From positions 27,869-91,868 of the forward strand of contig JAGACK010000053.1 in NCBI GenBank assembly GCA_017614155.1: a stretch of 64,000 nucleotides of DNA. The letters run 5' to 3'. This DNA is from Lachnospiraceae bacterium. Lineage in GTDB: Bacteria; Bacillota; Clostridia; Lachnospirales; Lachnospiraceae. Shown piece by piece: positions 1 through 64,000 of this stretch (positions within the stretch are counted from its first letter, which is position 1; each line of letters begins with the position of its first letter). The translations under genes were made by a program, and so were the position numbers. The notes beneath the pieces are model-generated. The model ran no database searches and was not told the origin of the DNA. It saw only the letters and a list, made by a program, of their open reading frames with translations.

Positions 1-1014
1 CCTTCCGGGCTCTATACCTGCATTGTAAAAGCTTTTGATTATTTCGCTGACAACGTAAGTCTCAAAAAAAGCACCGTTCATCGCGCAATCCTTAAGCATC
101 TGCGCGGTAGGCCATTTGCAAAGATAAGCGCAAAGTCCGGTATCCATAAAATACAGCTTGGGAGCTTTTATTATCCTCTTGGAAGCATTCGCCATATAGG
201 GCTGCAGAAGATAGATTATCCCGGATGTTTGCAGGATTGAGATCCAGCGTTTACAAGTATCGACGTTTATACCCAGAGAACTTGATATTTCACTATATGT
301 CAATTCCTGAGCTGTTCTTAAAGCGATCAGTGATATGAACCTTCGGAATTGCATTTCGCTGGATACGCTGATGAGTTTCCTGACATCTTTTTCTATATAT
401 GTGTCTATATATGACTTGTAATACAGATCCCGTTTGGATTCTCCCGTGCATATATCCGGCATGCCGCCCCGGAAGATCTCCGCAAAGATCTCGTTGCTGT
501 TCCGGTAATAGCCTGAATTATCCCTTTGCTTTTGTATTGATCTTTCGAAATCCACTTCGAAAACAGATCCTCTTTTGTTTCTTTTTTCTACCTGAGTTAA
601 TCCGGCCATGTTTATTATCGCTGTTCTGCCGGCAAGTGATTCGGTTATTCCTTCCTGAAGTTCAAACTGATTGGAGCCTGTAAGAACATACATAAGTCTT
701 CGGGATTCATTGTTTTTCATCCATGATCTTCTTTGTGCATCAACAATTATCTTGATCTCGTTAAGAAGACCTGTCGCTTTTTGGACCTCGTCGATCACAA
801 GCGGCCATGGATGCGACTCAAGAAATCCCTTTGGGTTTGTCTGTGCCAGGAATAATTCATCGGAATCATCCAGCGTAACGAACTCAAATTCTTCCCCGAA
901 GAGCATCTCCGCTGTCGTGGTCTTGCCCACCTGTCTGCTTCCGTAAACAGTAATGACCTGAAATGAATCCGCAGCATCAAGAAGCACGTTTTCAATGTCT
1001 CTTTTTATGTACAT
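1..1014 (-). CDS. AAA+ ATPase with DUF4143 domain (C-terminal end beyond window)
   Basis: The reverse strand has an uninterrupted frame from the ATG at 1014 to the window edge, 338 codons, with no stop because the gene runs out of the window. The first residues MYIKRDIENVLLDAADSFQ lead into a Walker A motif, YGSRQVGKTT (about residues 24-33), then a Walker B region PLVIDEVQKATG, a sensor-like VLTGSNQFEL and an arginine-containing ESLAGRTA. The C-terminal half has the DUF4143 pattern: a winged-helix stretch (LTYSEISSSLGINVDTCKRWI), then KAPKLYFMDTGLCAYL and FFETYVVSEI. These ATPases often carry a nuclease-like C-terminal part, which would be off the edge. The biological role of the family is poorly defined. 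A ribosome site GAGGGA lies upstream. No partner gene is visible; the ABC operon on the other strand is divergent. Confidence 0.88.
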   Translation of the reverse strand, partial: MYIKRDIENVLLDAADSFQVITVYGSRQVGKTTTAEMLFGEEFEFVTLDDSDELFLAQTNPKGFLESHPWPLVIDEVQKATGLLNEIKIIVDAQRRSWMKNNESRRLMYVLTGSNQFELQEGITESLAGRTAIINMAGLTQVEKRNKRGSVFEVDFERSIQKQRDNSGYYRNSNEIFAEIFRGGMPDICTGESKRDLYYKSYIDTYIEKDVRKLISVSSEMQFRRFISLIALRTAQELTYSEISSSLGINVDTCKRWISILQTSGIIYLLQPYMANASKRIIKAPKLYFMDTGLCAYLCKWPTAQMLKDCAMNGAFFETYVVSEIIKSFYNAGIEPGR

Positions 1015-1092
1015 CTGTCATATCCCTCTGGTACAAAACTAACATATTGTTGCGATTAAATCAATAGTCGGATGTACTTTTGATCGTAAAAA

Positions 1093-1168
1093 GGGGACAG
1101 CGGACCAGTCCCCCTGTCTCCCGAAGTCAGATTCGAAAGGAGACAAAAGGACCGTCCCCTTGTCTCCC
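1093..1168. repeat. REP-like palindrome pair, both halves in the same direction
   Basis: Two copies of the recurring 30-bp imperfect palindrome (ends GGAGACA and TGTCTCC, core GGACCGTCC) lie at 1093-1122 and 1139-1168. Unlike most copies in the window both halves point the same way. The first is diverged (core GGACCAGTCC). They sit between the divergent ATPase and ABC operon, next to the 11-bp operator repeats. Confidence 0.8.
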
Positions 1169-1170
1169 GG

Positions 1171-1235
1171 TTAAGAATCTGTTAAGGATTTGATAAAGGT
1201 CTGATAAAGAACAGATGCGGGAAACCATGTATGAT
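1171..1235 (+). promoter_or_regulatory. Four 11-bp direct repeats (OmpR/PhoB-type operator) and -10 box
   Basis: Four repeats with an exact 11-bp period start at 1171: TTAAGAATCTG, TTAAGGATTTG, ATAAAGGTCTG, ATAAAGAACAG. An 11-bp direct-repeat period is the signature of OmpR/PhoB-family response-regulator binding. A -10-like TATGAT follows at 1230-1235 with no good -35, as expected for an activator-dependent promoter. It should drive the ABC transporter-hydrolase operon. The cognate two-component system is not in the window. Regulator identity is inference. Confidence 0.55.
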
Positions 1236-1290
1236 ACATTATGAAGGCCGGTTGTTGACAACCGCACGATCATGAAAGGATGTGTCATAT

Positions 1291-2052
1291 ATGGTTTCTT
1301 CTATTTTGAAAACGGAAAAGCTGTGCAAATCATTTTCGAACGGAGGCGTGCAGCAGCATGTCATCAAAAATCTCGACCTTGAAATAAGGGAGGGAGATTT
1401 CACGGTCATCATGGGAGCTTCCGGTTCGGGAAAATCGACCCTGCTGTATGCTCTGTCCGGCATGGACAGGCCGGGCATGGGAAAGGTGATCTTTAACGGA
1501 AAGGAGATCCAGGGCCTTTCAAACGATGAACTGGCCATGTTTCGCCGGGAAAACTGCGGGTTCGTATTCCAGAGCATCTACCTGTTGGATAATCAGACCG
1601 TCCTTGACAATGTGCTCACGGCGGCGTTTATCGTGCAGAAAAACACACATGAGACAGTCTCAAAGGTAAAGGACCTCCTGAACAGAGTGGGACTTGATGA
1701 AGAAGACTTTGCAAAATATCCCAATCAGCTTTCAGGCGGCGAGGCGCAGCGGGTCGGGATCGTGCGCGCCATAATAAATGATCCCGGGATCCTGTTTGCG
1801 GATGAGCCCACAGGCCAGCTCAATTCCTCATCGGGAAAGGAAGTGCTCGATATCTTCACCGATATCCACAGGAAGGGGCAGAGCATAGTCATGGTCACGC
1901 ATGACCTGAAGACAGCCCTGCGGGGGAACAGGGTGCTGTATCTTCGGGACGGAGGCATAGTCGGGGATCACAGCCTGCCTCCTTACACTGAAGGCGATGA
2001 GAAGGAACGCAGGAATGAGCTGACGGCATTCCTTGAAGAGATGGGGTGGTAA
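1291..2052 (+). CDS. ABC transporter ATP-binding protein, MacB/LolD family
   Basis: This ATPase is 253 residues from the ATG at 1291. A longer GTG start at 1282 is rejected because the ribosome site GAAAGGA (1274-1280) would be only 1 nt away, but it is 10 nt from 1291. Visible motifs are Walker A GASGSGKST, Q-loop FVFQSIYLLD, signature LSGGEAQR, Walker B ILFADEPTG and the switch histidine VMVTHD. The family energises FtsX/MacB-type permeases that export peptides or lipoproteins or sense cell-wall antibiotics. The permease gene starts 2 nt after the stop. The 11-bp repeat operator upstream suggests two-component control. Confidence 0.92.
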   Translation: MVSSILKTEKLCKSFSNGGVQQHVIKNLDLEIREGDFTVIMGASGSGKSTLLYALSGMDRPGMGKVIFNGKEIQGLSNDELAMFRRENCGFVFQSIYLLDNQTVLDNVLTAAFIVQKNTHETVSKVKDLLNRVGLDEEDFAKYPNQLSGGEAQRVGIVRAIINDPGILFADEPTGQLNSSSGKEVLDIFTDIHRKGQSIVMVTHDLKTALRGNRVLYLRDGGIVGDHSLPPYTEGDEKERRNELTAFLEEMGW

Positions 2053-2054
2053 GC

Positions 2055-4571
2055 ATGAAGATCGTAAGACTTTCATTGTTCAATCTGAAAAAAAACAAAA
2101 GAGAAGCGGCAGCGATCATCTTTCTGACAATGATCACTACAATGATGCTTTCGATATATGCCGCAAACAGCTCGAAGATAGAAAAAGTCTTCAATGAGAG
2201 CTTTGAGGCTTCGGGCTCGGTCCGGCACATGGTGCTTTTTGACAGGGACAGGTATCACAGTGAGTACCGCAGGATTCTGGAAAGCGAATATGATGTTGAC
2301 AGGCTTACCGAAAATGACATGATCTTTGCGATCGCAGCCGATGCCATCGAAAGGGACGGATCGGATATTTCCTACAACCTTTCCTTTGTAACGGAAAGAA
2401 CGGAGCACAGGATAGAGTCGTTTAATAAAGACACTTCGCTTCCCGAAGAGGAGATACGCTCATTAAAGCATCCGGTATGGCTTCCCGTTTATTTTTCCAT
2501 AGTAAAGGGCTATGTGCCAGGAGATACATTTACGATTGTCAGAGGCGGAAAGAAATATCCCTTAACTGTGGCGGGCTTTTATGAGACAGGGCTCATGTCC
2601 TCTGACGGATACGGCTTCAAGCTTGTGCTCTCCGATGAGGATTTTGATCTCTTTTCCCTGCTGTACAGATCTTCGACGGCCAAATCGTTCACAGCCCTGT
2701 GCTTTGATGCCCCCGAAGACTTTTCCGAGGAGGAATATATTGAAAAATGCGCGCAGAGCTCGTTTGAGGATGTTTCATCGGCTGTTGAGTATTATTCATA
2801 CAAAAATGAAAAGAGCAGCGAGACGACCTTCCTTGAGATTTTTCTTCTCCTCATCATGTTCCTGTCTCTTGTTACCATGATCTCCTGTGCATTCATGATC
2901 AGAAACAAGATAAGCAGCGACATAGAGGATCAGATGCAGCGCATAGGTGTCCTGGAGGCTTTGGGCTACAGATCGGGCGAGATCTCGCTTGCCTATCTCT
3001 TTGAATATGTGATCACAGGCGGGATCGGATCGCTCTTTGGCAGTCTCCTTGCCATAATAATGACGCCGCTTGTGAATATCGGGATAGAAAAAATAATGGG
3101 ACGGAGGACCTACGGAAGCACACAGATCGTGACCATTATAGTGGTGGCTCTGATCGTCATCTGTTTTGTGACAGTCTTTGCGCTTCTTAAGGCAGCAACC
3201 GTGAAAAAGTATCCTCCCGTCGTTGCGCTGCGGCAGGGCATCGGGTCACATCATTTCGGCAAAAACATCCTCCCGCTTGAAAAGTTCAGAGGCAATATCA
3301 ACCTGCGCCTCGGATTAAAGGGACTGGCAGAAGAGATGAAAGCTGCCATAGGTGTTGCTGTCTGTATGACAGCCGCCGGATGCGCGATCATTCTGGCCAT
3401 GGTATCCTTTGATTTTTTCAAGGACGGCACAAAGGGGCTTGAGACAATGATGGGGATCGATGTTGATGTGGAGATGGTAAAGCTTGTCCCGGGAGTCGAC
3501 CCTTACGGATTCTGTAAGGAGGTGCAGGAACTTCCCGAAGTCAGAAAGGCTCTCGTAACATATGATCTGAAGCATATATCAAAAAAGGATTCGGATTCAT
3601 ACGGTTCTGTCATAGTCTTTGATGATTTTTCGGAATCGGAAAACATCCATGCTGTCGAAGGCAGGTTTCCGGAGCATGACAACGAGGTGATGCTCGGCAT
3701 GAGAAGGACGGTAAACGAAGGCATTAATGTCGGAGATGAGGTGACTTTAGTATGCAGCGGACTGGAAAAGGATTTCATCGTGACAGGGATCGCAAGCTCG
3801 ATGATGAACGGCGGTACCAGTTTTTATCTCACATCCGGAGGCTACAGGCGTATTGATGTAAATGCAAGACCGGATCAGGTAAATATATATCTGACTGACG
3901 GGACGGACCCGGAGGAGTTTGAAAAAAAGCTTTCCGAAATGTACGGAGGAACTGCAAAGGATGCAGAAAATATAAGCGGCAGCGCTCTGTCACTTTCCGA
4001 CAGGATACGCGCCAAAGCCGAAGAAAAGGTTGCGGTCCTTTTGACGCAGTACGGAGTGACAAGCGTCGACTGGGCAGTCCGGATCGGGGACGAACTGATC
4101 ACCGGGAACAGCCGCGGTTTTATTATAGATGAGATCAAGTCCTGGAGAGGGATGATCCGGTCGCAGATGCAGCCGATAGCTGACAGCATGAAAACCTTCA
4201 CCATTCTGGGAGCGGTACTCATCGCAATGATAGTGGCAGTGATCCTGTGGATCATCGCATCGTCAAATGTCAGGAGACAGAGGAAAAATCTCGGGATACT
4301 CAAGAGCATGGGATATACTTCAAACGATCTGATGAAACAGATAACGCTGAGGTTTATGCCCGTGACACTGATCTCGCTTTGCGCTGCATCGGTTGCAGCC
4401 ATATATCTGAACAGGATCTTCTGGAGAGTCCTGTTTGCGACCGAAGCAAAAAACGATTTCTTTATGATTGTGATAACGGATATTGTACTGGCAGTCTTTT
4501 GTTTCTTTGTGACATGGATCGGCGCGGCCAGAGTGAAAAAGATTTCCGTAACGGAACTGATGACGGAGTAA
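2055..4571 (+). CDS. ABC transporter permease, FtsX/MacB family
   Basis: An 838-residue membrane protein starting at the ATG 2 nt after the ATPase stop. An overlapping GTG at 2046 is possible but less likely. It has an N-terminal membrane segment, a long extracytoplasmic domain (roughly residues 40-265), a first FtsX-type three-helix bundle beginning around residue 270 (LGYRSGEISLAYLFEYVITG), a central membrane helix (IGVAVCMTAAGCAIILAMV), a second extracytoplasmic domain and a C-terminal FtsX bundle (LGILKSMGYTSNDLMKQ). The duplicated FtsX layout and coupled ATPase fit a mechanotransmission-type exporter handling antimicrobial peptides or envelope precursors. The substrate cannot be read from sequence. 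Confidence 0.9.
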   Translation: MKIVRLSLFNLKKNKREAAAIIFLTMITTMMLSIYAANSSKIEKVFNESFEASGSVRHMVLFDRDRYHSEYRRILESEYDVDRLTENDMIFAIAADAIERDGSDISYNLSFVTERTEHRIESFNKDTSLPEEEIRSLKHPVWLPVYFSIVKGYVPGDTFTIVRGGKKYPLTVAGFYETGLMSSDGYGFKLVLSDEDFDLFSLLYRSSTAKSFTALCFDAPEDFSEEEYIEKCAQSSFEDVSSAVEYYSYKNEKSSETTFLEIFLLLIMFLSLVTMISCAFMIRNKISSDIEDQMQRIGVLEALGYRSGEISLAYLFEYVITGGIGSLFGSLLAIIMTPLVNIGIEKIMGRRTYGSTQIVTIIVVALIVICFVTVFALLKAATVKKYPPVVALRQGIGSHHFGKNILPLEKFRGNINLRLGLKGLAEEMKAAIGVAVCMTAAGCAIILAMVSFDFFKDGTKGLETMMGIDVDVEMVKLVPGVDPYGFCKEVQELPEVRKALVTYDLKHISKKDSDSYGSVIVFDDFSESENIHAVEGRFPEHDNEVMLGMRRTVNEGINVGDEVTLVCSGLEKDFIVTGIASSMMNGGTSFYLTSGGYRRIDVNARPDQVNIYLTDGTDPEEFEKKLSEMYGGTAKDAENISGSALSLSDRIRAKAEEKVAVLLTQYGVTSVDWAVRIGDELITGNSRGFIIDEIKSWRGMIRSQMQPIADSMKTFTILGAVLIAMIVAVILWIIASSNVRRQRKNLGILKSMGYTSNDLMKQITLRFMPVTLISLCAASVAAIYLNRIFWRVLFATEAKNDFFMIVITDIVLAVFCFFVTWIGAARVKKISVTELMTE

Positions 4572-4582
4572 GGGGGATATAA

Positions 4583-6568
4583 ATGAAAAAGAAGATATTT
4601 GCGTTTTTATTATCGGCATTGATATTTGCATCAGGAATGACCGTGACGGCAGCAGGAGAAGATTACATCTACTGTGTCGGCTCGGTCAGCAAGGTCTATG
4701 CAACGGCTGCAGTGATGAAGCTTGCGGACGAAGGAAAGGTGGATATCGACGCCCCGGTGACTGAGTATGTACCGGACTTTACGCTTGATGATGAAAGATA
4801 CCGGGACATCACGGTGAGGATGCTCATGGATCATACCTCGGGGATCATGGGCACTACCCAGCTGGGAGCCTTCTGCTATGAGCACGGCACCCTGCATGAT
4901 GATATGTTCCTGAAGATCCTGTCAAAGCAGCGGCTGAAGGCGGATCCGGGAAAGTATGCGGCTTACTGCAACGACGGATTTGATCTTCTGGCGCTGATAG
5001 TTGAAAATGTCACGGGCATGGATTATACGGATTATGTCAGAGCAGAGCTTGCCGGCCCGACAGGAGGCGCTTCTACAGGTTCGGCTGTGGATTTTGAAAC
5101 GCTTGGGACTCCCGCTCCTTCTTTTACTCCGGGGAATCTCCACACGGATTTCGGCGTGACGGAGGCGCTCGGCGCGGGAGGCATTTATTCAACGGCCGCG
5201 GATGTGGCGGATTTCGGGGCGGCTTTTTTTGAGGGCAGCACGGTCTTATTATCAGAAAAAGCAAAGCAGGAAATGGCTTCCCTGTGGAACAAAGGCAGGG
5301 ACGACGACCCGTATAAGGACGGGAACGGCCTGGGCTGGGATGAAGTGCAGATGCAGGGATATGAAGAGGCAGGTGTGCAGGTGCTCCTTAAAGGCGGGGA
5401 TGCGATCGCAAACCACGCAGCCCTTATGGTCGCGCCGGAAGAAGAGATAAGCGCTGCCGTGCTTTCAAACGGAGGTTCAAGCGCGCTGAACGCTTTTTTG
5501 GCAGATGCCCTGCTTCAGACGGTGCTGGAGGAACGCGGGATAAAGATGGTCTCGGAGGCGGATGAGCAATATGATCTGACGGCGGATATCCCGGCAGAGT
5601 ATGACATGTATGAAGGTTTTTATTCCTCAGAAGACAGCAATGGCGGCGCGGTGATCTGTCATGTGACATTTCCGGATCATAAATATATGCATGTTGAAAA
5701 TATCGGTCCGGCACGGAGGACAATAAGTGACCTCATGCTGATAAAAGAAGATGCCAAGCCCGGGAAGGGCAGGTTTGCCGAGCTTTCCTATGAGCTGGAA
5801 GCGGACGGGACAGCATCTGTTGATGAGCAGCTTTTTGATGCAAGGACGGCCGTCGACCCCAGGATCCTTTCCTTTGCTGAAGGTTCAGACGGAGAGATAT
5901 ATTTAAGGGCTGATTATGCAAATGTCTTTCCGGAGCTTGGAAGGAAGGAGAACAGGAAGTACATCGGTGAAAAGATGGGGGATAATCCCGCAGGGCAGAA
6001 GGCGATCGATGCGTGGAAAAAGACAAGCGAGGGAAATCTGTTCCTGGTCAATGATCCTGCATCTTCCGCGGGATATGAAAACGGCATCGCAAGGGTGTTT
6101 TTGTCGGAGGAGATGCCCGGATACGCTTATTTTGTGATGGGTTCGCTGGCATCGAAGGTAGTGGGCCTGACGGATGAGGATCATGCGATCGCGTTTCAGA
6201 CGATTCCGTCAAGCTCGAACCGGGATCTTGCCGATCTAACCGTGAACCGCTCCGGCAGCGGGGATATCCTCGAGACCAGTACGGGACTTCAGTACATTTT
6301 TGAAAAGGATGTGCCGGTGCTGGATGAAAGCGTATCGGATGTTGAGCTTTCTGACGGGAAGGCTGCCTGGTTCAGGGTCGGAGAGGGTCTTGCCAATTCT
6401 TCGATCGCGGTTGACAGGCCGGAGGGCTGCCAGGTTTATTCATATAATAAATACGGTTCGGTGGTGTACTCCTCTCATGTTAAGGATGCAGGTGATGATA
6501 TCCCGCTCCCGGCAGACGGTTACATCGTCTTCCTTGGCAAAACCGGGCAGAGCGTGCAGATAAAATGA
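4583..6568 (+). CDS. Secreted serine hydrolase, beta-lactamase/CubicO family
   Basis: A 661-residue protein with a clear signal peptide (KKKIFAFLLSALIFASG, cleavage near TAAGE). The catalytic domain begins almost at once: GSVSKVYATAAV supplies the SxxK nucleophile motif, then MLMDHTSGIMGTT and YCNDGFDLLA (YxN), with LKGGDAIANHAALM in the position of the third KTG-like motif. After the ~320-residue catalytic domain come about 320 residues of uncharacterised, probably beta-rich sequence. It is third in the operon with the ABC exporter, 11 nt downstream, with ribosome site GGGGGA. Likely substrates are D-amino acid peptides, esters or peptidoglycan fragments; which one is unknown. A REP half begins directly after its stop codon. 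Confidence 0.85.
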   Translation: MKKKIFAFLLSALIFASGMTVTAAGEDYIYCVGSVSKVYATAAVMKLADEGKVDIDAPVTEYVPDFTLDDERYRDITVRMLMDHTSGIMGTTQLGAFCYEHGTLHDDMFLKILSKQRLKADPGKYAAYCNDGFDLLALIVENVTGMDYTDYVRAELAGPTGGASTGSAVDFETLGTPAPSFTPGNLHTDFGVTEALGAGGIYSTAADVADFGAAFFEGSTVLLSEKAKQEMASLWNKGRDDDPYKDGNGLGWDEVQMQGYEEAGVQVLLKGGDAIANHAALMVAPEEEISAAVLSNGGSSALNAFLADALLQTVLEERGIKMVSEADEQYDLTADIPAEYDMYEGFYSSEDSNGGAVICHVTFPDHKYMHVENIGPARRTISDLMLIKEDAKPGKGRFAELSYELEADGTASVDEQLFDARTAVDPRILSFAEGSDGEIYLRADYANVFPELGRKENRKYIGEKMGDNPAGQKAIDAWKKTSEGNLFLVNDPASSAGYENGIARVFLSEEMPGYAYFVMGSLASKVVGLTDEDHAIAFQTIPSSSNRDLADLTVNRSGSGDILETSTGLQYIFEKDVPVLDESVSDVELSDGKAAWFRVGEGLANSSIAVDRPEGCQVYSYNKYGSVVYSSHVKDAGDDIPLPADGYIVFLGKTGQSVQIK

Positions 6569-6599
6569 GGGAGACAGGGGGACGGTCCTTTTGTCTCCC
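6569..6599. repeat. REP-like palindrome, single half, abutting a stop codon
   Basis: A single 31-bp half with GGGAGACA and TGTCTCCC ends and core GGACGGTCC begins at the nucleotide after the TGA of the serine hydrolase gene. It can form a hairpin at the 3' end of that transcript, just before the convergent lipoprotein gene. Confidence 0.85.
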
Positions 6600-6622
6600 A
6601 TTTTGGTATTATGTCAACTAGC

Positions 6623-7588
6623 TCACTGCTTGTCGAAATATCTCTTTCCGTTATCAGGATTGAAATATGTACGAATGAAACCGTCCCTGCTCACCACTAC
6701 AAATTCATTCGTGTTTTCGATGTAGTAAACATCATCCCCATCCTCAGCCTCTGTCTTGTGCAGCGCCGCCGGATTCGTAACGACTCTGGATGCGGCGGCC
6801 TCGTAGGCTTCAGGCGTGGTAAAGCCCATATCGATACCGTGCTTTGTAAAATGTGAAAGCAGGAGTTCCGGCGTCCTGAAGGTATAGTTCTGCTTTTTCT
6901 CGGGAGCAGGACTCTGGTTTTCTTCTTTTGCAGTATCCTTCGCCTCTGCCGACTCCTCAGTCTCACCTGCGGGTACATCCATACCCTCTATCAGCTTTTG
7001 AACCTCATCCTCGGAAAGGCCCGTTCCCTCCTCGCCGGGATTGCAGAGTATGGAATAATGCCCGGTTTCATTATCATAGGCGGCAGAATTGATCAGTGTT
7101 CCGTCCCCCTTACAGGTAACTGCCATTCCGTTTGCCATTATGGCCCATTTTTTGGAGTACTCACTGTAATCGCCGGACAGATCCAGTCCTGTTCTGTTAT
7201 TTGATTTTCTGATGGTCATATCTTTTCCGCCGCCTTCATAGCGTGCTTCAAAGATATCCTCCATGTACCTGTAAATCTGAAGTTCAACACCTTCCGGCAG
7301 ATATTCATCATCTATCGGTGTGAAGCTGACACCGGAGTACTCCTCGGCAACGCTCACGCTCTGGGTATCTCCCCAGGGATTTACTGCCGCCGCCTGCTGC
7401 ATCTCCTTCTCAAGTTCATCATAATCCACGGGTTCGGTCTCAACTGATTTCTCTTCTTCTGCCACGCTGACCTCATCGCTCACCACAGGCTGCGTTTCCT
7501 GCACATCCCTGCCCTTTGGCAGTACCGAACAGGATGTTCCAAAAGCCATGAGAATGCACAGCATCAGCATTATCCATATGTTTTTCAT
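6623..7588 (-). CDS. Lipoprotein of unknown function
   Basis: A 321-residue protein with an N-terminal lipoprotein signal (KNIWIMLMLCILMAFGTSC, lipobox FGTSC, lipidated Cys near residue 20). The ribosome site AAAGGAGCC is 7 nt upstream of the ATG. An acidic low-complexity linker follows the Cys (residues 25-75), then a roughly 140-residue globular part (VSFTPIDDEYLPEGVELQIY onward), a second acidic linker (GETEESAEAKDTAKEE, about 210-230) and a C-terminal ~80-residue domain ending in TYFNPDNGKRYFDKQ. I do not recognise a family. It is transcribed convergently with the serine hydrolase; the REP half at 6569 separates the two 3' ends. Confidence 0.8.
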   Translation of the reverse strand: MKNIWIMLMLCILMAFGTSCSVLPKGRDVQETQPVVSDEVSVAEEEKSVETEPVDYDELEKEMQQAAAVNPWGDTQSVSVAEEYSGVSFTPIDDEYLPEGVELQIYRYMEDIFEARYEGGGKDMTIRKSNNRTGLDLSGDYSEYSKKWAIMANGMAVTCKGDGTLINSAAYDNETGHYSILCNPGEEGTGLSEDEVQKLIEGMDVPAGETEESAEAKDTAKEENQSPAPEKKQNYTFRTPELLLSHFTKHGIDMGFTTPEAYEAAASRVVTNPAALHKTEAEDGDDVYYIENTNEFVVVSRDGFIRTYFNPDNGKRYFDKQ

Positions 7589-7683
7589 ACAAGGCTCCTT
7601 TATTATTAAAATCTCTGCCTATATTTATACTTCATACCACCTGAACCGGTCAAATCTGACTTTTCCTATGCCATGATTGTTAT

Positions 7684-7905
7684 TTGTCCCGACCTGGACA
7701 GCTCAAAAGGGATCGATTTTGACAAAAACTGCCGTTTCCGATCCCTTTTTTGATGCTTGTCCTGCTCCGGACAGCTCAAAAGGGAGCGATTTTGGCAAAA
7801 ACTGCCGTTTCCGATCCCTTTTCTGTTGCTTGTCCCAATCCAAGACAGCTCAAGAGGGATCGATTTTGACAAAAACTGACTTTTCCGATACTTTTTGCTA
7901 AAAGA
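7684..7905. repeat. Three tandem 73-bp units, each with two hairpins
   Basis: Units start at 7684, 7757 and 7830, each opening with TTGTCC. Each has a small hairpin (TGTCC...GGACA) followed by a larger inverted repeat (AAAAGGGATCG...CGATCCCTTTT). The third unit is the most diverged. A partial unit may precede them (7640-7680). With the REP remnant at 7924 this explains most of the 538-bp non-coding gap 7589-8126. The T-rich arm ends make them terminator-like on either strand. No open frame there looks like a gene. Confidence 0.85.
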
Positions 7906-7923
7906 GAGCGGAGGGGAGTTAGA

Positions 7924-7946
7924 GGAGACAAAAGGAACGGTCTCCT
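7924..7946. repeat. Degenerate REP-like remnant
   Basis: The sequence from GGAGACAAAAGGA to GGTCTCCT resembles one REP half, but the inner GTCCCCC part is missing. It lies between the 73-bp repeats and the hybrid kinase gene. The remaining 180 bp up to 8126 show no other recognised structure. Confidence 0.55.
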
Positions 7947-8126
7947 ATCAATCCGGACAGCGGAAAACGATATTTCGACAAACAGTGACTAGGTTAACAT
8001 AAAACAGTCCTCCGAATCATTCCACACCCATGTCATATTCTTGACAGGGGTCGCTGTGCATGGCATTCTTGATTATATAAGGGAACATGAATGCGGCGCT
8101 ATGCCGAATGAAGAGGGGGGAAATCA

Positions 8127-10475
8127 ATGTCTGGTACCGGGAAGAACAAGGCAGACCGGAGCAGGATCGAAAAGGCCATAACGATGATCATGTGCGTGCT
8201 GATGCTGTTTTCGATCGCTGTTTTCATTTACGGACAGTTTTTTGTCAAAAACGAATCCCATTATAGTAATAAGTGCGAACTGTATGATGCCGTATGGTCA
8301 TATACCGGGCCGGACGGAGTGACCAGGCAGTACAATCCTCTGGATGTGATCGATGTGGAAAATGATGATGATGTCGTTCTTTCCACCGTGCTTCCCGAAA
8401 AGATCACTGACGGAAGCTGCCTGTTTGTAAATACAGCGAAGGATATGGATGCCTATGTGGACGGGGAGCTGAGAAACAGTTACAAGCTGAGCCGTTCGAG
8501 ATTCGGCAGGAATGTCAAGGGCATGTGGGTCGCGATCACTCTCCGCAGCGCTGATGCCGGAAAAACGCTGACCATAGAACGCCCGGGCTACTGGCTGGAT
8601 GATTTTCTGATAGGAAGAGTGTATATAGGCAACCGTCTCGGGTTTGCGGTGCATCTGATAAACGACGATCTTTTCATAATTATCCTGGGATTTGCGATCG
8701 TGATTTTGGGGACTGTGGTCACGCTGCTTTGCCTTGCCTACAGGATCATGATAAAGCGGCCGTTTCCGCTGTGGTTCCTGAGCATGGGGATCCTGGGAGG
8801 CGCCATCTGGCTTCTGCTTGACAGCTACACATATCCACTGTTTTTTCAAAATTATTTCATCGACGGCATAGCCAGCTATCTTGTCATAATGCTGCTGCCC
8901 TTTCCTTTTGCGGCATATATCAACTCCCTTTTGGACAACAGATACAGCAGGCTTTATCATGCCGTGGGCATCCTTACCATTTTGAATTTCATAGTCATCA
9001 GTCTGCTGCATTTCCTTGATATCGCGGATTTTTCCGACACCAGGATGTTCAGCAATATCGTCATGGGCATTGTAGGGTTATACTGCATAGGTGTGACCAT
9101 GTATGATTTCTTCATAAAAAAACACAGGGAGAATATCGTCATCTATTTTGGGTTCGGTGTATTTGTGCTTTTGTGCATGGCAGAGATCGTTCATCTGAAC
9201 CTGAAGGTCCATACGAACGACGGTGTGTTTGTCGCAGCCGGTCTTTTGATCCTGCTTGTTGTCGCCGTAACTGATGAGGTCAGAAGGATCGCCGATCTGA
9301 GAGCCCGGACAGTCGAGGCACTGAATGCGAACAGGGCCAAGACGACATTCCTGGCAAACATGAGCCACGAGATACGCACCCCGATCAATGCGATCCTGGG
9401 CATGGATGAACTGATACTGCATGAAGACACAAGTGAAAAGGTAAGGGAATACGCTTCAAATATCCGTGACGCGGGAACGACGCTGCTTCATATAATAAGT
9501 GATGTCCTGGATTTTTCAAAGATCGAGCAGGGCAAGATGGAGATAATAAATGAGCAGTATGATACCGCGCATCTATTGAGTACCATAAATACAATGATAA
9601 GCGTCAAGGCTGACGAGAAAGGCCTTGATTATATAAAAGAGATATCCGAAGATCTCCCGTCAAAGCTCATAGGCGATGAGAAGGCGCTGACAGAGATCCT
9701 GATCAATCTGCTCAGCAATTCCGTGAAATACACCAACAAGGGCAAAGTGATCTTTGGTGTCAGGCACGAAGCGGCCGGAAGCGGGCTTGTCATGCTGATC
9801 ATTACCGTCAAGGATACAGGGATCGGCATCAAGGAAAGTGACATGGACAGGCTTTTTGGCCAGTTCGAGCGTCTGGATCATAATAAGACCAGGTCGATCG
9901 AGGGAACGGGCCTGGGACTTGCGATAACGGCTAATCTGACGGAACTCATGGGAGGCACGATAGACTGCAGGAGCAGTTACGGACAGGGAACGGAGTTTAC
10001 GGTGCGCATCCCCCAGACTGTCGCGGACATCACGCCGATAGGAAAACTCACAAAGGAAGGGACTGCTTTGGAAGAGGGTGGAACGGACAGGGATCCCGAA
10101 GGGCTTGACGGAGTCAGGATCCTGGTCGTTGATGACAGCATAGCAAACCTCAAGGTGGCGGAAGGACTTCTCGGTCTGCTGAAAGCTGAAGTGACTACCT
10201 GCGGCAGCGGCAAAGAGATGCTTGAACTGATCACAGAGAAAAGGTTTGATGCAGTGCTGCTCGATCATATGATGCCTGAAATGGACGGGATCGAGACCTT
10301 AAAAAGAACGAAGACGACCGACGGGAATTTAAATCCGGATACGCCGTATATAGCCCTGACTGCAAATGCCATTGCCGGGGCAAGGGAAATATATATCAAT
10401 GAAGGCTTTGCCGATTATCTGAGCAAGCCCATGAAGCTGAAGGATCTGTCTGAAGTCATCAGGAAGAATCTGTAA
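8127..10475 (+). CDS. Hybrid sensor histidine kinase (7TM-type membrane sensor, HisKA, HATPase, receiver)
   Basis: A 782-residue kinase with one N-terminal membrane helix (residues about 20-37), an extracytoplasmic domain of about 140 residues, a block of about seven membrane segments (about 183-395) resembling 7TMR-DISM sensors, then HisKA with FLANMSHEIRTPINAIL (phospho-acceptor His414), an ATPase domain with N, G1 and G2 boxes (LINLLSNSVKYT, DTGIGI, GTGLGLAI) and a C-terminal receiver with DD near 668 and phospho-acceptor Asp713 in LLDHMMPEMDG, plus the conserved Thr/Lys (LTANA, YLSKP). Ribosome site GAGGGGGG precedes the ATG. There is no HPt domain in the protein, so the phosphorelay partner is elsewhere. 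Ligand unknown. Confidence 0.93.
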   Translation: MSGTGKNKADRSRIEKAITMIMCVLMLFSIAVFIYGQFFVKNESHYSNKCELYDAVWSYTGPDGVTRQYNPLDVIDVENDDDVVLSTVLPEKITDGSCLFVNTAKDMDAYVDGELRNSYKLSRSRFGRNVKGMWVAITLRSADAGKTLTIERPGYWLDDFLIGRVYIGNRLGFAVHLINDDLFIIILGFAIVILGTVVTLLCLAYRIMIKRPFPLWFLSMGILGGAIWLLLDSYTYPLFFQNYFIDGIASYLVIMLLPFPFAAYINSLLDNRYSRLYHAVGILTILNFIVISLLHFLDIADFSDTRMFSNIVMGIVGLYCIGVTMYDFFIKKHRENIVIYFGFGVFVLLCMAEIVHLNLKVHTNDGVFVAAGLLILLVVAVTDEVRRIADLRARTVEALNANRAKTTFLANMSHEIRTPINAILGMDELILHEDTSEKVREYASNIRDAGTTLLHIISDVLDFSKIEQGKMEIINEQYDTAHLLSTINTMISVKADEKGLDYIKEISEDLPSKLIGDEKALTEILINLLSNSVKYTNKGKVIFGVRHEAAGSGLVMLIITVKDTGIGIKESDMDRLFGQFERLDHNKTRSIEGTGLGLAITANLTELMGGTIDCRSSYGQGTEFTVRIPQTVADITPIGKLTKEGTALEEGGTDRDPEGLDGVRILVVDDSIANLKVAEGLLGLLKAEVTTCGSGKEMLELITEKRFDAVLLDHMMPEMDGIETLKRTKTTDGNLNPDTPYIALTANAIAGAREIYINEGFADYLSKPMKLKDLSEVIRKNL

Positions 10476-10509
10476 GCCGTTCGGCGAAGTCAAGAAACAG
10501 CAGATATAA

Positions 10510-10551
10510 AAATCCCCCCGGGTGCCTTGGCGCTCAGGGGGATCATTTTTT
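10510..10551. terminator. Bidirectional intrinsic terminator between kinase and glnA
   Basis: The stem ATCCCCC/GGGGGAT encloses a second GC-rich stem-loop, flanked by A5 on the left and T7 on the right. It sits between the convergent ends of the hybrid kinase (10475) and glnA (10561) and can end both transcripts. Confidence 0.85.
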
Positions 10552-10560
10552 ACACGATGA

Positions 10561-11991
10561 TCACAGATCGTAGTACATCGAGAATTCGGCCGGATGGGGA
10601 AGACGCGAGATCATGCTGTCATCCTTCCTGCGCCTTGCGATATACTGGGTGAGCAGTCTTTCGGGGAATACGCCGCCTTCGGTGAGGTAGTCGTGGTCCT
10701 TCTCAAGCTCGTCAAGCGCTTCCGAAAGGCTGGCAGGAAGTCCCTCGATCTTCTTCTTTTCCTCATCTGACAGATCAAAGAGATTGAAATCGAAGGGACC
10801 CCATCCTTTGGTGGAAGGATCGATCTGCTTTTTGATGCCGTCAAGTCCTGCCATGAGGATTGCTGCATATGCATAATAAGGATTGCAGGTCGCATCGGGA
10901 TTTCGAAGTTCGAAACGCTTGCTCTCGGGTGTCTTTGCATAAGCAGGGATTCTGATGACTGCGCTCCTGTTTGCCATGGCATAGCCTATGGTCACGGGTG
11001 CTTCAAATCCCGGTACAAGCCTTTTGTATGAATTGGTGGATGGATTTGTGATCGCGCAGATGGAACGTGCATGTGTCAGCAGGCCGCCCATGAAATAGTG
11101 GGCCGTCTTGCTGAGCTGTGCATAGCCGTCTTTATCATAGAATACGGGCTTGCCGTCTTTCATGAGGAGCATGTGAACATGCATCCCGTTCCCGGCCTCG
11201 CCTGAAACCGGTTTTGGCATAAGTGTTGCGGTACAGCCGTCCAGTATGGCTTCATTCTTTATCACATACTTTGCGGACATGGTATCGTCGGCAAGCTTGA
11301 GCATGTCCCCGAGTTCAACCTCTATCTCCATCTGTCCGCAGCCGCCGACCTCGTGATGGTGATATTTCACATCCACATTCCATTCAGCCATTGAAAGGCA
11401 CATGCGGCTTCGAAGATCATTATTGATATCCATAGGCAGGCTCATGTGATAACCTGCGCCATTTCTGATCTGATAGCCGTTATTATTATCATAGTCTCCC
11501 GAGCTCCAGGATGCCTGTCTGGCTTCGACCATGTATCCGCTGTTGTGTGGATCGAGATCGAAAGAAACATGATCGAAAATGTAGAATTCATACTCGGGAC
11601 CGATGATCATCTGATCGGCCACGCCGGTCTCCTTCATATATTCGAGTGCCCTTTTTGCGACATTCCTCGGATACTGATCAAAAGGCCTGTTCTCCGGCAG
11701 ATCGATGACCTGCACATCGCCTATCATCGAAAGCGTGGGAATCTCGGAATAGCGGTCGATGACTGCCGAGTCGAGCACCGGAATGAAGACCATGTCGCTG
11801 TTTTCGACCGGAGCATAACCGTAGTTTGAACCGTCAAATCCGATGCCGTTTTTCATGGTGCTCTCAGTGAGCCTTTCAGCCGGTATCGAAAGATGCCTCC
11901 ACCTCCCGTCGACATCCGTCAGCTTGAAATCGACGATGCTGATGTTGTTCTCTTTGATGTAGTCTTTGATCTCCTGCAAAGTTTTTGCCAT
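10561..11991 (-). CDS. glnA: Glutamine synthetase, type I
   Basis: This enzyme makes glutamine from glutamate, ammonia and ATP. It is 476 residues from the ATG at 11991, which has an AGGAGG ribosome site 6 nt upstream. The frame stays open for another 37 codons upstream, but that is translated REP repeat and not protein. GSI landmarks are GFDGSNYGY, MIGPEYEFYIFD, NGMHVHMLL, ELRNPDATCNPYYAYAA and the C-terminal SMYYDL. The position of the adenylylation Tyr of enterobacterial enzymes is Phe405 here (NLFDLS), so adenylylation is not expected; feedback or regulator control is more likely. No GlnR-type site was seen. It lies 151 bp downstream of alaX on the same strand, separated by a full REP element. 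Confidence 0.96.
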   Translation of the reverse strand: MAKTLQEIKDYIKENNISIVDFKLTDVDGRWRHLSIPAERLTESTMKNGIGFDGSNYGYAPVENSDMVFIPVLDSAVIDRYSEIPTLSMIGDVQVIDLPENRPFDQYPRNVAKRALEYMKETGVADQMIIGPEYEFYIFDHVSFDLDPHNSGYMVEARQASWSSGDYDNNNGYQIRNGAGYHMSLPMDINNDLRSRMCLSMAEWNVDVKYHHHEVGGCGQMEIEVELGDMLKLADDTMSAKYVIKNEAILDGCTATLMPKPVSGEAGNGMHVHMLLMKDGKPVFYDKDGYAQLSKTAHYFMGGLLTHARSICAITNPSTNSYKRLVPGFEAPVTIGYAMANRSAVIRIPAYAKTPESKRFELRNPDATCNPYYAYAAILMAGLDGIKKQIDPSTKGWGPFDFNLFDLSDEEKKKIEGLPASLSEALDELEKDHDYLTEGGVFPERLLTQYIARRRKDDSMISRLPHPAEFSMYYDL

Positions 11992-12022
11992 TTTTAACCT
12001 CCTGAATTTTTTGGGGAGACTG

Positions 12023-12140
12023 GGGAGACAGGGGGACGGTCCTTTTGTCTCCTTCGTTTCGTAGTCAGTATTCTGCTGCCGTTCGTTTGAGGAAGGAGAC
12101 AACAGGACCGTCCCCCTGTCTCCCTGTCTCCCTGTCCCCT
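12023..12140. repeat. Full REP-like element (two inverted halves, 42-bp centre) plus extra CTGTCTCCC units
   Basis: The left half is 12023-12052, the centre 12053-12094 and the right half 12095-12124, a 102-bp unit. A further run of CTGTCTCC-like repeats extends almost to the alaX stop at 12143. The centre is the near-exact reverse complement (39/42) of the centre of the copy at 34925-35026. It lies between alaX and glnA and would be transcribed if they share an mRNA. Confidence 0.9.
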
Positions 12141-12142
12141 GT

Positions 12143-13312
12143 TTATCGTCTGCCGTTCAATGCTTCCATTATGATATCTTTTCGGGCATTCACGCTGCCC
12201 TGCACCATCTCCTTTGAGCCGCCGCCCTTTGCCTGAAGCTTCTCCTTTAAGATATTGGAGGCCTCCCTTGCATCGCCGCCGGGAATCGAGATGATGTATC
12301 TGTAGCCGTCAGAGTCGTTTCCGGAGAACACCCCGCAGATGCCGTTATGCTTTGCTGCCAGATCGTTTACGGCATTACGCTGGGTGATGTCATTTACCTC
12401 TTCGACAAATATGACAGCATCTTTGGCGGAGTCGTCGATTTTTTCCACCTGCGCTTCAAGCATCTTTTTGGCGTTCTCGATCTTTTCGAGCCTGTAGCTT
12501 TCATTCTTTTCAAGAAGCCTGTTAACAGCTGTGATCAGATTCTCTCTTTTTTCCGAAAGGATGTGCGTCAGATCATCGACTCTCCTGCATTCTTCAGAGA
12601 CATATTCATATGCGCGCCTTCCGGAAAGGATCGAAAAACGCATGCCGCCCTTGTAGTTGATCGCTTTTATTATCTTAATAAGACCGATCTCCCCGGTGTG
12701 CTTCACATGGGGAGCGCAGCAGGCACAGATATCGACTCCGGGTATCACTACCAAACGGATGTTATCATCGAGTTCCAGCTTGCTTCTGTAATCGATGCCG
12801 TCGGTTTCTTCCTTTGTGTAATATCTGCAGAAAACAGGAAGGTCGGCATATACCACCTCGTTGGCTTTTCTTTCGAGCTCCTGAAGCTGATCCTGCGTCA
12901 GGACCTTTGAGGTATCAAGTGTTACTATATTGTCTGACAGGTGAAATCCCATGTTTTCGGAACCAAAGTCCCTGTGAAGAAGACCCGAAAGGATGTGTTC
13001 CCCGGTATGATTCTGCATGTTCGAAAACCGGTGATCCCAGTCAATGACGCCCTTTACCTGATCGCCTTTTGAAAAAGCATCGAAGGGGGCATCAGTCTCG
13101 TGGACGATGATCTCATTCTCAATAGAAACGTGCGTTATCTCAAATTCGCCGATCGTGCCTTTGTCGCAGCTCTGGCCTCCTTCCTCGGGAAAAAAGAGGG
13201 TCCTGTCGAGGATGAGGCCGGTCCGGCCTTCCTTTGTTTTTATTATATCGGTGATGGCTGCCCGGAAATCCCTGTCATAGGGGGCTTCGTCAAATAGTTT
13301 TTCTGTGTTCAT
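12143..13312 (-). CDS. alaX: Alanyl-tRNA editing protein, AlaX type with DHHA1 domain
   Basis: A 389-residue homologue of the editing half of alanyl-tRNA synthetase, which hydrolyses mischarged Ser- or Gly-tRNA(Ala). An N-terminal beta-barrel (LDRTLFFPEEGGQSCDKGTI) precedes the zinc-binding editing core: HTGEHILSG supplies HxxxH and ICACCAPHVKHTGEIG supplies the Cys and His ligands. A coiled-coil linker follows (about 240-300) and a C-terminal DHHA1 domain ends in GSVNARKDIIMEALNGRR. Its length matches the long AlaX class. It is upstream of glnA on the same strand. The start is the first ATG; no better one is seen. Confidence 0.9.
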   Translation of the reverse strand: MNTEKLFDEAPYDRDFRAAITDIIKTKEGRTGLILDRTLFFPEEGGQSCDKGTIGEFEITHVSIENEIIVHETDAPFDAFSKGDQVKGVIDWDHRFSNMQNHTGEHILSGLLHRDFGSENMGFHLSDNIVTLDTSKVLTQDQLQELERKANEVVYADLPVFCRYYTKEETDGIDYRSKLELDDNIRLVVIPGVDICACCAPHVKHTGEIGLIKIIKAINYKGGMRFSILSGRRAYEYVSEECRRVDDLTHILSEKRENLITAVNRLLEKNESYRLEKIENAKKMLEAQVEKIDDSAKDAVIFVEEVNDITQRNAVNDLAAKHNGICGVFSGNDSDGYRYIISIPGGDAREASNILKEKLQAKGGGSKEMVQGSVNARKDIIMEALNGRR

Positions 13313-13347
13313 GATCTATATTATAAAGATTTGGAAATAAGATACAA

Positions 13348-13377
13348 GAGGACAAAAGAACCGGTCTCCATGTCTCC
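13348..13377. repeat. Degenerate REP-like half
   Basis: The sequence GAGGACAAAAGAACCGG...TGTCTCC resembles one REP half with several substitutions. It lies between the divergent alaX and pyrophosphatase genes. Confidence 0.6.
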
Positions 13378-13403
13378 TTTTTCGCCCCGTGACTCAAAAA
13401 ATG

Positions 13404-13412
13404 TGATACAAT
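13404..13412 (+). promoter_or_regulatory. Extended -10 promoter for the pyrophosphatase gene
   Basis: TGATACAAT is an extended -10 (TGn plus TACAAT) 34 bp before the ATG. There is no good -35, which is tolerated with an extended -10. The same TGTGATACAAT string precedes the HD-GYP gene at 29081. Confidence 0.45.
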
Positions 13413-13446
13413 AGACAAAACGATCTTATCAGTATAAGGAAATCCG

Positions 13447-14754
13447 ATGGAGAAGGTATATATCACGGGGCACAGGAACCCGGATCTGGACAGTGTATGC
13501 AGCGCATGCGCATACGCGGCCCTGAAAAAGAATACGGACAGCACGAGAAGCTATGTGCCGGTGCGGCCGGGACACTTAAGTGACAGCAGCAAGGCGATCC
13601 TTGCAGCTCTCGATATCACTCCGCCCCCGTACATGCGCAATGTCTATCCGAAGGTGTCGGATGTGATGTTAAAGCCCGATACAAAGTATTCGGCAGACAT
13701 GCCGCTGACCGTGCTCGCAAAAGAGTACAGCGAATCAAACCCTTCGGTTGTCCCGGTTTATGAAAAGGGCAGTTTCCTGGGGCTTCTAAGCGTCGATGAC
13801 ATCACTTATTATTTCATGCAGAGGCTCGGGAATGAAGGCAGCATAGCGGGAACGCCGACGATTGGGGAGCTTCTTCGTGAAGGCGGTGAAGCGCTAAAGA
13901 CCACGGACCTTTTTGAGGATGCGAAGGCTTCGCTTTCAGGCTCGAAAAAGAGGGGCCTGGCGGTATTTGACAATGACGGGTTTGCAGGATATGTGACCAG
14001 GAGATGTTTCCTCAGGTCGCCTTCCTACAAGGTGATACTGGTCGATCACAATGAGGCAGGGCAGTCGATAGCCGGCATCGAGAGCGCAGAAGTGATAGAG
14101 ATCGTTGACCATCACAGGCTTGACGCGTCAAAGACAAGCCTTCCGATCTTCATAGACACGGAGCCTTTGGGCAGCACCTGCACGATAGTATATCAGCTGT
14201 ATCTGAGGCATGGCATGATGCCGGATGAATATACCGCAAGGGTATTGCTGGCAGGGCTCATATCGGATACCCTCATATTAAAGAGCCCGACTACCACACA
14301 TGTGGACAGAGAGACGGCCCATGCTCTCGCGCGTATCTGCAAGGTCACGACAGAAGACTTCGGCAGAGAGATGTTCTCCCACGTTGAAAGCCTTGCAAAC
14401 CGCGATCCCGAAAAGGCCATACTTTCGGACTTCAAGAAGTATAATGAAAACGGGGTAAAGGTCGGCATAGGCCAGTGCGAGGTCACGACCCTGAAGGATA
14501 TGGACGACTATCGCGATGATTATCTTGCATCACTTGAGACGGTAAGGGAGCAGAACGGTCTTGACTGGGCGGTCGTCATGATCACAAATGTCATGAAGGA
14601 GCACAGCATCCTTCTGACCACAGGCTACAGATCCGAAAAACACCTGCCCTACAGACAGATATGCGGCAGGGTTTATGACATGCCGAATGTCATGAGCCGG
14701 AAAAAACAGCTGCTGCCGGAAATGATATATACGCTCACGAGCAATTTTGTCTGA
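13447..14754 (+). CDS. ppaC: Manganese-dependent inorganic pyrophosphatase (family II) with CBS domains
   Basis: Hydrolyses pyrophosphate to two phosphates in the cytosol, pulling biosynthetic reactions forward. The protein is 435 residues. The N-terminal DHH domain opens with VYITGHRNPDLDSVCSA (metal ligands His and Asp); the two CBS motifs are inserted at about residues 70-195 (KVSDVMLK, VVPVYEKGSFLGLLSVDD, GLAVFDNDGFAGYVTRR). The DHH core resumes with VILVDHNE, EIVDHHRLD and PLGSTCTIVYQLY, and the DHHA2 domain ends with a YRQICGRVYDMPNVMSRKKQ substrate-binding region. CBS-containing forms are regulated by adenine nucleotides in characterised relatives. There is no DRTGG domain of the larger Clostridium forms. 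Ribosome site AAGGAAAT is weak. Confidence 0.93.
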   Translation: MEKVYITGHRNPDLDSVCSACAYAALKKNTDSTRSYVPVRPGHLSDSSKAILAALDITPPPYMRNVYPKVSDVMLKPDTKYSADMPLTVLAKEYSESNPSVVPVYEKGSFLGLLSVDDITYYFMQRLGNEGSIAGTPTIGELLREGGEALKTTDLFEDAKASLSGSKKRGLAVFDNDGFAGYVTRRCFLRSPSYKVILVDHNEAGQSIAGIESAEVIEIVDHHRLDASKTSLPIFIDTEPLGSTCTIVYQLYLRHGMMPDEYTARVLLAGLISDTLILKSPTTTHVDRETAHALARICKVTTEDFGREMFSHVESLANRDPEKAILSDFKKYNENGVKVGIGQCEVTTLKDMDDYRDDYLASLETVREQNGLDWAVVMITNVMKEHSILLTTGYRSEKHLPYRQICGRVYDMPNVMSRKKQLLPEMIYTLTSNFV

Positions 14755-14774
14755 GGATCTGCATTTGATCCGGG

Positions 14775-16169
14775 ATGCGCGCAGTATCCCATAATAAAAA
14801 CATGGTGGAATTTGTAAAGAGGATCTTCAATTCAATAAAGGAATGGATGAGCCCGGTAAAGCTTGCCATTATCGTTTCGGCCACGGTACTTCTGACCGTG
14901 ACGGTGGTTCTTTGCGTAAACCGCGCGAAGATCCAGAAGAAATCCCCGTTTGACGACATGCCCGTGCAGATAATAAGATTTCCCGACACGGAAAAGGAAG
15001 CCGAGACAGAAGATGACGGGCCCGATGAAGAGGAAAAATCCTTAACCGGAAAGGTTGAGAACGATCTGATAAAAGATGCCGAAAAGAACAAGGTGCTCGC
15101 ATCTCCCTGTATCCTTGAGTACAAGGAGGACAACGGCTTCGGCTATCTCAACAACTGTGTATTCCTGGGCGATTCCAGAACGGTCGGGATGGTAAACTAC
15201 AAATGCGTCTCTGATGAGGACGCTCTCGCAAAGGTTGGCCTGATGCATACGGATGCGCTGAAGACCACATTCACGCAGAACTCCGGAAAACAATATACGA
15301 TAAAACAGTTCCTGCAGGCAAAAAAGTCTGATGTGGTCTATGTCTGTTACGGCGTGAACGGAATGGACAGCATACCCGAGGACAGATACAAGGAGTCATA
15401 TAACGAGCTCGTTGACAGGATAATGGAATGGGCGCCGGAGAGCACTGTTGTGTTGATGTCTGTCTGGCCTGTGGATGATAACGGTGTCTACAAGGGAAAG
15501 GTCAAGAACGAGTGGATCGATAAATATAACGATTTCCTGATGAAAATGGCCGAAGAAAAAAAGATCCATTACCTCGATGTCAATACCGTGCTGAAGAACG
15601 GGAACGGCTCCATCAAGGCAGAGTATGACGGAGGCGACGGTCTGCATTACAGCGCAACGGCTTACGGGACGATCCTTGATTATATAGTGACACATCCCGT
15701 GCCGGGAGTATCGGACGAGGGCGAGTACAAGGTCCATTACGTGAAGCCCAAGGGAGGAAACAATACCATCCCGAAAGCTCCGGCAGCCACGCCGGCAGCA
15801 ACTCCCGCCGTGCCGGAGGTAACGGTTCCCGAGGTGCCTTTAACGGAGATCCCGGATCCTTTGGAGGAGGAACGCAAGCGCCAGGAGGAAGAAGAACGCA
15901 AACGCCAGGAAGAAGAACAGCAGCGTCAGGAAGAAGAGGAAGAGCAAAGGCGTCAGGAAGAAGAGGAACAAAAGAAAAAGGAAGAAGAGGAACAGAAGAA
16001 AAAGGAAGAGGAAGAGGCGGAGCGCAGACGTCAGGAGGAGGAAGAGGAAGAAGAACGGAGAAGGCGTCAGGAAGAGGAAGAGGAAGAAGAGCGCAGGCGC
16101 CAGGAAGAGGACGAACAGCGCAGGCGAGAGGATGAGCAGAACGGAGATCCGGCGCCCGAACAGCAGTGA
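14775..16169 (+). CDS. Membrane-anchored SGNH hydrolase with a long E/R/Q/K helical tail
   Basis: A 464-residue protein with an N-terminal membrane anchor (about residues 28-48, VKLAIIVSATVLLTVTVVLC) and an extracytoplasmic SGNH/GDSL domain: block I FLGDSRTVGM (catalytic Ser about 134), the Gly and Asn blocks around VCYGVNGMDS, and the terminal catalytic pair in GGDGLHYSATAYG. Such hydrolases commonly deacylate or transfer acyl groups on surface glycans. After a Pro/Ala linker (about 335-365) the last ~95 residues are almost entirely Glu, Arg, Gln and Lys in alternating blocks, which predicts a rigid single alpha-helix or coiled coil. Start is uncertain: no clear ribosome site; ATG 14802 is an alternative. 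Confidence 0.82.
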   Translation: MRAVSHNKNMVEFVKRIFNSIKEWMSPVKLAIIVSATVLLTVTVVLCVNRAKIQKKSPFDDMPVQIIRFPDTEKEAETEDDGPDEEEKSLTGKVENDLIKDAEKNKVLASPCILEYKEDNGFGYLNNCVFLGDSRTVGMVNYKCVSDEDALAKVGLMHTDALKTTFTQNSGKQYTIKQFLQAKKSDVVYVCYGVNGMDSIPEDRYKESYNELVDRIMEWAPESTVVLMSVWPVDDNGVYKGKVKNEWIDKYNDFLMKMAEEKKIHYLDVNTVLKNGNGSIKAEYDGGDGLHYSATAYGTILDYIVTHPVPGVSDEGEYKVHYVKPKGGNNTIPKAPAATPAATPAVPEVTVPEVPLTEIPDPLEEERKRQEEEERKRQEEEQQRQEEEEEQRRQEEEEQKKKEEEEQKKKEEEEAERRRQEEEEEEERRRRQEEEEEEERRRQEEDEQRRREDEQNGDPAPEQQ

Positions 16170-16189
16170 ATTTATAATAGTATACAGGA

Positions 16190-16380
16190 CATCAGCATAT
16201 ATGTTTTGTGAGTGGGACAGGGGATGTATTGGTGTCCCACTCGTAGCGAAACATGAGATTTCTGAGGGGCGTTCGAAGAGCGCCGGTGCTTCCGAGCGTT
16301 TTGTGCGAGGTTAGCACCGCTGCGTGATGAGCGAGCGGAAGCGTCCCCGAAGAAACTCATGTATGAGCGAAGAGTGGAAC
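16190..16380. repeat. Structured intergenic element sharing its left arm with the 186-bp family
   Basis: It begins CATCAGCATATATGTTTTGT, matching the left outer arm of the 47181 element at nearly every base. What follows differs: a hairpin AGTGGGAC...GTCCCACT (16211-16241), a CATGAG.../...CTCATG long stem around 16253-16361 with GGTGCT/AGCACC inside, and AGCGAA motifs in the junctions. The matching right outer arm is missing. It separates the SGNH gene from yesN and ends about 8 nt before the yesN start, so it may affect that start. Confidence 0.55.
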
Positions 16381-16388
16381 GATAAATT

Positions 16389-18002
16389 ATGGAAGAAAAG
16401 ATAAAGGTATTTCTTGTAGAAGATGAATATGTGGTGCGCGAAGGCATCAAGAATAAGATAGACTGGGAATCAAACGGCTACGAATTCGTCGGAGAAGCCG
16501 GCGACGGCGAGCTGGCCTTTCCCATGATCGAAAAGCACCGTCCGGATATCGTGATCACTGACATCAAGATGCCCTTCATGGACGGGCTTGAACTGTCAAG
16601 GCTCATCAAAAAAGAATTCCCATGGATGGAGATAATCATCCTTTCCGGCTATGCGGAATTTGATTATGCCAAGGAAGCCATATCGATCGGTGTGGCTCAT
16701 TATCTCACAAAACCGATAAACAGCGACGAACTGCTCTCACAGATAGATTCCCTGAAAGAAAGGATCGCCGAAAAAAAGCAGGAACGGTCCCTGCGGGAAA
16801 AATATATGGCCGAGATGGCGGAAAACAGCATGGAAGAGCAGAGGAAACTCTTCAGGCACATGGTGCTGGGAGATCTGAGCCTGTCAGGCATCATAGAGCT
16901 TGCAAGGGAGCTGGGGATCGATATATCCGCGGGACAGTACAATATCCTTCTTTTTCAGGTCATATCGGGACACCATCTGCAGACGGAGTATTCCGGGAGC
17001 GTCGTTTCCATATACGAGCAGATGGAGGAGATAGCAAAAAACGAAAATGCGCTGGTATTTGACAGGAGCATAGAGGGAAAGGCCATAGTGTTTAAGGGCG
17101 ATTCGCCTGAGGATACGGATGAAAGGCTTGGCCGGGTCATATCAGGCCTGGAAGAACTCCTTGCAGATTACGAACATGTGAAATATCACGGCGGCGCAGG
17201 GAAGAGCGTATCAAGGATCACCGAGCTGCCCGAATGTTACAGGCAGGCCTCGCAGGCATATGCCCACAGATTCTTTACAAGCAGGAGCGGGATCAGGATA
17301 TATGCGCCTGCGGAACATACAGCGGCGGAGACATTCTCTTTAAGCAGCGTGGATCCCAGCAAGATAAGCCGCGGCAGGATCGTGGAATTCTTAAGGACGG
17401 GTCAGAAGGATGAGATCGAATTCTTCGTGGATGAGTTTTTTGACGGCTTTGGCGACGGCGCGCTGGATTCGGCGATGTTCAGACAGTATCTGGCTACCGA
17501 ATATTATTTTGCCGTCAGCTCCTTTGTGGAGGAGATAGGCGCAGACAGGAGCGGGATAAATGCATTTGATATCGCCGCAGGGGATATAAAGGATAAGATG
17601 AGCACGAGGGATTATTTCATAAAGATCACCTCGGGAGCGATGGATATAAGGGATGCCGGAGCAGGCAACCGGTACCGCAGCGTCATTGACGAAGTCAGGA
17701 GATATATTGATGAAAATTATTCGGATGAGGAGCTTTCGCTCAATAAGCTCGCAAGCCATGTCAATTTCTCGCCGAATCACCTGAGCGCGGTCTTTTCGGC
17801 GCAGACCGGCATGACCTTCATCAAGTATCTGACTGATTATCGCATGAACAAGGCAAAGGAGCTCCTTCGCTGCACTTCAAAGCGTGGAACGGATATCAGC
17901 TATGAGGTGGGATACAAGGACCCTCATTATTTTTCCTATCTGTTCAAGAGGACTCAGGGAGTGACCCCGACGCAGTACAGGAACAGGCAGGGCGGAGAGT
18001 AG
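16389..18002 (+). CDS. YesN-type response regulator (receiver plus AraC DNA-binding domain)
   Basis: A 537-residue regulator. The receiver domain (1-120) has VEDEYVVREG and phosphorylatable Asp in IVITDIKMPFMDG, with the conserved Lys in LTKPINSDEL. A central region (about 130-420) carries the divergent YesN linker fold. The C-terminal AraC/XylS domain has two helix-turn-helix motifs (LSLNKLASHVNFSPNHLSAV and GTDISYEVGYKDPHYFSYLF) and ends TPTQYRNRQGGE. Together with the kinase 6 nt downstream it should activate the sugar importer behind it. No ribosome site of note is visible because the structured element at 16190-16380 occupies the leader. Confidence 0.92.
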   Translation: MEEKIKVFLVEDEYVVREGIKNKIDWESNGYEFVGEAGDGELAFPMIEKHRPDIVITDIKMPFMDGLELSRLIKKEFPWMEIIILSGYAEFDYAKEAISIGVAHYLTKPINSDELLSQIDSLKERIAEKKQERSLREKYMAEMAENSMEEQRKLFRHMVLGDLSLSGIIELARELGIDISAGQYNILLFQVISGHHLQTEYSGSVVSIYEQMEEIAKNENALVFDRSIEGKAIVFKGDSPEDTDERLGRVISGLEELLADYEHVKYHGGAGKSVSRITELPECYRQASQAYAHRFFTSRSGIRIYAPAEHTAAETFSLSSVDPSKISRGRIVEFLRTGQKDEIEFFVDEFFDGFGDGALDSAMFRQYLATEYYFAVSSFVEEIGADRSGINAFDIAAGDIKDKMSTRDYFIKITSGAMDIRDAGAGNRYRSVIDEVRRYIDENYSDEELSLNKLASHVNFSPNHLSAVFSAQTGMTFIKYLTDYRMNKAKELLRCTSKRGTDISYEVGYKDPHYFSYLFKRTQGVTPTQYRNRQGGE

Positions 18003-18008
18003 GACAGC

Positions 18009-19478
18009 ATGAGCCCGATCAGGAAAAAATGGGCTGACATGCCCCTGGAATCAAAGATCAGGTATTCATATCTGATAGTCATACTTCCGCTGCTGGTCTT
18101 CATGATCATCAGCCTCATGACCCTCAACAGGCAGAACAAGCAGTACGAACGTGTCATAGAGGCTGCCGGGATGGCCAGCCGCTTCAGCCTGGATTTCAAA
18201 AAAGATTTTGATTATGAGACATATCTTGTCATAGTCGAGAGCAAGACATATGAAGAATCAGAACTCGACAGCATGCTTTCTTCGGCCATGGCCGTAGTTG
18301 ACTCCCTGGAAACGGCTGAAAACATTAACAGGGAGAATGCGGAAAGGCTTGAGGATATCAGGAAATATCTGAACAATCTCGGAATATATACCCAGAGGAT
18401 CAAGGAAAACCTGAGCGCGGGCGATAAGTATGAAGAGAACATAGAGATATGGGAAAATGATGTCCAGATAGTCACTGGGCTTGTCAGGGAGACCATAATC
18501 CAGTTCATTTATTATGAGATACAGGATATGCAGGAGCTCAGGGAGGAAGTGAACAGCTTTTACAGGAGGGTGTTCACCTATTCGATAGCGGGCGCGCTGC
18601 TGATCCTCCTGCTTGTAGTTTACATAACATATGCAATTTCCAGGTCGATCACAAAACCCGTGCTGAAGCTTTCAAGAGTGACCGAAAGAGTTGCCGGGGG
18701 CGACCTGAGCGTCAGGGCAAATCTTGATACGGGAGCTGAGCTGGGAGTCTTGAGCCGGTCTCTTGATGAGATGATAGAGAGGATCAACAAGCTGATCGCC
18801 CAGGTCAGGACCGAACAGGAAAACCTTCGCGTTGCCGAGCTGGAACTTCTCCAGGCGCAGATCAATCCGCATTTTCTTTATAATACGCTTGATACCATCA
18901 TATGGCTTGCCGAAGCGGGCGACCAGAAAAAAGTCGTCAGCATGGTAGGAAGCCTGTCTGATTTTTTCCGCGCCTCACTGGGTCAGGGGCGGGATATTGT
19001 GTCCATAGGCGATGAGATGAAACATGTGGTCAGCTATCTTGAGATCCAGCAGGTCAGGTATCAGGACATACTTTCCTACAGGGTGGAAGTGCCTGAGGAA
19101 CTGTATACCTCAAGGATACCAAAGATCACCCTCCAGCCTCTCGTTGAAAATGCGCTCTATCACGGCATCAAGAATAAAAGAGGCGGCGGGAGCATCATCA
19201 TAAGCGGGAAAGCGGAAGGAAACTGCATCTATCTGTCTATAGAGGATGACGGGATAGGAATAAATGAGGAACGTCTTTCAATAATAAATGAAAAGATCAA
19301 TACCGGGGAAAAGACCGATACGGTATCCGACATCAAAGGAAACCGTGCAGAAGGCGAGATCTTCGGGCTTTATAATGTAAATGAAAGGATCCGTCTCAAG
19401 TTCGGTGACAGATACGGCATCCATGTCGATTCAGAGTACGGCAAAGGGACAAAGGTAACGGTCCTTCTTCCATTATAG
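18009..19478 (+). CDS. YesM-type sensor histidine kinase
   Basis: A 489-residue kinase: first membrane helix at about 20-38 (YSYLIVILPLLVFMIISLMT), an extracytoplasmic helical sensor (about 40-185), second helix about 195-215, HAMP (ISRSITKPVLKLSRVTERV), then the His_kinase domain with the hallmark QINPHFLYNTLDTIIWLAEA (acceptor His), and an ATPase domain with QPLVENALYHGIKNK and DDGIGI. This is the LytS/YesM class that pairs with AraC-type regulators. It lies 6 nt after yesN and upstream of the importer genes, so the ligand is probably the sugar handled there or a complex with its binding protein. Confidence 0.93.
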   Translation: MSPIRKKWADMPLESKIRYSYLIVILPLLVFMIISLMTLNRQNKQYERVIEAAGMASRFSLDFKKDFDYETYLVIVESKTYEESELDSMLSSAMAVVDSLETAENINRENAERLEDIRKYLNNLGIYTQRIKENLSAGDKYEENIEIWENDVQIVTGLVRETIIQFIYYEIQDMQELREEVNSFYRRVFTYSIAGALLILLLVVYITYAISRSITKPVLKLSRVTERVAGGDLSVRANLDTGAELGVLSRSLDEMIERINKLIAQVRTEQENLRVAELELLQAQINPHFLYNTLDTIIWLAEAGDQKKVVSMVGSLSDFFRASLGQGRDIVSIGDEMKHVVSYLEIQQVRYQDILSYRVEVPEELYTSRIPKITLQPLVENALYHGIKNKRGGGSIIISGKAEGNCIYLSIEDDGIGINEERLSIINEKINTGEKTDTVSDIKGNRAEGEIFGLYNVNERIRLKFGDRYGIHVDSEYGKGTKVTVLLPL

Positions 19479-19629
19479 GCGTTATTTTTGACGGTCATGT
19501 CTGTTGTCGGATAAAATCCAACCCTCTTCGTAGAAAATCCAACCTTGCTTCTCATCAGAATAAGAATCTGAACCCTAAGAGTTTTTTTGTGAATTTAATT
19601 ATTGCACTGAAAAGTATAGGATGGGATCA

Positions 19630-19649
19630 TCAAAGGAATGGTCCTTTGA
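19630..19649 (+). promoter_or_regulatory. Perfect 8-bp stem-loop in the leader of the binding-protein gene
   Basis: TCAAAGGA-ATGG-TCCTTTGA is a perfect inverted repeat 36 bp before the start codon and upstream of the AGGAGG site. It could be a 5' stabilising hairpin or an operator. The 205-bp gap 19479-19684 holds nothing else that I can name; a promoter is expected here but no clear boxes are seen. Confidence 0.45.
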
Positions 19650-19684
19650 AATAATTTATTCTTTTCATATTAGGAGGATTATTT

Positions 19685-20764
19685 ATGAAGAAGAAAGTAT
19701 TGGCAGTATTGGTTGCATCAGCAATGGCATTTGGCCTCATGGCATGCGGCAGCGAAGCAGCAGCTCCTGCACCGGCAGCTGAGCCTGCAGCAGAAGAGCC
19801 CGCAGCAGAAGAGCCCGCAGCAGAAGAGCCCGCAGCAGAAGAGCCCGCAGCAGAGGCTGAAGCACCTGCAGCTGACAGCGGAGAGCTCATCAAGGTCGGA
19901 ATCATCAACAACGACCCCAACGAGTCCGGATATCGTACAGCTAACGACAAGGATCTGAAGGCTACATTCTCAAAAGAGAACGGATATGATGCTTCATTCG
20001 CATACAGCCTCAAGAACGACGAGCAGATCACAGCAGCTCAGAAGTTCATCCAGGACGGTGTTGATTATCTTCTCCTTTCAGCAGCTGATACATCAGGATG
20101 GGATTCAGTTCTCAAGGATGCTCAGGATGCAGGAATCAGCGTTATCCTTTTCGACCGTACAATCGATGCAGATCCCAGCCTTTACGCAGCATCAATCGTT
20201 TCCGATATGGACAAGGAAGGCGAGACCGCTGTTAACTGGCTTGCAAGCCAGAACCTTGACGAGTACAACGTAATCCACATCCAGGGTGTTATGGGTTCAG
20301 CAGCTCAGAAGGGACGTTCAGGCGCTCTTGATGCAAAGGTTGCAGCAGAAAGCAACTGGAACATCGTTACACAGCAGACAGCTGAGTGGAATGCAGAGAA
20401 TGCACAGCAGATCGTTCAGTCAGTTATCGATGCAGGAACAAAGTTCAACGTAATCTATGCAGAGAACGACGATATGGCTAAGGGTGCTGTTGCAGCTCTT
20501 GACAAGGCTAACATCTCTCACGGCGTAGGCAAAGACGTTATCGTAATGGGCTTTGACTGCAACAAGTGGGCACTTGAAGAGCTCCTTGCTCAGAACTGGA
20601 ACTATGACGGACAGTGCAATCCTTTCCAGTCATCATACATCAACGATGTTATCAAGACTCTTGAGAGTGGCGGAACAATCTCAGAGAAGACCATCATCAT
20701 GGATGAGAAGGGCTTCGATGCTACAACTATCACACAGGAAGATGTAGACAGCTACGGCATCTAA
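19685..20764 (+). CDS. ytfQ: Sugar ABC transporter substrate-binding lipoprotein, YtfQ-like
   Basis: A 359-residue periplasmic-binding-fold protein. The signal ends in a lipobox (FGLMAC, Cys about 21). An Ala/Glu/Pro linker made of repeated EEPAA units (about 35-58) joins it to a type I binding domain: KVGIINNDPNESGYRT, then DGVDYLLLSAADTSGWDSVL, VILFDRTIDADP, VMGSAAQKGRSGALD and YAENDDMAKGAVAALDKA. The order and wording match galactofuranose-binding YtfQ, so a furanose sugar is the likely ligand, but arabinose- or galactose-type sugars are not excluded. Strong ribosome site AGGAGG. A terminator-like hairpin follows, so it is probably made in excess of the membrane parts. Codon use is strongly biased, as for a highly expressed gene. 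Confidence 0.88.
   Translation: MKKKVLAVLVASAMAFGLMACGSEAAAPAPAAEPAAEEPAAEEPAAEEPAAEEPAAEAEAPAADSGELIKVGIINNDPNESGYRTANDKDLKATFSKENGYDASFAYSLKNDEQITAAQKFIQDGVDYLLLSAADTSGWDSVLKDAQDAGISVILFDRTIDADPSLYAASIVSDMDKEGETAVNWLASQNLDEYNVIHIQGVMGSAAQKGRSGALDAKVAAESNWNIVTQQTAEWNAENAQQIVQSVIDAGTKFNVIYAENDDMAKGAVAALDKANISHGVGKDVIVMGFDCNKWALEELLAQNWNYDGQCNPFQSSYINDVIKTLESGGTISEKTIIMDEKGFDATTITQEDVDSYGI
19787..19855 (+). repeat. 15-bp tandem repeats in the lipoprotein linker
   Basis: Four perfect copies of a 15-bp unit (GCAGCAGAAGAGCCC) start at 19787, 19802, 19817 and 19832, with a partial fifth. They encode EEPAA repeats between the lipid anchor and the binding domain. Because units are multiples of 3, slippage changes tether length without breaking the frame. 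Confidence 0.9.
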
Positions 20765-20831
20765 TATCCCGGAGTGATTGGTGCGCAGTATCGCAGCAAT
20801 CCGTGGATATAAATAATACTGGATAAAAATC

Positions 20832-20882
20832 AAAACGCGGTATAAGTGTCACACAAAGGCAGATGCTTATGCCGCGTTTTTA
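20832..20882 (+). terminator. Stem-loop terminator/attenuator between binding protein and ATPase genes
   Basis: A 15-bp stem, AAAACGCGGTATAAG (20832-20846) with CTTATGCCGCGTTTT (20866-20880), is followed by TT and A-rich sequence. It probably stops most transcripts after the binding-protein gene and protects its 3' end, lowering expression of the downstream ATPase and permeases. Confidence 0.7.
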
Positions 20883-20913
20883 GAAGGAAACTTAAAAGAA
20901 AAGAGGTTATGAT

Positions 20914-22428
20914 ATGCCTAAAGAGACTTTACTTACCATGAGGGGGATCAACAAGGAATTCCCCGGAGTAAAGGCGCTTTCCCAGGTGGATTTCACATTG
21001 AGAAAGGGAGAGATCCACGCGCTGATGGGAGAGAACGGAGCAGGAAAGTCCACGCTCATAAAGGTGCTTACAGGCGTTTATACGAAGGACGAAGGAAGCA
21101 TCAGGCTGGATGACAGAGAGGCAGTTATCCGTTCTCCTCAGGATGCCCAACACATGGGAATAAGCACCGTTTATCAGGAGATAACCCTTTGTCCGAACCT
21201 GTCCGTTGCTGAAAATATGTACATCGGAAGGTCGGATGATATCTATCAGAACTGGAAGAAAATGAACGAGGGTGCCGACAGGATGCTCAAATCCCTCGAT
21301 ATCCCCGCAAGGGCAACACAGCAGCTCGGGAGCTGCTCGATAGCCGTCCAGCAGATGGTCGCCATAGCCAGAGCCGTTGATATGGACTGCAAGGTACTGA
21401 TCCTTGACGAGCCCACATCTTCACTTGACGATCAGGAGGTCCAGAAGCTCTTCAGGCTGATGAGGGATCTGAAAGAAAGAGGAGTAGGCATCATATTCGT
21501 TACCCACTTCCTTGACCAGGTCTATGAGGTTTGTGACAGGATCACCGTGCTGCGTGACGGAAAGCTTGTAGGTGAATATGAGATAAAGGATCTGCCCAGG
21601 CTGCAGCTTGTATCAAAGATGCTTGGAAAGGAACTGGACGATCTTTCTGATATAAAGACAGAAGAAAGCGAAACAAAGACTGACGACAAAGGCGTGCCGC
21701 TTTTTGAAGCAGAAGGCCTTTCGAGTACCGAAGGGATCAAGCCGTTTGATTTCCACATCCAGAAGGGTGAGGTTAACGGTTTCACAGGACTGCTCGGTTC
21801 CGGACGAAGCGAATGCGTCAGGGCGATCTTTGGCGCTGACAGGGTCGTGTCCGGTTCAATGAAAAAGAACGGAAAGAGCATAAAGATTCAGAAGCCCATA
21901 GATGCCATGAAGAACGGCATAGGCTATCTTCCAGAGGACAGAAAGATTGACGGCATCGTGGGAGATCTTTCCGTGAAGGAAAACATCATCCTTGCCCTTC
22001 AGGTCATGAGAGGATTCTTCAAGCCGTTTACAAAGGCTGAGGCAAATGCATTTGCTGATGAATATATCAAGACGCTGAGCATCAAGACAGCATCCTCCGA
22101 TACCCCGATCAAATCACTTTCGGGCGGCAATCAGCAGAAGGTAATACTTGCCCGCTGGCTTCTGACCCATCCCGACTATCTGATCCTTGACGAACCTACC
22201 AGAGGAATAGATATAGGAACAAAGATCGACATCCAGAAGCTCGTACTGAAGCTTGCGGGCGAGGGAATGAGCATTACCTTCATCTCTTCGGAGACAGATG
22301 AGATGCTCAGGACCTGCTCAAGGCTCATAGTAATGAGAGACAGGAAGGTTGTCGGAGAACTGAAAGGTGAAGACCTGACACAGAACAAGATCATGAGTAC
22401 GATAGCGGGAGGTGAAGAGAAAAAATGA
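20914..22428 (+). CDS. ytfR: Sugar ABC transporter ATP-binding protein (two ATPase domains), YtfR-like
   Basis: A 504-residue double ATPase of the RbsA/MglA/YtfR class. The first half has Walker A GENGAGKST, Q-loop TVYQEITLCPNLSV, a weakened signature (SCSIAVQQMVAIAR) and Walker B VLILDEPTSSLD. The second half has a degenerate Walker A (LLGSGRSE), a consensus signature LSGGNQQK and LILDEPTRGIDIG. That asymmetry is typical of the family. FVTHFLDQVYEVCDRITVLR and LALQVMRGFFKP resemble E. coli YtfR closely. The gene follows the binding protein after a hairpin and overlaps the next gene by 4 bp. Ribosome site AAGAGGT. Confidence 0.93.
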   Translation: MPKETLLTMRGINKEFPGVKALSQVDFTLRKGEIHALMGENGAGKSTLIKVLTGVYTKDEGSIRLDDREAVIRSPQDAQHMGISTVYQEITLCPNLSVAENMYIGRSDDIYQNWKKMNEGADRMLKSLDIPARATQQLGSCSIAVQQMVAIARAVDMDCKVLILDEPTSSLDDQEVQKLFRLMRDLKERGVGIIFVTHFLDQVYEVCDRITVLRDGKLVGEYEIKDLPRLQLVSKMLGKELDDLSDIKTEESETKTDDKGVPLFEAEGLSSTEGIKPFDFHIQKGEVNGFTGLLGSGRSECVRAIFGADRVVSGSMKKNGKSIKIQKPIDAMKNGIGYLPEDRKIDGIVGDLSVKENIILALQVMRGFFKPFTKAEANAFADEYIKTLSIKTASSDTPIKSLSGGNQQKVILARWLLTHPDYLILDEPTRGIDIGTKIDIQKLVLKLAGEGMSITFISSETDEMLRTCSRLIVMRDRKVVGELKGEDLTQNKIMSTIAGGEEKK

Positions 22429-23510
22429 GTTCGGCAAGTGGAAAGAAAAAGATCGTCCTCTCAAAAATCTATAAAAACCAGATATTCATACCGCTCGCGG
22501 CTATGTTCATACTGCTTTTGTTCAACCTGATAGCCGATCCCGGGTTCTTCAAGATATCCATGGGCTACAACAGCGCGGGCAACCCCGTTCTCTCCGGATA
22601 TCTCATGACGGTGCTCGATAACGGCTCGGAGCTTGCGATCCTGGCTATAGGAATGACGCTTGTCACCGCAGCCTCCGGAGGACAGGATATCAGTGTGGGC
22701 GCAGCCATAGCAATAGCAGGAAGCACGCTTCTGCGAGTCCTGTGCGGTACCAATACCAGACCTGATACTCTGAGGACACCCATATTTGTAGCATTCATCA
22801 TAAGCTGCCTCGTTGCAATGGCTTTCGGAGCATTCAACGGAGCGCTGGTCGCAATATTCAAGATACAGCCGATGGTCGCGACGCTGATCCTGTATACGGC
22901 GGGACGTTCCATAGCGGCATGGATAAACAACAACGAGCTTCCCATAATAAGCGATCCCAAGTTCGGTTATTACGGAGGCTTCATACCGGGCATACCGATC
23001 CCCACGCCGCTGTTCATTGCGGCAGGAATGGTCATCCTGATCACGCTGGTGCTCAAGTATACGAACCTGGGTCTTTATACTCAGGCTGTAGGTATCAACG
23101 AGAGTTCATCAAGGCTTAACGGTCTGAACCCGGTATTCATCAAGTGGCTGACCTTTGTCATCCTCGGCATCTGTGTTGCCGTTGCGGCTCTTATCAAGGT
23201 AAGCCGTCTGTCATCCATAAACTATTCGGTCATAGCAAAGGACATAGAGATGGATGCCATCCTTGCAGTCGCGCTTGGCGGAAATGCCCTCAGCGGCGGC
23301 AAGTTCAACATGGCTGCATCTGTCATCGGCGCTTTTGTTATACAGATGCTGACTACGACTCTTTTCAAGTTCAAGGTACCGTCGGATGCGCTCCCTGCAT
23401 ACAAGGCAGTCGTTGTCATCCTGCTGGTTGTCTTCAGCGCACCGATAGTCAGGGAAAAACTTGGAAATATCGCAAAGAGTCTTAGTTCACAGAGGAAGGA
23501 GGCGGCATAA
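22425..23510 (+). CDS. ytfT: Sugar ABC transporter permease, YtfT-like
   Basis: A 361-residue inner-membrane permease with about eight to ten hydrophobic segments. It has the BPD_transp_2 pattern: LAILAIGMTLVTAASGGQDISVGA, then AFNGALVAIFKIQPMVATLI, and GGNALSGGKFNMAASVIGAF near the C-terminus (the coupling region). The ATG overlaps the ATPase stop by 4 bp and the next permease start overlaps its stop, so the three are translationally coupled. Paired with the YjfF-like permease it forms the heterodimeric channel of a galactofuranose-type importer. Confidence 0.9.
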   Translation: MSSASGKKKIVLSKIYKNQIFIPLAAMFILLLFNLIADPGFFKISMGYNSAGNPVLSGYLMTVLDNGSELAILAIGMTLVTAASGGQDISVGAAIAIAGSTLLRVLCGTNTRPDTLRTPIFVAFIISCLVAMAFGAFNGALVAIFKIQPMVATLILYTAGRSIAAWINNNELPIISDPKFGYYGGFIPGIPIPTPLFIAAGMVILITLVLKYTNLGLYTQAVGINESSSRLNGLNPVFIKWLTFVILGICVAVAALIKVSRLSSINYSVIAKDIEMDAILAVALGGNALSGGKFNMAASVIGAFVIQMLTTTLFKFKVPSDALPAYKAVVVILLVVFSAPIVREKLGNIAKSLSSQRKEAA

Positions 23511-24541
23511 TGTCCAAAATAACGAATAAATTCAAGGATATGACCGATACTGAACTCCTTCTGACGATAACCATTGTTGTATTCTTTCTGATGTACATCG
23601 GAGCGATCATTTTTCAGGGCAAGGGTTTTTTAAAGCCCCAGACCTTCTTTAACATCCTGAACGCCAACGCCGCTCTTATTATACTGTCATGCGGCATGAG
23701 TGTTGTCATGATAACCGGTGGGATCGATATCTCGGTCGGCGGTGTGACGGCGCTTGTAAGCATGTGCGCAGCGGTTTATCTTGATTTCAAGGGCGGAAAT
23801 GTGGCTGTTTCGATGCTGATCGCGATAGGCATAGGCCTCGCATACGGACTGGTACAGGGATTTCTGGTTGCTTATCTTGATATCCAGCCGTTCATCGTGT
23901 CGCTTGCCGGTATGTTCTTTGCCCGTGGCATGACGACCATAGTCAATACCAATCCCTTCAATGTCCAGAATGAGAGCTTCCAGGCGCTGAAGAATGCCAG
24001 GATCATCGTTCCGGGCATGGGCTCGGTCAACAAGAAGGGCGTATATGTAAATGCTTATGTTGAGATAGGTGTTATCGTTGCCATAGTGATAGTCATCCTG
24101 ATGTTCTGTCTGCTCAAGTGGACAAAGCTTGGCAGGAATTTCTACGCTGTCGGCGGAAACAAGCAGAGCGCACTGATGCTCGGTATCAATGTCAAGAAGA
24201 CGAAGTTCATGTCCCACATGATCTGCTCGCTTCTTGCAGGCATCGGAGGATATGTATATTTCCTTCATGTCGGATCGGGTGCTGCAACTCATGCGCAGGG
24301 TGCAGAGATGAACGCCATCGCATCCTCCATCATTGGCGGAACGATGCTGACCGGAGGTGTCGGAAACATCATCGGCACATTCTTCGGAGTCCTGTCGCTG
24401 AGCACCATCCAGAACATAGTCTCCAGCGCCGGACTTGACCAGGCTTGGTGGACGGGCATAACCATCGCAGCCATGCTGTGTATCTTCCTGGTCATCCAGT
24501 CAGTGGTCATGGCAAGGAAAAAGAGGGCTATAAAGAAATAA
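23510..24541 (+). CDS. yjfF: Sugar ABC transporter permease, YjfF-like
   Basis: A 343-residue second permease of the same family. Recognisable segments are LIILSCGMSVVMITGGIDISVG, LVQGFLVAYLDIQPFIVSLAG, FARGMTTIVN, and the coupling region GGTMLTGGVGNIIGTFFGV. Its start codon shares a base with the previous stop. The presence of two different permeases rather than one homodimeric RbsC type supports the YtfQRT-YjfF assignment. The operon ends in the strong terminator at 24566. Confidence 0.9.
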   Translation: MSKITNKFKDMTDTELLLTITIVVFFLMYIGAIIFQGKGFLKPQTFFNILNANAALIILSCGMSVVMITGGIDISVGGVTALVSMCAAVYLDFKGGNVAVSMLIAIGIGLAYGLVQGFLVAYLDIQPFIVSLAGMFFARGMTTIVNTNPFNVQNESFQALKNARIIVPGMGSVNKKGVYVNAYVEIGVIVAIVIVILMFCLLKWTKLGRNFYAVGGNKQSALMLGINVKKTKFMSHMICSLLAGIGGYVYFLHVGSGAATHAQGAEMNAIASSIIGGTMLTGGVGNIIGTFFGVLSLSTIQNIVSSAGLDQAWWTGITIAAMLCIFLVIQSVVMARKKRAIKK

Positions 24542-24565
24542 TAAAATCGGATATTTTGAATCTAC

Positions 24566-24625
24566 GCTGCAGGTGTTGTTTTTCTCGTTGATTTTTCGAA
24601 AAACAGCACCTGCAGCTGTTTTTGT
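24566..24625 (+). terminator. Strong intrinsic terminator after the importer operon
   Basis: A 19-bp stem (24566-24584 with 24598-24616; one G-T wobble) starting GCTGCAGGTG and closing CACCTGCAGC is followed by TGTTTTTG. It ends the ATPase-permease transcript before the second binding-protein gene. Confidence 0.9.
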
Positions 24626-24726
24626 AATTATGTGTTTATTCTGAGAGAAGGAGTTTTGAGAACCCGGGATTGTCGTTGATATATATTTGGTAATGAAACT
24701 GCATGAAGTTGTGTTAATATAGTTGT

Positions 24727-25776
24727 ATGAAAAAGAGCGTTGTTTTTATTATTTTGATATGCATGATCTGTGTGCTGGCTGTGGGGTGCGCGCAGGGCGT
24801 TTCCCGCAAGACCGCTGAGGAGGGTCCTGTCGAAAAGAAGGAGGATCTCATCGTGGTCGGTTTTTCACAGGTCGGGGCTGAATCCGACTGGCGGAAGGAG
24901 AATTCCGAGTCGATGAGATCTGCCTTTACCAGGGACAAGGGATACGAGCTTATCTTTGAGGACGCGCAGCAAAAGCAGGCCAATCAGATCACGGCTATCA
25001 GGACCTTCATCCAGAGAGGGGTTGATTATATAGTGCTTGCTCCCGTGGCTGAGGACGGATGGGACACGGTGCTTGGAGAAGCGCGGGATGCCGGTATCCC
25101 TGTCATCGTCGTCGACCGTATGGTGAATGTGGAGGATGAAAGCCTCTTTACCTGCTGGGTCGGATCTGATTTCAGGCTTGAAAGCCAGAAGGCCTGCAGA
25201 TGGCTCAAGGTTTATCTTGATAAACAGCATTTCAAGCCCGGTGATGTGAACATAGTGGACATCCAGGGGACGATCGGTTCATCGGCGCAGATCGGGAGGA
25301 CGAGAGGCCTGCGTGATGCGGTCATCGATAACGGATGGAATCTGCTGGATGCCGTCCCCGGCGAGTTTACGCAGGCGAAGGGAAGGGAAGCCACTGCAAG
25401 GCTTCTTGAGAAGTATGATAATATAAATGTCGTCTACTGCGAGAATGACAATGAGGCCTTCGGGGCCCTTGAAGCCATAGAAGCCGCTGGCAGGAGGCCG
25501 GGACGCAATATACGCGCAGGCGATGTGATGGTCATATCTTTTGACGGCGTGAGCAGCCAGGCTTTGGATAATCTTCGCAGCGGAAGCATCTCGTGCATAG
25601 GAGAGTGCAATCCGCTTCACGGGCCCAGGGTCAGGAAGATAATCGAAAACATCGAGAAGGGAGAGACTCCCGATAAGTATGAATATGTCGACGAGGATAT
25701 CTTCAGCGGATATGAAGGCATAACAGAGATATCGGTAGACGGCAAAAGCTATCCGGTGAAGATCATGGGTAAATAA
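24727..25776 (+). CDS. Second sugar-binding lipoprotein, YtfQ-like
   Basis: A 349-residue lipoprotein (signal KKSVVFIILICMICVLAVGC, Cys about 21) with a short linker and a type I binding domain collinear with the first binding protein: VVGFSQVGAESDWRKEN, RGVDYIVLAPVAEDGWDTVL, VIVVDRMVNVEDESLF, IQGTIGSSAQIGRTRGLRDA and YCENDNEAFGALEAIEAAG. It lacks the EEPAA linker and its codon use is ordinary. It sits downstream of the importer terminator, so it is separately transcribed and could be an alternative receptor or a partner of the YesM kinase. No Shine-Dalgarno site is visible before the ATG. Confidence 0.88.
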   Translation: MKKSVVFIILICMICVLAVGCAQGVSRKTAEEGPVEKKEDLIVVGFSQVGAESDWRKENSESMRSAFTRDKGYELIFEDAQQKQANQITAIRTFIQRGVDYIVLAPVAEDGWDTVLGEARDAGIPVIVVDRMVNVEDESLFTCWVGSDFRLESQKACRWLKVYLDKQHFKPGDVNIVDIQGTIGSSAQIGRTRGLRDAVIDNGWNLLDAVPGEFTQAKGREATARLLEKYDNINVVYCENDNEAFGALEAIEAAGRRPGRNIRAGDVMVISFDGVSSQALDNLRSGSISCIGECNPLHGPRVRKIIENIEKGETPDKYEYVDEDIFSGYEGITEISVDGKSYPVKIMGK

Positions 25777-25805
25777 GGAGACAGGGGGACGGTCCTATTG
25801 TCTCC
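25777..25805. repeat. REP-like palindrome, single half, abutting a stop codon
   Basis: The half begins with GGAGACAGGGGG at the base after the TAA of the second binding-protein gene and ends TTGTCTCC. It ends 13 bp before the CIRCE element. Confidence 0.88.
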
Positions 25806-25818
25806 TTTTTGTTGTTTA

Positions 25819-25845
25819 TTAGCACTCAATAAAATTGAGTGCTAA
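25819..25845 (+). promoter_or_regulatory. CIRCE element (HrcA operator) for htpG
   Basis: TTAGCACTC-N9-GAGTGCTAA is a perfect CIRCE, the binding site of the heat-shock repressor HrcA. It lies just upstream of the -35 box of the htpG promoter. In Bacillus subtilis htpG is not an HrcA target, so the wiring here differs. Confidence 0.95.
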
Positions 25846-25852
25846 TTTTTTA

Positions 25853-25881
25853 TTGACTTTTGGAATTCAGGGTCTTAAAAT
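25853..25881 (+). promoter_or_regulatory. SigA-type promoter for htpG
   Basis: TTGACT at 25853-25858 and TAAAAT at 25876-25881 are separated by 17 bp. The promoter is 8 bp downstream of CIRCE. The predicted leader of about 150 nt includes the full REP element at 25899-26002. Confidence 0.75.
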
Positions 25882-25898
25882 CATTTATGGTTGACAGA

Positions 25899-26002
25899 GG
25901 GAGACAGGGGGACGGTCCTATTGTCTCCTTTCCCAACACAGGGAAACTGATCTGGTTGTGTGATTGAAGGAAGGAGACAAAAGGACCGTCCCCCTGTCTC
26001 CC
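25899..26002. repeat. Full REP-like element in the htpG leader
   Basis: The left half is 25899-25928 and the inverted right half 25973-26002, with a 44-bp centre. The centre is itself partly palindromic (CCCAACACAG and CTGGTTGTGTG). It lies between the promoter and the htpG ribosome site, so the mRNA leader would carry two hairpins or one long one. Confidence 0.9.
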
Positions 26003-26036
26003 GGGCAATATATACAGGAAAGGAAGTGTTTTTATT

Positions 26037-28121
26037 ATGGCTGAGAAAAAAGGGTCGCTTTCGATATCGAGCGAAAATATCTTCCCGATTATAAAAAAAT
26101 GGATGTATTCCGACCAGGATATCTTCATCAGAGAGCTGATCTCCAACGGATGTGACGCCATCACGAAGCTGAAAAAGCTTGAGATGATGGGAGAATATGC
26201 GGCTCCGAAGGAGGAAACCGACGGAACCGACGGCGCGATGCTCAAGGGCAGGATCGATGTGGAGTGCGATGACAAGAACAAGACTCTGACATTCATCGAT
26301 AACGGCCTTGGCATGACGATGGATGAGGTTGACGAGTACATCAACCAGATCGCATTTTCAGGCGCTACGGATTTCATCGAAAAATACAAGGACAAGTCGG
26401 ATGCGGATCAGATCATCGGTCATTTCGGCCTTGGTTTTTATTCTGCATTCATGGTCGCAGACAGGGTCACGATAGATTCTCTTTCGTATAAGAAGGACGC
26501 GGCTCCGGTCCACTGGGAATGCGAAGGCGCCGGGACCGACTTCGAGATGAAGGACGGCGACAGGGACAGGGTCGGAACAAAGATTACGCTGCATATCAAC
26601 GACGACTGTCTCAAATACTGCAATGAATACACGGTACGCGAGGTGCTTGAGAAATACTGCTCCTTCATGCCGACAGAGATATATCTTGTAAATGTCAACA
26701 AGGCACCCGAGGAGCCCAAAAAGGACAAGGACGGCAAGGAGATAGAGCCCGAGCCGCCGAAGCCTGTCAACGATACACATCCGCTCTGGGCAAAGACTCC
26801 GAAGGACTGCACTGATGAGGAATACAAGGAGTTCTACCGCAAGGTCTTCAGGGATTACAGGGAACCGCTGTTCTGGATTCATCTGAACATGGATTACCCG
26901 TTCAACCTCAAAGGGATCCTTTATTTCCCGAAGATAAACATCGAATACGAATCGATAGAGGGAGTTATCAAGCTCTACAACAATCAGGTCTTCATCGCCG
27001 ACAACATCAAGGAGGTCATCCCTGAGTTCCTGATGCTCCTCAAGGGTGTGATAGACTGTCCCGATCTGCCGCTCAATGTTTCCAGAAGCGCGCTTCAGAA
27101 CGACGGCTTTGTGAACAAGATCTCTGATTATATCACAAAGAAGGTTGCCGAAAAGCTGTCCGGCCTTTGCAAGACCGACAGGGAAAACTACGAAAAATAT
27201 TGGGAGGACATCTCGCCCTTCGTCAAGTACGGCGTGCTCCGCAACGACAAGTTCGCCGAAAAGATCAATGATTATATACTCTTCAAGGATATCTACGACA
27301 AGTTCACGACCCTGCCCGAGTGCCTCGAGGTAAAGCCCATCGACACCGGCGATGATGAGGAGACTGATAATAAGGACGCCGCAGCCTCCGATGAGAAGCA
27401 GGAGGATAATAAGGACGAAGCGGCTTCTGAAGAAAAGGCTGAAGATGCTCCCGAGAAGGTTGAAGGAGAAGTCGTAGACGAAAACGGCGAACCCGTAGAG
27501 GAAGAGAAGAAGGAAAAGAAGGTCTACTATGTGACGGATCCCGTACAGCAGAGCCAGTATGTGAACATGTTCAAATCGGCAAAGATGACTGCCGTGGTGC
27601 TTACGCATAATATAGACCAGCCGTTCATCCAGTCTCTTGAATCAAAGAATGAGGGAGTCAGGTTCCTGCGTATCGATTCCGAGGTCGAGGACACGATGCG
27701 TTCAAAGACTTCAAAGAAGGAGATCGAGGAGTTTAAGGAGAAATCCGAAAAGCTTGAAAAGAAGCTGAGGAAGACGCTCAAGAAGGACAAACTCGTCGTG
27801 AAGCTTGACAAGCTCAAGAATAAGAAGGTCGCGTCCATGATTACCTTCTCCGAGGAGTCACGCAGGATGCAGGATATGATGAAGATGTATTCCATGGGGA
27901 ACGACATGGGAGATATGTTCAAGGATGCCGAGGGCGAAACCCTCATACTGAACGCGGGGCATCCGCTCGTACAGAAGGTCATGGAGGATCCCGAAAGCGA
28001 TTCCTCAAAGCTTATCGAACAGCAGCTTTATGATCTGGCGCTTCTTTCGAACAAGCAGCTTTCGCCTGATGAGCTGACCAAGTTCATCCAGCGCAGCAAC
28101 GATATACTGCTGAAGATCTAA
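26037..28121 (+). CDS. htpG: Hsp90-family molecular chaperone HtpG
   Basis: An ATP-dependent cytosolic chaperone, 694 residues compared with about 624 in E. coli. The N-terminal ATPase domain shows SDQDIFIRELISNGCDA, DNGLGMTMDEV and GHFGLGFYSAFMVAD. The middle domain has FRDYREPLFWIHLNMDYPFN, GILYFPK and LPLNVSRSALQND. Two acidic insertions explain the extra length: one near residues 223-245 (PEEPKKDKDGKEIEPEPPKP) and one of about 65 residues after the middle domain, rich in Glu, Asp, Lys and Ala (about 436-500). The C-terminal part ends ELTKFIQRSNDILLKI. Ribosome site AAGGAAG. Regulated by CIRCE. Confidence 0.97.
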   Translation: MAEKKGSLSISSENIFPIIKKWMYSDQDIFIRELISNGCDAITKLKKLEMMGEYAAPKEETDGTDGAMLKGRIDVECDDKNKTLTFIDNGLGMTMDEVDEYINQIAFSGATDFIEKYKDKSDADQIIGHFGLGFYSAFMVADRVTIDSLSYKKDAAPVHWECEGAGTDFEMKDGDRDRVGTKITLHINDDCLKYCNEYTVREVLEKYCSFMPTEIYLVNVNKAPEEPKKDKDGKEIEPEPPKPVNDTHPLWAKTPKDCTDEEYKEFYRKVFRDYREPLFWIHLNMDYPFNLKGILYFPKINIEYESIEGVIKLYNNQVFIADNIKEVIPEFLMLLKGVIDCPDLPLNVSRSALQNDGFVNKISDYITKKVAEKLSGLCKTDRENYEKYWEDISPFVKYGVLRNDKFAEKINDYILFKDIYDKFTTLPECLEVKPIDTGDDEETDNKDAAASDEKQEDNKDEAASEEKAEDAPEKVEGEVVDENGEPVEEEKKEKKVYYVTDPVQQSQYVNMFKSAKMTAVVLTHNIDQPFIQSLESKNEGVRFLRIDSEVEDTMRSKTSKKEIEEFKEKSEKLEKKLRKTLKKDKLVVKLDKLKNKKVASMITFSEESRRMQDMMKMYSMGNDMGDMFKDAEGETLILNAGHPLVQKVMEDPESDSSKLIEQQLYDLALLSNKQLSPDELTKFIQRSNDILLKI

Positions 28122-28142
28122 CCTTGATTTATGTTAACCGGA

Positions 28143-28328
28143 GACTCAGCAACATGTTTTGTTCACGGCTCGGACAGTTCTAAGCTCACCGTTCGTCTGA
28201 TGAACTAAATTTCGCTCTGCGCCGTTCCGCGCCTGAAAAACGGCGCGGCCTTCGCACCCGCGAAATTTATCAGACTCCGGTTCGCTAAGAACTGCCGGCT
28301 GGGTGTTCACAAAACATGTTGCTGAGTC
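28143..28328 (-). repeat. 186-bp structured repeat, copy A (minus orientation)
   Basis: The outer arms GACTCAGCAACATGTTTTGT and their exact complement bound a multi-helix foldback. Read on the minus strand it aligns without length change to the copies at 35620 and 47181. Inner helices: CAGTTCT/AGAACTG, ACCG/CGGT, TCTGAT/ATCAGA and CGCGCC/GGCGCG. It sits between htpG and the convergent HdeD-like gene and may act as a terminator for both. TAACCGG occurs directly repeated just outside both ends (28135 and 28336), a possible target duplication. Confidence 0.88.
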
Positions 28329-28364
28329 TCGTGAATAACCGGCCCTAATTATATATCCTTGCTC

Positions 28365-28919
28365 CTAGGCTGAAAATGTGCTTGCTATCATCTTGATGCC
28401 GGAGAGGATGATCTCGACTCCCACAACAAGCCCGATGGTCATGGCACTGATGAGCGGATGCACAAATCCGAATATGCCCGCGATGATCATAAGGATGCCG
28501 ATGATCACATGGATCCACCATTTGCCTGCGATCATCTCAACCGCTTTCTCAACATCCCCGGGAAGCTTTTTGATCCCGAATGCAGCCAGGATGCTGAGCA
28601 GGCCTGCAGCTATGAGCCATCCGAAAAGGATGTACAGGCTTATTTCGGCAGCGAGGATATTTGCATAATTACTGATCACGATTGCAAAACCGCAGATGCA
28701 TGCAAGTATGGCGCTGATCAGGCTCCAGGTGTTCGCAAGCCCCATCTTTTTTCTCTCACTGTAGGTCACCAGAGCCTCTATTGCATAAAAGAACATCATG
28801 ACTCCGGCAAACCAGATAAGTGACAGGAATGTCATGCCCGGACGGACAATGCAGAAAATCCCGCCTATTGCGACCAGGATTCCCAGGATTATCAGAAACG
28901 CTTTTTTCCCTTTAGACAT
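28365..28919 (-). CDS. HdeD/DUF308-family membrane protein
   Basis: A 184-residue protein made almost wholly of six hydrophobic helices in three similar pairs. The opening KAFLIILGILVAIGGIFCIV and the later IIGILMIIAGIFGFVHPL repeat the same pattern, and each hairpin has a Pro-containing turn (RPGMTFLSL, HPLISAMTI), which is typical of the HdeD/DUF308 family (named after an E. coli acid-resistance protein). Function in Gram-positives is unknown. Ribosome site GGAGG lies 9 nt upstream of the ATG. It is convergent with htpG across the structured repeat. Confidence 0.85.
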   Translation of the reverse strand: MSKGKKAFLIILGILVAIGGIFCIVRPGMTFLSLIWFAGVMMFFYAIEALVTYSERKKMGLANTWSLISAILACICGFAIVISNYANILAAEISLYILFGWLIAAGLLSILAAFGIKKLPGDVEKAVEMIAGKWWIHVIIGILMIIAGIFGFVHPLISAMTIGLVVGVEIILSGIKMIASTFSA

Positions 28920-29082
28920 AATTATTTTCCTCCATATAAAAACTGCTGTTCACAAAACTATTGAATTGTAATTCGATAGCGTTTTAATGTCAAGCAATGA
29001 CGGCTTTTCGCGGACATTTTATTGAAAGGGTCAAAGGTCTGAAAATATTGTTGCAGATTGATGCTACTGTTTGGGACAACTG

Positions 29083-29091
29083 TGATACAAT
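29083..29091 (+). promoter_or_regulatory. Extended -10 promoter for the HD-GYP gene
   Basis: TGATACAAT, an extended -10, lies 21 bp before the ATG. The -35 is poor. The rest of the 193-bp gap between the divergent genes shows no other recognised signal. Confidence 0.45.
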
Positions 29092-29112
29092 TAAATACCG
29101 GGAGGCGGTACC

Positions 29113-30312
29113 ATGAAAAATCTCGCAAAAAAGATCTGCAAAAGACTGCATGATGATCTCATAGAAGGATTTGACCTTTGGCAGCAGATGCTGAATGTAG
29201 CTGTTCTGATAGCGATCGGGGGAGCCGTTGTTTCAGCGTTCATATCGCTTGCCCTGGGAAATTCCGTCATAGCGATAGCGGCTTTTCTGTTTACGGCGGT
29301 ATTTGCCGTGATCTGTCTCATCCTGTCTTTGAAATCAAAGGATGTCATATATGCAGCCGTGCTTTTCTCCGTAGTCGCCAATTTCATCCTCTTTCCGGTC
29401 ATGTATTTTTATTCCGGAGGATACCACGGAGGCATGCCGCTGTGGCTGCTGCTAAGCCTCGTTATCAGCTGGGTCATAATAAGGAAAAGGATCCTGTATG
29501 TCGTTTATGTGCTGAGCGTGATCTTTCAGAGCGCCTGTATCCTGTACAGTGAGGCTCATCCCGAAATGGTCGTCAGATTCAATTCCGAGCATGATGCGGC
29601 CATGGATGTGATCCAGTCGCTGATACTGGTCTCGCTGATATTCGGGATCATCATCAGATATCAGAGCAGTGCATACGAAAAAAAGAAGCAGGAGCTGGAT
29701 GAAGCAAATGCCAAGCTGTCGGAGGCGAATGCCAGGATAACGATGCAGTCCATGTATACCCTGGCAAAGACCATAGATGCCAAGGACAGATATACCAACG
29801 GCCATTCCATCAGGGTGGCAAAATACGCAAAGATGATCGCCGAGCGGCTGGGCTTTTCAAAGGACGATATCGAGGAACTGTACAACATGGCCATGCTGCA
29901 CGATATCGGAAAGATAGGAGTGCCGGATGCGATAATAAACAAGAAGGGGAAGCTATCGGAGGATGAGTATCATATAATAAAGCTCCACCCTTCGATTGGA
30001 TATGATATCCTGTCTGAAATGCCGGAATTGAAGCATGTCGGCGTAGGAGCCAGATGGCACCATGAAAGATATGACGGGACAGGCTATCCTGACGGCCTGG
30101 TCGGAGACCAGATACCCTTAAATGCCAGGATCATAAGCGTGGCTGATGCATATGATGCAATGACCAGCAACAGAAGCTACAGATCCTTCATGGCTCAGGA
30201 GGAGGTCAGGAAAGAACTTGAAAACGGGCGGGGGACCCAGTTTGATCCGCAGATCGCGGATATCATGCTCGACATTATGAAGGAGGACCGTTTCTATGAC
30301 CTTCACGAATGA
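29113..30312 (+). CDS. Membrane HD-GYP domain protein (predicted cyclic-di-GMP phosphodiesterase)
   Basis: A 399-residue protein. Five or six membrane helices fill residues 25-185, a coiled-coil linker follows (KKKQELDEANAKLSEANAR), then an HD-GYP domain: NGHSIRVAKYAKMIAERLG, MLHDIGKIGVPDAIINK (HD pair at 263-264), LHPSIGYDIL, the HHERYDGTGYPDGL motif with the GYP-like GTGYP, and ISVADAYDAMTSNRSYR. All metal ligands look present. The family hydrolyses cyclic-di-GMP or related dinucleotides. No GGDEF enzyme is near. The stop overlaps the following GNAT gene by 17 bp. Ribosome site GGGAGG. Confidence 0.9.
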   Translation: MKNLAKKICKRLHDDLIEGFDLWQQMLNVAVLIAIGGAVVSAFISLALGNSVIAIAAFLFTAVFAVICLILSLKSKDVIYAAVLFSVVANFILFPVMYFYSGGYHGGMPLWLLLSLVISWVIIRKRILYVVYVLSVIFQSACILYSEAHPEMVVRFNSEHDAAMDVIQSLILVSLIFGIIIRYQSSAYEKKKQELDEANAKLSEANARITMQSMYTLAKTIDAKDRYTNGHSIRVAKYAKMIAERLGFSKDDIEELYNMAMLHDIGKIGVPDAIINKKGKLSEDEYHIIKLHPSIGYDILSEMPELKHVGVGARWHHERYDGTGYPDGLVGDQIPLNARIISVADAYDAMTSNRSYRSFMAQEEVRKELENGRGTQFDPQIADIMLDIMKEDRFYDLHE

Positions 30313-30958
30313 GAATCCTTCTATCCGCGCGCTGTATGAACACGCCTTTTCAAAGGGCTTATCCCCGAAATGTGTATTTAACGAGGAAACGCAGGACAGG
30401 TATATCGAAACAGCGATAGATGCTTACAGGGATTATGCGCTTTTCAGGTATCTTTTCAACGGAAAATATGATACGGATGTGTTCTCGCGCATGATGTCCG
30501 TGGATTTCAGGAGCAGGATCGGCTTTACTGCCGGGATCGCAAGCAGCGAAGCCTTTGAATCCGTCATGCTTATCGAACCGCCGAAAGCGGAAAAGCCGGA
30601 TATGGCTGATTATTTCAAGGTTGCGCATCCAAGTGACTATTCGCTGCTTTTAAGGCCCATCATGTACCGCATGGAGGGATTTGAAAAGTATGCCCTGGAA
30701 AAAAGGGAGCAGTTCCTGGATGAAAGGACCTGGTATATTTATGTCTTTGCGACAAAGGAAGAGTTCAAGGGAAGGGGATTTGGCAGGAAGCTGATGGATA
30801 TCCTCCTTTCCTTTGCGGATGATAATAAATGCAGGGTCTGCCTGGAAACAAACGACAGCGGCAATGTCGGGATGTATGAACACTTCGGGTTCAAGACAGC
30901 CGCTGTCTCGCAATACCGGGGGGTTCTGGAACACTACAACATGATATATGAAAAATGA
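30296..30958 (+). CDS. GNAT-family N-acetyltransferase
   Basis: A 220-residue cytosolic protein with the GNAT acetyl-CoA site in its C-terminal half: TWYIYVFATKEEFKGRGFGR gives the strand plus the R/Q-x-x-G-x-G/A loop (GRGFGRK), followed by CLETNDSGNVGMYEHFGFK. The N-terminal 90 residues resemble the uncharacterised GNATs common in Clostridia. The substrate is unknown. The gene overlaps the HD-GYP stop by 17 bp and is probably translationally coupled; a ribosome site (GGAGGACC) lies inside the HD-GYP gene. Confidence 0.82.
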   Translation: MTFTNENPSIRALYEHAFSKGLSPKCVFNEETQDRYIETAIDAYRDYALFRYLFNGKYDTDVFSRMMSVDFRSRIGFTAGIASSEAFESVMLIEPPKAEKPDMADYFKVAHPSDYSLLLRPIMYRMEGFEKYALEKREQFLDERTWYIYVFATKEEFKGRGFGRKLMDILLSFADDNKCRVCLETNDSGNVGMYEHFGFKTAAVSQYRGVLEHYNMIYEK

Positions 30959-31018
30959 GTCATCCTTGGCGCGGTTTTATGTAAACCGTAGACCGCACGA
31001 TGTGTTCCACGGCTCACT

Positions 31019-31046
31019 TTGACATGAGATATCCATCTGATATAAT
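31019..31046 (+). promoter_or_regulatory. Promoter of the phosphonate operon
   Basis: A consensus TTGACA (31019-31024), 16-bp spacer and perfect TATAAT (31041-31046) lie 46 bp before the phnW start. This is the best sigma-A promoter in the window and suggests constitutive, strong expression. Confidence 0.85.
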
Positions 31047-31091
31047 AGTAGTCGGATTTTTTGATCTGAGATAAAAAAGAGGATAGGAAAG

Positions 31092-32216
31092 ATGGATATA
31101 AAGAGAAATGTTCTTCTGAATCCGGGGCCTTCGACAACTACCGATACGGTCAAGATGGCCCAGGTTGTGCCTGATATCTGTCCGAGGGAAAAGGAGTTTG
31201 CCGGTATCATGGCCCCCATGCGCGACGATCTGGTACGCATTGTTCACGGAGATTCAAAGGAGTACACGGCGGTGCTTTTTTGCGGATCGGGAACGATATG
31301 CATCGATATCGCCCTGAATTCGCTGCTTGATGAGGGAAAAAAGGCGCTCGTCATCAATAACGGCGCCTACTCGCAGAGAGCCTGCGATGTCTGCAGTTAT
31401 TATGGACTGCCGTTCATCGGCTTAAAGCAGCCGCTTTATGAAAAGCCCGATCTCGGGAAAATAGAGGAAACCCTGAAGGAAAACCCCGACATCGGATATG
31501 TATATGTGACCTACCATGAGACCGGGACGGGACTTCTGAACCCGGTAAAGGAGATAGGCGCGCTCGCGCACAGATACGGCGCATTTCTTATTACCGATAC
31601 CACCAGCGCCTATGCGATGATCCCGATAAATGTATATGATCAGAACATTGATTTCTGCATGGCCTCTGCCCAGAAGGGCATCATGGCGATGACAGGTCTT
31701 TCTTATATCATAGGAAGACGCGATATCATAGAAAAGTCAAAGGATTTCCCGAAACGTTCTTATTATTGCAATCTGTATATGCAGTATGAGTATTTCGAAA
31801 AGACGGGAGAGATGCATTTCACGCCTCCCGTACAGACCATCTATGCGGCCCGTCAGGCGCTCATCGAGTATTTTGAAGAGGGCGAGGAGGCCAAATGGGC
31901 AAGGCATCAGCGTGTCATGAAGGCGATCCGAAAGGGCATAGACGAGATCGGGCTTCACGAGGCTTTAAGCCGTGATGTCCAGTCCGGGCTTGTAGCCGCC
32001 ATCGATTATCCCGATGATCCGAACTGGGATTTTGAAAAAATACATGATTACTGCTATGAGAGGGGCTTTACGATCTATCCCGGAAAGATAGACGGCAGGG
32101 GCGGTTTCAGGCTGTGCGCCCTGGGCGCCATCGATGAAAAGGATATTGAGGATTTCTGGGTCGTTTTCAGGGAAGCTCTGAAAGACGCAGGCGTAAGCAC
32201 TCCGATAGGAAAATAA
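31092..32216 (+). CDS. phnW: 2-aminoethylphosphonate-pyruvate aminotransferase
   Basis: A 374-residue fold-type I PLP enzyme. It interconverts phosphonoacetaldehyde plus alanine with 2-aminoethylphosphonate (AEP) plus pyruvate; next to PepM it runs in the biosynthetic direction. Seen are the opening NVLLNPGPSTTTDTVK, the phosphate-binding GSGTICIDIALNS, the Asp of TDTTSAYA and the Schiff-base Lys195 in ASAQKGIMAM, and the C-terminal GGFRLCALGAID. It is the first gene of the operon; the next starts 19 nt on. Ribosome site GAGGATAGG. Confidence 0.94.
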   Translation: MDIKRNVLLNPGPSTTTDTVKMAQVVPDICPREKEFAGIMAPMRDDLVRIVHGDSKEYTAVLFCGSGTICIDIALNSLLDEGKKALVINNGAYSQRACDVCSYYGLPFIGLKQPLYEKPDLGKIEETLKENPDIGYVYVTYHETGTGLLNPVKEIGALAHRYGAFLITDTTSAYAMIPINVYDQNIDFCMASAQKGIMAMTGLSYIIGRRDIIEKSKDFPKRSYYCNLYMQYEYFEKTGEMHFTPPVQTIYAARQALIEYFEEGEEAKWARHQRVMKAIRKGIDEIGLHEALSRDVQSGLVAAIDYPDDPNWDFEKIHDYCYERGFTIYPGKIDGRGGFRLCALGAIDEKDIEDFWVVFREALKDAGVSTPIGK

Positions 32217-32235
32217 GACAGAGAGGTTGAAAATT

Positions 32236-33531
32236 TTGAAAAAAGTCTATACCTGTTTTACAACAGACATAATCCATGAGGGACATCTCAATATAATAAA
32301 GGAGGCCGCAAAGCTCGGAAGCGTCACAATCGGAGCGCTTTCGGATGCCGCTCTCATCCGCTACAACCGTTTTCCGACGATATCGCTGGAGGAAAGGATC
32401 GCGCTTTACAGATCTTTAGACGGCGTCGACGATGTAGTGGTCCAGAACGACATGACGTATGATGAGATAATAAAAACGCTGCGCCCCGATATCGTGATCC
32501 ACGGAGACAACTGGAAGGAAGGACCGGAAAACGCGCTCCGTGAAAACTGCCTGGAGGCGCTTAAGGAATACGGCGGGGAACTTGTCGAGGTCGGATATAC
32601 GTATAATGAAAACGTTGCAAAGGCAGACAGGCAGCTCAAGGAAAAGCTGGCAATGCCCGAATACAGAAGGAAACGCTTAAGACAGCTCATAGATATCTGT
32701 CCCATAGTCAAGGTGATGGAGGCGCACAGCGGACTGACTGGTCTTATTACCGAAAAAACCATCGTGGAAAAAAACGGGAAGCTTGACCAGTTTGACGGTA
32801 TGTGGGTTTCGTCGCTGTGCGACAGCACGGACAGGGGCAAGCCCGATATCGAGCTGGTGGATATGACATCCAGGCTTCGTACGATCAATGATATCATGGA
32901 GGTCACGACGAAGCCGATAATCCTTGACGGGGATACCGGCGGACTGACCGAGCATTTCGTATATAATGTGCGTACCCTTGAAAGGATGGGTGTTTCGGCA
33001 GTCATAATAGAGGACAAGACCGGACTGAAAAAGAATTCGCTGTTTGGCACGGAAGTGGTCCAGACCCAGGATTCCATAGAGAATTTTTCGGCGAAGATCG
33101 CTGCAGGAAAAAGAGCGCAGCTTACGGATGATTTCATGATCATCGCCCGTATCGAATCCCTGATCCTTGAGCAGGGCATGGAGGATGCGCTGAAAAGGGC
33201 CTTTGCTTTTGTAGAAGCGGGCGCGGACGGCATCATGATCCACAGCCGCAAAAAGGACCCTGCCGAGATCTTTGAATTCTGCGACCTGTTCAGGAAAAAG
33301 AACACTTCGACACCCATAGTCGTTGTCCCGACCTCGTTCAACAGCGTGACTGAGGAAGAACTTGCAGGACACGGCGTCAATATAGTGATCTATGCAAATC
33401 AGCTGATGCGCGCGGCGTTCCCGGCCATGAAGCAGACAGCAGTCGAGATACTGACAAACCACAGGGCCCTCGAGGCGGATTCACACCTCATGCCCTTCAA
33501 GGAAATAATCACCCTGATCGACGAGTTATGA
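32236..33531 (+). CDS. pepM: Phosphoenolpyruvate mutase with N-terminal cytidylyltransferase-like domain
   Basis: PepM converts PEP to phosphonopyruvate, forming the C-P bond. The start is taken as TTG 32236, 9 nt after GAGAGG; TTG 32227 is too close. Residues 1-130 form a nucleotidyltransferase domain with HEGH (residues 14-17), LEERIALYRSLDGVDDVV and VIHGDNWKEG. Residues about 150-430 form the isocitrate-lyase-superfamily mutase with DGMWVSSLCDST, the catalytic EDKTG segment (259-263) followed by KKNS as in true mutases, and IIARIESL and HSRKKDPAEI. The N-terminal domain may nucleotidylate phosphonopyruvate, its derivatives or another substrate. Stop overlaps the next start (ATGA). Confidence 0.93.
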   Translation: MKKVYTCFTTDIIHEGHLNIIKEAAKLGSVTIGALSDAALIRYNRFPTISLEERIALYRSLDGVDDVVVQNDMTYDEIIKTLRPDIVIHGDNWKEGPENALRENCLEALKEYGGELVEVGYTYNENVAKADRQLKEKLAMPEYRRKRLRQLIDICPIVKVMEAHSGLTGLITEKTIVEKNGKLDQFDGMWVSSLCDSTDRGKPDIELVDMTSRLRTINDIMEVTTKPIILDGDTGGLTEHFVYNVRTLERMGVSAVIIEDKTGLKKNSLFGTEVVQTQDSIENFSAKIAAGKRAQLTDDFMIIARIESLILEQGMEDALKRAFAFVEAGADGIMIHSRKKDPAEIFEFCDLFRKKNTSTPIVVVPTSFNSVTEEELAGHGVNIVIYANQLMRAAFPAMKQTAVEILTNHRALEADSHLMPFKEIITLIDEL

Positions 33532-34253
33532 TGATAAGGAGCGAAGAAAAAAAGTTCAATGAGATCGCGATCCTGATGGCAGCGGGAATGGGAACGAGGA
33601 TGAGGCCTCTGACGGAGAATACGCCGAAGCCGCTGATAAAGGTACGCGGCATCCCCATGGCCGAAACCGTGATAGGCGGTCTCAGGGAGCGTGGGATAGA
33701 GGAGATCACAGTCGTTACAGGGTATCTGGGAGAACAGTTTTCATATCTTGAATCGAAATATCCCGGTCTTTCCACAGTGTCCAACAAAGACTATGAAACC
33801 GTCAATAACATCTCATCGATAAAAGCCGTGACTGACAGGCTGCGCGGAAGAAATGCATTTATCTGCGAGGCCGATCTTTTTGTGTCGGATCCGTCTATCT
33901 TTCAGGCAGATCTTGAGGGCTCCTGTTATTTCGGAAAATATGTCAGCGGATATTCCGATGACTGGGTGTTTGAACGCGATGAGAAAGGGTTTATCACTCG
34001 CGTCGGCAAGGGCGGCACGGACTGCTATAATATGTGCGGTATCGCGTACTTTACCGCTGAGGATGCCACGATACTTGCAGATGCGATCGACGAGCGGTAT
34101 TCAACTGACGGATATGAGGATCTTTTCTGGGATGATGTGGTCAATGAAAACCTGGACAGGCTTCGCCTGACTGTTCAGCCAGTAGGCCATGATCAGATAG
34201 CGGAGATAGATACCGTCGAAGAGCTGCGGGCCTTTGAAGAGCGCACAGACTAG
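33528..34253 (+). CDS. Nucleotidyltransferase, probable AEP cytidylyltransferase (PntC/LicC-like)
   Basis: A 241-residue sugar-phosphate-nucleotidyltransferase-type enzyme. MAAGMGTRMRPLTENTPKPL is the nucleotide-binding signature, ICEADLF supplies the metal-binding Asp, and DCYNMCGIAYF and EDLFWDDVV resemble LicC-type choline-phosphate cytidylyltransferases. In other bacteria a homologue next to PepM (PntC) makes CMP-AEP, the activated donor for decorating surface glycans. Its place between PepM and a TagB-like transferase supports that role; choline phosphate as substrate is the main alternative. Overlaps pepM by 4 bp. Confidence 0.8.
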   Translation: MMIRSEEKKFNEIAILMAAGMGTRMRPLTENTPKPLIKVRGIPMAETVIGGLRERGIEEITVVTGYLGEQFSYLESKYPGLSTVSNKDYETVNNISSIKAVTDRLRGRNAFICEADLFVSDPSIFQADLEGSCYFGKYVSGYSDDWVFERDEKGFITRVGKGGTDCYNMCGIAYFTAEDATILADAIDERYSTDGYEDLFWDDVVNENLDRLRLTVQPVGHDQIAEIDTVEELRAFEERTD

Positions 34254-34280
34254 GTAGGTTGATTCACTTAAGGAGGATAA

Positions 34281-35609
34281 ATGAATCCGATGCTTTTGTA
34301 TATCGATCCCGGAACGGGAAGCATGCTTTTTACCATACTGATAGGAGCAGTCTCAGCCGGGTATTTTGTTTTTCAGAAACTGAAGCTGAAAATGAAATTC
34401 GTGCTCTCGGGAGGCAAGGCGGGAACGGCGGATGCCGAAAAGATCCCATATGTCATCTTTTCCGACAGCAAAAGATACTGGAATGTATTCAAGCCGGTCT
34501 GTGATGAATTTGAAAAACGCGGCATAGACATCGAATACTGGACAATGTCGGAGGACGACCCCGCGCTGAAGGAGAGCTACAGCCATGTGAAGCCTTCCTT
34601 CATAGGAGAGGGCAACAAGGCGTTTTCAAAGCTGAATATCATGAATGCAGGCGTGGTGCTTGCCACAACGCCAGGTCTGGATGTCCTTCAGTGGAAGAGA
34701 TCAAAGAATGTAGACTGGTATGTTCACATCCTGCACCAGCCCGGAGACACCACATTTTACAGGATGTTCGGGCTTGATCATTATGATGCCGTGCTGATCT
34801 CCGGCGAGTACGAGGAAAAGCAGCTTCGTGACATCGAGGCGCTGAGAAATATAAACAGACGCGAGACATGCCTGACAGGCATCACATACCTTGATACCAT
34901 GAAGGCCAGGCTGGAGAAAGACGGGGGAGACAGGGGGACGGTCCTGCTGTCTCCTTCCGCAAACGAACAGCAGCAGAATACTGACTCCGAAACGAAGGAG
35001 ACAACAGGACCGTCCCCCTGTCTCCCCGATACAAAGACCGTGCTTCTTGCGCCGACCTGGGGCGAGACAGCGATTCTTTCGAGGTTCGGCGAGAAGATAA
35101 TAAGCGCTCTTGTCAGTACCGGATACAATGTGATCATCCGTCCTCATCCGCAGTCCTTTGAATCGGAAAAGGAGATGATGGACAGGCTGCAGAAAAAATT
35201 CCCGGAGAGCGAAAAGCTTCACTGGAACAGGGATAATGACAACTTTGAAGTGCTGAAGAGCGCCGATATCATGATCACGGATTTCTCCGGAGTCATGTTT
35301 GATTATGCGCTGATATTTGACAGGCCGTTCATATACGCGGATATCAAATTTGACAAATCTGCCTACGATGCAGCATGGCTCGATGAGGATATGTGGACCC
35401 TGCGTATCCTTCCCTCGATAGGCATACCGCTTCGGGAAGAGGATTTTGACAACATAAAAGAGGTCATAGACAAAGCCGTCAACGACGAAAGCCTGGCGGC
35501 AGGCCGTGACAGGGCAAGAGCCGAGACCTGGGCAAATCCCGGCAGGGCAGCAGAACTCACCGTCGATTACCTCGTAAAGAAACACGATTCATTTAACACG
35601 AAGGAATAG
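34281..35609 (+). CDS. CDP-glycerol glycerophosphotransferase-family (TagB-like) protein with in-frame REP insertion
   Basis: A 442-residue protein with an N-terminal membrane segment (about 14-31) and the TagB/TagF two-Rossmann fold. The first half has TTPGLDVLQWKRSKNVDWYVHI and DHYDAVLISGEYEEKQLRDI; the second opens with TVLLAPTWGETAI, followed by VIIRPHPQS, the SADIMITDFSGVMFDYAL motif and RPFIYAD, which carry the family's catalytic His and nucleotide-binding residues. Such enzymes transfer polyol-phosphate from a CDP donor; here CMP-AEP could be the donor. Residues 215-248 between the halves are translated REP repeat, in a linker. Ribosome site AAGGAGG. Confidence 0.88.
   Translation: MNPMLLYIDPGTGSMLFTILIGAVSAGYFVFQKLKLKMKFVLSGGKAGTADAEKIPYVIFSDSKRYWNVFKPVCDEFEKRGIDIEYWTMSEDDPALKESYSHVKPSFIGEGNKAFSKLNIMNAGVVLATTPGLDVLQWKRSKNVDWYVHILHQPGDTTFYRMFGLDHYDAVLISGEYEEKQLRDIEALRNINRRETCLTGITYLDTMKARLEKDGGDRGTVLLSPSANEQQQNTDSETKETTGPSPCLPDTKTVLLAPTWGETAILSRFGEKIISALVSTGYNVIIRPHPQSFESEKEMMDRLQKKFPESEKLHWNRDNDNFEVLKSADIMITDFSGVMFDYALIFDRPFIYADIKFDKSAYDAAWLDEDMWTLRILPSIGIPLREEDFDNIKEVIDKAVNDESLAAGRDRARAETWANPGRAAELTVDYLVKKHDSFNTKE
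34925..35026. repeat. Full REP-like element inside the TagB-like gene
   Basis: Left half 34925-34954, 42-bp centre, right half 34997-35026; total 102 bp, exactly 34 codons. The halves read through as GDRGTVLLSP and TTGPSPCLP in the protein. The gene on either side remains in one frame. Confidence 0.93.
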
Positions 35610-35619
35610 ATGAAAAAGT

Positions 35620-35805
35620 CATCAGGATGTATGTTTTGTGAACACCCAGCCGTCAGTTCTTAGCGAAACGGAGTCTGATAAATTTCGCGGGTGCGAAGGC
35701 CGCGCCGTTTTTCAGGCGCGGAACGGCGCAGAGCGAAATTTTGTTCATCAGACGAGCGTTGAGCTTAGAACTGGACGAGCCGTGAACAAAACATATATCC
35801 TGATG
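35620..35805 (+). repeat. 186-bp structured repeat, copy B
   Basis: Outer arms CATCAGGATGTATGTTTTG... and ...CATATATCCTGATG. Inner helices CAGTTCT/AGAACTG, AACG/CGTT, TCTGAT/ATCAGA and CGCGCC/GGCGCG, with conserved unpaired TAGCGAA and AAATTTCGCGGG segments. It lies between the TagB-like gene and the YidC-sulfatase gene inside the phosphonate operon and ends 23 bp before the latter's start, which lacks a Shine-Dalgarno site. Confidence 0.88.
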
Positions 35806-35828
35806 ACTGATGATCAATTGTTTAAACC

Positions 35829-38441
35829 ATGGGCGAATTTTTATATTATCTTGCTATAAAACCTATATGGCTTCTCTTTGAGATCATATTCAGGATCAGC
35901 TACACCCTCTTTTCCAATCCGGGAATATCGATACTTTCAGTCAGTCTCGTTATGAACATCCTCGTGCTTCCCATGTATCTGCGTTCCGATGCGATGCAGG
36001 CCGAGGAACGGAAAAAGCAGAAGGATATGGAACACTGGGTCAGGGAGATCCGCAGGACCTTCAAGGGAGATGAAAGATTCATGATCCTGTCGGAATACTA
36101 CCGTCAGAATGATTATCAGCCCTGGTATGTCCTGAAAAGCTCTCTCTCGCTGCTCCTTCAGGTGCCGTTTTTTATTGCGGCATATGATTTCCTTTCAAAC
36201 CTGACACTCCTTAAAGGCGCATCCTTCCTGCTGATCCCGGATCTGGGCAGCCCGGACGGCCTGATACCCGTGGGGGGTCTGCACATCAATCTGCTTCCCG
36301 TTCTGATGACTGCGATAAATCTCACTTCCGCAGCTATCTACACAAAAAACGGAACAAAAAAAGAAAAGGTCCAGACCGTAGTGTTTGCGCTCGTCTTTCT
36401 GGTCTTATTATACGGATCACCCTCGGGACTCGTGATCTACTGGACTTTGAACAATGTCTTTTCACTTTGCAAGAACATAGTCATGGATATCCTTGCAAAG
36501 AAGAAAAAGCCTGAGAAAACCGCAGAAAAAGAACAGCCCGTACCCGAAAAAGACAGGGACACCGTCAGGCTCTGGGCGCTTTCAGCTGTCCTTCTTACTG
36601 TATTTACCGGGCTTTCCATTCCGCTTTCCCTGATAGAAGCGTCCCCAAAGGATTTTGCCGCCAATCTGGTATATCCCGATCCTGTCCGGTATGCTTTCCT
36701 GGCCTTTGCCATCGCGGCAGGGATATTCATACTCTGGGGGGCAGTCATATTTTTCCTGTCCAAACAGAAAACAAGGAAGATCATTGGACTTGCCGCGTTC
36801 TGCGCATCCGTCATCTTCATCATCAACCATATGGTCTTTTCGGGACAGTTCGGGATCATATCCTATACGCTGATCTATGATAAGGATCCGTATTACGGTT
36901 ATGTCAGCGAGATACTCAATGCTCTGTTTGTCATCCTGATGATATTCGTCCTGATCATCTTTTATAAAAACAGAAAAAAGCTTGTATTCAGCATCCTGAG
37001 CATCCTCATCGTGTGCGAGACGATATTCAGCATTTACAACATAGTCTCCATAGAAAAGACGCTCGGAGCCACGCTTGCTTCCTCAAGGGTCGACAAGCAT
37101 GCAGTGGAAAAAGCGGATATCAATAATAAGTTCCTGAAGCTTTCCTCGAAGGGGAAAAATGTCATCGTGATCATGCTCGACAGATCCATCGGCGCCTACA
37201 TCCCCTATATATTCCAGGAAAAGCCGGAGCTTGAGCAGTCGTTTTCGGGATTTACCTTTTATCCGAATACGGTCTCCACGGGAACCAATACCATCAATGC
37301 TTCCGCAGCGCTTTTCGGCGGCTATGAATATGCGCTTGACGAGTCGAACAAAAGGGATGATGTCCTCATAAAAGACAAGCAGAATGAGGCGCTGAAGCTG
37401 ATGCCTACTCTCTTTGCAAAAGAGGGTTACCATTCAACCGTATGCGACCTTCCATATGCGGACCTGGAGTTTGATTTCAGAACGGGCAAGAGAGTATTTG
37501 ATGATGTGGAAAACTGTGACGCGTACTGCGCTTCAAACGGAGAATACAATGATTATCTGACAGAGAAGGAGAGGGCGTGTATAGAGCTTGAGCAGCAGAA
37601 GAGGAATTTCTTCTTTTACAGCCTGTTCAGGTCCGTGCCGCTTTTTGCGCAGGAGGCTGTCTATGACCAGGGAAATTATCTTTCGATCACAAGCAATAAT
37701 ATCAGGTACCATTTCATCACCTGCATTTCATTCCTGCGTCTGATGCCGCAGCTGACACAGATCGTCGATGACGGAAACAGCAAGGGAGAGCTGATCATGA
37801 TCCAGAACGAGGCTCCGCACGAGATAGTATCGCTCAACCCTCCCGATTATGAGCCTGATTCATCCGTCAGGATGGTGAAGCCCGAGAACCGTACCCTTCC
37901 GAACGGACAGGTCATGGATCTTTCAAACAAGTTCAGATCGGATCATTATGATGTGGATATGGCCAGCATCATGAAGCTTGCCGGATGGATGGACTGCCTG
38001 AAGGAACTCGGAGTTTACGATAATACCAGGATCATCATCACATCGGACCACGGCTTTGAGCTGGGTCAGTTTCAGGATATACTCTTTGACGACATAGCCA
38101 TGGATGTTGAAAGCGTCAATCCCGTGCTTCTTGTAAAGGATTATGATGCTGACTTTGAGGGAGTGAAGACGGACGATACCTTCATGTGCAATGCAGATGT
38201 ACCGACCATAGCGATGAAGGACATAATAAAAGATCCGGTCAATCCCTTCATGGGCAATCCCATAAACAGTGACAGGAAAAATGAAGGCCCGATCGTCCTC
38301 ATGAATACAAAGATAGATGTGGATGCCGAAAAAGACACGGTTTATGATAATGAGGTGGTCTCGTGGTATTCGGTGCATGACAATATCTTTGACCGCGCCG
38401 ACTGGGAGCGCCTGAGGGTAGGCGTTGACATGGAGGAGTGA
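35829..38441 (+). CDS. YidC/Oxa1-like membrane domain fused to LtaS-like sulfatase-fold transferase, copy 1
   Basis: An 870-residue protein. Residues 1-235 match the YidC insertase core: SLVMNILVLPMYLRSD, a charged cytoplasmic hairpin, YYRQNDYQPWYV, LLLQVPFFIAAYDFLSN, LPVLMTAINLTSAAIY and GLVIYWTLNNVFSL. Further membrane helices fill about 250-420. Residues about 435-870 are an extracytoplasmic alkaline-phosphatase-superfamily domain as in lipoteichoic acid synthases: IVIMLDRS (metal Asp451), the TNTINASAALFGG region with the probable nucleophilic Thr, and ITSDHGFE (Asp740-His741). The YidC groove arginine position is Asn. Its place in the AEP operon suggests transfer of a phosphorus-containing group to a surface polymer or lipid. 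No ribosome site is visible upstream. Confidence 0.85.
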   Translation: MGEFLYYLAIKPIWLLFEIIFRISYTLFSNPGISILSVSLVMNILVLPMYLRSDAMQAEERKKQKDMEHWVREIRRTFKGDERFMILSEYYRQNDYQPWYVLKSSLSLLLQVPFFIAAYDFLSNLTLLKGASFLLIPDLGSPDGLIPVGGLHINLLPVLMTAINLTSAAIYTKNGTKKEKVQTVVFALVFLVLLYGSPSGLVIYWTLNNVFSLCKNIVMDILAKKKKPEKTAEKEQPVPEKDRDTVRLWALSAVLLTVFTGLSIPLSLIEASPKDFAANLVYPDPVRYAFLAFAIAAGIFILWGAVIFFLSKQKTRKIIGLAAFCASVIFIINHMVFSGQFGIISYTLIYDKDPYYGYVSEILNALFVILMIFVLIIFYKNRKKLVFSILSILIVCETIFSIYNIVSIEKTLGATLASSRVDKHAVEKADINNKFLKLSSKGKNVIVIMLDRSIGAYIPYIFQEKPELEQSFSGFTFYPNTVSTGTNTINASAALFGGYEYALDESNKRDDVLIKDKQNEALKLMPTLFAKEGYHSTVCDLPYADLEFDFRTGKRVFDDVENCDAYCASNGEYNDYLTEKERACIELEQQKRNFFFYSLFRSVPLFAQEAVYDQGNYLSITSNNIRYHFITCISFLRLMPQLTQIVDDGNSKGELIMIQNEAPHEIVSLNPPDYEPDSSVRMVKPENRTLPNGQVMDLSNKFRSDHYDVDMASIMKLAGWMDCLKELGVYDNTRIIITSDHGFELGQFQDILFDDIAMDVESVNPVLLVKDYDADFEGVKTDDTFMCNADVPTIAMKDIIKDPVNPFMGNPINSDRKNEGPIVLMNTKIDVDAEKDTVYDNEVVSWYSVHDNIFDRADWERLRVGVDMEE

Positions 38442-38512
38442 CCGCTGTTTTTTTGGCAGATTATGTGTTAATATTTTTTTCGTTGCTGTATAAATGAATT
38501 CAGGTGGAGATT

Positions 38513-39637
38513 ATGAAAGCAGAGGAATTATTTGAGATCATAGGCTCGGATTTTTACACGGGAGTTCCGGACAGCAGGCTTAAGGGGCTGTGCAACTTCC
38601 TGATGTCAAAATACGGGATAGACAGGAAACATCATGTCATAGCAGCCAATGAAGGCAACTGTCTGGCACTGGCGGCAGGGTATCATCTTGCCACGGGAAA
38701 GATCCCGGTGGTGTATATGCAGAACAGCGGCGAGGGAAATATCATAAACCCTCTGGCATCCCTGGTAAACGACAAGGTATATGCGATACCCGTGATATTT
38801 ATCATAGGCTGGCGCGGTGAGCCGGGGATACACGATGAACCCCAGCACATCTATCAGGGCATAGTGACGGAAAAGCTCATGCAGGACATGGATGTTGCGA
38901 CCTTTATCATCGGGAAAGAGACGACGGGAGAGGAAGTATCTGCTGCCATGAGTTCGTTTTCCGGTGTTCTTTCAAAGGGAAAGCAGGCCGCATTTATTAT
39001 ACGGGAAGGCGGGATCAGCTTTGACGGAAAGGTGGATTACCATAATAAGTACGAGCTGAACCGCGAGGAAGTGATAAAGCATATAGCCTCAGTGACGGGA
39101 AGCGATCCGGTCATTTCAACGACAGGAAAGATCAGCCGTGAGCTTTTTGAGATCCGGACCGCGGCGGGCGCAGACCACGGAACGGATTTCCTGACGGTCG
39201 GATCAATGGGCCACTGCTCGACGATCGCCCTGGGAGTTGCCATCAACAAGCCCGGAACGAAGGTGTGGTGCATAGACGGGGACGGCGCGGCTTTAATGCA
39301 TATGGGCGCCATGGCTGTGATTGGAACAAATGCTCCTTCAAACCTGGTTCATATCGTGATAAACAACAGCGCGCATGAGACAGTCGGAGGAATGCCTACT
39401 GTTGCCGGCGAAGTTGACTTTGTCGCGATCGCGAAAGCCTGCGGCTACAAAAATGCAGTCAGCGTTTCGGATATGGATGCGCTCGATGAAAAACTGAGGG
39501 AAGCAAGGGACAGAAATGAGCTTTTCTTCATAGAGGTAAAATGCCAGGTCGGGGCAAGATCAGATCTGGGGCGTCCGACCACGACGGCTCTTGAGAACAA
39601 GGTGAACTTCATGAAGCATCTGGAGGGCCTGCAGTAA
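38513..39637 (+). CDS. Phosphonopyruvate decarboxylase
   Basis: A thiamine-diphosphate enzyme, 374 residues from ATG 38513 (ribosome site AGGTGGAG; the GTG at 38504 is inside that site). It decarboxylates phosphonopyruvate to phosphonoacetaldehyde, pulling the unfavourable PepM reaction. The N-terminal half has FYTGVPDSRLKGLCNFL, the cofactor-activating Glu in ANEGNCLALAAGYHLATG and GWRGEPGIHDEPQH. The C-terminal half has GSMGHCSTIALGVA and the diphosphate-binding IDGDGAALMHMG...NN motif. It completes PEP to AEP together with PepM and PhnW. A 71-bp gap separates it from the fusion gene. Confidence 0.93.
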   Translation: MKAEELFEIIGSDFYTGVPDSRLKGLCNFLMSKYGIDRKHHVIAANEGNCLALAAGYHLATGKIPVVYMQNSGEGNIINPLASLVNDKVYAIPVIFIIGWRGEPGIHDEPQHIYQGIVTEKLMQDMDVATFIIGKETTGEEVSAAMSSFSGVLSKGKQAAFIIREGGISFDGKVDYHNKYELNREEVIKHIASVTGSDPVISTTGKISRELFEIRTAAGADHGTDFLTVGSMGHCSTIALGVAINKPGTKVWCIDGDGAALMHMGAMAVIGTNAPSNLVHIVINNSAHETVGGMPTVAGEVDFVAIAKACGYKNAVSVSDMDALDEKLREARDRNELFFIEVKCQVGARSDLGRPTTTALENKVNFMKHLEGLQ

Positions 39638-39673
39638 GCCGGTCAAAGATGCAGCGGAAGGTGATTTTTATAT

Positions 39674-41188
39674 ATGAAAAAGGCTTCGGATTTTTTTGAA
39701 AAGTACAATCTGATCTTTATGATCCCGGTGATAGCGGCATACGGTTTTACCAGGCTGTTTTACCTGGGAGAGATCTCTTATTATATCCATATGAGGGAAC
39801 TTGAGGCGGCGTATGAAGCCTTCAGCCTTGCGCGCTTCGGTACCGACAGTACGCTTTCGGGTGTTTCGACATTCTTTGGCGGGCTCGGCGATGGACACAG
39901 CGCTTTGCTGATCCTGCTTTCAGCGGCTCTTTTCAAGGTTAAGGCGGGATATTTTTCATTGAAGCTTTTCCGGCTCATAGCTGTTGCCGGCGGGCTTTTC
40001 GGCATGATCTTTTCTTATCTTTTCGTGTGGGAGTGGACAGGCAGGAAAAAGAATGCCTTTACGGCGGCTGTTCTTGTCACGACTCTTCCGATATACTTCC
40101 TGTCCCAGCGCGACAGTGTTGAGGAATTCCTTGTTCTTTCCATCCTGCCGGCAGCCTTTTATTTTCTGGCGGCCGGAATCAAAAGATCAAAGGCATGGCT
40201 GTTTTTATTATCAGGCATCGTATTTGCCCTGGCGCTTTTTTCGTGCAGCAGCGCTGTTCTCATCGTGCCTGTCTTCCTGGCCGTGTCGGTCATGTACATG
40301 ATCTTTGTAAAGAAGCTGAGCATCCCGCGGGCGGCATTTCTTATCATTCCGGTCATAGCGGGCCTTGTCATAATGGCGCTCTTTTCAGGCCTGCATGTTA
40401 ATGCGGACTTTGGAAAGATCGTATCAAATATCCGCAGGATCAGGGTCATGTTCTGGGATGATCATCATGACTTCAGTGTTATCCCCGACTTTGGCACGAT
40501 GTATGTTTTCTCGATACCGATACTTATCACCGGTGTTGTCGTTTCGTTCAAAAAAGTCCTGGTTTCATTCAGGGAACGCACTTTTGATATGTCGGTGATC
40601 ATATGGCTCTTTCTCGTGACGGGCTTTATCTGCTGTCTGACGATACCCAAAGCTGATATCGCTGCGTGCAGCGCCCTCTTTTTTGCGATAACCATGCTGC
40701 TTGCACAGGGAACCGTCTATATAGCCGACAATCTGAAGGGCACCTTCCCCGTCATCATGCTGATCCTGTTTTTCAGCCTCGGGGTGCTGGCGCATTACTA
40801 TTTTGTAAATTACAATTCGGAACTTAATCACAGCAAAGATCACGAAAAGGAAATCATAGTAGATAAAAGCGCGGGCGAAGCGGTAAAGGCTGCGCTGAAG
40901 ATGTTCCCGGGAAGGGGCGTCACGGTTTTTGCCGGAGAGGATCATGAAGGCAGGAACCTCCAGATCGCATTGTACGCAGGCGCATCGCCTGCCGATTACT
41001 TATCTTTCCGTGACAGCGACAATTTCTCATTTGGTGACATAGAGGTCAATCCGACAGACGGAGACTTTGACTACGGCCGGGTCTATGTCATCGATCAGGC
41101 TGCGCATCCCGACATGATAGAGATGTTCTCATCGGTAGGATGGGGGATGACGGCTCTCAAGGAATATACCCTCTTTTATATGAACTGA
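39674..41188 (+). CDS. Polytopic membrane protein resembling GT-C (GT39/ArnT-type) glycosyltransferases
   Basis: A 504-residue protein with about eleven hydrophobic helices in residues 15-385, then a 120-residue C-terminal extracytoplasmic domain. The layout and the first loop (LGEISYYIHMRELEAAYEAF) resemble GT39-type enzymes that use lipid-linked sugars, and SQRDSVEEFLVLSILPAAFY resembles the second conserved loop. The first-loop Asp-Glu catalytic pair is not obvious here, so it may be divergent or inactive. Last gene of the AEP operon, 37 nt after the decarboxylase. Ribosome site AAGGTGA. Family call is moderate; a substrate is not readable. Confidence 0.6.
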   Translation: MKKASDFFEKYNLIFMIPVIAAYGFTRLFYLGEISYYIHMRELEAAYEAFSLARFGTDSTLSGVSTFFGGLGDGHSALLILLSAALFKVKAGYFSLKLFRLIAVAGGLFGMIFSYLFVWEWTGRKKNAFTAAVLVTTLPIYFLSQRDSVEEFLVLSILPAAFYFLAAGIKRSKAWLFLLSGIVFALALFSCSSAVLIVPVFLAVSVMYMIFVKKLSIPRAAFLIIPVIAGLVIMALFSGLHVNADFGKIVSNIRRIRVMFWDDHHDFSVIPDFGTMYVFSIPILITGVVVSFKKVLVSFRERTFDMSVIIWLFLVTGFICCLTIPKADIAACSALFFAITMLLAQGTVYIADNLKGTFPVIMLILFFSLGVLAHYYFVNYNSELNHSKDHEKEIIVDKSAGEAVKAALKMFPGRGVTVFAGEDHEGRNLQIALYAGASPADYLSFRDSDNFSFGDIEVNPTDGDFDYGRVYVIDQAAHPDMIEMFSSVGWGMTALKEYTLFYMN

Positions 41189-41192
41189 TACA

Positions 41193-41266
41193 GAATTGCG
41201 AGAGTTGCTTTAGCAACAAAGCAATTCGTGACATCGCTGACTCCGAGAATATACAGTACAGAGTCA
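41193..41266 (+). terminator. Two stem-loops after the phosphonate operon
   Basis: A nested hairpin, GAATTGC (41193) to GCAATTC (41227) with inner GTTGC/GCAAC, is followed by TGACTC (41238) to GAGTCA (41266) and GTTTAATTT. They probably end the phosphonate transcript. The remaining 215 bp up to 41481 should hold the promoter of the surface-protein gene; I see no clear boxes. Confidence 0.45.
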
Positions 41267-41481
41267 GTTTAATTTACATAAATTTGGTGTTGACATAATC
41301 TGTTTACCTGGAGTAGTATCGAAGGTGGGGTATCTTTGCCCTGCCTTAACCTGTTTTTTGGGGAGTTTTTTTCGAATCATTAAGCAGACGGAACATAAAA
41401 ACCGGTGCTGACGGCAGGGAAGCCTTCAGGGTAAAAAAGGAAACTGTGACAGAAAATTATTTTGATCAAGGAGAGTTCAGG

Positions 41482-44400
41482 ATGAAGAAGAGAATTCGGA
41501 AACAGTTGTCGATGCTGCTCATCATAGCAATGATATTCTCGATGACCGGCAATGTTTTTGCGGATGAGATAAAGGATAATCCCGGTGTTTCGGAAAATAC
41601 GCCGGTGATGCCGGGGGCAGGTGCCGGAGCGGAAAATCCCGCAGATACAGGTACCGGATCCGAGGATACGGCGCCGGAAGAGGCAAAGACGCCTTCAGGA
41701 GATGAGACTGTTCCCGAAGCGCCCGCAGAACCTGAACCGGGTACGGATGAGAATGTATCGGATAACGGCACCGAAGAGCCTGTTTCCGGTGATGAGATCT
41801 TCCCGGCAGAAGAGGAAGGCACAGATCTTTTGGAGGAGGCAGCGGGAGATGCGGTAACGGTTTCAGATGATGCATCCATCAGGGCAGCAGTTGCAGCAGC
41901 AACTACAGATCCGAAGACCATCGTTCTGACCGGGGACATAAGCCTGAACGGAGTACTGGAAATAGACAGCGGAAAGAACATAACCATCGATCTGAAGGGC
42001 CACAGGATATCCGGAAAGGGAACGCTGCTCGATGGACTCAAAACGAAGATCAGCACAGGTGCATCTACTGCGATGACCCAGGTGTTCAAAAATAAATTCC
42101 TTATTTCGGTAAAGGGGTTGGATACCAAACTGAACCTGACCGATTCGTCCGGATCAAACGGATCGATCATTAACGATACCACAGATTCCGACAGTGTCAT
42201 AGTTGTCTGGGAGAAAGCGTCACTGACAGCCGAAAAGGTGACCTTGAAAGCATATGAGAACAAGGTGGCGGCTCAGAACGCTCTGACGGCAGGCGGAAAA
42301 GCAGTGATGGTCGTCGGTGGTCTGGGAGTCGGAGCAGCTTCGGAAAACTCCACTGCCACACTGAATCAGGGATTTAAGGTAGAGGATGGTTATCTTGGAT
42401 TATATGCGATAGGAAACGGCGCGACTATCGTTGCAAATGAAGGTGTTGAAGTAAGGGGAAGAAACACGGCCATCCAGAACTTCGGCCAGAAATGGACATT
42501 CGGAACAAACATAACCGTAAACGGAGGTACTTTTACGGGACTGAACGATGACAGCGATGCCGTCTATCATGCAGGTGACGGAACGCTGAGGATAAACGGC
42601 GGTACCTTCAGGGGAGCCGCAGGTGTCGAGATCAGTAACGGCAAGGCCTTTATAAACGGCGGTGACATCAGCAGTACGGCTGAATTCAGAAACGGACTGG
42701 ACAAGACATATCTGTACAGCGGTTCTACGGTCGTCGGATGTGCCGTATGCTATTCGCCGTATACGGACAGCAACCTGGACAGCTGCCTTGACATCACGGG
42801 CGGCAATATCTCAGGTGCGATGGGCCTGTTCTTGAATTACAGGGGCGGAGACGCTAACTATTACAAAACTCATATCAAGGTGAATATAGCAGGCGGAAGC
42901 TACACATCCGTTGGTAAAGCCGGTGATGCATTCAGTGTGAGCGACAATGTCCCGCTGGGTGCAAATATGTCCACAATACTGAAGTTTACAGGCGGAACTT
43001 TCAATACACAGCCTGACAAGAAATACATAAGCACCGGTTATTACGCAAAAAAAATCAATGACAGCCGCTTTGATGTGGTCCCGGTAAATAGTGCTTATCT
43101 CTATCCAAAGCTTGCAACGAAGCATGTTCTCGTCGGACAGACTCTCGGAGAGGTTGTAAAAACCGTCCTTAGAGATGCCTATGGGACCGAATACGAGGGA
43201 ACGGTCGTAAACGGCGCGGCATATATCAGCACGAACGAAGCCGGTACCGCTCCGAATACGGACCTTGGTGAATCGGTTTCCTTCAATAAGCCCGGGACAT
43301 GGTATGTTGCATCCAAAAAGGGTGCCGGAGCTCTTTCGGTAAGCTGTAACGGTGAAGATGTGACACATGAATACAGCATTTTAAATCAGACCGGATCGCC
43401 TCTGTCCGTCAATCAGATCCTGAAATTTACGGTCGAGGATGTTTCGGGCGACAGGATCGTGATCGAACAGATAAAGCCGGTATATTATTCCATGCCGGTC
43501 AGCAGCGTCCATGATTATTTCAATATCTACTATATCCATAATGGCGAGAAGCTCCTCTTGACAAAAGATCAGAAGGTTGACATAAAATGGGGAGAATCCG
43601 AAGGAAGCATAAACTCTCCGGCATATGTTTATGACGATAAAAACGCTGAGACCAGGATATGGCTGAAGGCTGCTTATCTCGGGACATCACAGACAGCCTC
43701 ATTTATGATAGAGCGCCGCCCTGTTTACATCGTCGGCTCCAAGGAAGTCACATCCCTGGTGGGCGACGAGCTTGCAGAGAGATACTACGGGACGATAAAG
43801 GTATACGGCACGGATGAAGACGGAAAGATGGATGAAAAAGAGGAAGTCTCGGTCAACGATGTCCGTATGGAGGAATGGTTTGATTCCACATCATCCGTGA
43901 TCGACCTTACCGGCATAACAAATGCGAGAAAGGGAGATTACAGGGCTGTACTGAAAGATTGCGGAAGACTGAATGAAAAGATGTCGGTCAACTATGAACT
44001 CATGGAAAAGGCCTGGATCACTTATTCCGTCAGGGCTTCCCTTATTCTTGATTTCATGGATCCCGCAAGGGAGACCGAGCTTACATCCACAAAGATCAGA
44101 AGAGCGGATGACAGGACACCGCTTCTCATATACAGCTTTTCAAATAAGCAGAGCACACTCAGCGCCAGCTGGTGCGTGAAGACTGTTTCCTACGACAGGA
44201 TAGAGCAGTGCTGGAATGAGGAGATGGTCGGGGTTGAAGAACTGGGCGTTACCACAACCCCCATCGCGAACAATATGGGTACCAGGTTTGAATTCGGAAA
44301 TGAATTCCTGAACGGAATCAGTGAGAACGGCGCCAGGTATACATTCTACGAGATCTTCAAGGAAGACATGACTTACAAGGACAAGGGCAACTTAAGCCTT

Positions 44401-45999
44401 ACCGTAAAGGCTGTGGCGCCTGTTGTCTATAACGGAAACAAATTTGTCGCAAAGGATGATGCCGCCTATTATTCAAGAGGAATCCCGAAGAGCGGATACA
44501 GTCCGATACTTGACATATCCGTATGGGACGGTTCAAACAAGCTTATCATAGGCACTGATTATACTCTTTCATATAAAAATAATAAGAACGCGGGCAACAA
44601 GGACAGCGACAAGGTGCCCATGGTCGTAGTCACCGGAAAGGGAATCTATTCGGAAATGAAGATCAATGTTCCGATCACGATCCTGGCCGCAGACCTTTCA
44701 CGCGCTGCAAATGTCTCCATGACCACGCAGTATGTCAAGTATAACGGAAAGGCCTTAAGCCCGAAACTGAAGGTGTTTTACAGGAGCGGCGCAAATGCCG
44801 GAAAAGAGATACCTGCATCCGCCTACGATATCACCATCCTTGATTCCGAGAAAAAGGATGTGACTGCAAAGAAGTTCAAGAAGAACAGCGGTTTTGAAAG
44901 GTACACCGCTGTCATCACGGCAAACGGCAGCAACCCGAATATCACCGGCAGCATCAGCCAGGTCGTAAAGGAAATCGATGATGCCGGAAATGAGACAAAG
45001 GATGATATTTTCTTCTATGGCATACCGAAGAGCGCCGCGAAGCTGACGGTCGGAGGAACTCTTGCAAAAGTGACATATCCGCTTCCCGAGTCGGCTGAAG
45101 GTATCGAAAGCTTTATCGACAAGGATAAATTCTATGCGAAGAATTCTGACAGGAAGTTCTTTTATGAAGATGTTGAAAACGGGAGCGTGAGCATAGATCT
45201 CGTCGACAGCATGGATGAATGTGTCGCCGGTGTATATGATCCGAAGGACAAGGATACGCTGAATTCAGGCGTTTATTATCTGAAGGTACAGCTGGCGACC
45301 GAAGAACTGAAGTTCAAGTATTATACATTTGAGCCCACCTACAAAAAGGTGACCTATGCAGGCACGAAGCTGAATACGAATGATGTGAAGCTGAAGAAGA
45401 AGTCATTTGATTTCTCAAGCGAAGACGAGAGCACGCCTCTGACAGTCAAGGTATCGAACAGGCTTGTGAACAAGGGCATGGAAGGCGTGAGGCTCTATGT
45501 CTATCAGAACGGGAAGATCCTGGAGCTTACCGAGGTTGCTGAGAACGCGTATGTGATACCCGGCGAAGAACTTGAAAACAACAAAGCCGGAAGATACCGC
45601 ATCAGAGTTGAGGGAACAGGTTCTTATTATGGAGGATATGATCTGACATATACCATAGGCGTACAGGCGTATAATAAGGACACGACGCCGATCGCTGCCT
45701 TTGTCAATACGGCAACGGACAGCCCTGATGACGAGACGGAGCGTGCAGTGCCTTACAGGCCTGACGGCAAATATCCGGATGAGTATGTGAAGGTCGTATG
45801 GACAAAGTCAAATAATGAAAAGGTCGTGCTGAAGCCCAGGACAGTTTCCGGAGGAAATGTGATCACAGGCGATTACTATGTCATATGGGGAACCTTCAAG
45901 CAGGTCGGACCGAAGAAGGGTACAGTGACAATTGTCGGTACCGGTACATATTTTACAGGAAAGATCAAGAAGAAATTTGATGTCACCCAGGCAGAATAG
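41482..45999 (+). CDS. Large secreted surface protein with beta-helix and Ig-like repeats
   Basis: 1505 residues from ATG 41482, preceded by AAGGAGAG; the upstream ATG at 41446 has no ribosome site and would hide the signal peptide. Signal: KKRIRKQLSMLLIIAMIFSM, cleavage after FADE or nearby. Residues about 28-120 are Pro/Glu/Thr-rich. About 135-560 look like a right-handed beta-helix (TVNGGTFTG, LRINGGTFRGAAG, AFINGGDISS, ITGGNISGAMG). The rest is a series of beta-sandwich modules, including MBG/Ig-like ones (YNGKALSPKLKVFY, LSYKNNKNAGN, VTGKGIYSEM). No LPxTG or lipobox, so it is secreted or held non-covalently. Probable adhesin or glycan-binding protein; no catalytic motif recognised. Confidence 0.85.
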   Translation: MKKRIRKQLSMLLIIAMIFSMTGNVFADEIKDNPGVSENTPVMPGAGAGAENPADTGTGSEDTAPEEAKTPSGDETVPEAPAEPEPGTDENVSDNGTEEPVSGDEIFPAEEEGTDLLEEAAGDAVTVSDDASIRAAVAAATTDPKTIVLTGDISLNGVLEIDSGKNITIDLKGHRISGKGTLLDGLKTKISTGASTAMTQVFKNKFLISVKGLDTKLNLTDSSGSNGSIINDTTDSDSVIVVWEKASLTAEKVTLKAYENKVAAQNALTAGGKAVMVVGGLGVGAASENSTATLNQGFKVEDGYLGLYAIGNGATIVANEGVEVRGRNTAIQNFGQKWTFGTNITVNGGTFTGLNDDSDAVYHAGDGTLRINGGTFRGAAGVEISNGKAFINGGDISSTAEFRNGLDKTYLYSGSTVVGCAVCYSPYTDSNLDSCLDITGGNISGAMGLFLNYRGGDANYYKTHIKVNIAGGSYTSVGKAGDAFSVSDNVPLGANMSTILKFTGGTFNTQPDKKYISTGYYAKKINDSRFDVVPVNSAYLYPKLATKHVLVGQTLGEVVKTVLRDAYGTEYEGTVVNGAAYISTNEAGTAPNTDLGESVSFNKPGTWYVASKKGAGALSVSCNGEDVTHEYSILNQTGSPLSVNQILKFTVEDVSGDRIVIEQIKPVYYSMPVSSVHDYFNIYYIHNGEKLLLTKDQKVDIKWGESEGSINSPAYVYDDKNAETRIWLKAAYLGTSQTASFMIERRPVYIVGSKEVTSLVGDELAERYYGTIKVYGTDEDGKMDEKEEVSVNDVRMEEWFDSTSSVIDLTGITNARKGDYRAVLKDCGRLNEKMSVNYELMEKAWITYSVRASLILDFMDPARETELTSTKIRRADDRTPLLIYSFSNKQSTLSASWCVKTVSYDRIEQCWNEEMVGVEELGVTTTPIANNMGTRFEFGNEFLNGISENGARYTFYEIFKEDMTYKDKGNLSLTVKAVAPVVYNGNKFVAKDDAAYYSRGIPKSGYSPILDISVWDGSNKLIIGTDYTLSYKNNKNAGNKDSDKVPMVVVTGKGIYSEMKINVPITILAADLSRAANVSMTTQYVKYNGKALSPKLKVFYRSGANAGKEIPASAYDITILDSEKKDVTAKKFKKNSGFERYTAVITANGSNPNITGSISQVVKEIDDAGNETKDDIFFYGIPKSAAKLTVGGTLAKVTYPLPESAEGIESFIDKDKFYAKNSDRKFFYEDVENGSVSIDLVDSMDECVAGVYDPKDKDTLNSGVYYLKVQLATEELKFKYYTFEPTYKKVTYAGTKLNTNDVKLKKKSFDFSSEDESTPLTVKVSNRLVNKGMEGVRLYVYQNGKILELTEVAENAYVIPGEELENNKAGRYRIRVEGTGSYYGGYDLTYTIGVQAYNKDTTPIAAFVNTATDSPDDETERAVPYRPDGKYPDEYVKVVWTKSNNEKVVLKPRTVSGGNVITGDYYVIWGTFKQVGPKKGTVTIVGTGTYFTGKIKKKFDVTQAE

Positions 46000-47161
46000 T
46001 AACAGGATACCTTATCTTGATATGGCGAAGGGTTTTGGAATGGTGCTCGTGCTTTGCGGGCACCTTCAAAATGATACGGTTTTTTCATTTTCGCCGTATA
46101 TCAGGGAGTTCTGCAAGTGGATCTTTTCTTTTCATATGCCGATGTTCTTTATTGTTTCCGGGATACTCTTTGCGGCAAAGGGTGAGATCCCGGAGATGAA
46201 GACCTTTTTCAGAAAAAGGTTCTCGACCATCATGGTCCCGTATATCGGTTTCAGCATCATATATTTTGCTGTCATCATATATGGCGTCTTTGTCAGCCAT
46301 TCAATGGAAATCCCGGATCTTTTCATACAGCTCTGGTACGCGGTCTCGATGTACGGGATCAATGTCCTGTGGTTTTTGCCGGCGCTGTTTTTTGCCGAGA
46401 TGCTCTTTGCTCTCATCATGAAAAAGTTTTCCGGTAATAAAAGATGGGTGGTGATGCTTCTGCTTCTTGCGGCAGCGATGGGCATAAATGAAGCAAGGCA
46501 TTTTCTGCCGGAGGGTGTTGCCTGGTGCGAAAGGATCGGGGAAGTCATAGTGACGCTGATCAGGCCGGTGTTTGCATGTTCGTTCATAACGATCGGATAC
46601 CTTTCAGCAGTTGGATTGCTTCGTTGGGAGACAGGGGGACGGTCCTGTTGTCTCCTTTTATTTAAGCGGATAAAAACAAATGCTTTAACTTTGCAAAAAG
46701 GAGACAACAGGACCGTCCCCCTGTCTCCCTTGTCGTTGATCATTCTACCGATATTGCTCGCTGTAAATATTGTGACAGTGGTTTTTAATGCTCCTGAGGA
46801 TTTGAGGTCGCTGGTGCTGAACAATTATGCGCTGTATTATATCGGTGCTGTGGCGGGATCGGGCTTTGTCATTCTTCTGTGCGCAGCGCTGTCTTCTCTT
46901 TCAAAGAGCGGAAAGGCATTTCCGATACTGCGGTTTTTCGGGCGCAATTCCCTGGTGTTCATGGCAGTCCACAATAATCCTGCCATCTGGATCCTCTCAC
47001 TGAATGTTGCAATGTTTGTAAACCAGTTCGTGACCAGGGCGCGCGGATACATCAGCTACGCTGTCATCGTGCTCTGTTTTCTGCTCTATGTTTCAGTCAT
47101 GATCATCCTCATCAACAGATTCGCGCCCATCCTCGCAGGAAAACGCCGGAGCACTACATGA
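45980..47161 (+). CDS. Acyltransferase-3 family membrane protein with in-frame REP insertion
   Basis: 393 residues from ATG 45980, inside the last codons of the previous gene; the earlier ATG at 45932 lies deeper in that gene. RIPYLDMAKGFGMVLVLCGH is the family start motif with the catalytic His. About ten membrane helices follow (FHMPMFFIVSGILFA, ...INVLWFLPALFFAEML, ...FFGRNSLVFMAVHNN). Such enzymes O-acetylate sugars of extracellular polysaccharides. Residues about 215-249, in a loop after FITIGYLSAVGLLRW, are translated REP repeat and are absent from the family pattern. No ribosome site is seen, so translation is probably coupled to the upstream stop. Confidence 0.87.
   Translation: MSPRQNSNRIPYLDMAKGFGMVLVLCGHLQNDTVFSFSPYIREFCKWIFSFHMPMFFIVSGILFAAKGEIPEMKTFFRKRFSTIMVPYIGFSIIYFAVIIYGVFVSHSMEIPDLFIQLWYAVSMYGINVLWFLPALFFAEMLFALIMKKFSGNKRWVVMLLLLAAAMGINEARHFLPEGVAWCERIGEVIVTLIRPVFACSFITIGYLSAVGLLRWETGGRSCCLLLFKRIKTNALTLQKGDNRTVPLSPLSLIILPILLAVNIVTVVFNAPEDLRSLVLNNYALYYIGAVAGSGFVILLCAALSSLSKSGKAFPILRFFGRNSLVFMAVHNNPAIWILSLNVAMFVNQFVTRARGYISYAVIVLCFLLYVSVMIILINRFAPILAGKRRSTT
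46625..46728. repeat. Full REP-like element inside the acyltransferase gene
   Basis: Left half 46625-46654, 44-bp centre, right half 46699-46728. It is read in a different frame from the copy in the TagB-like gene (ETGGRSCCLL and GDNRTVPLSP), yet also without stops. Membrane-protein sequence resumes on both sides. Confidence 0.93.
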
Positions 47162-47180
47162 TTATTATTCATGCAGTGGG

Positions 47181-47366
47181 CATCAGCATACATGTTTTGT
47201 GAACACCCAGCCGTCGGTTCTTAGCGAATCCGAGGCTTATAAATTTCGCGGGTGCGAAGGCCGCACCGCTTTTCAGGTGCGGAACGGCGCAGAGCGAAAT
47301 TTTGTTTATAAGACGAAGGATGAGCTTAGAACCGGACGAGCCGTGAACAAAACATGTATGCTGATG
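47181..47366 (+). repeat. 186-bp structured repeat, copy C
   Basis: Perfectly paired outer arms (CATCAGCATACATGTTTTGT with its complement at 47347-47366). Inner helices CGGTTCT/AGAACCG, ATCC/GGAT, CTTATA/TATAAG and CGCACC/GGTGCG differ from copies A and B at paired positions, keeping the pairing. It lies between the acyltransferase and rho genes. Confidence 0.9.
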
Positions 47367-47615
47367 CCAGGAAAGACAAAAATAATGTCTCCGTGTCTTC
47401 CCGTTGCAACTTTGATTTTTTTGTAGTATTATATGGCTTGTTTGAAATAAAAATTCTATTTGAAGTCAGGTTTTACATTATATCTGTTTTGTTCAAAGAA
47501 AATTCATCAGTTGATCCCATACAATGAACAAGAGTATATGAAGGATGGTTGAGAGAGAAAACAGAAGAGAATAGAGAGAAAAGAACTTAAATCAGTTTTT
47601 ATTATGGAGGAAGCA
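47367..47615 (+). other. Leader region of rho
   Basis: About 250 bp without a gene. A weak promoter-like AT-rich stretch (TTTGAT then TAGTATTATAT) lies at about 47412-47440. The last 70 bp are purine-rich (GAGAGAGAAAACAGAAGAG) and unstructured. Long leaders are common for rho, which often limits its own transcription, but no specific element is recognised. Confidence 0.4.
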
Positions 47616-48989
47616 ATGAGAGAAAAACTGGAAACACTGCCTCTTGTCCAGCTCAAATCGCTGGCAAAGGCGCAAAACATCAAGGGCGCATCTACAATGA
47701 AAAAATCGGAACTGATAGACGCATTGTGTGCGGCTGCGGAAAGCACCCAGGTCGAGATCGAGGAAAAACCCGAGGAAGGCGCCAAAGATACGGCCAGGGA
47801 AAACAAGGAGGCTCCGGCTGGAAATGCGGGTGAAGAAGAATATGTTGACAAGGACGGGCTGGATTCAGGCATAGTCGCTCACGGCATACTCGAGGTCATG
47901 GCAGACGGCTATGGGTTCATACGCTGCGAGAATTACCTGCCGGGAGAAAATGATGTGTATGTGGCTCCCAGCCAGATCAGGAGATTCGGGCTGAGGACAG
48001 GCGACATCATCACCGGGAACACAAGGGTAAAGACCGGCAATGAGAAATTTTCAGCTCTTCTTTTTGTCAAGAGCATCAACGGCTTTGCTCCGCAGGAGGC
48101 GGCAAAGAGATACAATTTCGAGGATATGACGCCTGTCTTTCCTGATGAGAGGATACATCTCGAGTCCGGTAACAATAACATAGCGATGAGGATCATGGAT
48201 CTGATCAGTCCCGTCGGAAAAGGACAGAGAGGAATGATCGTGTCGCCGCCGAAGGCAGGAAAGACAACCCTTCTGAAGGCAGTCGCAAAATCCGTCACAC
48301 AGGCAAATCCTGAGATACATCTGATCATACTGCTCATCGATGAGCGTCCCGAGGAAGTGACGGATATCAAGGAATCCATAAAAGGAAAAAATGTCGAGGT
48401 CATATACTCAACCTTTGATGAGCTTCCGGAGCATCACAAGCGCGTTTCGGAGATGGTCATCGAGCGTGCCAGAAGGCTTGTTGAGCACAGGCAGGATGTC
48501 ATGATACTGCTTGATTCGATCACCAGGCTGGCACGTGCATACAACCTCACTGTTCCGCCTTCAGGAAGGACTCTTTCGGGAGGTCTTGATCCCGCAGCCC
48601 TTCATATGCCCAAGCGTTTCTTTGGAGCCGCAAGGAATATGAGGGAAGGAGGCAGCCTTACCATACTGGCAACTGCGCTGGTGGATACCGGCAGCAAGAT
48701 GGATGATGTTGTATATGAGGAATTCAAGGGAACCGGCAACATGGAAATGGTGCTGAACCGGAAGCTCCAGGAAAAGAGAGTGTTCCCCGCCATCGATCTG
48801 GCAAAATCATCTACGAGGCGTGAAGATCTGCTGCTCAACAGGGAAGAGATGGAGGCCATAGATGCGATCAGAAAGACCCTGAACGCAATGAAGCCTGAAG
48901 ACGCAGTCGACAAGCTCATAGACCTGTTCTCGCGCACCAGGAGTAATCGTGAATTCGTGGATATGGTAAAGAAGATAAGGCTCTATTAA
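47616..48989 (+). CDS. rho: Transcription termination factor Rho
   Basis: Hexameric RNA helicase that ends transcripts. 457 residues from ATG 47616, which has GGAGG 6 nt upstream; the ATG at 47604 overlaps that site. The N-terminal Rho_N SAP-like helices (LVQLKSLAKAQNIKGASTMKK) are followed by an acidic linker (about 45-80), a cold-shock-type RNA-binding domain (GILEVMADGYGFIRCENYL, DVYVAPSQIRRFGLRTGD), then the ATPase: Walker A VSPPKAGKTTLL, Walker B VMILLDSITRLARAYN, the Q/R-loops and GSLTILATALVDTGSKMD, ending RTRSNREFVDMVKKIRLY. It is followed 27 nt later by a hybrid kinase gene. Confidence 0.96.
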   Translation: MREKLETLPLVQLKSLAKAQNIKGASTMKKSELIDALCAAAESTQVEIEEKPEEGAKDTARENKEAPAGNAGEEEYVDKDGLDSGIVAHGILEVMADGYGFIRCENYLPGENDVYVAPSQIRRFGLRTGDIITGNTRVKTGNEKFSALLFVKSINGFAPQEAAKRYNFEDMTPVFPDERIHLESGNNNIAMRIMDLISPVGKGQRGMIVSPPKAGKTTLLKAVAKSVTQANPEIHLIILLIDERPEEVTDIKESIKGKNVEVIYSTFDELPEHHKRVSEMVIERARRLVEHRQDVMILLDSITRLARAYNLTVPPSGRTLSGGLDPAALHMPKRFFGAARNMREGGSLTILATALVDTGSKMDDVVYEEFKGTGNMEMVLNRKLQEKRVFPAIDLAKSSTRREDLLLNREEMEAIDAIRKTLNAMKPEDAVDKLIDLFSRTRSNREFVDMVKKIRLY

Positions 48990-49016
48990 ATATAGGGGAC
49001 AGATGGGAGCTTCGTA

Positions 49017-51653
49017 ATGAAGAAAAACGGATATCAGGAAGAAAACAATGCAATGGTCGAATCGTCGCATGTCCTGATGGTGCTCATGTATACGATCCTG
49101 ACAGTCGCTCTGACAGCAGAGTGTTTTGTAATGGATTGGGAAAAATGGGCCATCATCCCAATGGTGACCGGAGCTGTGGGCATCTGGTACATGCATCTGT
49201 TCAGACTGGGAGCGGACAGGCTGCGGGTATATATGTGCGCGGCTTTCATGATGGCGGAGTTTTTCTTTTACGGGACCCATGAAACGAGTACCTTTGACCT
49301 TGCCATGGTCATGTGCGTGATGATCAGCCTGTTTGCGATGACCGGTATCCATTCGCTGGTAAGTTTTGGCCAGGTCACTTATTATGTGACGATGATATAT
49401 GAGATCGTCAGCATGGTAAAGAACGGCGCAAAAGTCGATGGCCTTTTTATCTCGAGAACCCTGCTTCACTTCGGGATCGTGTCCCTGATGGCATGGATCG
49501 CCAGGAAGATCATAGACAGATGGAAGGAAGTGGTGGATCAGTCAAAGGAAGAGATCAACCTGCTCAATGATTCGGCAAGGCGGCTCAGCGACCTGATCGC
49601 AAATGTCTCCCACGAGATCAGGACTCCCATAAATGCCATACTCGGACTCTGCAGCATGTTCATTGCTGAAGAAAAGGATAAAAAAAGGCTTGCGGATCTT
49701 CTTTCGATCCGCGCGGCGGGCAAAAGGATCGGAAAGCAGATCGATGATATCCTTGATTATTCCGAGATAGACAGGAAGGATATCGTTAATAACTGCGATG
49801 ATTATATGCTGTCCTCGGTACTGAACGATCTGGTAAATGAGCTTGATCCGATCAGGGACAAGGAGATAGAGCTGGTCATAGATGTGGAGGCGACCATTCC
49901 TTCGGTCATGAATACCGATGTGGGAAAGCTCAAAAAGATCCTTTATCATCTCATACAGAACGGTCTCAAATATACAAATGAAGGCGGAGTTTATGTTCAT
50001 ATCTCTTCGATCCCCCATGATTACGGGATTAATCTCTGCATTGAGGTAAGGGATACCGGGATCGGAATGGACAAGGCGCTGCTCGAAAGGATATACGACA
50101 GCTTTTACAAGGCAGATTCCGGACGCAACCGTACTACAGGCGGACTTGGTCTCGGAATGATGATAGTCCACGGATTTGTACGGTCTCTCGGAGGCTTCAT
50201 GACGGTAGACAGTGCGCCCGGAGAGGGAACCGCGGTCAGGGTCAGCATACCCAACAGGGTTGTTGACGGGAGCGAGTGCATGTCTGTCAGCGAAAGAGAA
50301 GGCATAAGCCTCGGAGCATACCTTCATTTTGAAAAGTATCCGAATCCCCATGTCAGGGAATATTATAATTCCATGCTGAAAAATATAGTCGCGGGCCTGA
50401 GGCTGCCCCTGCACAGAGTTGACAATACGGAATCCCTGCGCGCCCTGATCGACAGCAAAAAGCTGACACATCTCTTTACGGCTACGGAGGAGTATAATAC
50501 TGCGCCGGAACTGATGCAGGAGCTGGCTGAAAGCATAATAGTGACTGTTGTCGCAAACGAGGGTGAGATCACTCTGCCACCGGGATCGAAAGTCAGGATA
50601 CTGCCGAAACCGTTCTACTGTTTCCCTATCATAGGCATACTGAACAGCCGCTCGGACAAAAAAGTGGATGAAGAAGGTCAGGTATCATTCCCGGGAGCCA
50701 GAGTGCTGGTGGTTGATGATGAGCCGATGAACCTCATCGTTTCAGAGGGAATGTTTTCAAGGTACGGCATGATCGTGACCACCTGCGGATCGGGACCTGA
50801 GGCAGTGGAGCTCTGCCGGAACAATGAATATGATGTCATCTTCATGGATCATATGATGCCGGTCATGGACGGGGTTGAGGCCATGAAGCTGATCAGGACC
50901 GAGCAGACAAAAGGAAAGCTGAGAGTGCCGATTATCGCCTTTACCGCAAATTCCGTAAGCTCTGCAAAAGATATGTTCAGAAAGGCCGGGTTCGATGATT
51001 TTGTCGGCAAGCCGGTAGAAAGAGTGGAGCTTGAGCATGTATTGAAACGCGTTCTGCCCGTATCCCTGATATCGATGGAAAAGAGCGGAGGCGACGCCCT
51101 CAGGAATGAATCCGCGGGGGCTGCAGAAAAAGAAGCTCCGGATAACAAAGCTAAGTCAGATGCAGTTTCGGACTGCCCGGATGGGAAGGATGAGCTCTTT
51201 GACAGACTTAAGCAGGCAGGAGTCGATATCGAAAAAGGAAAACACTTCTGCAATGATGACGACGAATTCTATATGATGATACTGTCGCAGTATGCGCAGG
51301 AGTCTGACGGGAAAAAGCGCGTCATGAAGGAGGCACTTGAGACCGGGGATCTGAACGCCTATTCCGTGGAGGCTCATGCGATAAAGAGCACCTCAAAGAT
51401 GATCGGCGCCATGGAACTGTCGGAAGCGGCAAAGCTCCTCGAGGAAGCTTCAAATAATAATGATAGTGATTTTGTCGATAAGAACCACGCTGCAATGCTT
51501 GCCGAATATGAAAAAGTGATAAGAGCCATAGGAACGGATAATGGAGAGGCAATGAATGCTGTGTTTACCGGTACGAGCATCGAAACTGATGACGGCATCG
51601 AAGTGCTGGAATTTGCTCCTTCCGGAGCATCGCAGGAAGGAGGCGCGAAATGA
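49017..51653 (+). CDS. Hybrid histidine kinase with pseudo-receiver, receiver and HPt domains
   Basis: An 878-residue phosphorelay protein. About five or six membrane helices (residues 15-165) lead to HisKA (LIANVSHEIRTPINAIL, His199), an ATPase domain (IQNGLKYTNEGG, DTGIGM, GGLGLGMMIV), then a ~130-residue segment (about 425-555) that looks like a degenerate receiver without the Asp pocket, a true receiver (LVVDDEPMNLIVSEG; Asp611 in FMDHMMPVMDG; FTANS; FVGKPVE) and a C-terminal HPt (VEAHAIKSTSKMIGA, His787). Thus a His-Asp-His relay lies in one chain. The stop overlaps the next kinase start (ATGA), so the two are coupled. No DNA-binding regulator is adjacent. Confidence 0.92.
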   Translation: MKKNGYQEENNAMVESSHVLMVLMYTILTVALTAECFVMDWEKWAIIPMVTGAVGIWYMHLFRLGADRLRVYMCAAFMMAEFFFYGTHETSTFDLAMVMCVMISLFAMTGIHSLVSFGQVTYYVTMIYEIVSMVKNGAKVDGLFISRTLLHFGIVSLMAWIARKIIDRWKEVVDQSKEEINLLNDSARRLSDLIANVSHEIRTPINAILGLCSMFIAEEKDKKRLADLLSIRAAGKRIGKQIDDILDYSEIDRKDIVNNCDDYMLSSVLNDLVNELDPIRDKEIELVIDVEATIPSVMNTDVGKLKKILYHLIQNGLKYTNEGGVYVHISSIPHDYGINLCIEVRDTGIGMDKALLERIYDSFYKADSGRNRTTGGLGLGMMIVHGFVRSLGGFMTVDSAPGEGTAVRVSIPNRVVDGSECMSVSEREGISLGAYLHFEKYPNPHVREYYNSMLKNIVAGLRLPLHRVDNTESLRALIDSKKLTHLFTATEEYNTAPELMQELAESIIVTVVANEGEITLPPGSKVRILPKPFYCFPIIGILNSRSDKKVDEEGQVSFPGARVLVVDDEPMNLIVSEGMFSRYGMIVTTCGSGPEAVELCRNNEYDVIFMDHMMPVMDGVEAMKLIRTEQTKGKLRVPIIAFTANSVSSAKDMFRKAGFDDFVGKPVERVELEHVLKRVLPVSLISMEKSGGDALRNESAGAAEKEAPDNKAKSDAVSDCPDGKDELFDRLKQAGVDIEKGKHFCNDDDEFYMMILSQYAQESDGKKRVMKEALETGDLNAYSVEAHAIKSTSKMIGAMELSEAAKLLEEASNNNDSDFVDKNHAAMLAEYEKVIRAIGTDNGEAMNAVFTGTSIETDDGIEVLEFAPSGASQEGGAK

Positions 51654-54385
51654 TCCTATCCCTTTCCGATTTCATCAGATACTTCTTTCATTCAAAGGAT
51701 GAGCTGAGCAATGATATCAACAGGTATATATATATATCGACAATGAAAAAGATGCGCATGGCATCGGCTTTCTTTGCCGTGCTGCAGCTTTTCATGCTCT
51801 TTGTCACTTTCGGGAGCAGGCATGCTTCCTCACCCATGGTGAACCGGTACAGGTTACTGTATCTGTCGATGCTGCTTATCATGTCCATGAATATGATCGT
51901 TCTTGCAGTCGTCAGGAATGATTTTGACAGGCGCTACAGAAGCCTTTCCTGGTATATACCTCTGACTACGGTACTGACGCTTGCGTGGGCCATATGCTCG
52001 ACGGTCGTAAATGCCGTGAATACTTCTTTTGTCGATCCCAGCCTTTATATCGCGGTAACGCTGCTGCTGCCCTGCTGCGTTTATATGAATCCCGTGGTCT
52101 ATCTGATTATCATGCTTATTTCCGATACTGTCATGCTCGTTTTCTATCAGATCCTTGTCAGTTCGCTCGGTACACAGGCGCCTTATATAGTTGTAGTTGC
52201 TTCGATCTTCATATTCACCATTGCTCTGGCTTTGATGCTTTACTTTGTGCAGTTCTTCATCAGGGTCAGATCCATATCCTATGAAAACCAGCAGAAGGAG
52301 ATCAGTGATCTCAACAATGCCCAGAACCGGTTTTTCTCCAGCATGAGCCATGAGATAAGGACTCCCATAAATACGATCATAGGCCTTAATGAGGCGATCC
52401 TTCGCGAGAACATATCCGATGAGGTGGCTGAAGATGCCGCAAATATCCGTGCTTCCAGCAACATATTGCTGCATCTGATCAATGATATCCTGGATATGTC
52501 AAAGATTACCTCGGGACAGATGAAGCTGACGCAGGCACCGTATCATCCCGGCAACATGCTTTCGGATCTGGTCAGCATGCTCTGGCTTCGCACCAGGGAA
52601 AAGGGTCTGGATTTTCATATTGAGATCGCGCCGGACATCCCGTCAGAGCTCAGCGGAGACGAGGTAAGGATCAAGCAGATACTGATAAATGTCCTGAACA
52701 ACGCAATCAAGTATACCGAGGAAGGATCGGTGACTCTTTCCATACAGTGCACCGGCATAAATGACGGAAAGGCAAATATAGTCTATACCGTGACTGATAC
52801 AGGCATAGGCATCAGAAAGGAGAGCATCCCGCACCTTTTTACGGCATTCAGGCGTGTTGATGAAGAACAGACCCGTTTCATAGAGGGTACAGGACTGGGA
52901 CTGTCCATAGTAAAGGAGCTGACAGAACTCATGGGCGGCAAGGTCTCGGTCAACAGCGTGTATACCCAGGGATCAACATTCATCATTGAGATACCCCAGG
53001 TCGTGACGGATTTCACGGAGATAGGAAATATCAATCTCGAAGAAAAGCACAGAAAGAGTGTTTCCACGGAATACCATTGCCTGTTTGAGGCGCCCGAAGC
53101 CAGAGTGCTTGCGGTCGATGATACGGCATCAAACCTTCTCGTGGTGAAAAAACTCCTCAGGGATACAAAGGTAATGCTTGATACGGCAGCAAGCGGTGAT
53201 GAGGCTCTGGAGATGACGCTTGAAAACGCCTATAATGTTATCCTGATGGATCATGTGATGCCGGGCATGGACGGCATAGAAGCTTTTCACAGGATCAGGA
53301 ACCAGACGGGCGGACTGTCAAAGGATGCCAAGGTGCTCGCTCTGACTGCAAATGCAGGGAACGATATGCAGGAAAGATACTACAAGGAGGGCTTTGACGG
53401 GTATCTCGTCAAGCCTTTCAGCAGCGCGGAACTTGAAAAAGAGATCGCGCGTCTCCTGCCTGATGATCTGAAGACCATGGCAAACAATGATGATAATATC
53501 ATCGAAAAGAGCGTTCTGTGGATGGATTCACACAGGAGAAAGAGACCGGTCGTCATATCGTCCGAGAGCATAGCGGACATACCGAAATCACTGCTTGATG
53601 AATACAGCATAGATGTTATCCTTCACAAGGTCGAGACAGAGGACGGCATATTTACCGACGGGGCGGAGATCGATTCCGATGAGCTCCTTGATTATATGAA
53701 GGGCGGTCATTCCATCAGGACGCATGCTCCGAATGCCAAGGAATACGAGGACTTCTATGCAGGCGTGCTGCAGAACGGAAACAGTGTCATACAGATGTCC
53801 ATCTCGAAGGATATCAATAACAGCGGATACCCGGATGCCGTAGAAGGAGCGCGCGCATTTACCAATGTTTCCGTTTTCGATACAAGACATCTTTCAAGCG
53901 GAGAGGGTCTGGTAACTCTTGAGGCATGCGCTCTGGCATCTTCCGGACTTTCCGTCGGCGAGATAATGAAGAGGCTTGAGGATGTCTCAAAGAAAGTCAG
54001 CACCAGTTTCATAGTCGACAATTTTGATTATCTGGCAAAATCAGGACAGATAAGCAGCAGGCTTGCGGCAGTAGGCAAGGCCGTGATGTTCCATCCGATG
54101 CTTGCGATGAAGAACGGAAGGCTGAAGATGAGCGGTTTTTATATCGGCTCGAAATCACGTGCGTGGAGCAGATATATCTCAAAAACACTTTCCAATGTAT
54201 CGGATATCGACAGGAGCATACTGTTCGTCACCTATGTGGGACTGACCCAGAAGGATCTTGACTGGATCAGGGAACAGGTAGACAAAAAGGCAAGGTTTGA
54301 AAAGATCTATTTCGAGAAAGCTTCGCCGACCATAGCGGTCAACTCCGGTCCCGGCACTTTCGGTCTGCTGTTTAAGAGGATATGA
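51650..54385 (+). CDS. Hybrid histidine kinase fused to a C-terminal DegV (fatty-acid-binding) domain
   Basis: A 911-residue protein. Six hydrophobic segments (about 35-205), a short coiled coil, HisKA (FFSSMSHEIRTPINTIIGL, His234), an ATPase domain (LNNAIKYTEEGS, DTGIGI, GTGLGLSIV), a receiver (VLAVDDTASNLLVVKKLL; Asp534 in LMDHVMPGMDG; LTANA; YLVKPFSS) and then residues about 630-911 as a complete DegV fold: VVISSESIADIPKSLLDEY, HSIRTHAPNAKEYEDFY, MSISKDINNSG, FDTRHLSSGEGL, FDYLAKSGQISSRLAAVGKA and SGPGTFGLLF. DegV/FakB proteins bind a fatty acid. The His of the family's HxGPG motif is Asn here. Coupled to the kinase before it and 20 bp before the second YidC-sulfatase gene. Confidence 0.88.
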   Translation: MILSLSDFIRYFFHSKDELSNDINRYIYISTMKKMRMASAFFAVLQLFMLFVTFGSRHASSPMVNRYRLLYLSMLLIMSMNMIVLAVVRNDFDRRYRSLSWYIPLTTVLTLAWAICSTVVNAVNTSFVDPSLYIAVTLLLPCCVYMNPVVYLIIMLISDTVMLVFYQILVSSLGTQAPYIVVVASIFIFTIALALMLYFVQFFIRVRSISYENQQKEISDLNNAQNRFFSSMSHEIRTPINTIIGLNEAILRENISDEVAEDAANIRASSNILLHLINDILDMSKITSGQMKLTQAPYHPGNMLSDLVSMLWLRTREKGLDFHIEIAPDIPSELSGDEVRIKQILINVLNNAIKYTEEGSVTLSIQCTGINDGKANIVYTVTDTGIGIRKESIPHLFTAFRRVDEEQTRFIEGTGLGLSIVKELTELMGGKVSVNSVYTQGSTFIIEIPQVVTDFTEIGNINLEEKHRKSVSTEYHCLFEAPEARVLAVDDTASNLLVVKKLLRDTKVMLDTAASGDEALEMTLENAYNVILMDHVMPGMDGIEAFHRIRNQTGGLSKDAKVLALTANAGNDMQERYYKEGFDGYLVKPFSSAELEKEIARLLPDDLKTMANNDDNIIEKSVLWMDSHRRKRPVVISSESIADIPKSLLDEYSIDVILHKVETEDGIFTDGAEIDSDELLDYMKGGHSIRTHAPNAKEYEDFYAGVLQNGNSVIQMSISKDINNSGYPDAVEGARAFTNVSVFDTRHLSSGEGLVTLEACALASSGLSVGEIMKRLEDVSKKVSTSFIVDNFDYLAKSGQISSRLAAVGKAVMFHPMLAMKNGRLKMSGFYIGSKSRAWSRYISKTLSNVSDIDRSILFVTYVGLTQKDLDWIREQVDKKARFEKIYFEKASPTIAVNSGPGTFGLLFKRI

Positions 54386-54405
54386 CATAATGTCTTGGGA
54401 GAAAA

Positions 54406-57126
54406 ATGTTTACTGATTATATATACGCGATCATAATATATCCGCTTGAAATGTTCATAGAGTCTGTGTTCTCGGTCGCCATGAACATGATAGGGAATGC
54501 AGGCTATGCGATAATCTTTGTCAGCATTGCAGTACAGCTGCTTGCGCTCCCGCTGTACAAACGCGCTGATGAGATTCAGGAAAAGGAGCGCGAAAAACAG
54601 AAAGAGCTTTCAGGATGGATCACCCGCATCAAAAAGACTTTCAAGGGCGATGAACAGCTGATGGTGCTTTCAGAGTATTACAGGCAGAACGATTATCAGC
54701 CCTGGTATTCACTTCGGGGAATGCTGCCGCTTCTGCTGCAGATCCCCTTTTTCATTGCCGCATATCATTTCCTTTCAAACTGCGGAACCTTAAACGGCGC
54801 AGCGTTTTATTTCATGAAGGATATGGGCGCGCCGGACGGCATGCTTGTCATACACGGGATCAGCATAAATGTCCTGCCGATCCTGATGACTGTGATAAAT
54901 ATTGTATCCGGAATGATATATACAAAGGATCTTTCGATGAAGGACAGGCTTCAGCTGTTCATAACCGCCGGCGTGTTTCTTGTGCTTCTGTATGATTCGC
55001 CGGCAGGCCTTGTCTTTTACTGGACTCTCAATAATGTTTTTTCACTGATGAAAAATGTATTTATGAAGCTGGTGAAGCATCCGAGGGAGCTGCTTTGCAT
55101 CATTTCAGTCCTGTTTGCCGGCGCCGTTGACATGAAGTGTTATCTTAGCGGTGCATGGCAGAAGGATAACGGGATACTGGTCATGGCAATTGTATTCATC
55201 CTGGGACTGCTCCCGGCATGCGGGCTGGTTGCTGACAGGATAAGCAAGGCGTGCGGCAGGGATGAAACGGTTTCCGAACCTGTATCGGGGACGGAAAAAA
55301 CGATCTTCAGAGTGTGCATGCTCACGCTTTCGGTGCTGCTGGGGCTCATGATACCTGTTTCGACAATGTCGTCTTCTCCGGCCGAATTTGTCATAAGGGG
55401 CCATTATGTATCTCCGCTGGTGCAGCTGATATATACATTCTGTGTTTCGGCAGGCCTGTTTTTATTATGGGGAAATCTCTTTTTCTCTTTTATGTCGGAA
55501 AGGGCGCAAAGGATCCTGCTCTTTGCGGCAGCCTCCGGAACCGTATGCGCTCTGATGGATTTTCTCTTTTTCAGACAGCACCTGCAGAATATGTCGCTTC
55601 ATATGCAGTATTATGATACTTTCATCTATTCGACGCGTGAGATACTGATAAATGCGGCAGCCGCCGCCTCGGTGTGCATCGTGATCCTGTGCCTGATAAG
55701 GATAAACAAAAGGATACTGATGGGAATAAATATCATCCTTCTTGTATCGGCTGTTTTCATGTCTGTCTATCTGATGATAAATGTCCAGGCTGCGATCGAC
55801 GGCACTTCGCATTTGAAAGACGATGAGTATTATACGGAAAGCGATGTCCATATCTGTCTGGACAGGAAGGGAAAGAATGTCGTCCTGTTCATGCTGGACA
55901 GGGCTTTCGGGCAGTTTGTTCCGTATCTGATAAATGAAAAGCCCGAGATAAAGAGTTCTTTTTCCGGATTTACATTTTATCCCAATACGATATCATACGG
56001 AACACATACATCTACGGGCGCGCCGGCACTGTTCGGAGGTTATGATTATACGGCTCTGAATATGAAAAAGAGATCCGGATCCGACACGGAGGATCTGCAT
56101 AATGAAAGCCTCAAAGTGCTTCCCGCGCTTTTTTCGGAAAACGGATATAAATGCACGGTGCTGGATCCGCCCTATTATATCGATCTGGGGAAGGGAACCC
56201 TGGAGGATTTTTATCATGAGATCGATCCGCAGATCAAGGCGTACTATGCTGACGGAGTCGTCAAGACAAAGGAAGAGGCGGCGGGTGATTTTGAATACTT
56301 TGCATATGCCGCCAGAAAGAATTATATCAGGCACAGTATCTTTATAGCTTCGCCGCTTCTGTTCAGGAGTTTTCTGTATGACAATGATGCTTATCTCATG
56401 CAGGAAAAGATCGATGACAGGATAATGTATGCCGGTCACATGGAGGAGCTGGACAAGCTGGGGGACATGACGAGGATAACGGAAGGCGGGGATGATACTT
56501 TTACGATAATTGAAAATGACCTGACGCATTCGATAAATACGGACCTTCAGCTGCCGGATTATACCCTGGAGGACAGGGCGGATAATTCCGCATATATGAC
56601 AAAGTGGAAGGATGGTCTGGCAAAAACCGATGAAGAGACCGGACGGGACATCAATATGTACACGGATACACAGATCCAGGCGTACCAGGTCAACATGGCT
56701 GCTTTCCTGAGTATCGGCAGGTGGCTTGACCGGCTCAAGGAGAGCGGTCTTTATGATAATACCAGGATCATCATTGTGGCAGATCATGGCTACAGCTATT
56801 TCGCGTTTGATGACATGATATTTGAAAAGGGTGAAACAGTCACTGACCTGGGTATGTTCACTCCGCTTCTGATGGTGAAGGATTTCGGAGACGGAGAGTT
56901 TTCCGTTTCGGATGATTTTATGACAAATGCTGATGCTCCTGCATTTGCGGTCAGGGATCTCATAACTGATCCTGTAAATCCCTACACCGGAAATACGATA
57001 AACAGTGACCCGAAAAAGGGAGGTCCTCAGTATGTCCTGGAAGGAAAGCAGTGGTACAGCATCCACGATGACATATATGACATGAGCAACTGGGATCTGG
57101 CCGATCTGAATGAAGCGGGGGAGTAG
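54406..57126 (+). CDS. YidC/Oxa1-like membrane domain fused to LtaS-like sulfatase-fold transferase, copy 2
   Basis: A 906-residue paralogue of the protein at 35829, collinear throughout. The YidC-like part (1-225) has FVSIAVQLLALPLYKRADE (Gln at the groove-arginine position), YYRQNDYQPWYS, LLLQIPFFIAAYHFLSN and GLVFYWTLNNVFSL. More membrane helices fill about 225-465. The extracytoplasmic domain has VVLFMLDRAFG (Asp498), FTFYPNTISYGTHTSTGAPA, and IIIVADHGYSY (Asp793-His794), followed by DPVNPYTGNTINSDP, shared with copy 1 (DPVNPFMGNPINSD). Ribosome site GGGAGA. It ends the rho-kinase-kinase gene run, which links it to signalling rather than to the AEP pathway directly. Confidence 0.86.
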   Translation: MFTDYIYAIIIYPLEMFIESVFSVAMNMIGNAGYAIIFVSIAVQLLALPLYKRADEIQEKEREKQKELSGWITRIKKTFKGDEQLMVLSEYYRQNDYQPWYSLRGMLPLLLQIPFFIAAYHFLSNCGTLNGAAFYFMKDMGAPDGMLVIHGISINVLPILMTVINIVSGMIYTKDLSMKDRLQLFITAGVFLVLLYDSPAGLVFYWTLNNVFSLMKNVFMKLVKHPRELLCIISVLFAGAVDMKCYLSGAWQKDNGILVMAIVFILGLLPACGLVADRISKACGRDETVSEPVSGTEKTIFRVCMLTLSVLLGLMIPVSTMSSSPAEFVIRGHYVSPLVQLIYTFCVSAGLFLLWGNLFFSFMSERAQRILLFAAASGTVCALMDFLFFRQHLQNMSLHMQYYDTFIYSTREILINAAAAASVCIVILCLIRINKRILMGINIILLVSAVFMSVYLMINVQAAIDGTSHLKDDEYYTESDVHICLDRKGKNVVLFMLDRAFGQFVPYLINEKPEIKSSFSGFTFYPNTISYGTHTSTGAPALFGGYDYTALNMKKRSGSDTEDLHNESLKVLPALFSENGYKCTVLDPPYYIDLGKGTLEDFYHEIDPQIKAYYADGVVKTKEEAAGDFEYFAYAARKNYIRHSIFIASPLLFRSFLYDNDAYLMQEKIDDRIMYAGHMEELDKLGDMTRITEGGDDTFTIIENDLTHSINTDLQLPDYTLEDRADNSAYMTKWKDGLAKTDEETGRDINMYTDTQIQAYQVNMAAFLSIGRWLDRLKESGLYDNTRIIIVADHGYSYFAFDDMIFEKGETVTDLGMFTPLLMVKDFGDGEFSVSDDFMTNADAPAFAVRDLITDPVNPYTGNTINSDPKKGGPQYVLEGKQWYSIHDDIYDMSNWDLADLNEAGE

Positions 57127-57171
57127 GCTTTTGGTATAGCTTCCCAAAAAGGCCGGACAGTCCCCGGTCTG

Positions 57172-57360
57172 TCAGAAGTTTTTCTCCCACTGCGCAGCCG
57201 TTTCTTCCATTTCCTCTTCAAGTCCCGTCAGGGCTGCAAAGGGCGCAAACTGTGCCGCCCTGTCGCGCATTGACATACGGGGATGGGTTTTTGAGACATG
57301 GTGTTCCATGTTGATGATGTCATCGTATTTATTATGCCCTGTGTCCTCCGACCTGTTCAT
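57172..57360 (-). CDS. YolD-like small protein partnered with the Y-family polymerase
   Basis: A 62-residue protein whose core SKTHPRMSMRDRAAQFAPFA and LTGLEEEMEET is the pattern of small proteins encoded next to UmuC/DinB-type polymerases in Bacillota (YolD-like). Its ATG overlaps the polymerase 3' end by 29 bp and is preceded by AAAGGAGAG, so it is translated with the polymerase under the same SOS promoter. Its biochemical role is unknown; a polymerase accessory function is inferred from context. Confidence 0.85.
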   Translation of the reverse strand: MNRSEDTGHNKYDDIINMEHHVSKTHPRMSMRDRAAQFAPFAALTGLEEEMEETAAQWEKNF

Positions 57361-58858
57361 TTCTCTCCTTTCCGGTAGCTCCTTCCATGAAGCTCGTTCC
57401 CTTCAATACAGCGTTTCCTCCGTACCGGGTTTTGATCTGAAGGACAGCTTCCTGGATCGCCTTTTCTTTTTCGAGCCGTTTCCTGTCAGCTTCTTCGTCC
57501 GCTCTCATTGAATCTTTATCCGCGCTCATTGAAAAAAGGTCCAGCTGTTCATAGGTCTCTCCCTGTATGGCTTCCTTTTTTGGCGGGATGACATGGTTTG
57601 CGGCGATAGTTACTCTCCGGACAAAGAACCCCTTTGTGACAGTCCTGTCAAATATCCGCAGCGCTGCCTCTATTATCTCAGATGCGGTGCAGGTGTGATG
57701 TCCCAGGTTTTCGGAACCGTGGGCGTGCTTCGGGACGGCTCTTCCGTAATGATCGGCAGAGATCTCTCCCTTATAGGCGTCATTTCCGTTGTTTGCATTA
57801 TGTAAACTAATCCTGTCATAGCCCAGTGTCAGTATTATCTGGTCGGTCACCAGGTTCTTTCTCATCAGGTCAAGCGAGAGCGAGTCTGCCATCTCGCGCA
57901 CGATGATACGGGCTTTATCTATAGTGTAGGGTTCTTTGAGGACCTGCCCGCAGCTTAATGAATTGTTCTCCGGCACATATTTTTTGATCTCATCAATGGT
58001 GCAGGGCTCGTATCCCCAGGCATGGTCGATCAGCAGCTCGGCATTGATCCCAAAGAGCCGGTAGAGGATATCTTCGTTTTCGATGGAGCATCTTGCGATA
58101 TCGCCCATGGTAAAGAGTCCGCAGGAGGCGAGTCTTTCGCTGTAGCCTCTGCCGATTCTCCAGAAATCCCTCAGAGGCGTATGGTCCCATAATAAATGCC
58201 TGTAGCTCATCTCATCGAGCTCTGCGATCCTGACTCCGTCCTCATCCGGTTCCATGTGCTTTGCTACGATGTCCATGGCGATCTTGCACAGATACATATT
58301 GGTGCCGATACCCGCAGTAGCTGTGATGCCGGTTTCCTTCAGCACATCGCGGATCATCTTTATGGTCAGTTCGTGAGGCGTCATCTGATAGATCCCCAGG
58401 TAATGGGTTATATCCATGAAGACCTCATCTACGGAATATATGTGGATATCCTCAGATGATATATATCTCAGATATATCGAAAAGATCTTTGAACTGTAGT
58501 TTTTATACAGAGCCATCCGGGGAATGGCGGTGATATACGAAAGCTTCAGTGAAGGATCGGCCTCAAGCTCATCTTTATGGATGCTTTCGCCGGAAAACTC
58601 TTTTTTCCCGGATCTTCTGAGCCGGTCGGCGTTGACTGCCTCTGTTTTCTGTATAACCTCAAAAAGACGCGGCCTACCGGGTATTCCGCATTCCTTCAGG
58701 GAAGGCGATACGGCAAGACAGATCGTCTTTTCCGTACGGCTTTCGTCTGCCACGACAAGATTTGTATTCAGCGGGTCGAGTCCCCGTTCCACGCATTCTA
58801 CCGAAGCGTAGAAGGATTTGAGGTCGATCGCTATGTAGGTTCGCTTCTCTGTACTCAT
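57332..58858 (-). CDS. Y-family DNA polymerase (UmuC/DinB-like translesion polymerase)
   Basis: 508 residues from ATG 58858. The frame is open for a further 111 codons upstream, but this runs through the promoter, a REP element and the lysR gene. The conserved opening YIAIDLKSFYASVECVERG carries the first catalytic Asp, VVADESRTEKTICLAVS the nucleotide contacts, and IHIYSVDEVFMDIT the second Asp-Glu pair; the HhH thumb follows (FWRIGRGYSERLASCGLFTM) and the little-finger domain ends near residue 430. The enzyme copies damaged DNA. The LexA box in its promoter spacer shows SOS control. No Shine-Dalgarno site; probably leaderless. Confidence 0.93.
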   Translation of the reverse strand: MSTEKRTYIAIDLKSFYASVECVERGLDPLNTNLVVADESRTEKTICLAVSPSLKECGIPGRPRLFEVIQKTEAVNADRLRRSGKKEFSGESIHKDELEADPSLKLSYITAIPRMALYKNYSSKIFSIYLRYISSEDIHIYSVDEVFMDITHYLGIYQMTPHELTIKMIRDVLKETGITATAGIGTNMYLCKIAMDIVAKHMEPDEDGVRIAELDEMSYRHLLWDHTPLRDFWRIGRGYSERLASCGLFTMGDIARCSIENEDILYRLFGINAELLIDHAWGYEPCTIDEIKKYVPENNSLSCGQVLKEPYTIDKARIIVREMADSLSLDLMRKNLVTDQIILTLGYDRISLHNANNGNDAYKGEISADHYGRAVPKHAHGSENLGHHTCTASEIIEAALRIFDRTVTKGFFVRRVTIAANHVIPPKKEAIQGETYEQLDLFSMSADKDSMRADEEADRKRLEKEKAIQEAVLQIKTRYGGNAVLKGTSFMEGATGKERNEQVGGHRA

Positions 58859-58864
58859 ATCTAC

Positions 58865-58893
58865 AGTATACGAACATTTGTTTGTGTTGTAAA
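58865..58893 (-). promoter_or_regulatory. SigA promoter of the Y-family polymerase operon
   Basis: On the minus strand TTTACA (58888-58893), a 17-bp spacer and TATACT (58865-58870). The expected start of transcription, 6-7 nt past the -10, falls on or next to the A of the ATG at 58858. Confidence 0.8.
58871..58884 (-). promoter_or_regulatory. LexA (SOS) box
   Basis: CGAACATTTGTTTG on the plus strand matches the Gram-positive LexA consensus CGAAC-N4-GTTYG and lies inside the spacer between the -35 and -10 boxes, an ideal repression site. Confidence 0.9.
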
Positions 58894-58900
58894 GAATGGA

Positions 58901-58987
58901 GGAGACAGGGGGGAGCCGGACAGCCAGTGGCTGTCCGTTTGGCTCCGACCGGAGCGGAGCGGAGACCGGTCCTATTGTCTCCCCTGT
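58901..58987. repeat. Composite REP-like element interrupted by another hairpin
   Basis: It starts GGAGACAGGGGG and ends with GGTCCTATTGTCTCCCCTGTCTC, but between them is a hairpin GGAGCC-GGACAGCC-AGT-GGCTGTCC-...-GGCTCC and a GGAGCGGAGCGGAGACC run. It directly follows the lysR stop codon on the minus strand and precedes the polymerase promoter. Confidence 0.8.
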
Positions 58988-58991
58988 CTCA

Positions 58992-59903
58992 TCATTTCTC
59001 ACGGAAAAAGCTGATGATGTAATCCTCGAGTATAGCTGCGGCACTGTTTCCGGAGGTTTCGTTCCGGATGACGACGATCTTGCGCTGCGGCAGCCTGTCC
59101 GTGATCTTTGGCGCAAACACAAGTCCGGCTTCGATGGCCGGGTCAGCCAGAAAATCAGGGACACATCCGATTCCCATGTTATTTTTAACAAAGGACAGGG
59201 CCTGATCGGGATTTGTCACCTCGATGCTTTTTTGAAATACATGTCCCTTGGCTGCAAAATACTGGTCATAAATATCATATGTCTCGGTGTTTTCGACATA
59301 GCCTATCACCGGATAATCAAGAAAATATGAGATGGGAAGCGGCCCGGTAAACTCATCACGATATTTGTTTCCCGCGATCACCCGGTCCCTGAATTTCAGG
59401 ATAGTCTGTTCGGTAGTATCGTGTAAATGACGCAGGATCGAAGAACTGATGACTGCCAGATCCAAAAGCCCATCATCTACATCCGAGATCAGATCAGGGG
59501 TTGCCTTGTTCACGATCAGAAGATGGATATCCGGATGGTCTTCGTAAAACTGCCTGATGGGATGAATGATATTGAAGCCCTGATTGCTAAAGGTAAAGCT
59601 GGTCGGGAATCCAATGGAGATGCTTTTATTTTTAGCATCCGTTTCCGAAGCGATCTCGGCTTCGCCGATGCTCAGCTGGCGGGAAGCCTCTCTGACATGC
59701 CTGTAAAGCGTTTCGCCCTGCTTTGTAAGAGATACTCCCGAATTCGTCCTGACAAACAGCTTGCAACCGAGATCCTCTTCCAGCTTTTTTATCGTCCGCG
59801 AGACATTGGGCTGGCTCGTGGACAGCACCTTGGCGGCTTTGCTTATATTCAGATATCTTGCTGCATAATAAAATACCTTGTAATATTCATAAGAAAGATT
59901 CAT
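58992..59903 (-). CDS. LysR-family transcriptional regulator
   Basis: 303 residues. The N-terminal winged helix-turn-helix ([44 protein letters not shown]) is written here only in part: the recognition helix is [15 protein letters not shown], followed by [19 protein letters not shown] short linker helix joins the periplasmic-binding-type effector domain ([39 protein letters not shown]). The effector is unknown. It is divergent from the chemoreceptor gene, separated by 120 bp, so the two may share control. Its stop codon is directly followed by the composite REP element. Confidence 0.92.
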
Positions 59904-59907
59904 TTCC

Positions 59908-59975
59908 GATATACCTTTCTGATATACCCGTATGTCTTATTCGAATTTTCAGTATATCATATACTTTTGTATAAT
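59908..59975. promoter_or_regulatory. lysR/chemoreceptor divergent regulatory region
   Basis: Two direct GATATACC repeats (59908 and 59921, 13 bp apart) lie just upstream of lysR. A near-palindrome AGTATATCATATACT (59951-59965) precedes TATAAT (59970-59975), a -10 for the chemoreceptor with TTTTCA at 59946 as a weak -35. These are plausible LysR sites; binding is inference. Confidence 0.4.
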
Positions 59976-60023
59976 AAAATCAGCTGCAGACTTTTACAAC
60001 AATTTTCATGGAGGAGAATACTG

Positions 60024-61688
60024 ATGAAATCAAAAAAGAAACTGACACTGACGGCAGTGCTGCTGCTGATCGGATTTGTTCCGCTGATAATCTCGGGAAT
60101 AGTTACATGTCTGATCACGGCAAAGACCGTTACGAAGAATCTCGAGGATTCGACTTATCACAAGCTGATGGTAACGGCGGCCGGTCTTCGAAAGTATTAT
60201 CAATATGATCTTGAGAATGGCGAGGAGATCGAATACGAGCATGATTATGTGGACATGTTCAAGGGCGAAGATATCGAGATGACGATCTTCATCGGAGATA
60301 CCAGATATATGACTTCGGCGCTCAATGCCAAGGGTGAGAGAAATGAGGGTACCCAGATGGACAGCGCCATATGGGCAAAGGTCCAGGCAGGGCAGGATGT
60401 CAGCGCTGACGGAGTGACAATAGGCGGCAAGGATTATTACGTTTATTATACTCCTCTCTACGGTGAAGGAAACAAGGTTGTGGGCGCTGCATGGGCCGGC
60501 CAGCCGGAAGAGGACGTCAGGGCCGGGATCAACAAGGTGTTGACTATCCTCATAGCTGTCGTAGTTGTGGCAGTGGTGATCTGTGCGGTTGTCATATTCA
60601 TGATAGCAAGGCTTGTCGCACGCTCGATCAGTTCTGTCATATCGGATGTTGACAGGCTTTCTGCCGGAGACCTGACATCGGATAACAGGTCCTCCTCCTT
60701 TATTAACGAGATAGATGCGATAGGCGATAATGTCTATGGGCTGAACCGGAAGCTGAAGACCATAGTGGGAGAGGCCAAGAATGCTTCATCAATGACAGGT
60801 TCGAAGGCAAAGCAGCTTTCCGGAAATTCGCAGCAGATCAGCGATACATCGGATATGGTCTCAAATTCGGTGCAGGAGATGGCAAAGGGCGCCATGGATC
60901 AGGCGGATACCGTACAGAAGGTCACGGAAAACCTTGCTCTTCTGTCGGATGCGATCCAGACAGTAGCGGAGAATGCGGAGCAGCTTGCTGCTTCGGCTGT
61001 TGAGATGAATGATGCTTCCACGCAGAGCGCACAGGCACTGGCATCTCTTTCGGAAAATATGAACACCATGGGCAGCTCGGTTTCCGGCATAATGGAGACC
61101 ATGAGTTCAACCAATGTGGCGGTGCAGAGCGTTAATGAGAAGGTTGACGGTATCACAAGCATAGCTTCTCAGACCAACCTCCTTGCGCTTAATGCATCGA
61201 TAGAAGCTGCCAGGGCAGGCGAAGCCGGAAGAGGCTTTGCGGTCGTGGCTGAGGAGATCGGAAAACTTGCGACCGAATCTGCACAGACAGCCCAGGAGAT
61301 CCGTGATGAGATGACCGGACTTTTAAGACATTCGCAGGATGCGCTTACAAAGACGACGGAAATAAAGAATATAAAGGAAAATGTGGACAATGTCCTGCAG
61401 GAGACCACGGGCAGGATAAATGCTCTCATAGCCAATGTCAGCTCCACGGTGGACGGCGTGAACAACATCTCCGGACTGACGGAGGAGTGCAATGCTTCCA
61501 AGGAGCAGATAATAGATGCCATGAGTTCGCTTTCTGCAATATCTGAAGAAAACGCGGCTTCAACGCAACAGACCGGAGCAGCGATGCAGGAGCTCAATGC
61601 GACCGTGAACGGACTGGCATCGGCAGCCGGAAGCCTCAACGAAGTCGCCGAAAAGCTGGACAACGAGCTCGGATTTTTCAAGGTATAA
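60024..61688 (+). CDS. Methyl-accepting chemotaxis protein with Cache-type sensor
   Basis: 554 residues from ATG 60024 (GGAGGAG upstream). The open frame extends 597 bp further, but that is antisense to lysR. TM1 at about 8-32 ([21 protein letters not shown]), an extracytoplasmic single-Cache-like domain (about 40-170; [40 protein letters not shown]), TM2 about 175-200, HAMP ([19 protein letters not shown]) and a signalling domain with the hairpin tip [20 protein letters not shown]. It reports ligand binding to CheA/CheW. No other chemotaxis gene is in the window. Ligand unknown; Cache domains often bind amino or carboxylic acids. Confidence 0.92.
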
Positions 61689-61701
61689 ATATAACGACAC
61701 A

Positions 61702-62073
61702 GGGAGACAGGGGGACGGTCCTCTTGTCTCCTTTTTTTAAGACGTGGGATGTATGTGCTGTTTTTCTTGCCGGTTTTTTCGTGGCTATGGTACTAAGAAA
61801 GTGCATTTATACTTTGAAAAGTTACGGGTCGGCCACATTCGCATCCATGCTCCGATGCCACTCGCGCCCAGCACTCGTAAACGGCATTCAAAACATGCCA
61901 AAGGGCATGTTTTGCAGTGTGGCCTCGAGGGTACATCCATGTCCCTCGTCCCTGTGTACTGAGCACTTTCAAGTACCATATACGCCACGAAAAAGGGCGT
62001 CGAAAAACAGCACATACATCCCATGTGCAAATTCAGTCTAGAAAGGAGACAGAAGGACCGTCCCCCTGTCTCC
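61702..62073. repeat. REP-like halves flanking a 298-bp foldback element
   Basis: The left REP half is 61702-61731 and the inverted right half 62045-62073. The usual 42-44-bp centre is replaced by 61741-62038, whose ends are long inverted repeats (GTGGGATGTATGTGCTG at the left matching CAGCACATACATCCCA at the right, then TTTTTCGTGGC and GCCACGAAAAA) with an inner hairpin AAAACATGCC/GGCATGTTTT. No convincing gene is inside; short frames across it are open on both strands but have no ribosome site. This fills the 463-bp gap before the ABC exporter. Confidence 0.85.
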
Positions 62074-62151
62074 TCTGTCTCCTTCTGACTCATTTTCATA
62101 TACGGGATAAAGTGATATCATGTCGTAAATGTGGAAATGAGGAAGAAACGG

Positions 62152-63885
62152 ATGAAGCTGATCAGAAAATTCATACCCTATTATAAACCGTATATCGGCG
62201 TCTTTATATTTGACCTGTTCTGCGCGACCGTGCTGTCTGTGATAGATCTGATGTTCCCGCAGTTCCTTCGCTTTTTAAGAGCCGGCCTGTTCACCGAACC
62301 GGCGCATGAGATACTGTCAAGGCTGGGGCTTATCGCAGCCGCTCTTATTATGCTGTATCTGATCCGGTCGCTGTGCAGGTGGTATGTCACCTATCAGGGG
62401 CACATGATGGGCGCGAAGATGGAATCAAAGATGCGGCAGGACCTCTTTGAGAGGTTCGAGGCGTTTTCGTTTTCTTATTATGATACGCATAATACGGGCG
62501 AGATGATGTCCAAGCTCGTATCCGATCTTTTTGATATTTCGGAGCTTGCCCACCACGGGCCCGAAAACATTTTTATCTCGGTCATAAAGCTTGTCGGCTC
62601 TTTTATTATACTGATGAGAATAAATGTGCCCATGACCTGCTGCCTTGTGGCCGTGGCTCTTGGCATGATGTTTTTTACGGTCACCCGCAACAGGAAGATG
62701 CGAGCCACCTTTGACGACAATCGCGTAAAAATCGCAGGAATCAACTCATCATTGCAGGATACCCTTGCCGGGATCCGCGTGGTGAAGTCCTTTGCAGGGG
62801 AGGATATCGAAAGGGAGAAATTTGACAGGAGCAACCTTGCCTTTCTTGACTCCAAAAAGGACAATTACAAACAGATGGCTCTGTTCTTTTCGGGCAATAA
62901 CCTTTTTGAGGGGCTGATGTATGTGACGGTCCTCACAGCCGGCGGGTTCCTCATCGCGAAAGGATCACTGACAGGCGAGGATCTTGCCATCTATGCCCTC
63001 TATATCAGCATCTTCATCAATCCCATAAATGTGTTCGTGGAATTTACCGAACAGCTGCAGAAGGGACTTGCAGGCTTTGAGCGCTTCAGCGAGGTTATGG
63101 ATACGCTGCCGCAGATCCATGACGCCCCTGATGCAGGGGAGCTTGAAGATGTGAAGGGCGTCATTGATTATGAGGATGTTAGCTTTTCTTATGAAAATGA
63201 GGAGAATGTGCTCAGACACATCGACCTGCATATTGATGCCGGAAAGTCCGTTGCGATAGTCGGCCCCTCGGGCGGAGGCAAGACGACGCTGTGCTCGCTG
63301 CTGCCCAGGTTCTATGATGTTTCCGAGGGCTGTGTGAGGATCGACGGCACGGATGTGCGTGATGTGACGCAGAGATCCCTCCGTTCCTTCATCGGCATAG
63401 TCCAGCAGGATGTATATCTCTTCAACGGGACGATTCGCGAGAATATCGCCTACGGCAGACCCGGAGCCTCTGACGGGGATATAATAAAAGCGGCTGAGGA
63501 TGCGGACCTGCTCGATCTGATAAACGAACTTCCAAACGGCCTGGATACGGAAGTGGGCGAGCGTGGAGCCAGGCTTTCGGGCGGACAGAAGCAGCGCATC
63601 GCCATAGCGAGGGTTTTCCTGAAGAATCCGCCCATACTGATCCTTGATGAGGCAACGAGCGCTCTTGATAACGAGAGTGAACGCTTCATCCAGGACAGCC
63701 TTGAAAAGCTCGCGCACGGCCGTACCACCATAACAATAGCGCACCGCCTGTCAACGATCCTGGGCGCCGACGAGATCATCGTCCTTGACTCTGACGGCAT
63801 CCGCGAGCGCGGCACCCACAAGGAACTCATCAGGCAGGGCGGACTCTACGAGAAGTATTACACAATGCAGCTGAGCGCGATCTGA
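62152..63885 (+). CDS. ABC exporter, fused membrane and ATPase domains
   Basis: 577 residues from ATG 62152 (AGGAAG 7 nt upstream); a GTG at 62131 is possible. Six membrane helices in residues 10-310 form a type IV exporter domain (YYDTHNTGEMMSKLVSDLFDI is the first coupling helix region). The ATPase has Walker A VGPSGGGKTTLC, Q-loop GIVQQDVYLFNGTIREN, signature LSGGQKQRIAIAR, Walker B ILILDEATSALD and the His of TIAHRLS. The heterodimer partner, if any, is not adjacent; as all motifs are intact, a homodimer is likely. Lipids, drugs or peptides are possible cargo. A REP half starts directly after the stop. Confidence 0.93.
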   Translation: MKLIRKFIPYYKPYIGVFIFDLFCATVLSVIDLMFPQFLRFLRAGLFTEPAHEILSRLGLIAAALIMLYLIRSLCRWYVTYQGHMMGAKMESKMRQDLFERFEAFSFSYYDTHNTGEMMSKLVSDLFDISELAHHGPENIFISVIKLVGSFIILMRINVPMTCCLVAVALGMMFFTVTRNRKMRATFDDNRVKIAGINSSLQDTLAGIRVVKSFAGEDIEREKFDRSNLAFLDSKKDNYKQMALFFSGNNLFEGLMYVTVLTAGGFLIAKGSLTGEDLAIYALYISIFINPINVFVEFTEQLQKGLAGFERFSEVMDTLPQIHDAPDAGELEDVKGVIDYEDVSFSYENEENVLRHIDLHIDAGKSVAIVGPSGGGKTTLCSLLPRFYDVSEGCVRIDGTDVRDVTQRSLRSFIGIVQQDVYLFNGTIRENIAYGRPGASDGDIIKAAEDADLLDLINELPNGLDTEVGERGARLSGGQKQRIAIARVFLKNPPILILDEATSALDNESERFIQDSLEKLAHGRTTITIAHRLSTILGADEIIVLDSDGIRERGTHKELIRQGGLYEKYYTMQLSAI

Positions 63886-63914
63886 GGAGACAGAGGGACG
63901 GTCCTTCTGTCTCC
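63886..63914. repeat. REP-like palindrome, single half, abutting a stop codon
   Basis: GGAGACAGAGGGACGGTCC...TGTCTCC begins at the base following the TGA of the ABC exporter gene. Confidence 0.88.
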
Positions 63915-63948
63915 TGGCTCCCCCCGACTCATGCGACAGTACGATAGA

Positions 63949-63999
63949 GCATCGGAAAAGACGGGAAAAGAGAAATCCGATGCCCGGATCACAGTTTTT
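63949..63999 (+). terminator. Possible terminator downstream of the ABC exporter
   Basis: GCATCGGA (63949-63956) pairs with TCCGATGC (63976-63983); a T5 run comes 10 bp later. The spacing to the T run is longer than usual, so the call is weak. The window ends here. Confidence 0.35.
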
Positions 64000-64000
64000 C

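Follow-up and report, generated by a model that had tools for sequence, protein, structure and literature searches.

What would a YidC/Oxa1-like domain be doing in one polypeptide with an LtaS-like transferase, inside an operon for 2-aminoethylphosphonate (AEP)? The question is raised by ORF 35829–38441 (+ strand) in the window analysed here, i.e., a stretch of 64,000 nucleotides from a Lachnospiraceae bacterium. The ORF is a single uninterrupted frame of 870 aa, for which profiles, hydropathy and charge pattern indicate a YidC/Oxa1 core, then five transmembrane (TM) segments and finally an outward-facing LtaS-like domain (Table 1). A preliminary description of the DNA had proposed an N-terminal YidC and a C-terminal LtaS-like half, and both are borne out by the Pfam profiles 60KD_IMP (3e-21, 76.5 bits vs. 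a cut-off of 35, residues 32–219) and Sulfatase (4.6e-11, 43 bits vs. a cut-off of 25, residues 443–747); far from lacking a YidC fold, the N-terminal part is clearly YidC by profile.

Table 1. Features of the fusion ORF, its gene neighbourhood and the second fusion in the window (positions of the window).
Feature	Position	Strand	Evidence
PhnW, 2-aminoethylphosphonate aminotransferase	31092..32216	+	TIGR03301 1.2e-128, above cut-off
PEP mutase (PepM) with N-terminal cytidylyltransferase-like domain	32227..33531	+	TIGR02320 1.7e-124, above cut-off; PF01467 7.3e-13
LicC/PntC-like nucleotidyltransferase, presumed CTP:AEP cytidylyltransferase	33528..34253	+	NTP_transf_3 1.1e-11; kin in choline and AEP loci
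Partner: N-terminal hydrophobic segment 'YIDPGTGSM' and PF04464 glycerophosphotransferase-type domain	34281..35609	+	Pfam 2.3e-14
YidC/Oxa1-like domain, residues 1–222	35829..36494	+	Pfam 60KD_IMP 3e-21; PDB YidC matches; hydropathy, charge
Basic linker, residues 215–248	36471..36572	+	Cytoplasmic by prediction; net charge +7.6 on average in 54 homologues, longer inserts included
Second membrane block, residues 249–406, five TM	36573..37046	+	Hydropathy peaks 260, 298, 327, 370, 394; positive-inside pattern
LtaS-like alkaline-phosphatase-superfamily domain, residues 443–870	37155..38438	+	Sulfatase 4.6e-11; conservation; kinship with stand-alone LtaS-like proteins
D451	37179–37181	+	Invariant, 54/54
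T488, presumed nucleophile	37290–37292	+	Invariant, 54/54
H664	37818–37820	+	Invariant, 54/54
D740-H741-G742	38046–38054	+	D740, H741 54/54; G742 53/54
Phosphonopyruvate decarboxylase	38504..39637	+	TIGR03297 1.2e-134, above cut-off
PMT-like membrane protein	39674..41188	+	PF13231 sub-threshold (E=0.004); related proteins in AEP loci L123, L124, L125
1517-aa protein, signal-peptide-like N-terminus, without Pfam match	41446..45999	+	Single relative, next to the L125 AEP cluster
Second YidC–LtaS-like fusion, 906 aa	54406..57126	+	60KD_IMP 1.2e-25, Sulfatase 3.6e-7

Two observations speak against an assembly chimaera: 24 fusion proteins are spread over 16 of 299 genomes of the same family, and 79 named loci (four of them contigs already counted) match the ORF over nearly its full length. 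The 299 genomes are an even draw from the family and underlie all counts of the fusion, PepM, the IDPGTG partner, YidC–PF04464 proteins and LicD, with up to three fusion, five IDPGTG and four YidC–PF04464 candidates scored per genome in the first pass. The 79 loci were taken from 533 candidates as those most similar to the window protein; rates over the 97 loci of the neighbourhood survey, for which 4 of 100 stretches were dropped as duplicates, therefore do not describe an unbiased sample. Three of the 24 fusions (overlong starts) were left out of alignment A1, and one locus cut by a contig end (L206) out of the trees. The source genome holds four fusion copies, two of them within the window; the second window copy and the five TM segments between the domains had both been overlooked in the preliminary description. 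An Rfam scan of window positions 28000–60000 at gathering scores gave no match.

The YidC-like domain is predicted to comprise an N-terminal amphipathic stretch, five TM segments and a cytoplasmic hairpin at residues 51–104, and this core with its C-terminus inside fits the YidC pattern as judged by hydropathy and charge over 54 homologues (alignment A2, i.e., 52 of 90 listed proteins plus the two window copies). The top solved-structure sequence matches for residues 14–219 are YidC proteins (4.9e-6 for the single sequence, 1.7e-11 for the 54-member profile), and NCBIfam TIGR03592 scores 81.3 for this ORF, against a cut-off of 84.3, and 93.2 for the copy at 54406. The fusion has the same core as YidC/Oxa1 insertases by profile and sequence, but differs by the joined enzyme, by forming its own clade (100/100 support), by mostly coexisting with a normal YidC and by the composition of its groove. 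Here, the polar, uncharged N43 takes the position of E. coli R366, and N, S, Q or T stands there in 54 of 54 homologues, a positive residue in none. The absent Arg was considered as a sign of lost insertase function and rejected: among the 14 housekeeping YidC of the family that could be read at this site, just five have a positive residue, the other nine having N, Y or V, and R366A by itself is described as still complementing in E. coli in the accessible part of PMC8920935, so that its absence is not diagnostic. A separate, unfused YidC occurs in 14 of the 16 fusion genomes, the two without (G000 and G052) being incomplete assemblies. The idea that the fusion is the cell's sole YidC, as in G000 where only four fusions were found, is consequently rejected in general. 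Over 68 adjacent pairs, mean identity amounts to 57% in the YidC part, 46% in the catalytic part and 33% in TM6–10, which makes YidC the best kept of the measured parts; special conservation of the hairpin was not found (0.55 in fusions vs. 0.54 in housekeeping YidC).

The second membrane block is predicted to lead from the inside to the outside of the cell. With its C-terminus predicted inside, a YidC domain could be fused to a cytosolic enzyme or, where a TM block of this kind intervenes, to an enzyme acting outside. In LtaS, which builds polyglycerol phosphate, five TM segments likewise precede an outer catalytic domain, in which a Thr and DHG are conserved, but LtaS has no YidC domain. Kinship of the fusion with LtaS is distant and runs via stand-alone LtaS-like proteins, to which its LtaS part aligns along 434 columns that take in the TM block (hhalign probability 99.6, E 7e-24), with T488 falling on their invariant Thr; through these relatives the match to 2w5q reaches E=4.4e-6, whereas a direct comparison links the C-terminal half only weakly to LtaS (4uoo, E=0.0097). 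The positions of the MLDRS, Thr and SDHG motifs pointed out earlier held up, the catalytic-type residues being identical in all 54 homologues. By analogy, T488 is the presumed nucleophile, and D451, H664, D740 and H741 are presumed metal ligands.

A steady neighbour of the fusion, which had escaped notice in the preliminary description, is a PF04464 transferase with an N-terminal IDPGTG segment (53.6 bits vs. a cut-off of 22.1 in the window). Strong matches to it (E<1e-60, a line set after seeing the gap down to 4e-32) occur in 15 of the 299 genomes, all 15 with a fusion, and 15 of the 16 fusion genomes have one (Fisher p=2e-24). At 67 of the 97 loci the IDPGTG gene adjoins the fusion (<500 bp), on the same strand at 64. 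The partner belongs to the same family, PF04464, as TagF/TarL-type CDP-polyol phosphotransferases, but here the enzyme part is preceded by an IDPGTG segment or, in other cases, by a YidC domain; the cassettes beside it suggest CDP- or CMP-linked donors other than CDP-glycerol.

The swapped arrangement, in which YidC is joined to PF04464, was matched in 15 of the 299 genomes (in G216 divided between two contigs), and Pfam profiles confirm the two domains in five of them; the nine genomes with weaker IDPGTG matches all recur in this set. By sequence comparison, the LtaS-like and PF04464 parts of the two arrangements are homologous. The PF04464 parts align with a hhalign probability of 100 (E 1e-45), and the alignment begins after the IDPGTG segment, whose place is taken by the YidC domain in the YidC–PF04464 proteins. 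A stand-alone LtaS relative lies near the YidC–PF04464 gene in only 5 of the 10 stretches examined (from 10 of the 15 genomes). Such swapping with a homologous LtaS-like gene nearby is a “Rosetta stone” pattern in favour of a single three-part system. PepM is present in 9 of the 15 YidC–PF04464 genomes vs. 22 of the 284 others (p=1.4e-6). In a tree to which 30 YidC of other families in this phylum were added, the YidC–PF04464 clade groups with housekeeping YidC (99/91), away from the fusions; a single clade for both fusion types was not rejected by the AU test (p-AU 0.229), and an earlier YidC tree of the fusions had long branches and unsettled bootstrap values. The two YidC trees take in 30 and 16 of the 109 non-duplicate fusions. 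We tentatively favour two recruitments of YidC over one, i.e., onto the outer and onto the inner enzyme, as these trees suggest.

The AEP setting proposed earlier (PhnW, PepM, a PntC-like enzyme and a decarboxylase) is confirmed by profiles. AEP as cargo is likely for this ORF, but the proposal is not supported as a rule for the family: within 10 kb of the 97 fusion loci, PepM was found at 14, choline kinase at 18, both together at none and any of the sought activation genes at 44, whereas the remaining 53 loci have no such gene. The gene tags in this survey and in the stretches examined one by one come from profiles made with a handful of these very loci and from self-set score lines. The cassettes for CTP-activated headgroups beside the pair vary between AEP, hydroxyethylphosphonate-like and choline types, and G261 even carries one module with AEP genes (L045) and another with choline genes (L044). 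For the 36 loci whose cassette features PepM, a choline kinase or a ~600-aa nucleotidyltransferase, two quick trees each require nine changes of cassette type; with these equal numbers and like distance correlations, the tests are neutral as to whether the cassette follows the transferase or the fusion.

Taken together, the IDPGTG transferase, the YidC-like domain and the LtaS-like domain very probably form one three-part surface-tailoring system, and the copy in ORF 35829–38441 probably handles AEP. The earlier suggestion that the insertase fold serves an extracytoplasmic phospho- or phosphonotransferase is kept as the best inference from sequence, and we tentatively put forward, at somewhat less than even confidence, a lipid relay in which YidC acts as the translocator. 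AEP would be supplied by PepM, the decarboxylase and PhnW, and the LicC/PntC-like enzyme would convert it to CMP-AEP, in line with the established enzymology of neighbouring families. At the inner face, the IDPGTG/PF04464 protein would then place AEP from CMP-AEP on a lipid of the membrane, for which diacylglycerol and a polyprenyl carrier are the likeliest candidates, and the YidC-like domain would carry the AEP-lipid via its hydrophilic groove to the outer face. There, as superfamily chemistry suggests, the LtaS-like domain could load AEP on T488 with the aid of metal and hand it over to a hydroxyl group on surface glycan, with release of the lipid. Such a machine would be headgroup-neutral, its relatives adjoining choline/ethanolamine, hydroxyethylphosphonate-like and other CTP-activation cassettes. 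A more general and slightly more doubtful version is that the YidC/Oxa1 fold acts as a dedicated lipid-headgroup translocase within an enzyme, in a Kennedy-like branch with swappable headgroup for which YidC would have been recruited twice; the headgroups could then be AEP, hydroxyethylphosphonate, choline, ethanolamine and perhaps glycerol. In this branch, a CDP- or CMP-linked headgroup would pass to lipid, and the product, once across by way of the YidC groove, would immediately be consumed by the attached LtaS-like transferase in decorating surface glycan.

Several observations count against the relay, among them the loci without activation genes and the swapped genes without an LtaS relative nearby. 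Of the 16 fusion genomes, only three have PepM no more than 5 kb from the fusion, and three more have it elsewhere: in G004 (L119) it adjoins an IDPGTG gene that has no fusion, and in G022 and G052 (L120 and L121) it adjoins neither an IDPGTG gene nor a fusion in the stretches examined. LicD, the known final transferase, is carried by 183 of the 299 family genomes and 10 of the 16 fusion genomes, and thus may still act in the family; in G261 it lies 2.5 kb from PepM, while G000 (94.7% complete assembly) gave no match. An alternative is two separate decorations without any relay: the IDPGTG enzyme would put AEP or phosphocholine on a glycan in the cytosol, as LicD/TagF-type enzymes do, and the fusion would add glycerol phosphate or phosphoethanolamine from ordinary phospholipid outside the cell, with YidC as scaffold or glycan holder. 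The closest solved relatives of the partner (Cps3D, Bcs3 and TarL, i.e., TagF-like/TarL) are polymerases by name, SccH draws on bulk phosphatidylglycerol according to the available part of PMC11754754, and no IDPGTG gene lies within 10 kb at 25 of the 97 loci (13 of the 57 that are flanked by 5 kb or more on each side), including the second window fusion. Moreover, the source genome has four fusions vs. one strong IDPGTG match, and in G004 an AEP cassette is accompanied by an IDPGTG gene but by no fusion (L119). We nevertheless regard separate decorations as rather unlikely: that partner and fusion co-occur almost without exception, and that swapped fusions exist, suggests a single sequential process, and a scaffold role leaves unexplained why YidC is the best-conserved measured part.

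What passes through the groove could also be larger than a lipid headgroup, e.g., a carrier-linked headgroup-glycan or short polymer made by the IDPGTG enzyme. PF04464 enzymes act on carrier-linked glycans, and several loci, as judged from ten chosen proteins, contain polysaccharide genes (GT2, RmlD, a flippase or ABC exporter); however, some clusters already have an exporter or flippase (L035, L037, L208) and the YidC groove is narrow, which renders this variant improbable. The family function of YidC and a 60KD_IMP score far above cut-off would suit a true insertase dedicated to assembling the partner or a surface protein, yet an ordinary YidC coexists in most fusion genomes and the domain occurs on a cytosolic-type enzyme as well, and we give this role very little credence. 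Least credible is a passive anchor that merely pins the enzyme to the membrane, as might be read from the replacement of the IDPGTG segment by YidC: the fusion has five further TM segments of its own, and an anchor would hardly be the best conserved of the measured parts.

With regard to the lipid relay, a close functional parallel is found in GacH and SccH of streptococcal wall polysaccharides, which are outward-facing alkaline-phosphatase-superfamily enzymes. They likewise transfer a phosphoryl headgroup from lipid to surface polysaccharide, SccH taking glycerol phosphate from ordinary phosphatidylglycerol, but the portion of the source available mentions for them neither a YidC domain nor a PF04464 partner nor a cassette for CTP-activated headgroups (PMC11754754). 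The lic (LicA/LicC/LicD) and pnt (PepM/PntC) systems share the CDP-choline/CMP-AEP activation chemistry and LicC/PntC-like genes; in contrast to the missing LicD match in G000, LicD-like phosphotransferases are indicated for them, and the later phosphonyl-tailoring steps are termed enigmatic in the same text, the main part of which does not contain the words “insertase”, “sulfatase” or “glycerophospho” (PMC6697681). Our search of open-access full texts found no description of the YidC–LtaS-like architecture; the parts all come from known families, and it is the combination and the proposed route that this search did not turn up.

If true, a YidC-type domain in a surface phosphotransfer machine of gut and rumen bacteria, with AEP as cargo here and probably phosphocholine elsewhere, would represent a new job beyond membrane-protein insertion. 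It would name the CMP-AEP-using enzymes in some gut and rumen Clostridia, a step termed enigmatic in PMC6697681, and would fill a gap after PntC in phosphonate tailoring; phosphonate- and choline-bearing surface polymers and the intermediate lipids would be predicted in such bacteria. E. coli YidC is reported to scramble lipids in vitro in the accessible part of a preprint (PMC10491306), and an Oxa1-superfamily protein with a non-insertion role could offer a test of such scrambling in cells, to which the proposed translocase would give a physiological use. Of further interest are two genes downstream of the decarboxylase: the PMT-like membrane protein is perhaps a GT-C glycosyltransferase building the acceptor, and the 1517-aa protein is a tentative candidate for the acceptor or a surface partner.

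The gene directly downstream of the partner encodes a single 870-aa frame. Residues 32–219 form a YidC/Oxa1 core (Pfam 60KD_IMP, 3e-21) and residues 443–747 an alkaline-phosphatase-superfamily domain (Sulfatase, 4.6e-11), both above the Pfam cut-off, and a profile of 54 relatives searched against solved structures matched YidC with its first part (1.7e-11) and gave short, weak matches to phosphonate monoester hydrolase (1.1e-5) and LTA synthase (0.0097) with its second. The YidC core and the alkaline-phosphatase-superfamily domain proposed for the two halves in the preliminary description are borne out. D451, T488, H664, D740 and H741 are invariant in 54/54 homologues; by analogy, T488 would be the nucleophile. 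Between the two domains, hydropathy analysis revealed five extra hydrophobic peaks (260, 298, 327, 370 and 394). Mean loop charges of the 54 homologues run from +3.5 (hairpin), −1.3 (loop 125–150) and +2.5 (loop 171–183) in the YidC part to +7.6 in the linker and −1.4, +1.9, −0.7 and +1.7 in the subsequent loops, an alternation that follows the positive-inside rule with the catalytic domain predicted outside. Peaks and charges together suggest a YidC core ending inside, five transmembrane segments and an outward-facing enzyme. Over 68 pairs, mean identity is 57% in the YidC half, 46% in the catalytic part and 33% in TM6-10; such conservation of the YidC half, the highest among the parts measured, argues against its being a passive anchor. 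The groove residue of YidC, described as strictly positively charged (PMC8920935), proved non-diagnostic as a test of this half, as 9 of the 14 housekeeping YidC proteins of the family that were readable there (L063-L077) carry N, Y or V instead.

Among 299 genomes of the same family, the fusion occurs in 16 with altogether 24 copies, four of them in the source genome, including two inside the window. A separate ordinary YidC is encoded in 14 of the 16, and phylogenetic trees place all YidC halves from fusions in one clade (support 100/100). A scan of named records retained 79 loci, by title mostly from Lachnospiraceae, Ruminococcaceae/Oscillospiraceae and other Clostridia and in many cases from rumen or gut; binning errors may account for two short contigs labelled Treponema and one Actinomycetes record. 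Of these 79, four were contigs already present in the family set, and the 97 non-duplicate fusion loci are a biased sample, since the scan favours loci whose protein resembles that of the window.

The partner protein, which begins MNPMLLYIDPGTGSM, carries a PF04464 domain (2.3e-14), its closest solved relatives being a TagF-like capsule polymerase, Bcs3 and TarL. It was matched in 24/299 genomes at E<=1e-15: strongly (E<1e-60) in 15, every one a fusion genome, and weakly (1e-16 to 4e-32) in nine, all with the swapped arrangement described below, the dividing line having been set only after the gap in E-values was seen. Fusion and partner co-occur with a Fisher p of 2e-24; in G215, the sole fusion genome lacking a strong match, the fusion lies where a contig ends. 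The partner lies <=10 kb from the fusion at 72/97 loci and <=500 bp at 67 (64 of these on the same strand); its absence within 10 kb at the other 25 counts against our proposal. In the unbiased subset (22 loci of 16 genomes), it was found within 10 kb at 15 loci and an activation gene at 12. Some stretches hold several copies, e.g., four fusion and two IDPGTG genes within 19 kb in Ruminococcaceae YRB3002 (L174), or three and two in L162. One IDPGTG/PF04464 protein (L041:12535-14700, 721 aa) is ~300 aa longer than others, with zero Pfam matches at 0.001 in its extra C-terminal part.

The strongest evidence for sequential action comes from a swapped arrangement, in which the YidC domain is joined to the PF04464 enzyme and the LtaS-like protein is separate. 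Searches for both domains in the fusion genomes yielded one such frame (G022:C57), immediately preceded by a stand-alone LtaS-like gene. YidC-PF04464 proteins were matched in 15/299 genomes, in G216 as two pieces on two contigs, and both arrangements meet only in G022. Ten of these genomes were read at the respective stretch (L118, L201-L209): eight stretches hold an activation-type gene and five a nearby stand-alone LtaS-like gene (L118, L202, L205, L207, L208), separated by one gene in L205. Pfam found both domains in 4/4 YidC-PF04464 proteins and Sulfatase in 4/4 LtaS-like neighbours tested. Profile alignment shows homology with the window proteins for both the LtaS part (434 columns, membrane block included; prob 99.6, E 7e-24) and the PF04464 part (351 columns; prob 100, E 1e-45). 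The stand-alone LtaS relatives also match a glycerol phosphate LTA synthase of solved structure (2w5q, 4.4e-6). As the three parts travel together, with YidC on either the outer or the inner enzyme, they would act in sequence with YidC in between. G283 has four YidC-PF04464 matches, two each on contigs C32 and C21, one on C32 lying 2.4 kb from PepM.

A gene for CTP-activated headgroup supply is present within 10 kb at 44/97 fusion loci. The 2-aminoethylphosphonate (AEP) cargo suggested in the preliminary description would hold for part of them, but not generally: PepM was found within 10 kb at 14 loci, choline kinase at 18 and both together at none. PhnW accompanies PepM at 10/14 loci, giving an AEP cassette, while an alcohol dehydrogenase in its place at four (iron-type family confirmed in L041) suggests 2-hydroxyethylphosphonate. 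Five loci encode a ~600-aa nucleotidyltransferase protein (one also with choline kinase), and one a glycerol-3-phosphate-cytidylyltransferase-like gene, assigned by likeness only. In the two proteins of the ~600-aa type that were tested, from L051 and from the swapped locus L202, the nucleotidyltransferase is joined to an aminotransferase. G261 even combines on one contig a module with AEP genes (L045) and another with choline kinase, BCCT transporter and MTTB (L044). Considering this variation, AEP is one headgroup among several. Tests of whether partner or fusion tracks the cassette were neutral; on quick trees of the two proteins (36 loci), cassette type changes nine times each.

Genome-wide, PepM occurs in 9/15 YidC-PF04464 genomes vs. 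22/284 others (p=1.4e-6); in seven, the two genes are no more than 5 kb apart (G135, G190, G251, G283, G290, G294, G297). The suspected association with the fusion was recovered in weaker form (6/16 vs. 25/283, p=0.003), but within 5 kb only in G000, the source genome, G036 and G261; in the other three, which count against our proposal, PepM adjoins the IDPGTG gene only (G004) or, within the stretches read, neither (G022, G052). LicD, encoded in 10/16 fusion genomes, could offer another route for the headgroup in G261, where it lies 2.5 kb from PepM; G000 gave no LicD match.

LtaS-like enzymes draw their phosphoryl headgroup from lipid on the outer side of the membrane, and such chemistry with AEP or phosphocholine would require the headgroup to be loaded on a lipid inside and the lipid then brought out. 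The PF04464 enzyme, whose relatives use CDP-linked donors, would be the natural loader, and the YidC domain the natural carrier, as lipid scrambling in vitro is reported for E. coli YidC (PMC10491306, preprint). The LtaS-like domain would unload the headgroup outside, a chemistry known in kind from LtaS and from SccH, which takes glycerol phosphate from phosphatidylglycerol (PMC11754754). Such a relay is the explanation we favour, although those PF04464 relatives whose structures are solved are polymerases, which counts against it. The parts, their association and their exchanges are observed and their order in the membrane is predicted, whereas lipid intermediate, translocation and acceptor are what we infer. 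Genes for surface glycans in the vicinity of some loci (GT2, ABC exporter, Wzt, RmlD and flippase among ten chosen proteins) point to a polysaccharide as putative acceptor. The activation logic is known from LicC and from PntC, reported to make CMP-AEP (PMC6697681). In the literature searched, we found neither an insertase-type domain within such an enzyme, nor a fixed partnership with an IDPGTG/PF04464 protein, nor a lipid relay; what would be new is the combination, not the parts.

Features of the window
Feature	Position	Strand
Repeat copy	28154-28317	minus
Partner (IDPGTG/PF04464) gene	34281-35609	
Repeat copy	35620-35805	
YidC-LtaS fusion	35829-38441	
1517-aa protein	41446-45999	
Repeat copy	47181-47366	
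Kinase-DegV gene	51650-54385	
Second YidC-LtaS fusion	54406-57126	

A dispersed repeat of ~186 bp resembles a miniature inverted-repeat element: its three copies are 90–96% identical and have near-perfect inverted repeats of ~23 bp at their ends. One copy sits between partner and fusion genes inside the AEP cluster, and Rfam gave no matches in 28000-60000. Adjoining this cluster, a 1517-aa protein with a signal-peptide-like start and zero Pfam matches has a 52% identical relative in L125, likewise next to an AEP cluster. The AEP cluster of L209 (swapped kind) has a secreted-looking protein of 1581 aa nearby, for which BLAST gave no match at 1e-4. Directly upstream of the second fusion, a hybrid histidine kinase with receiver domain is joined to a C-terminal DegV domain.
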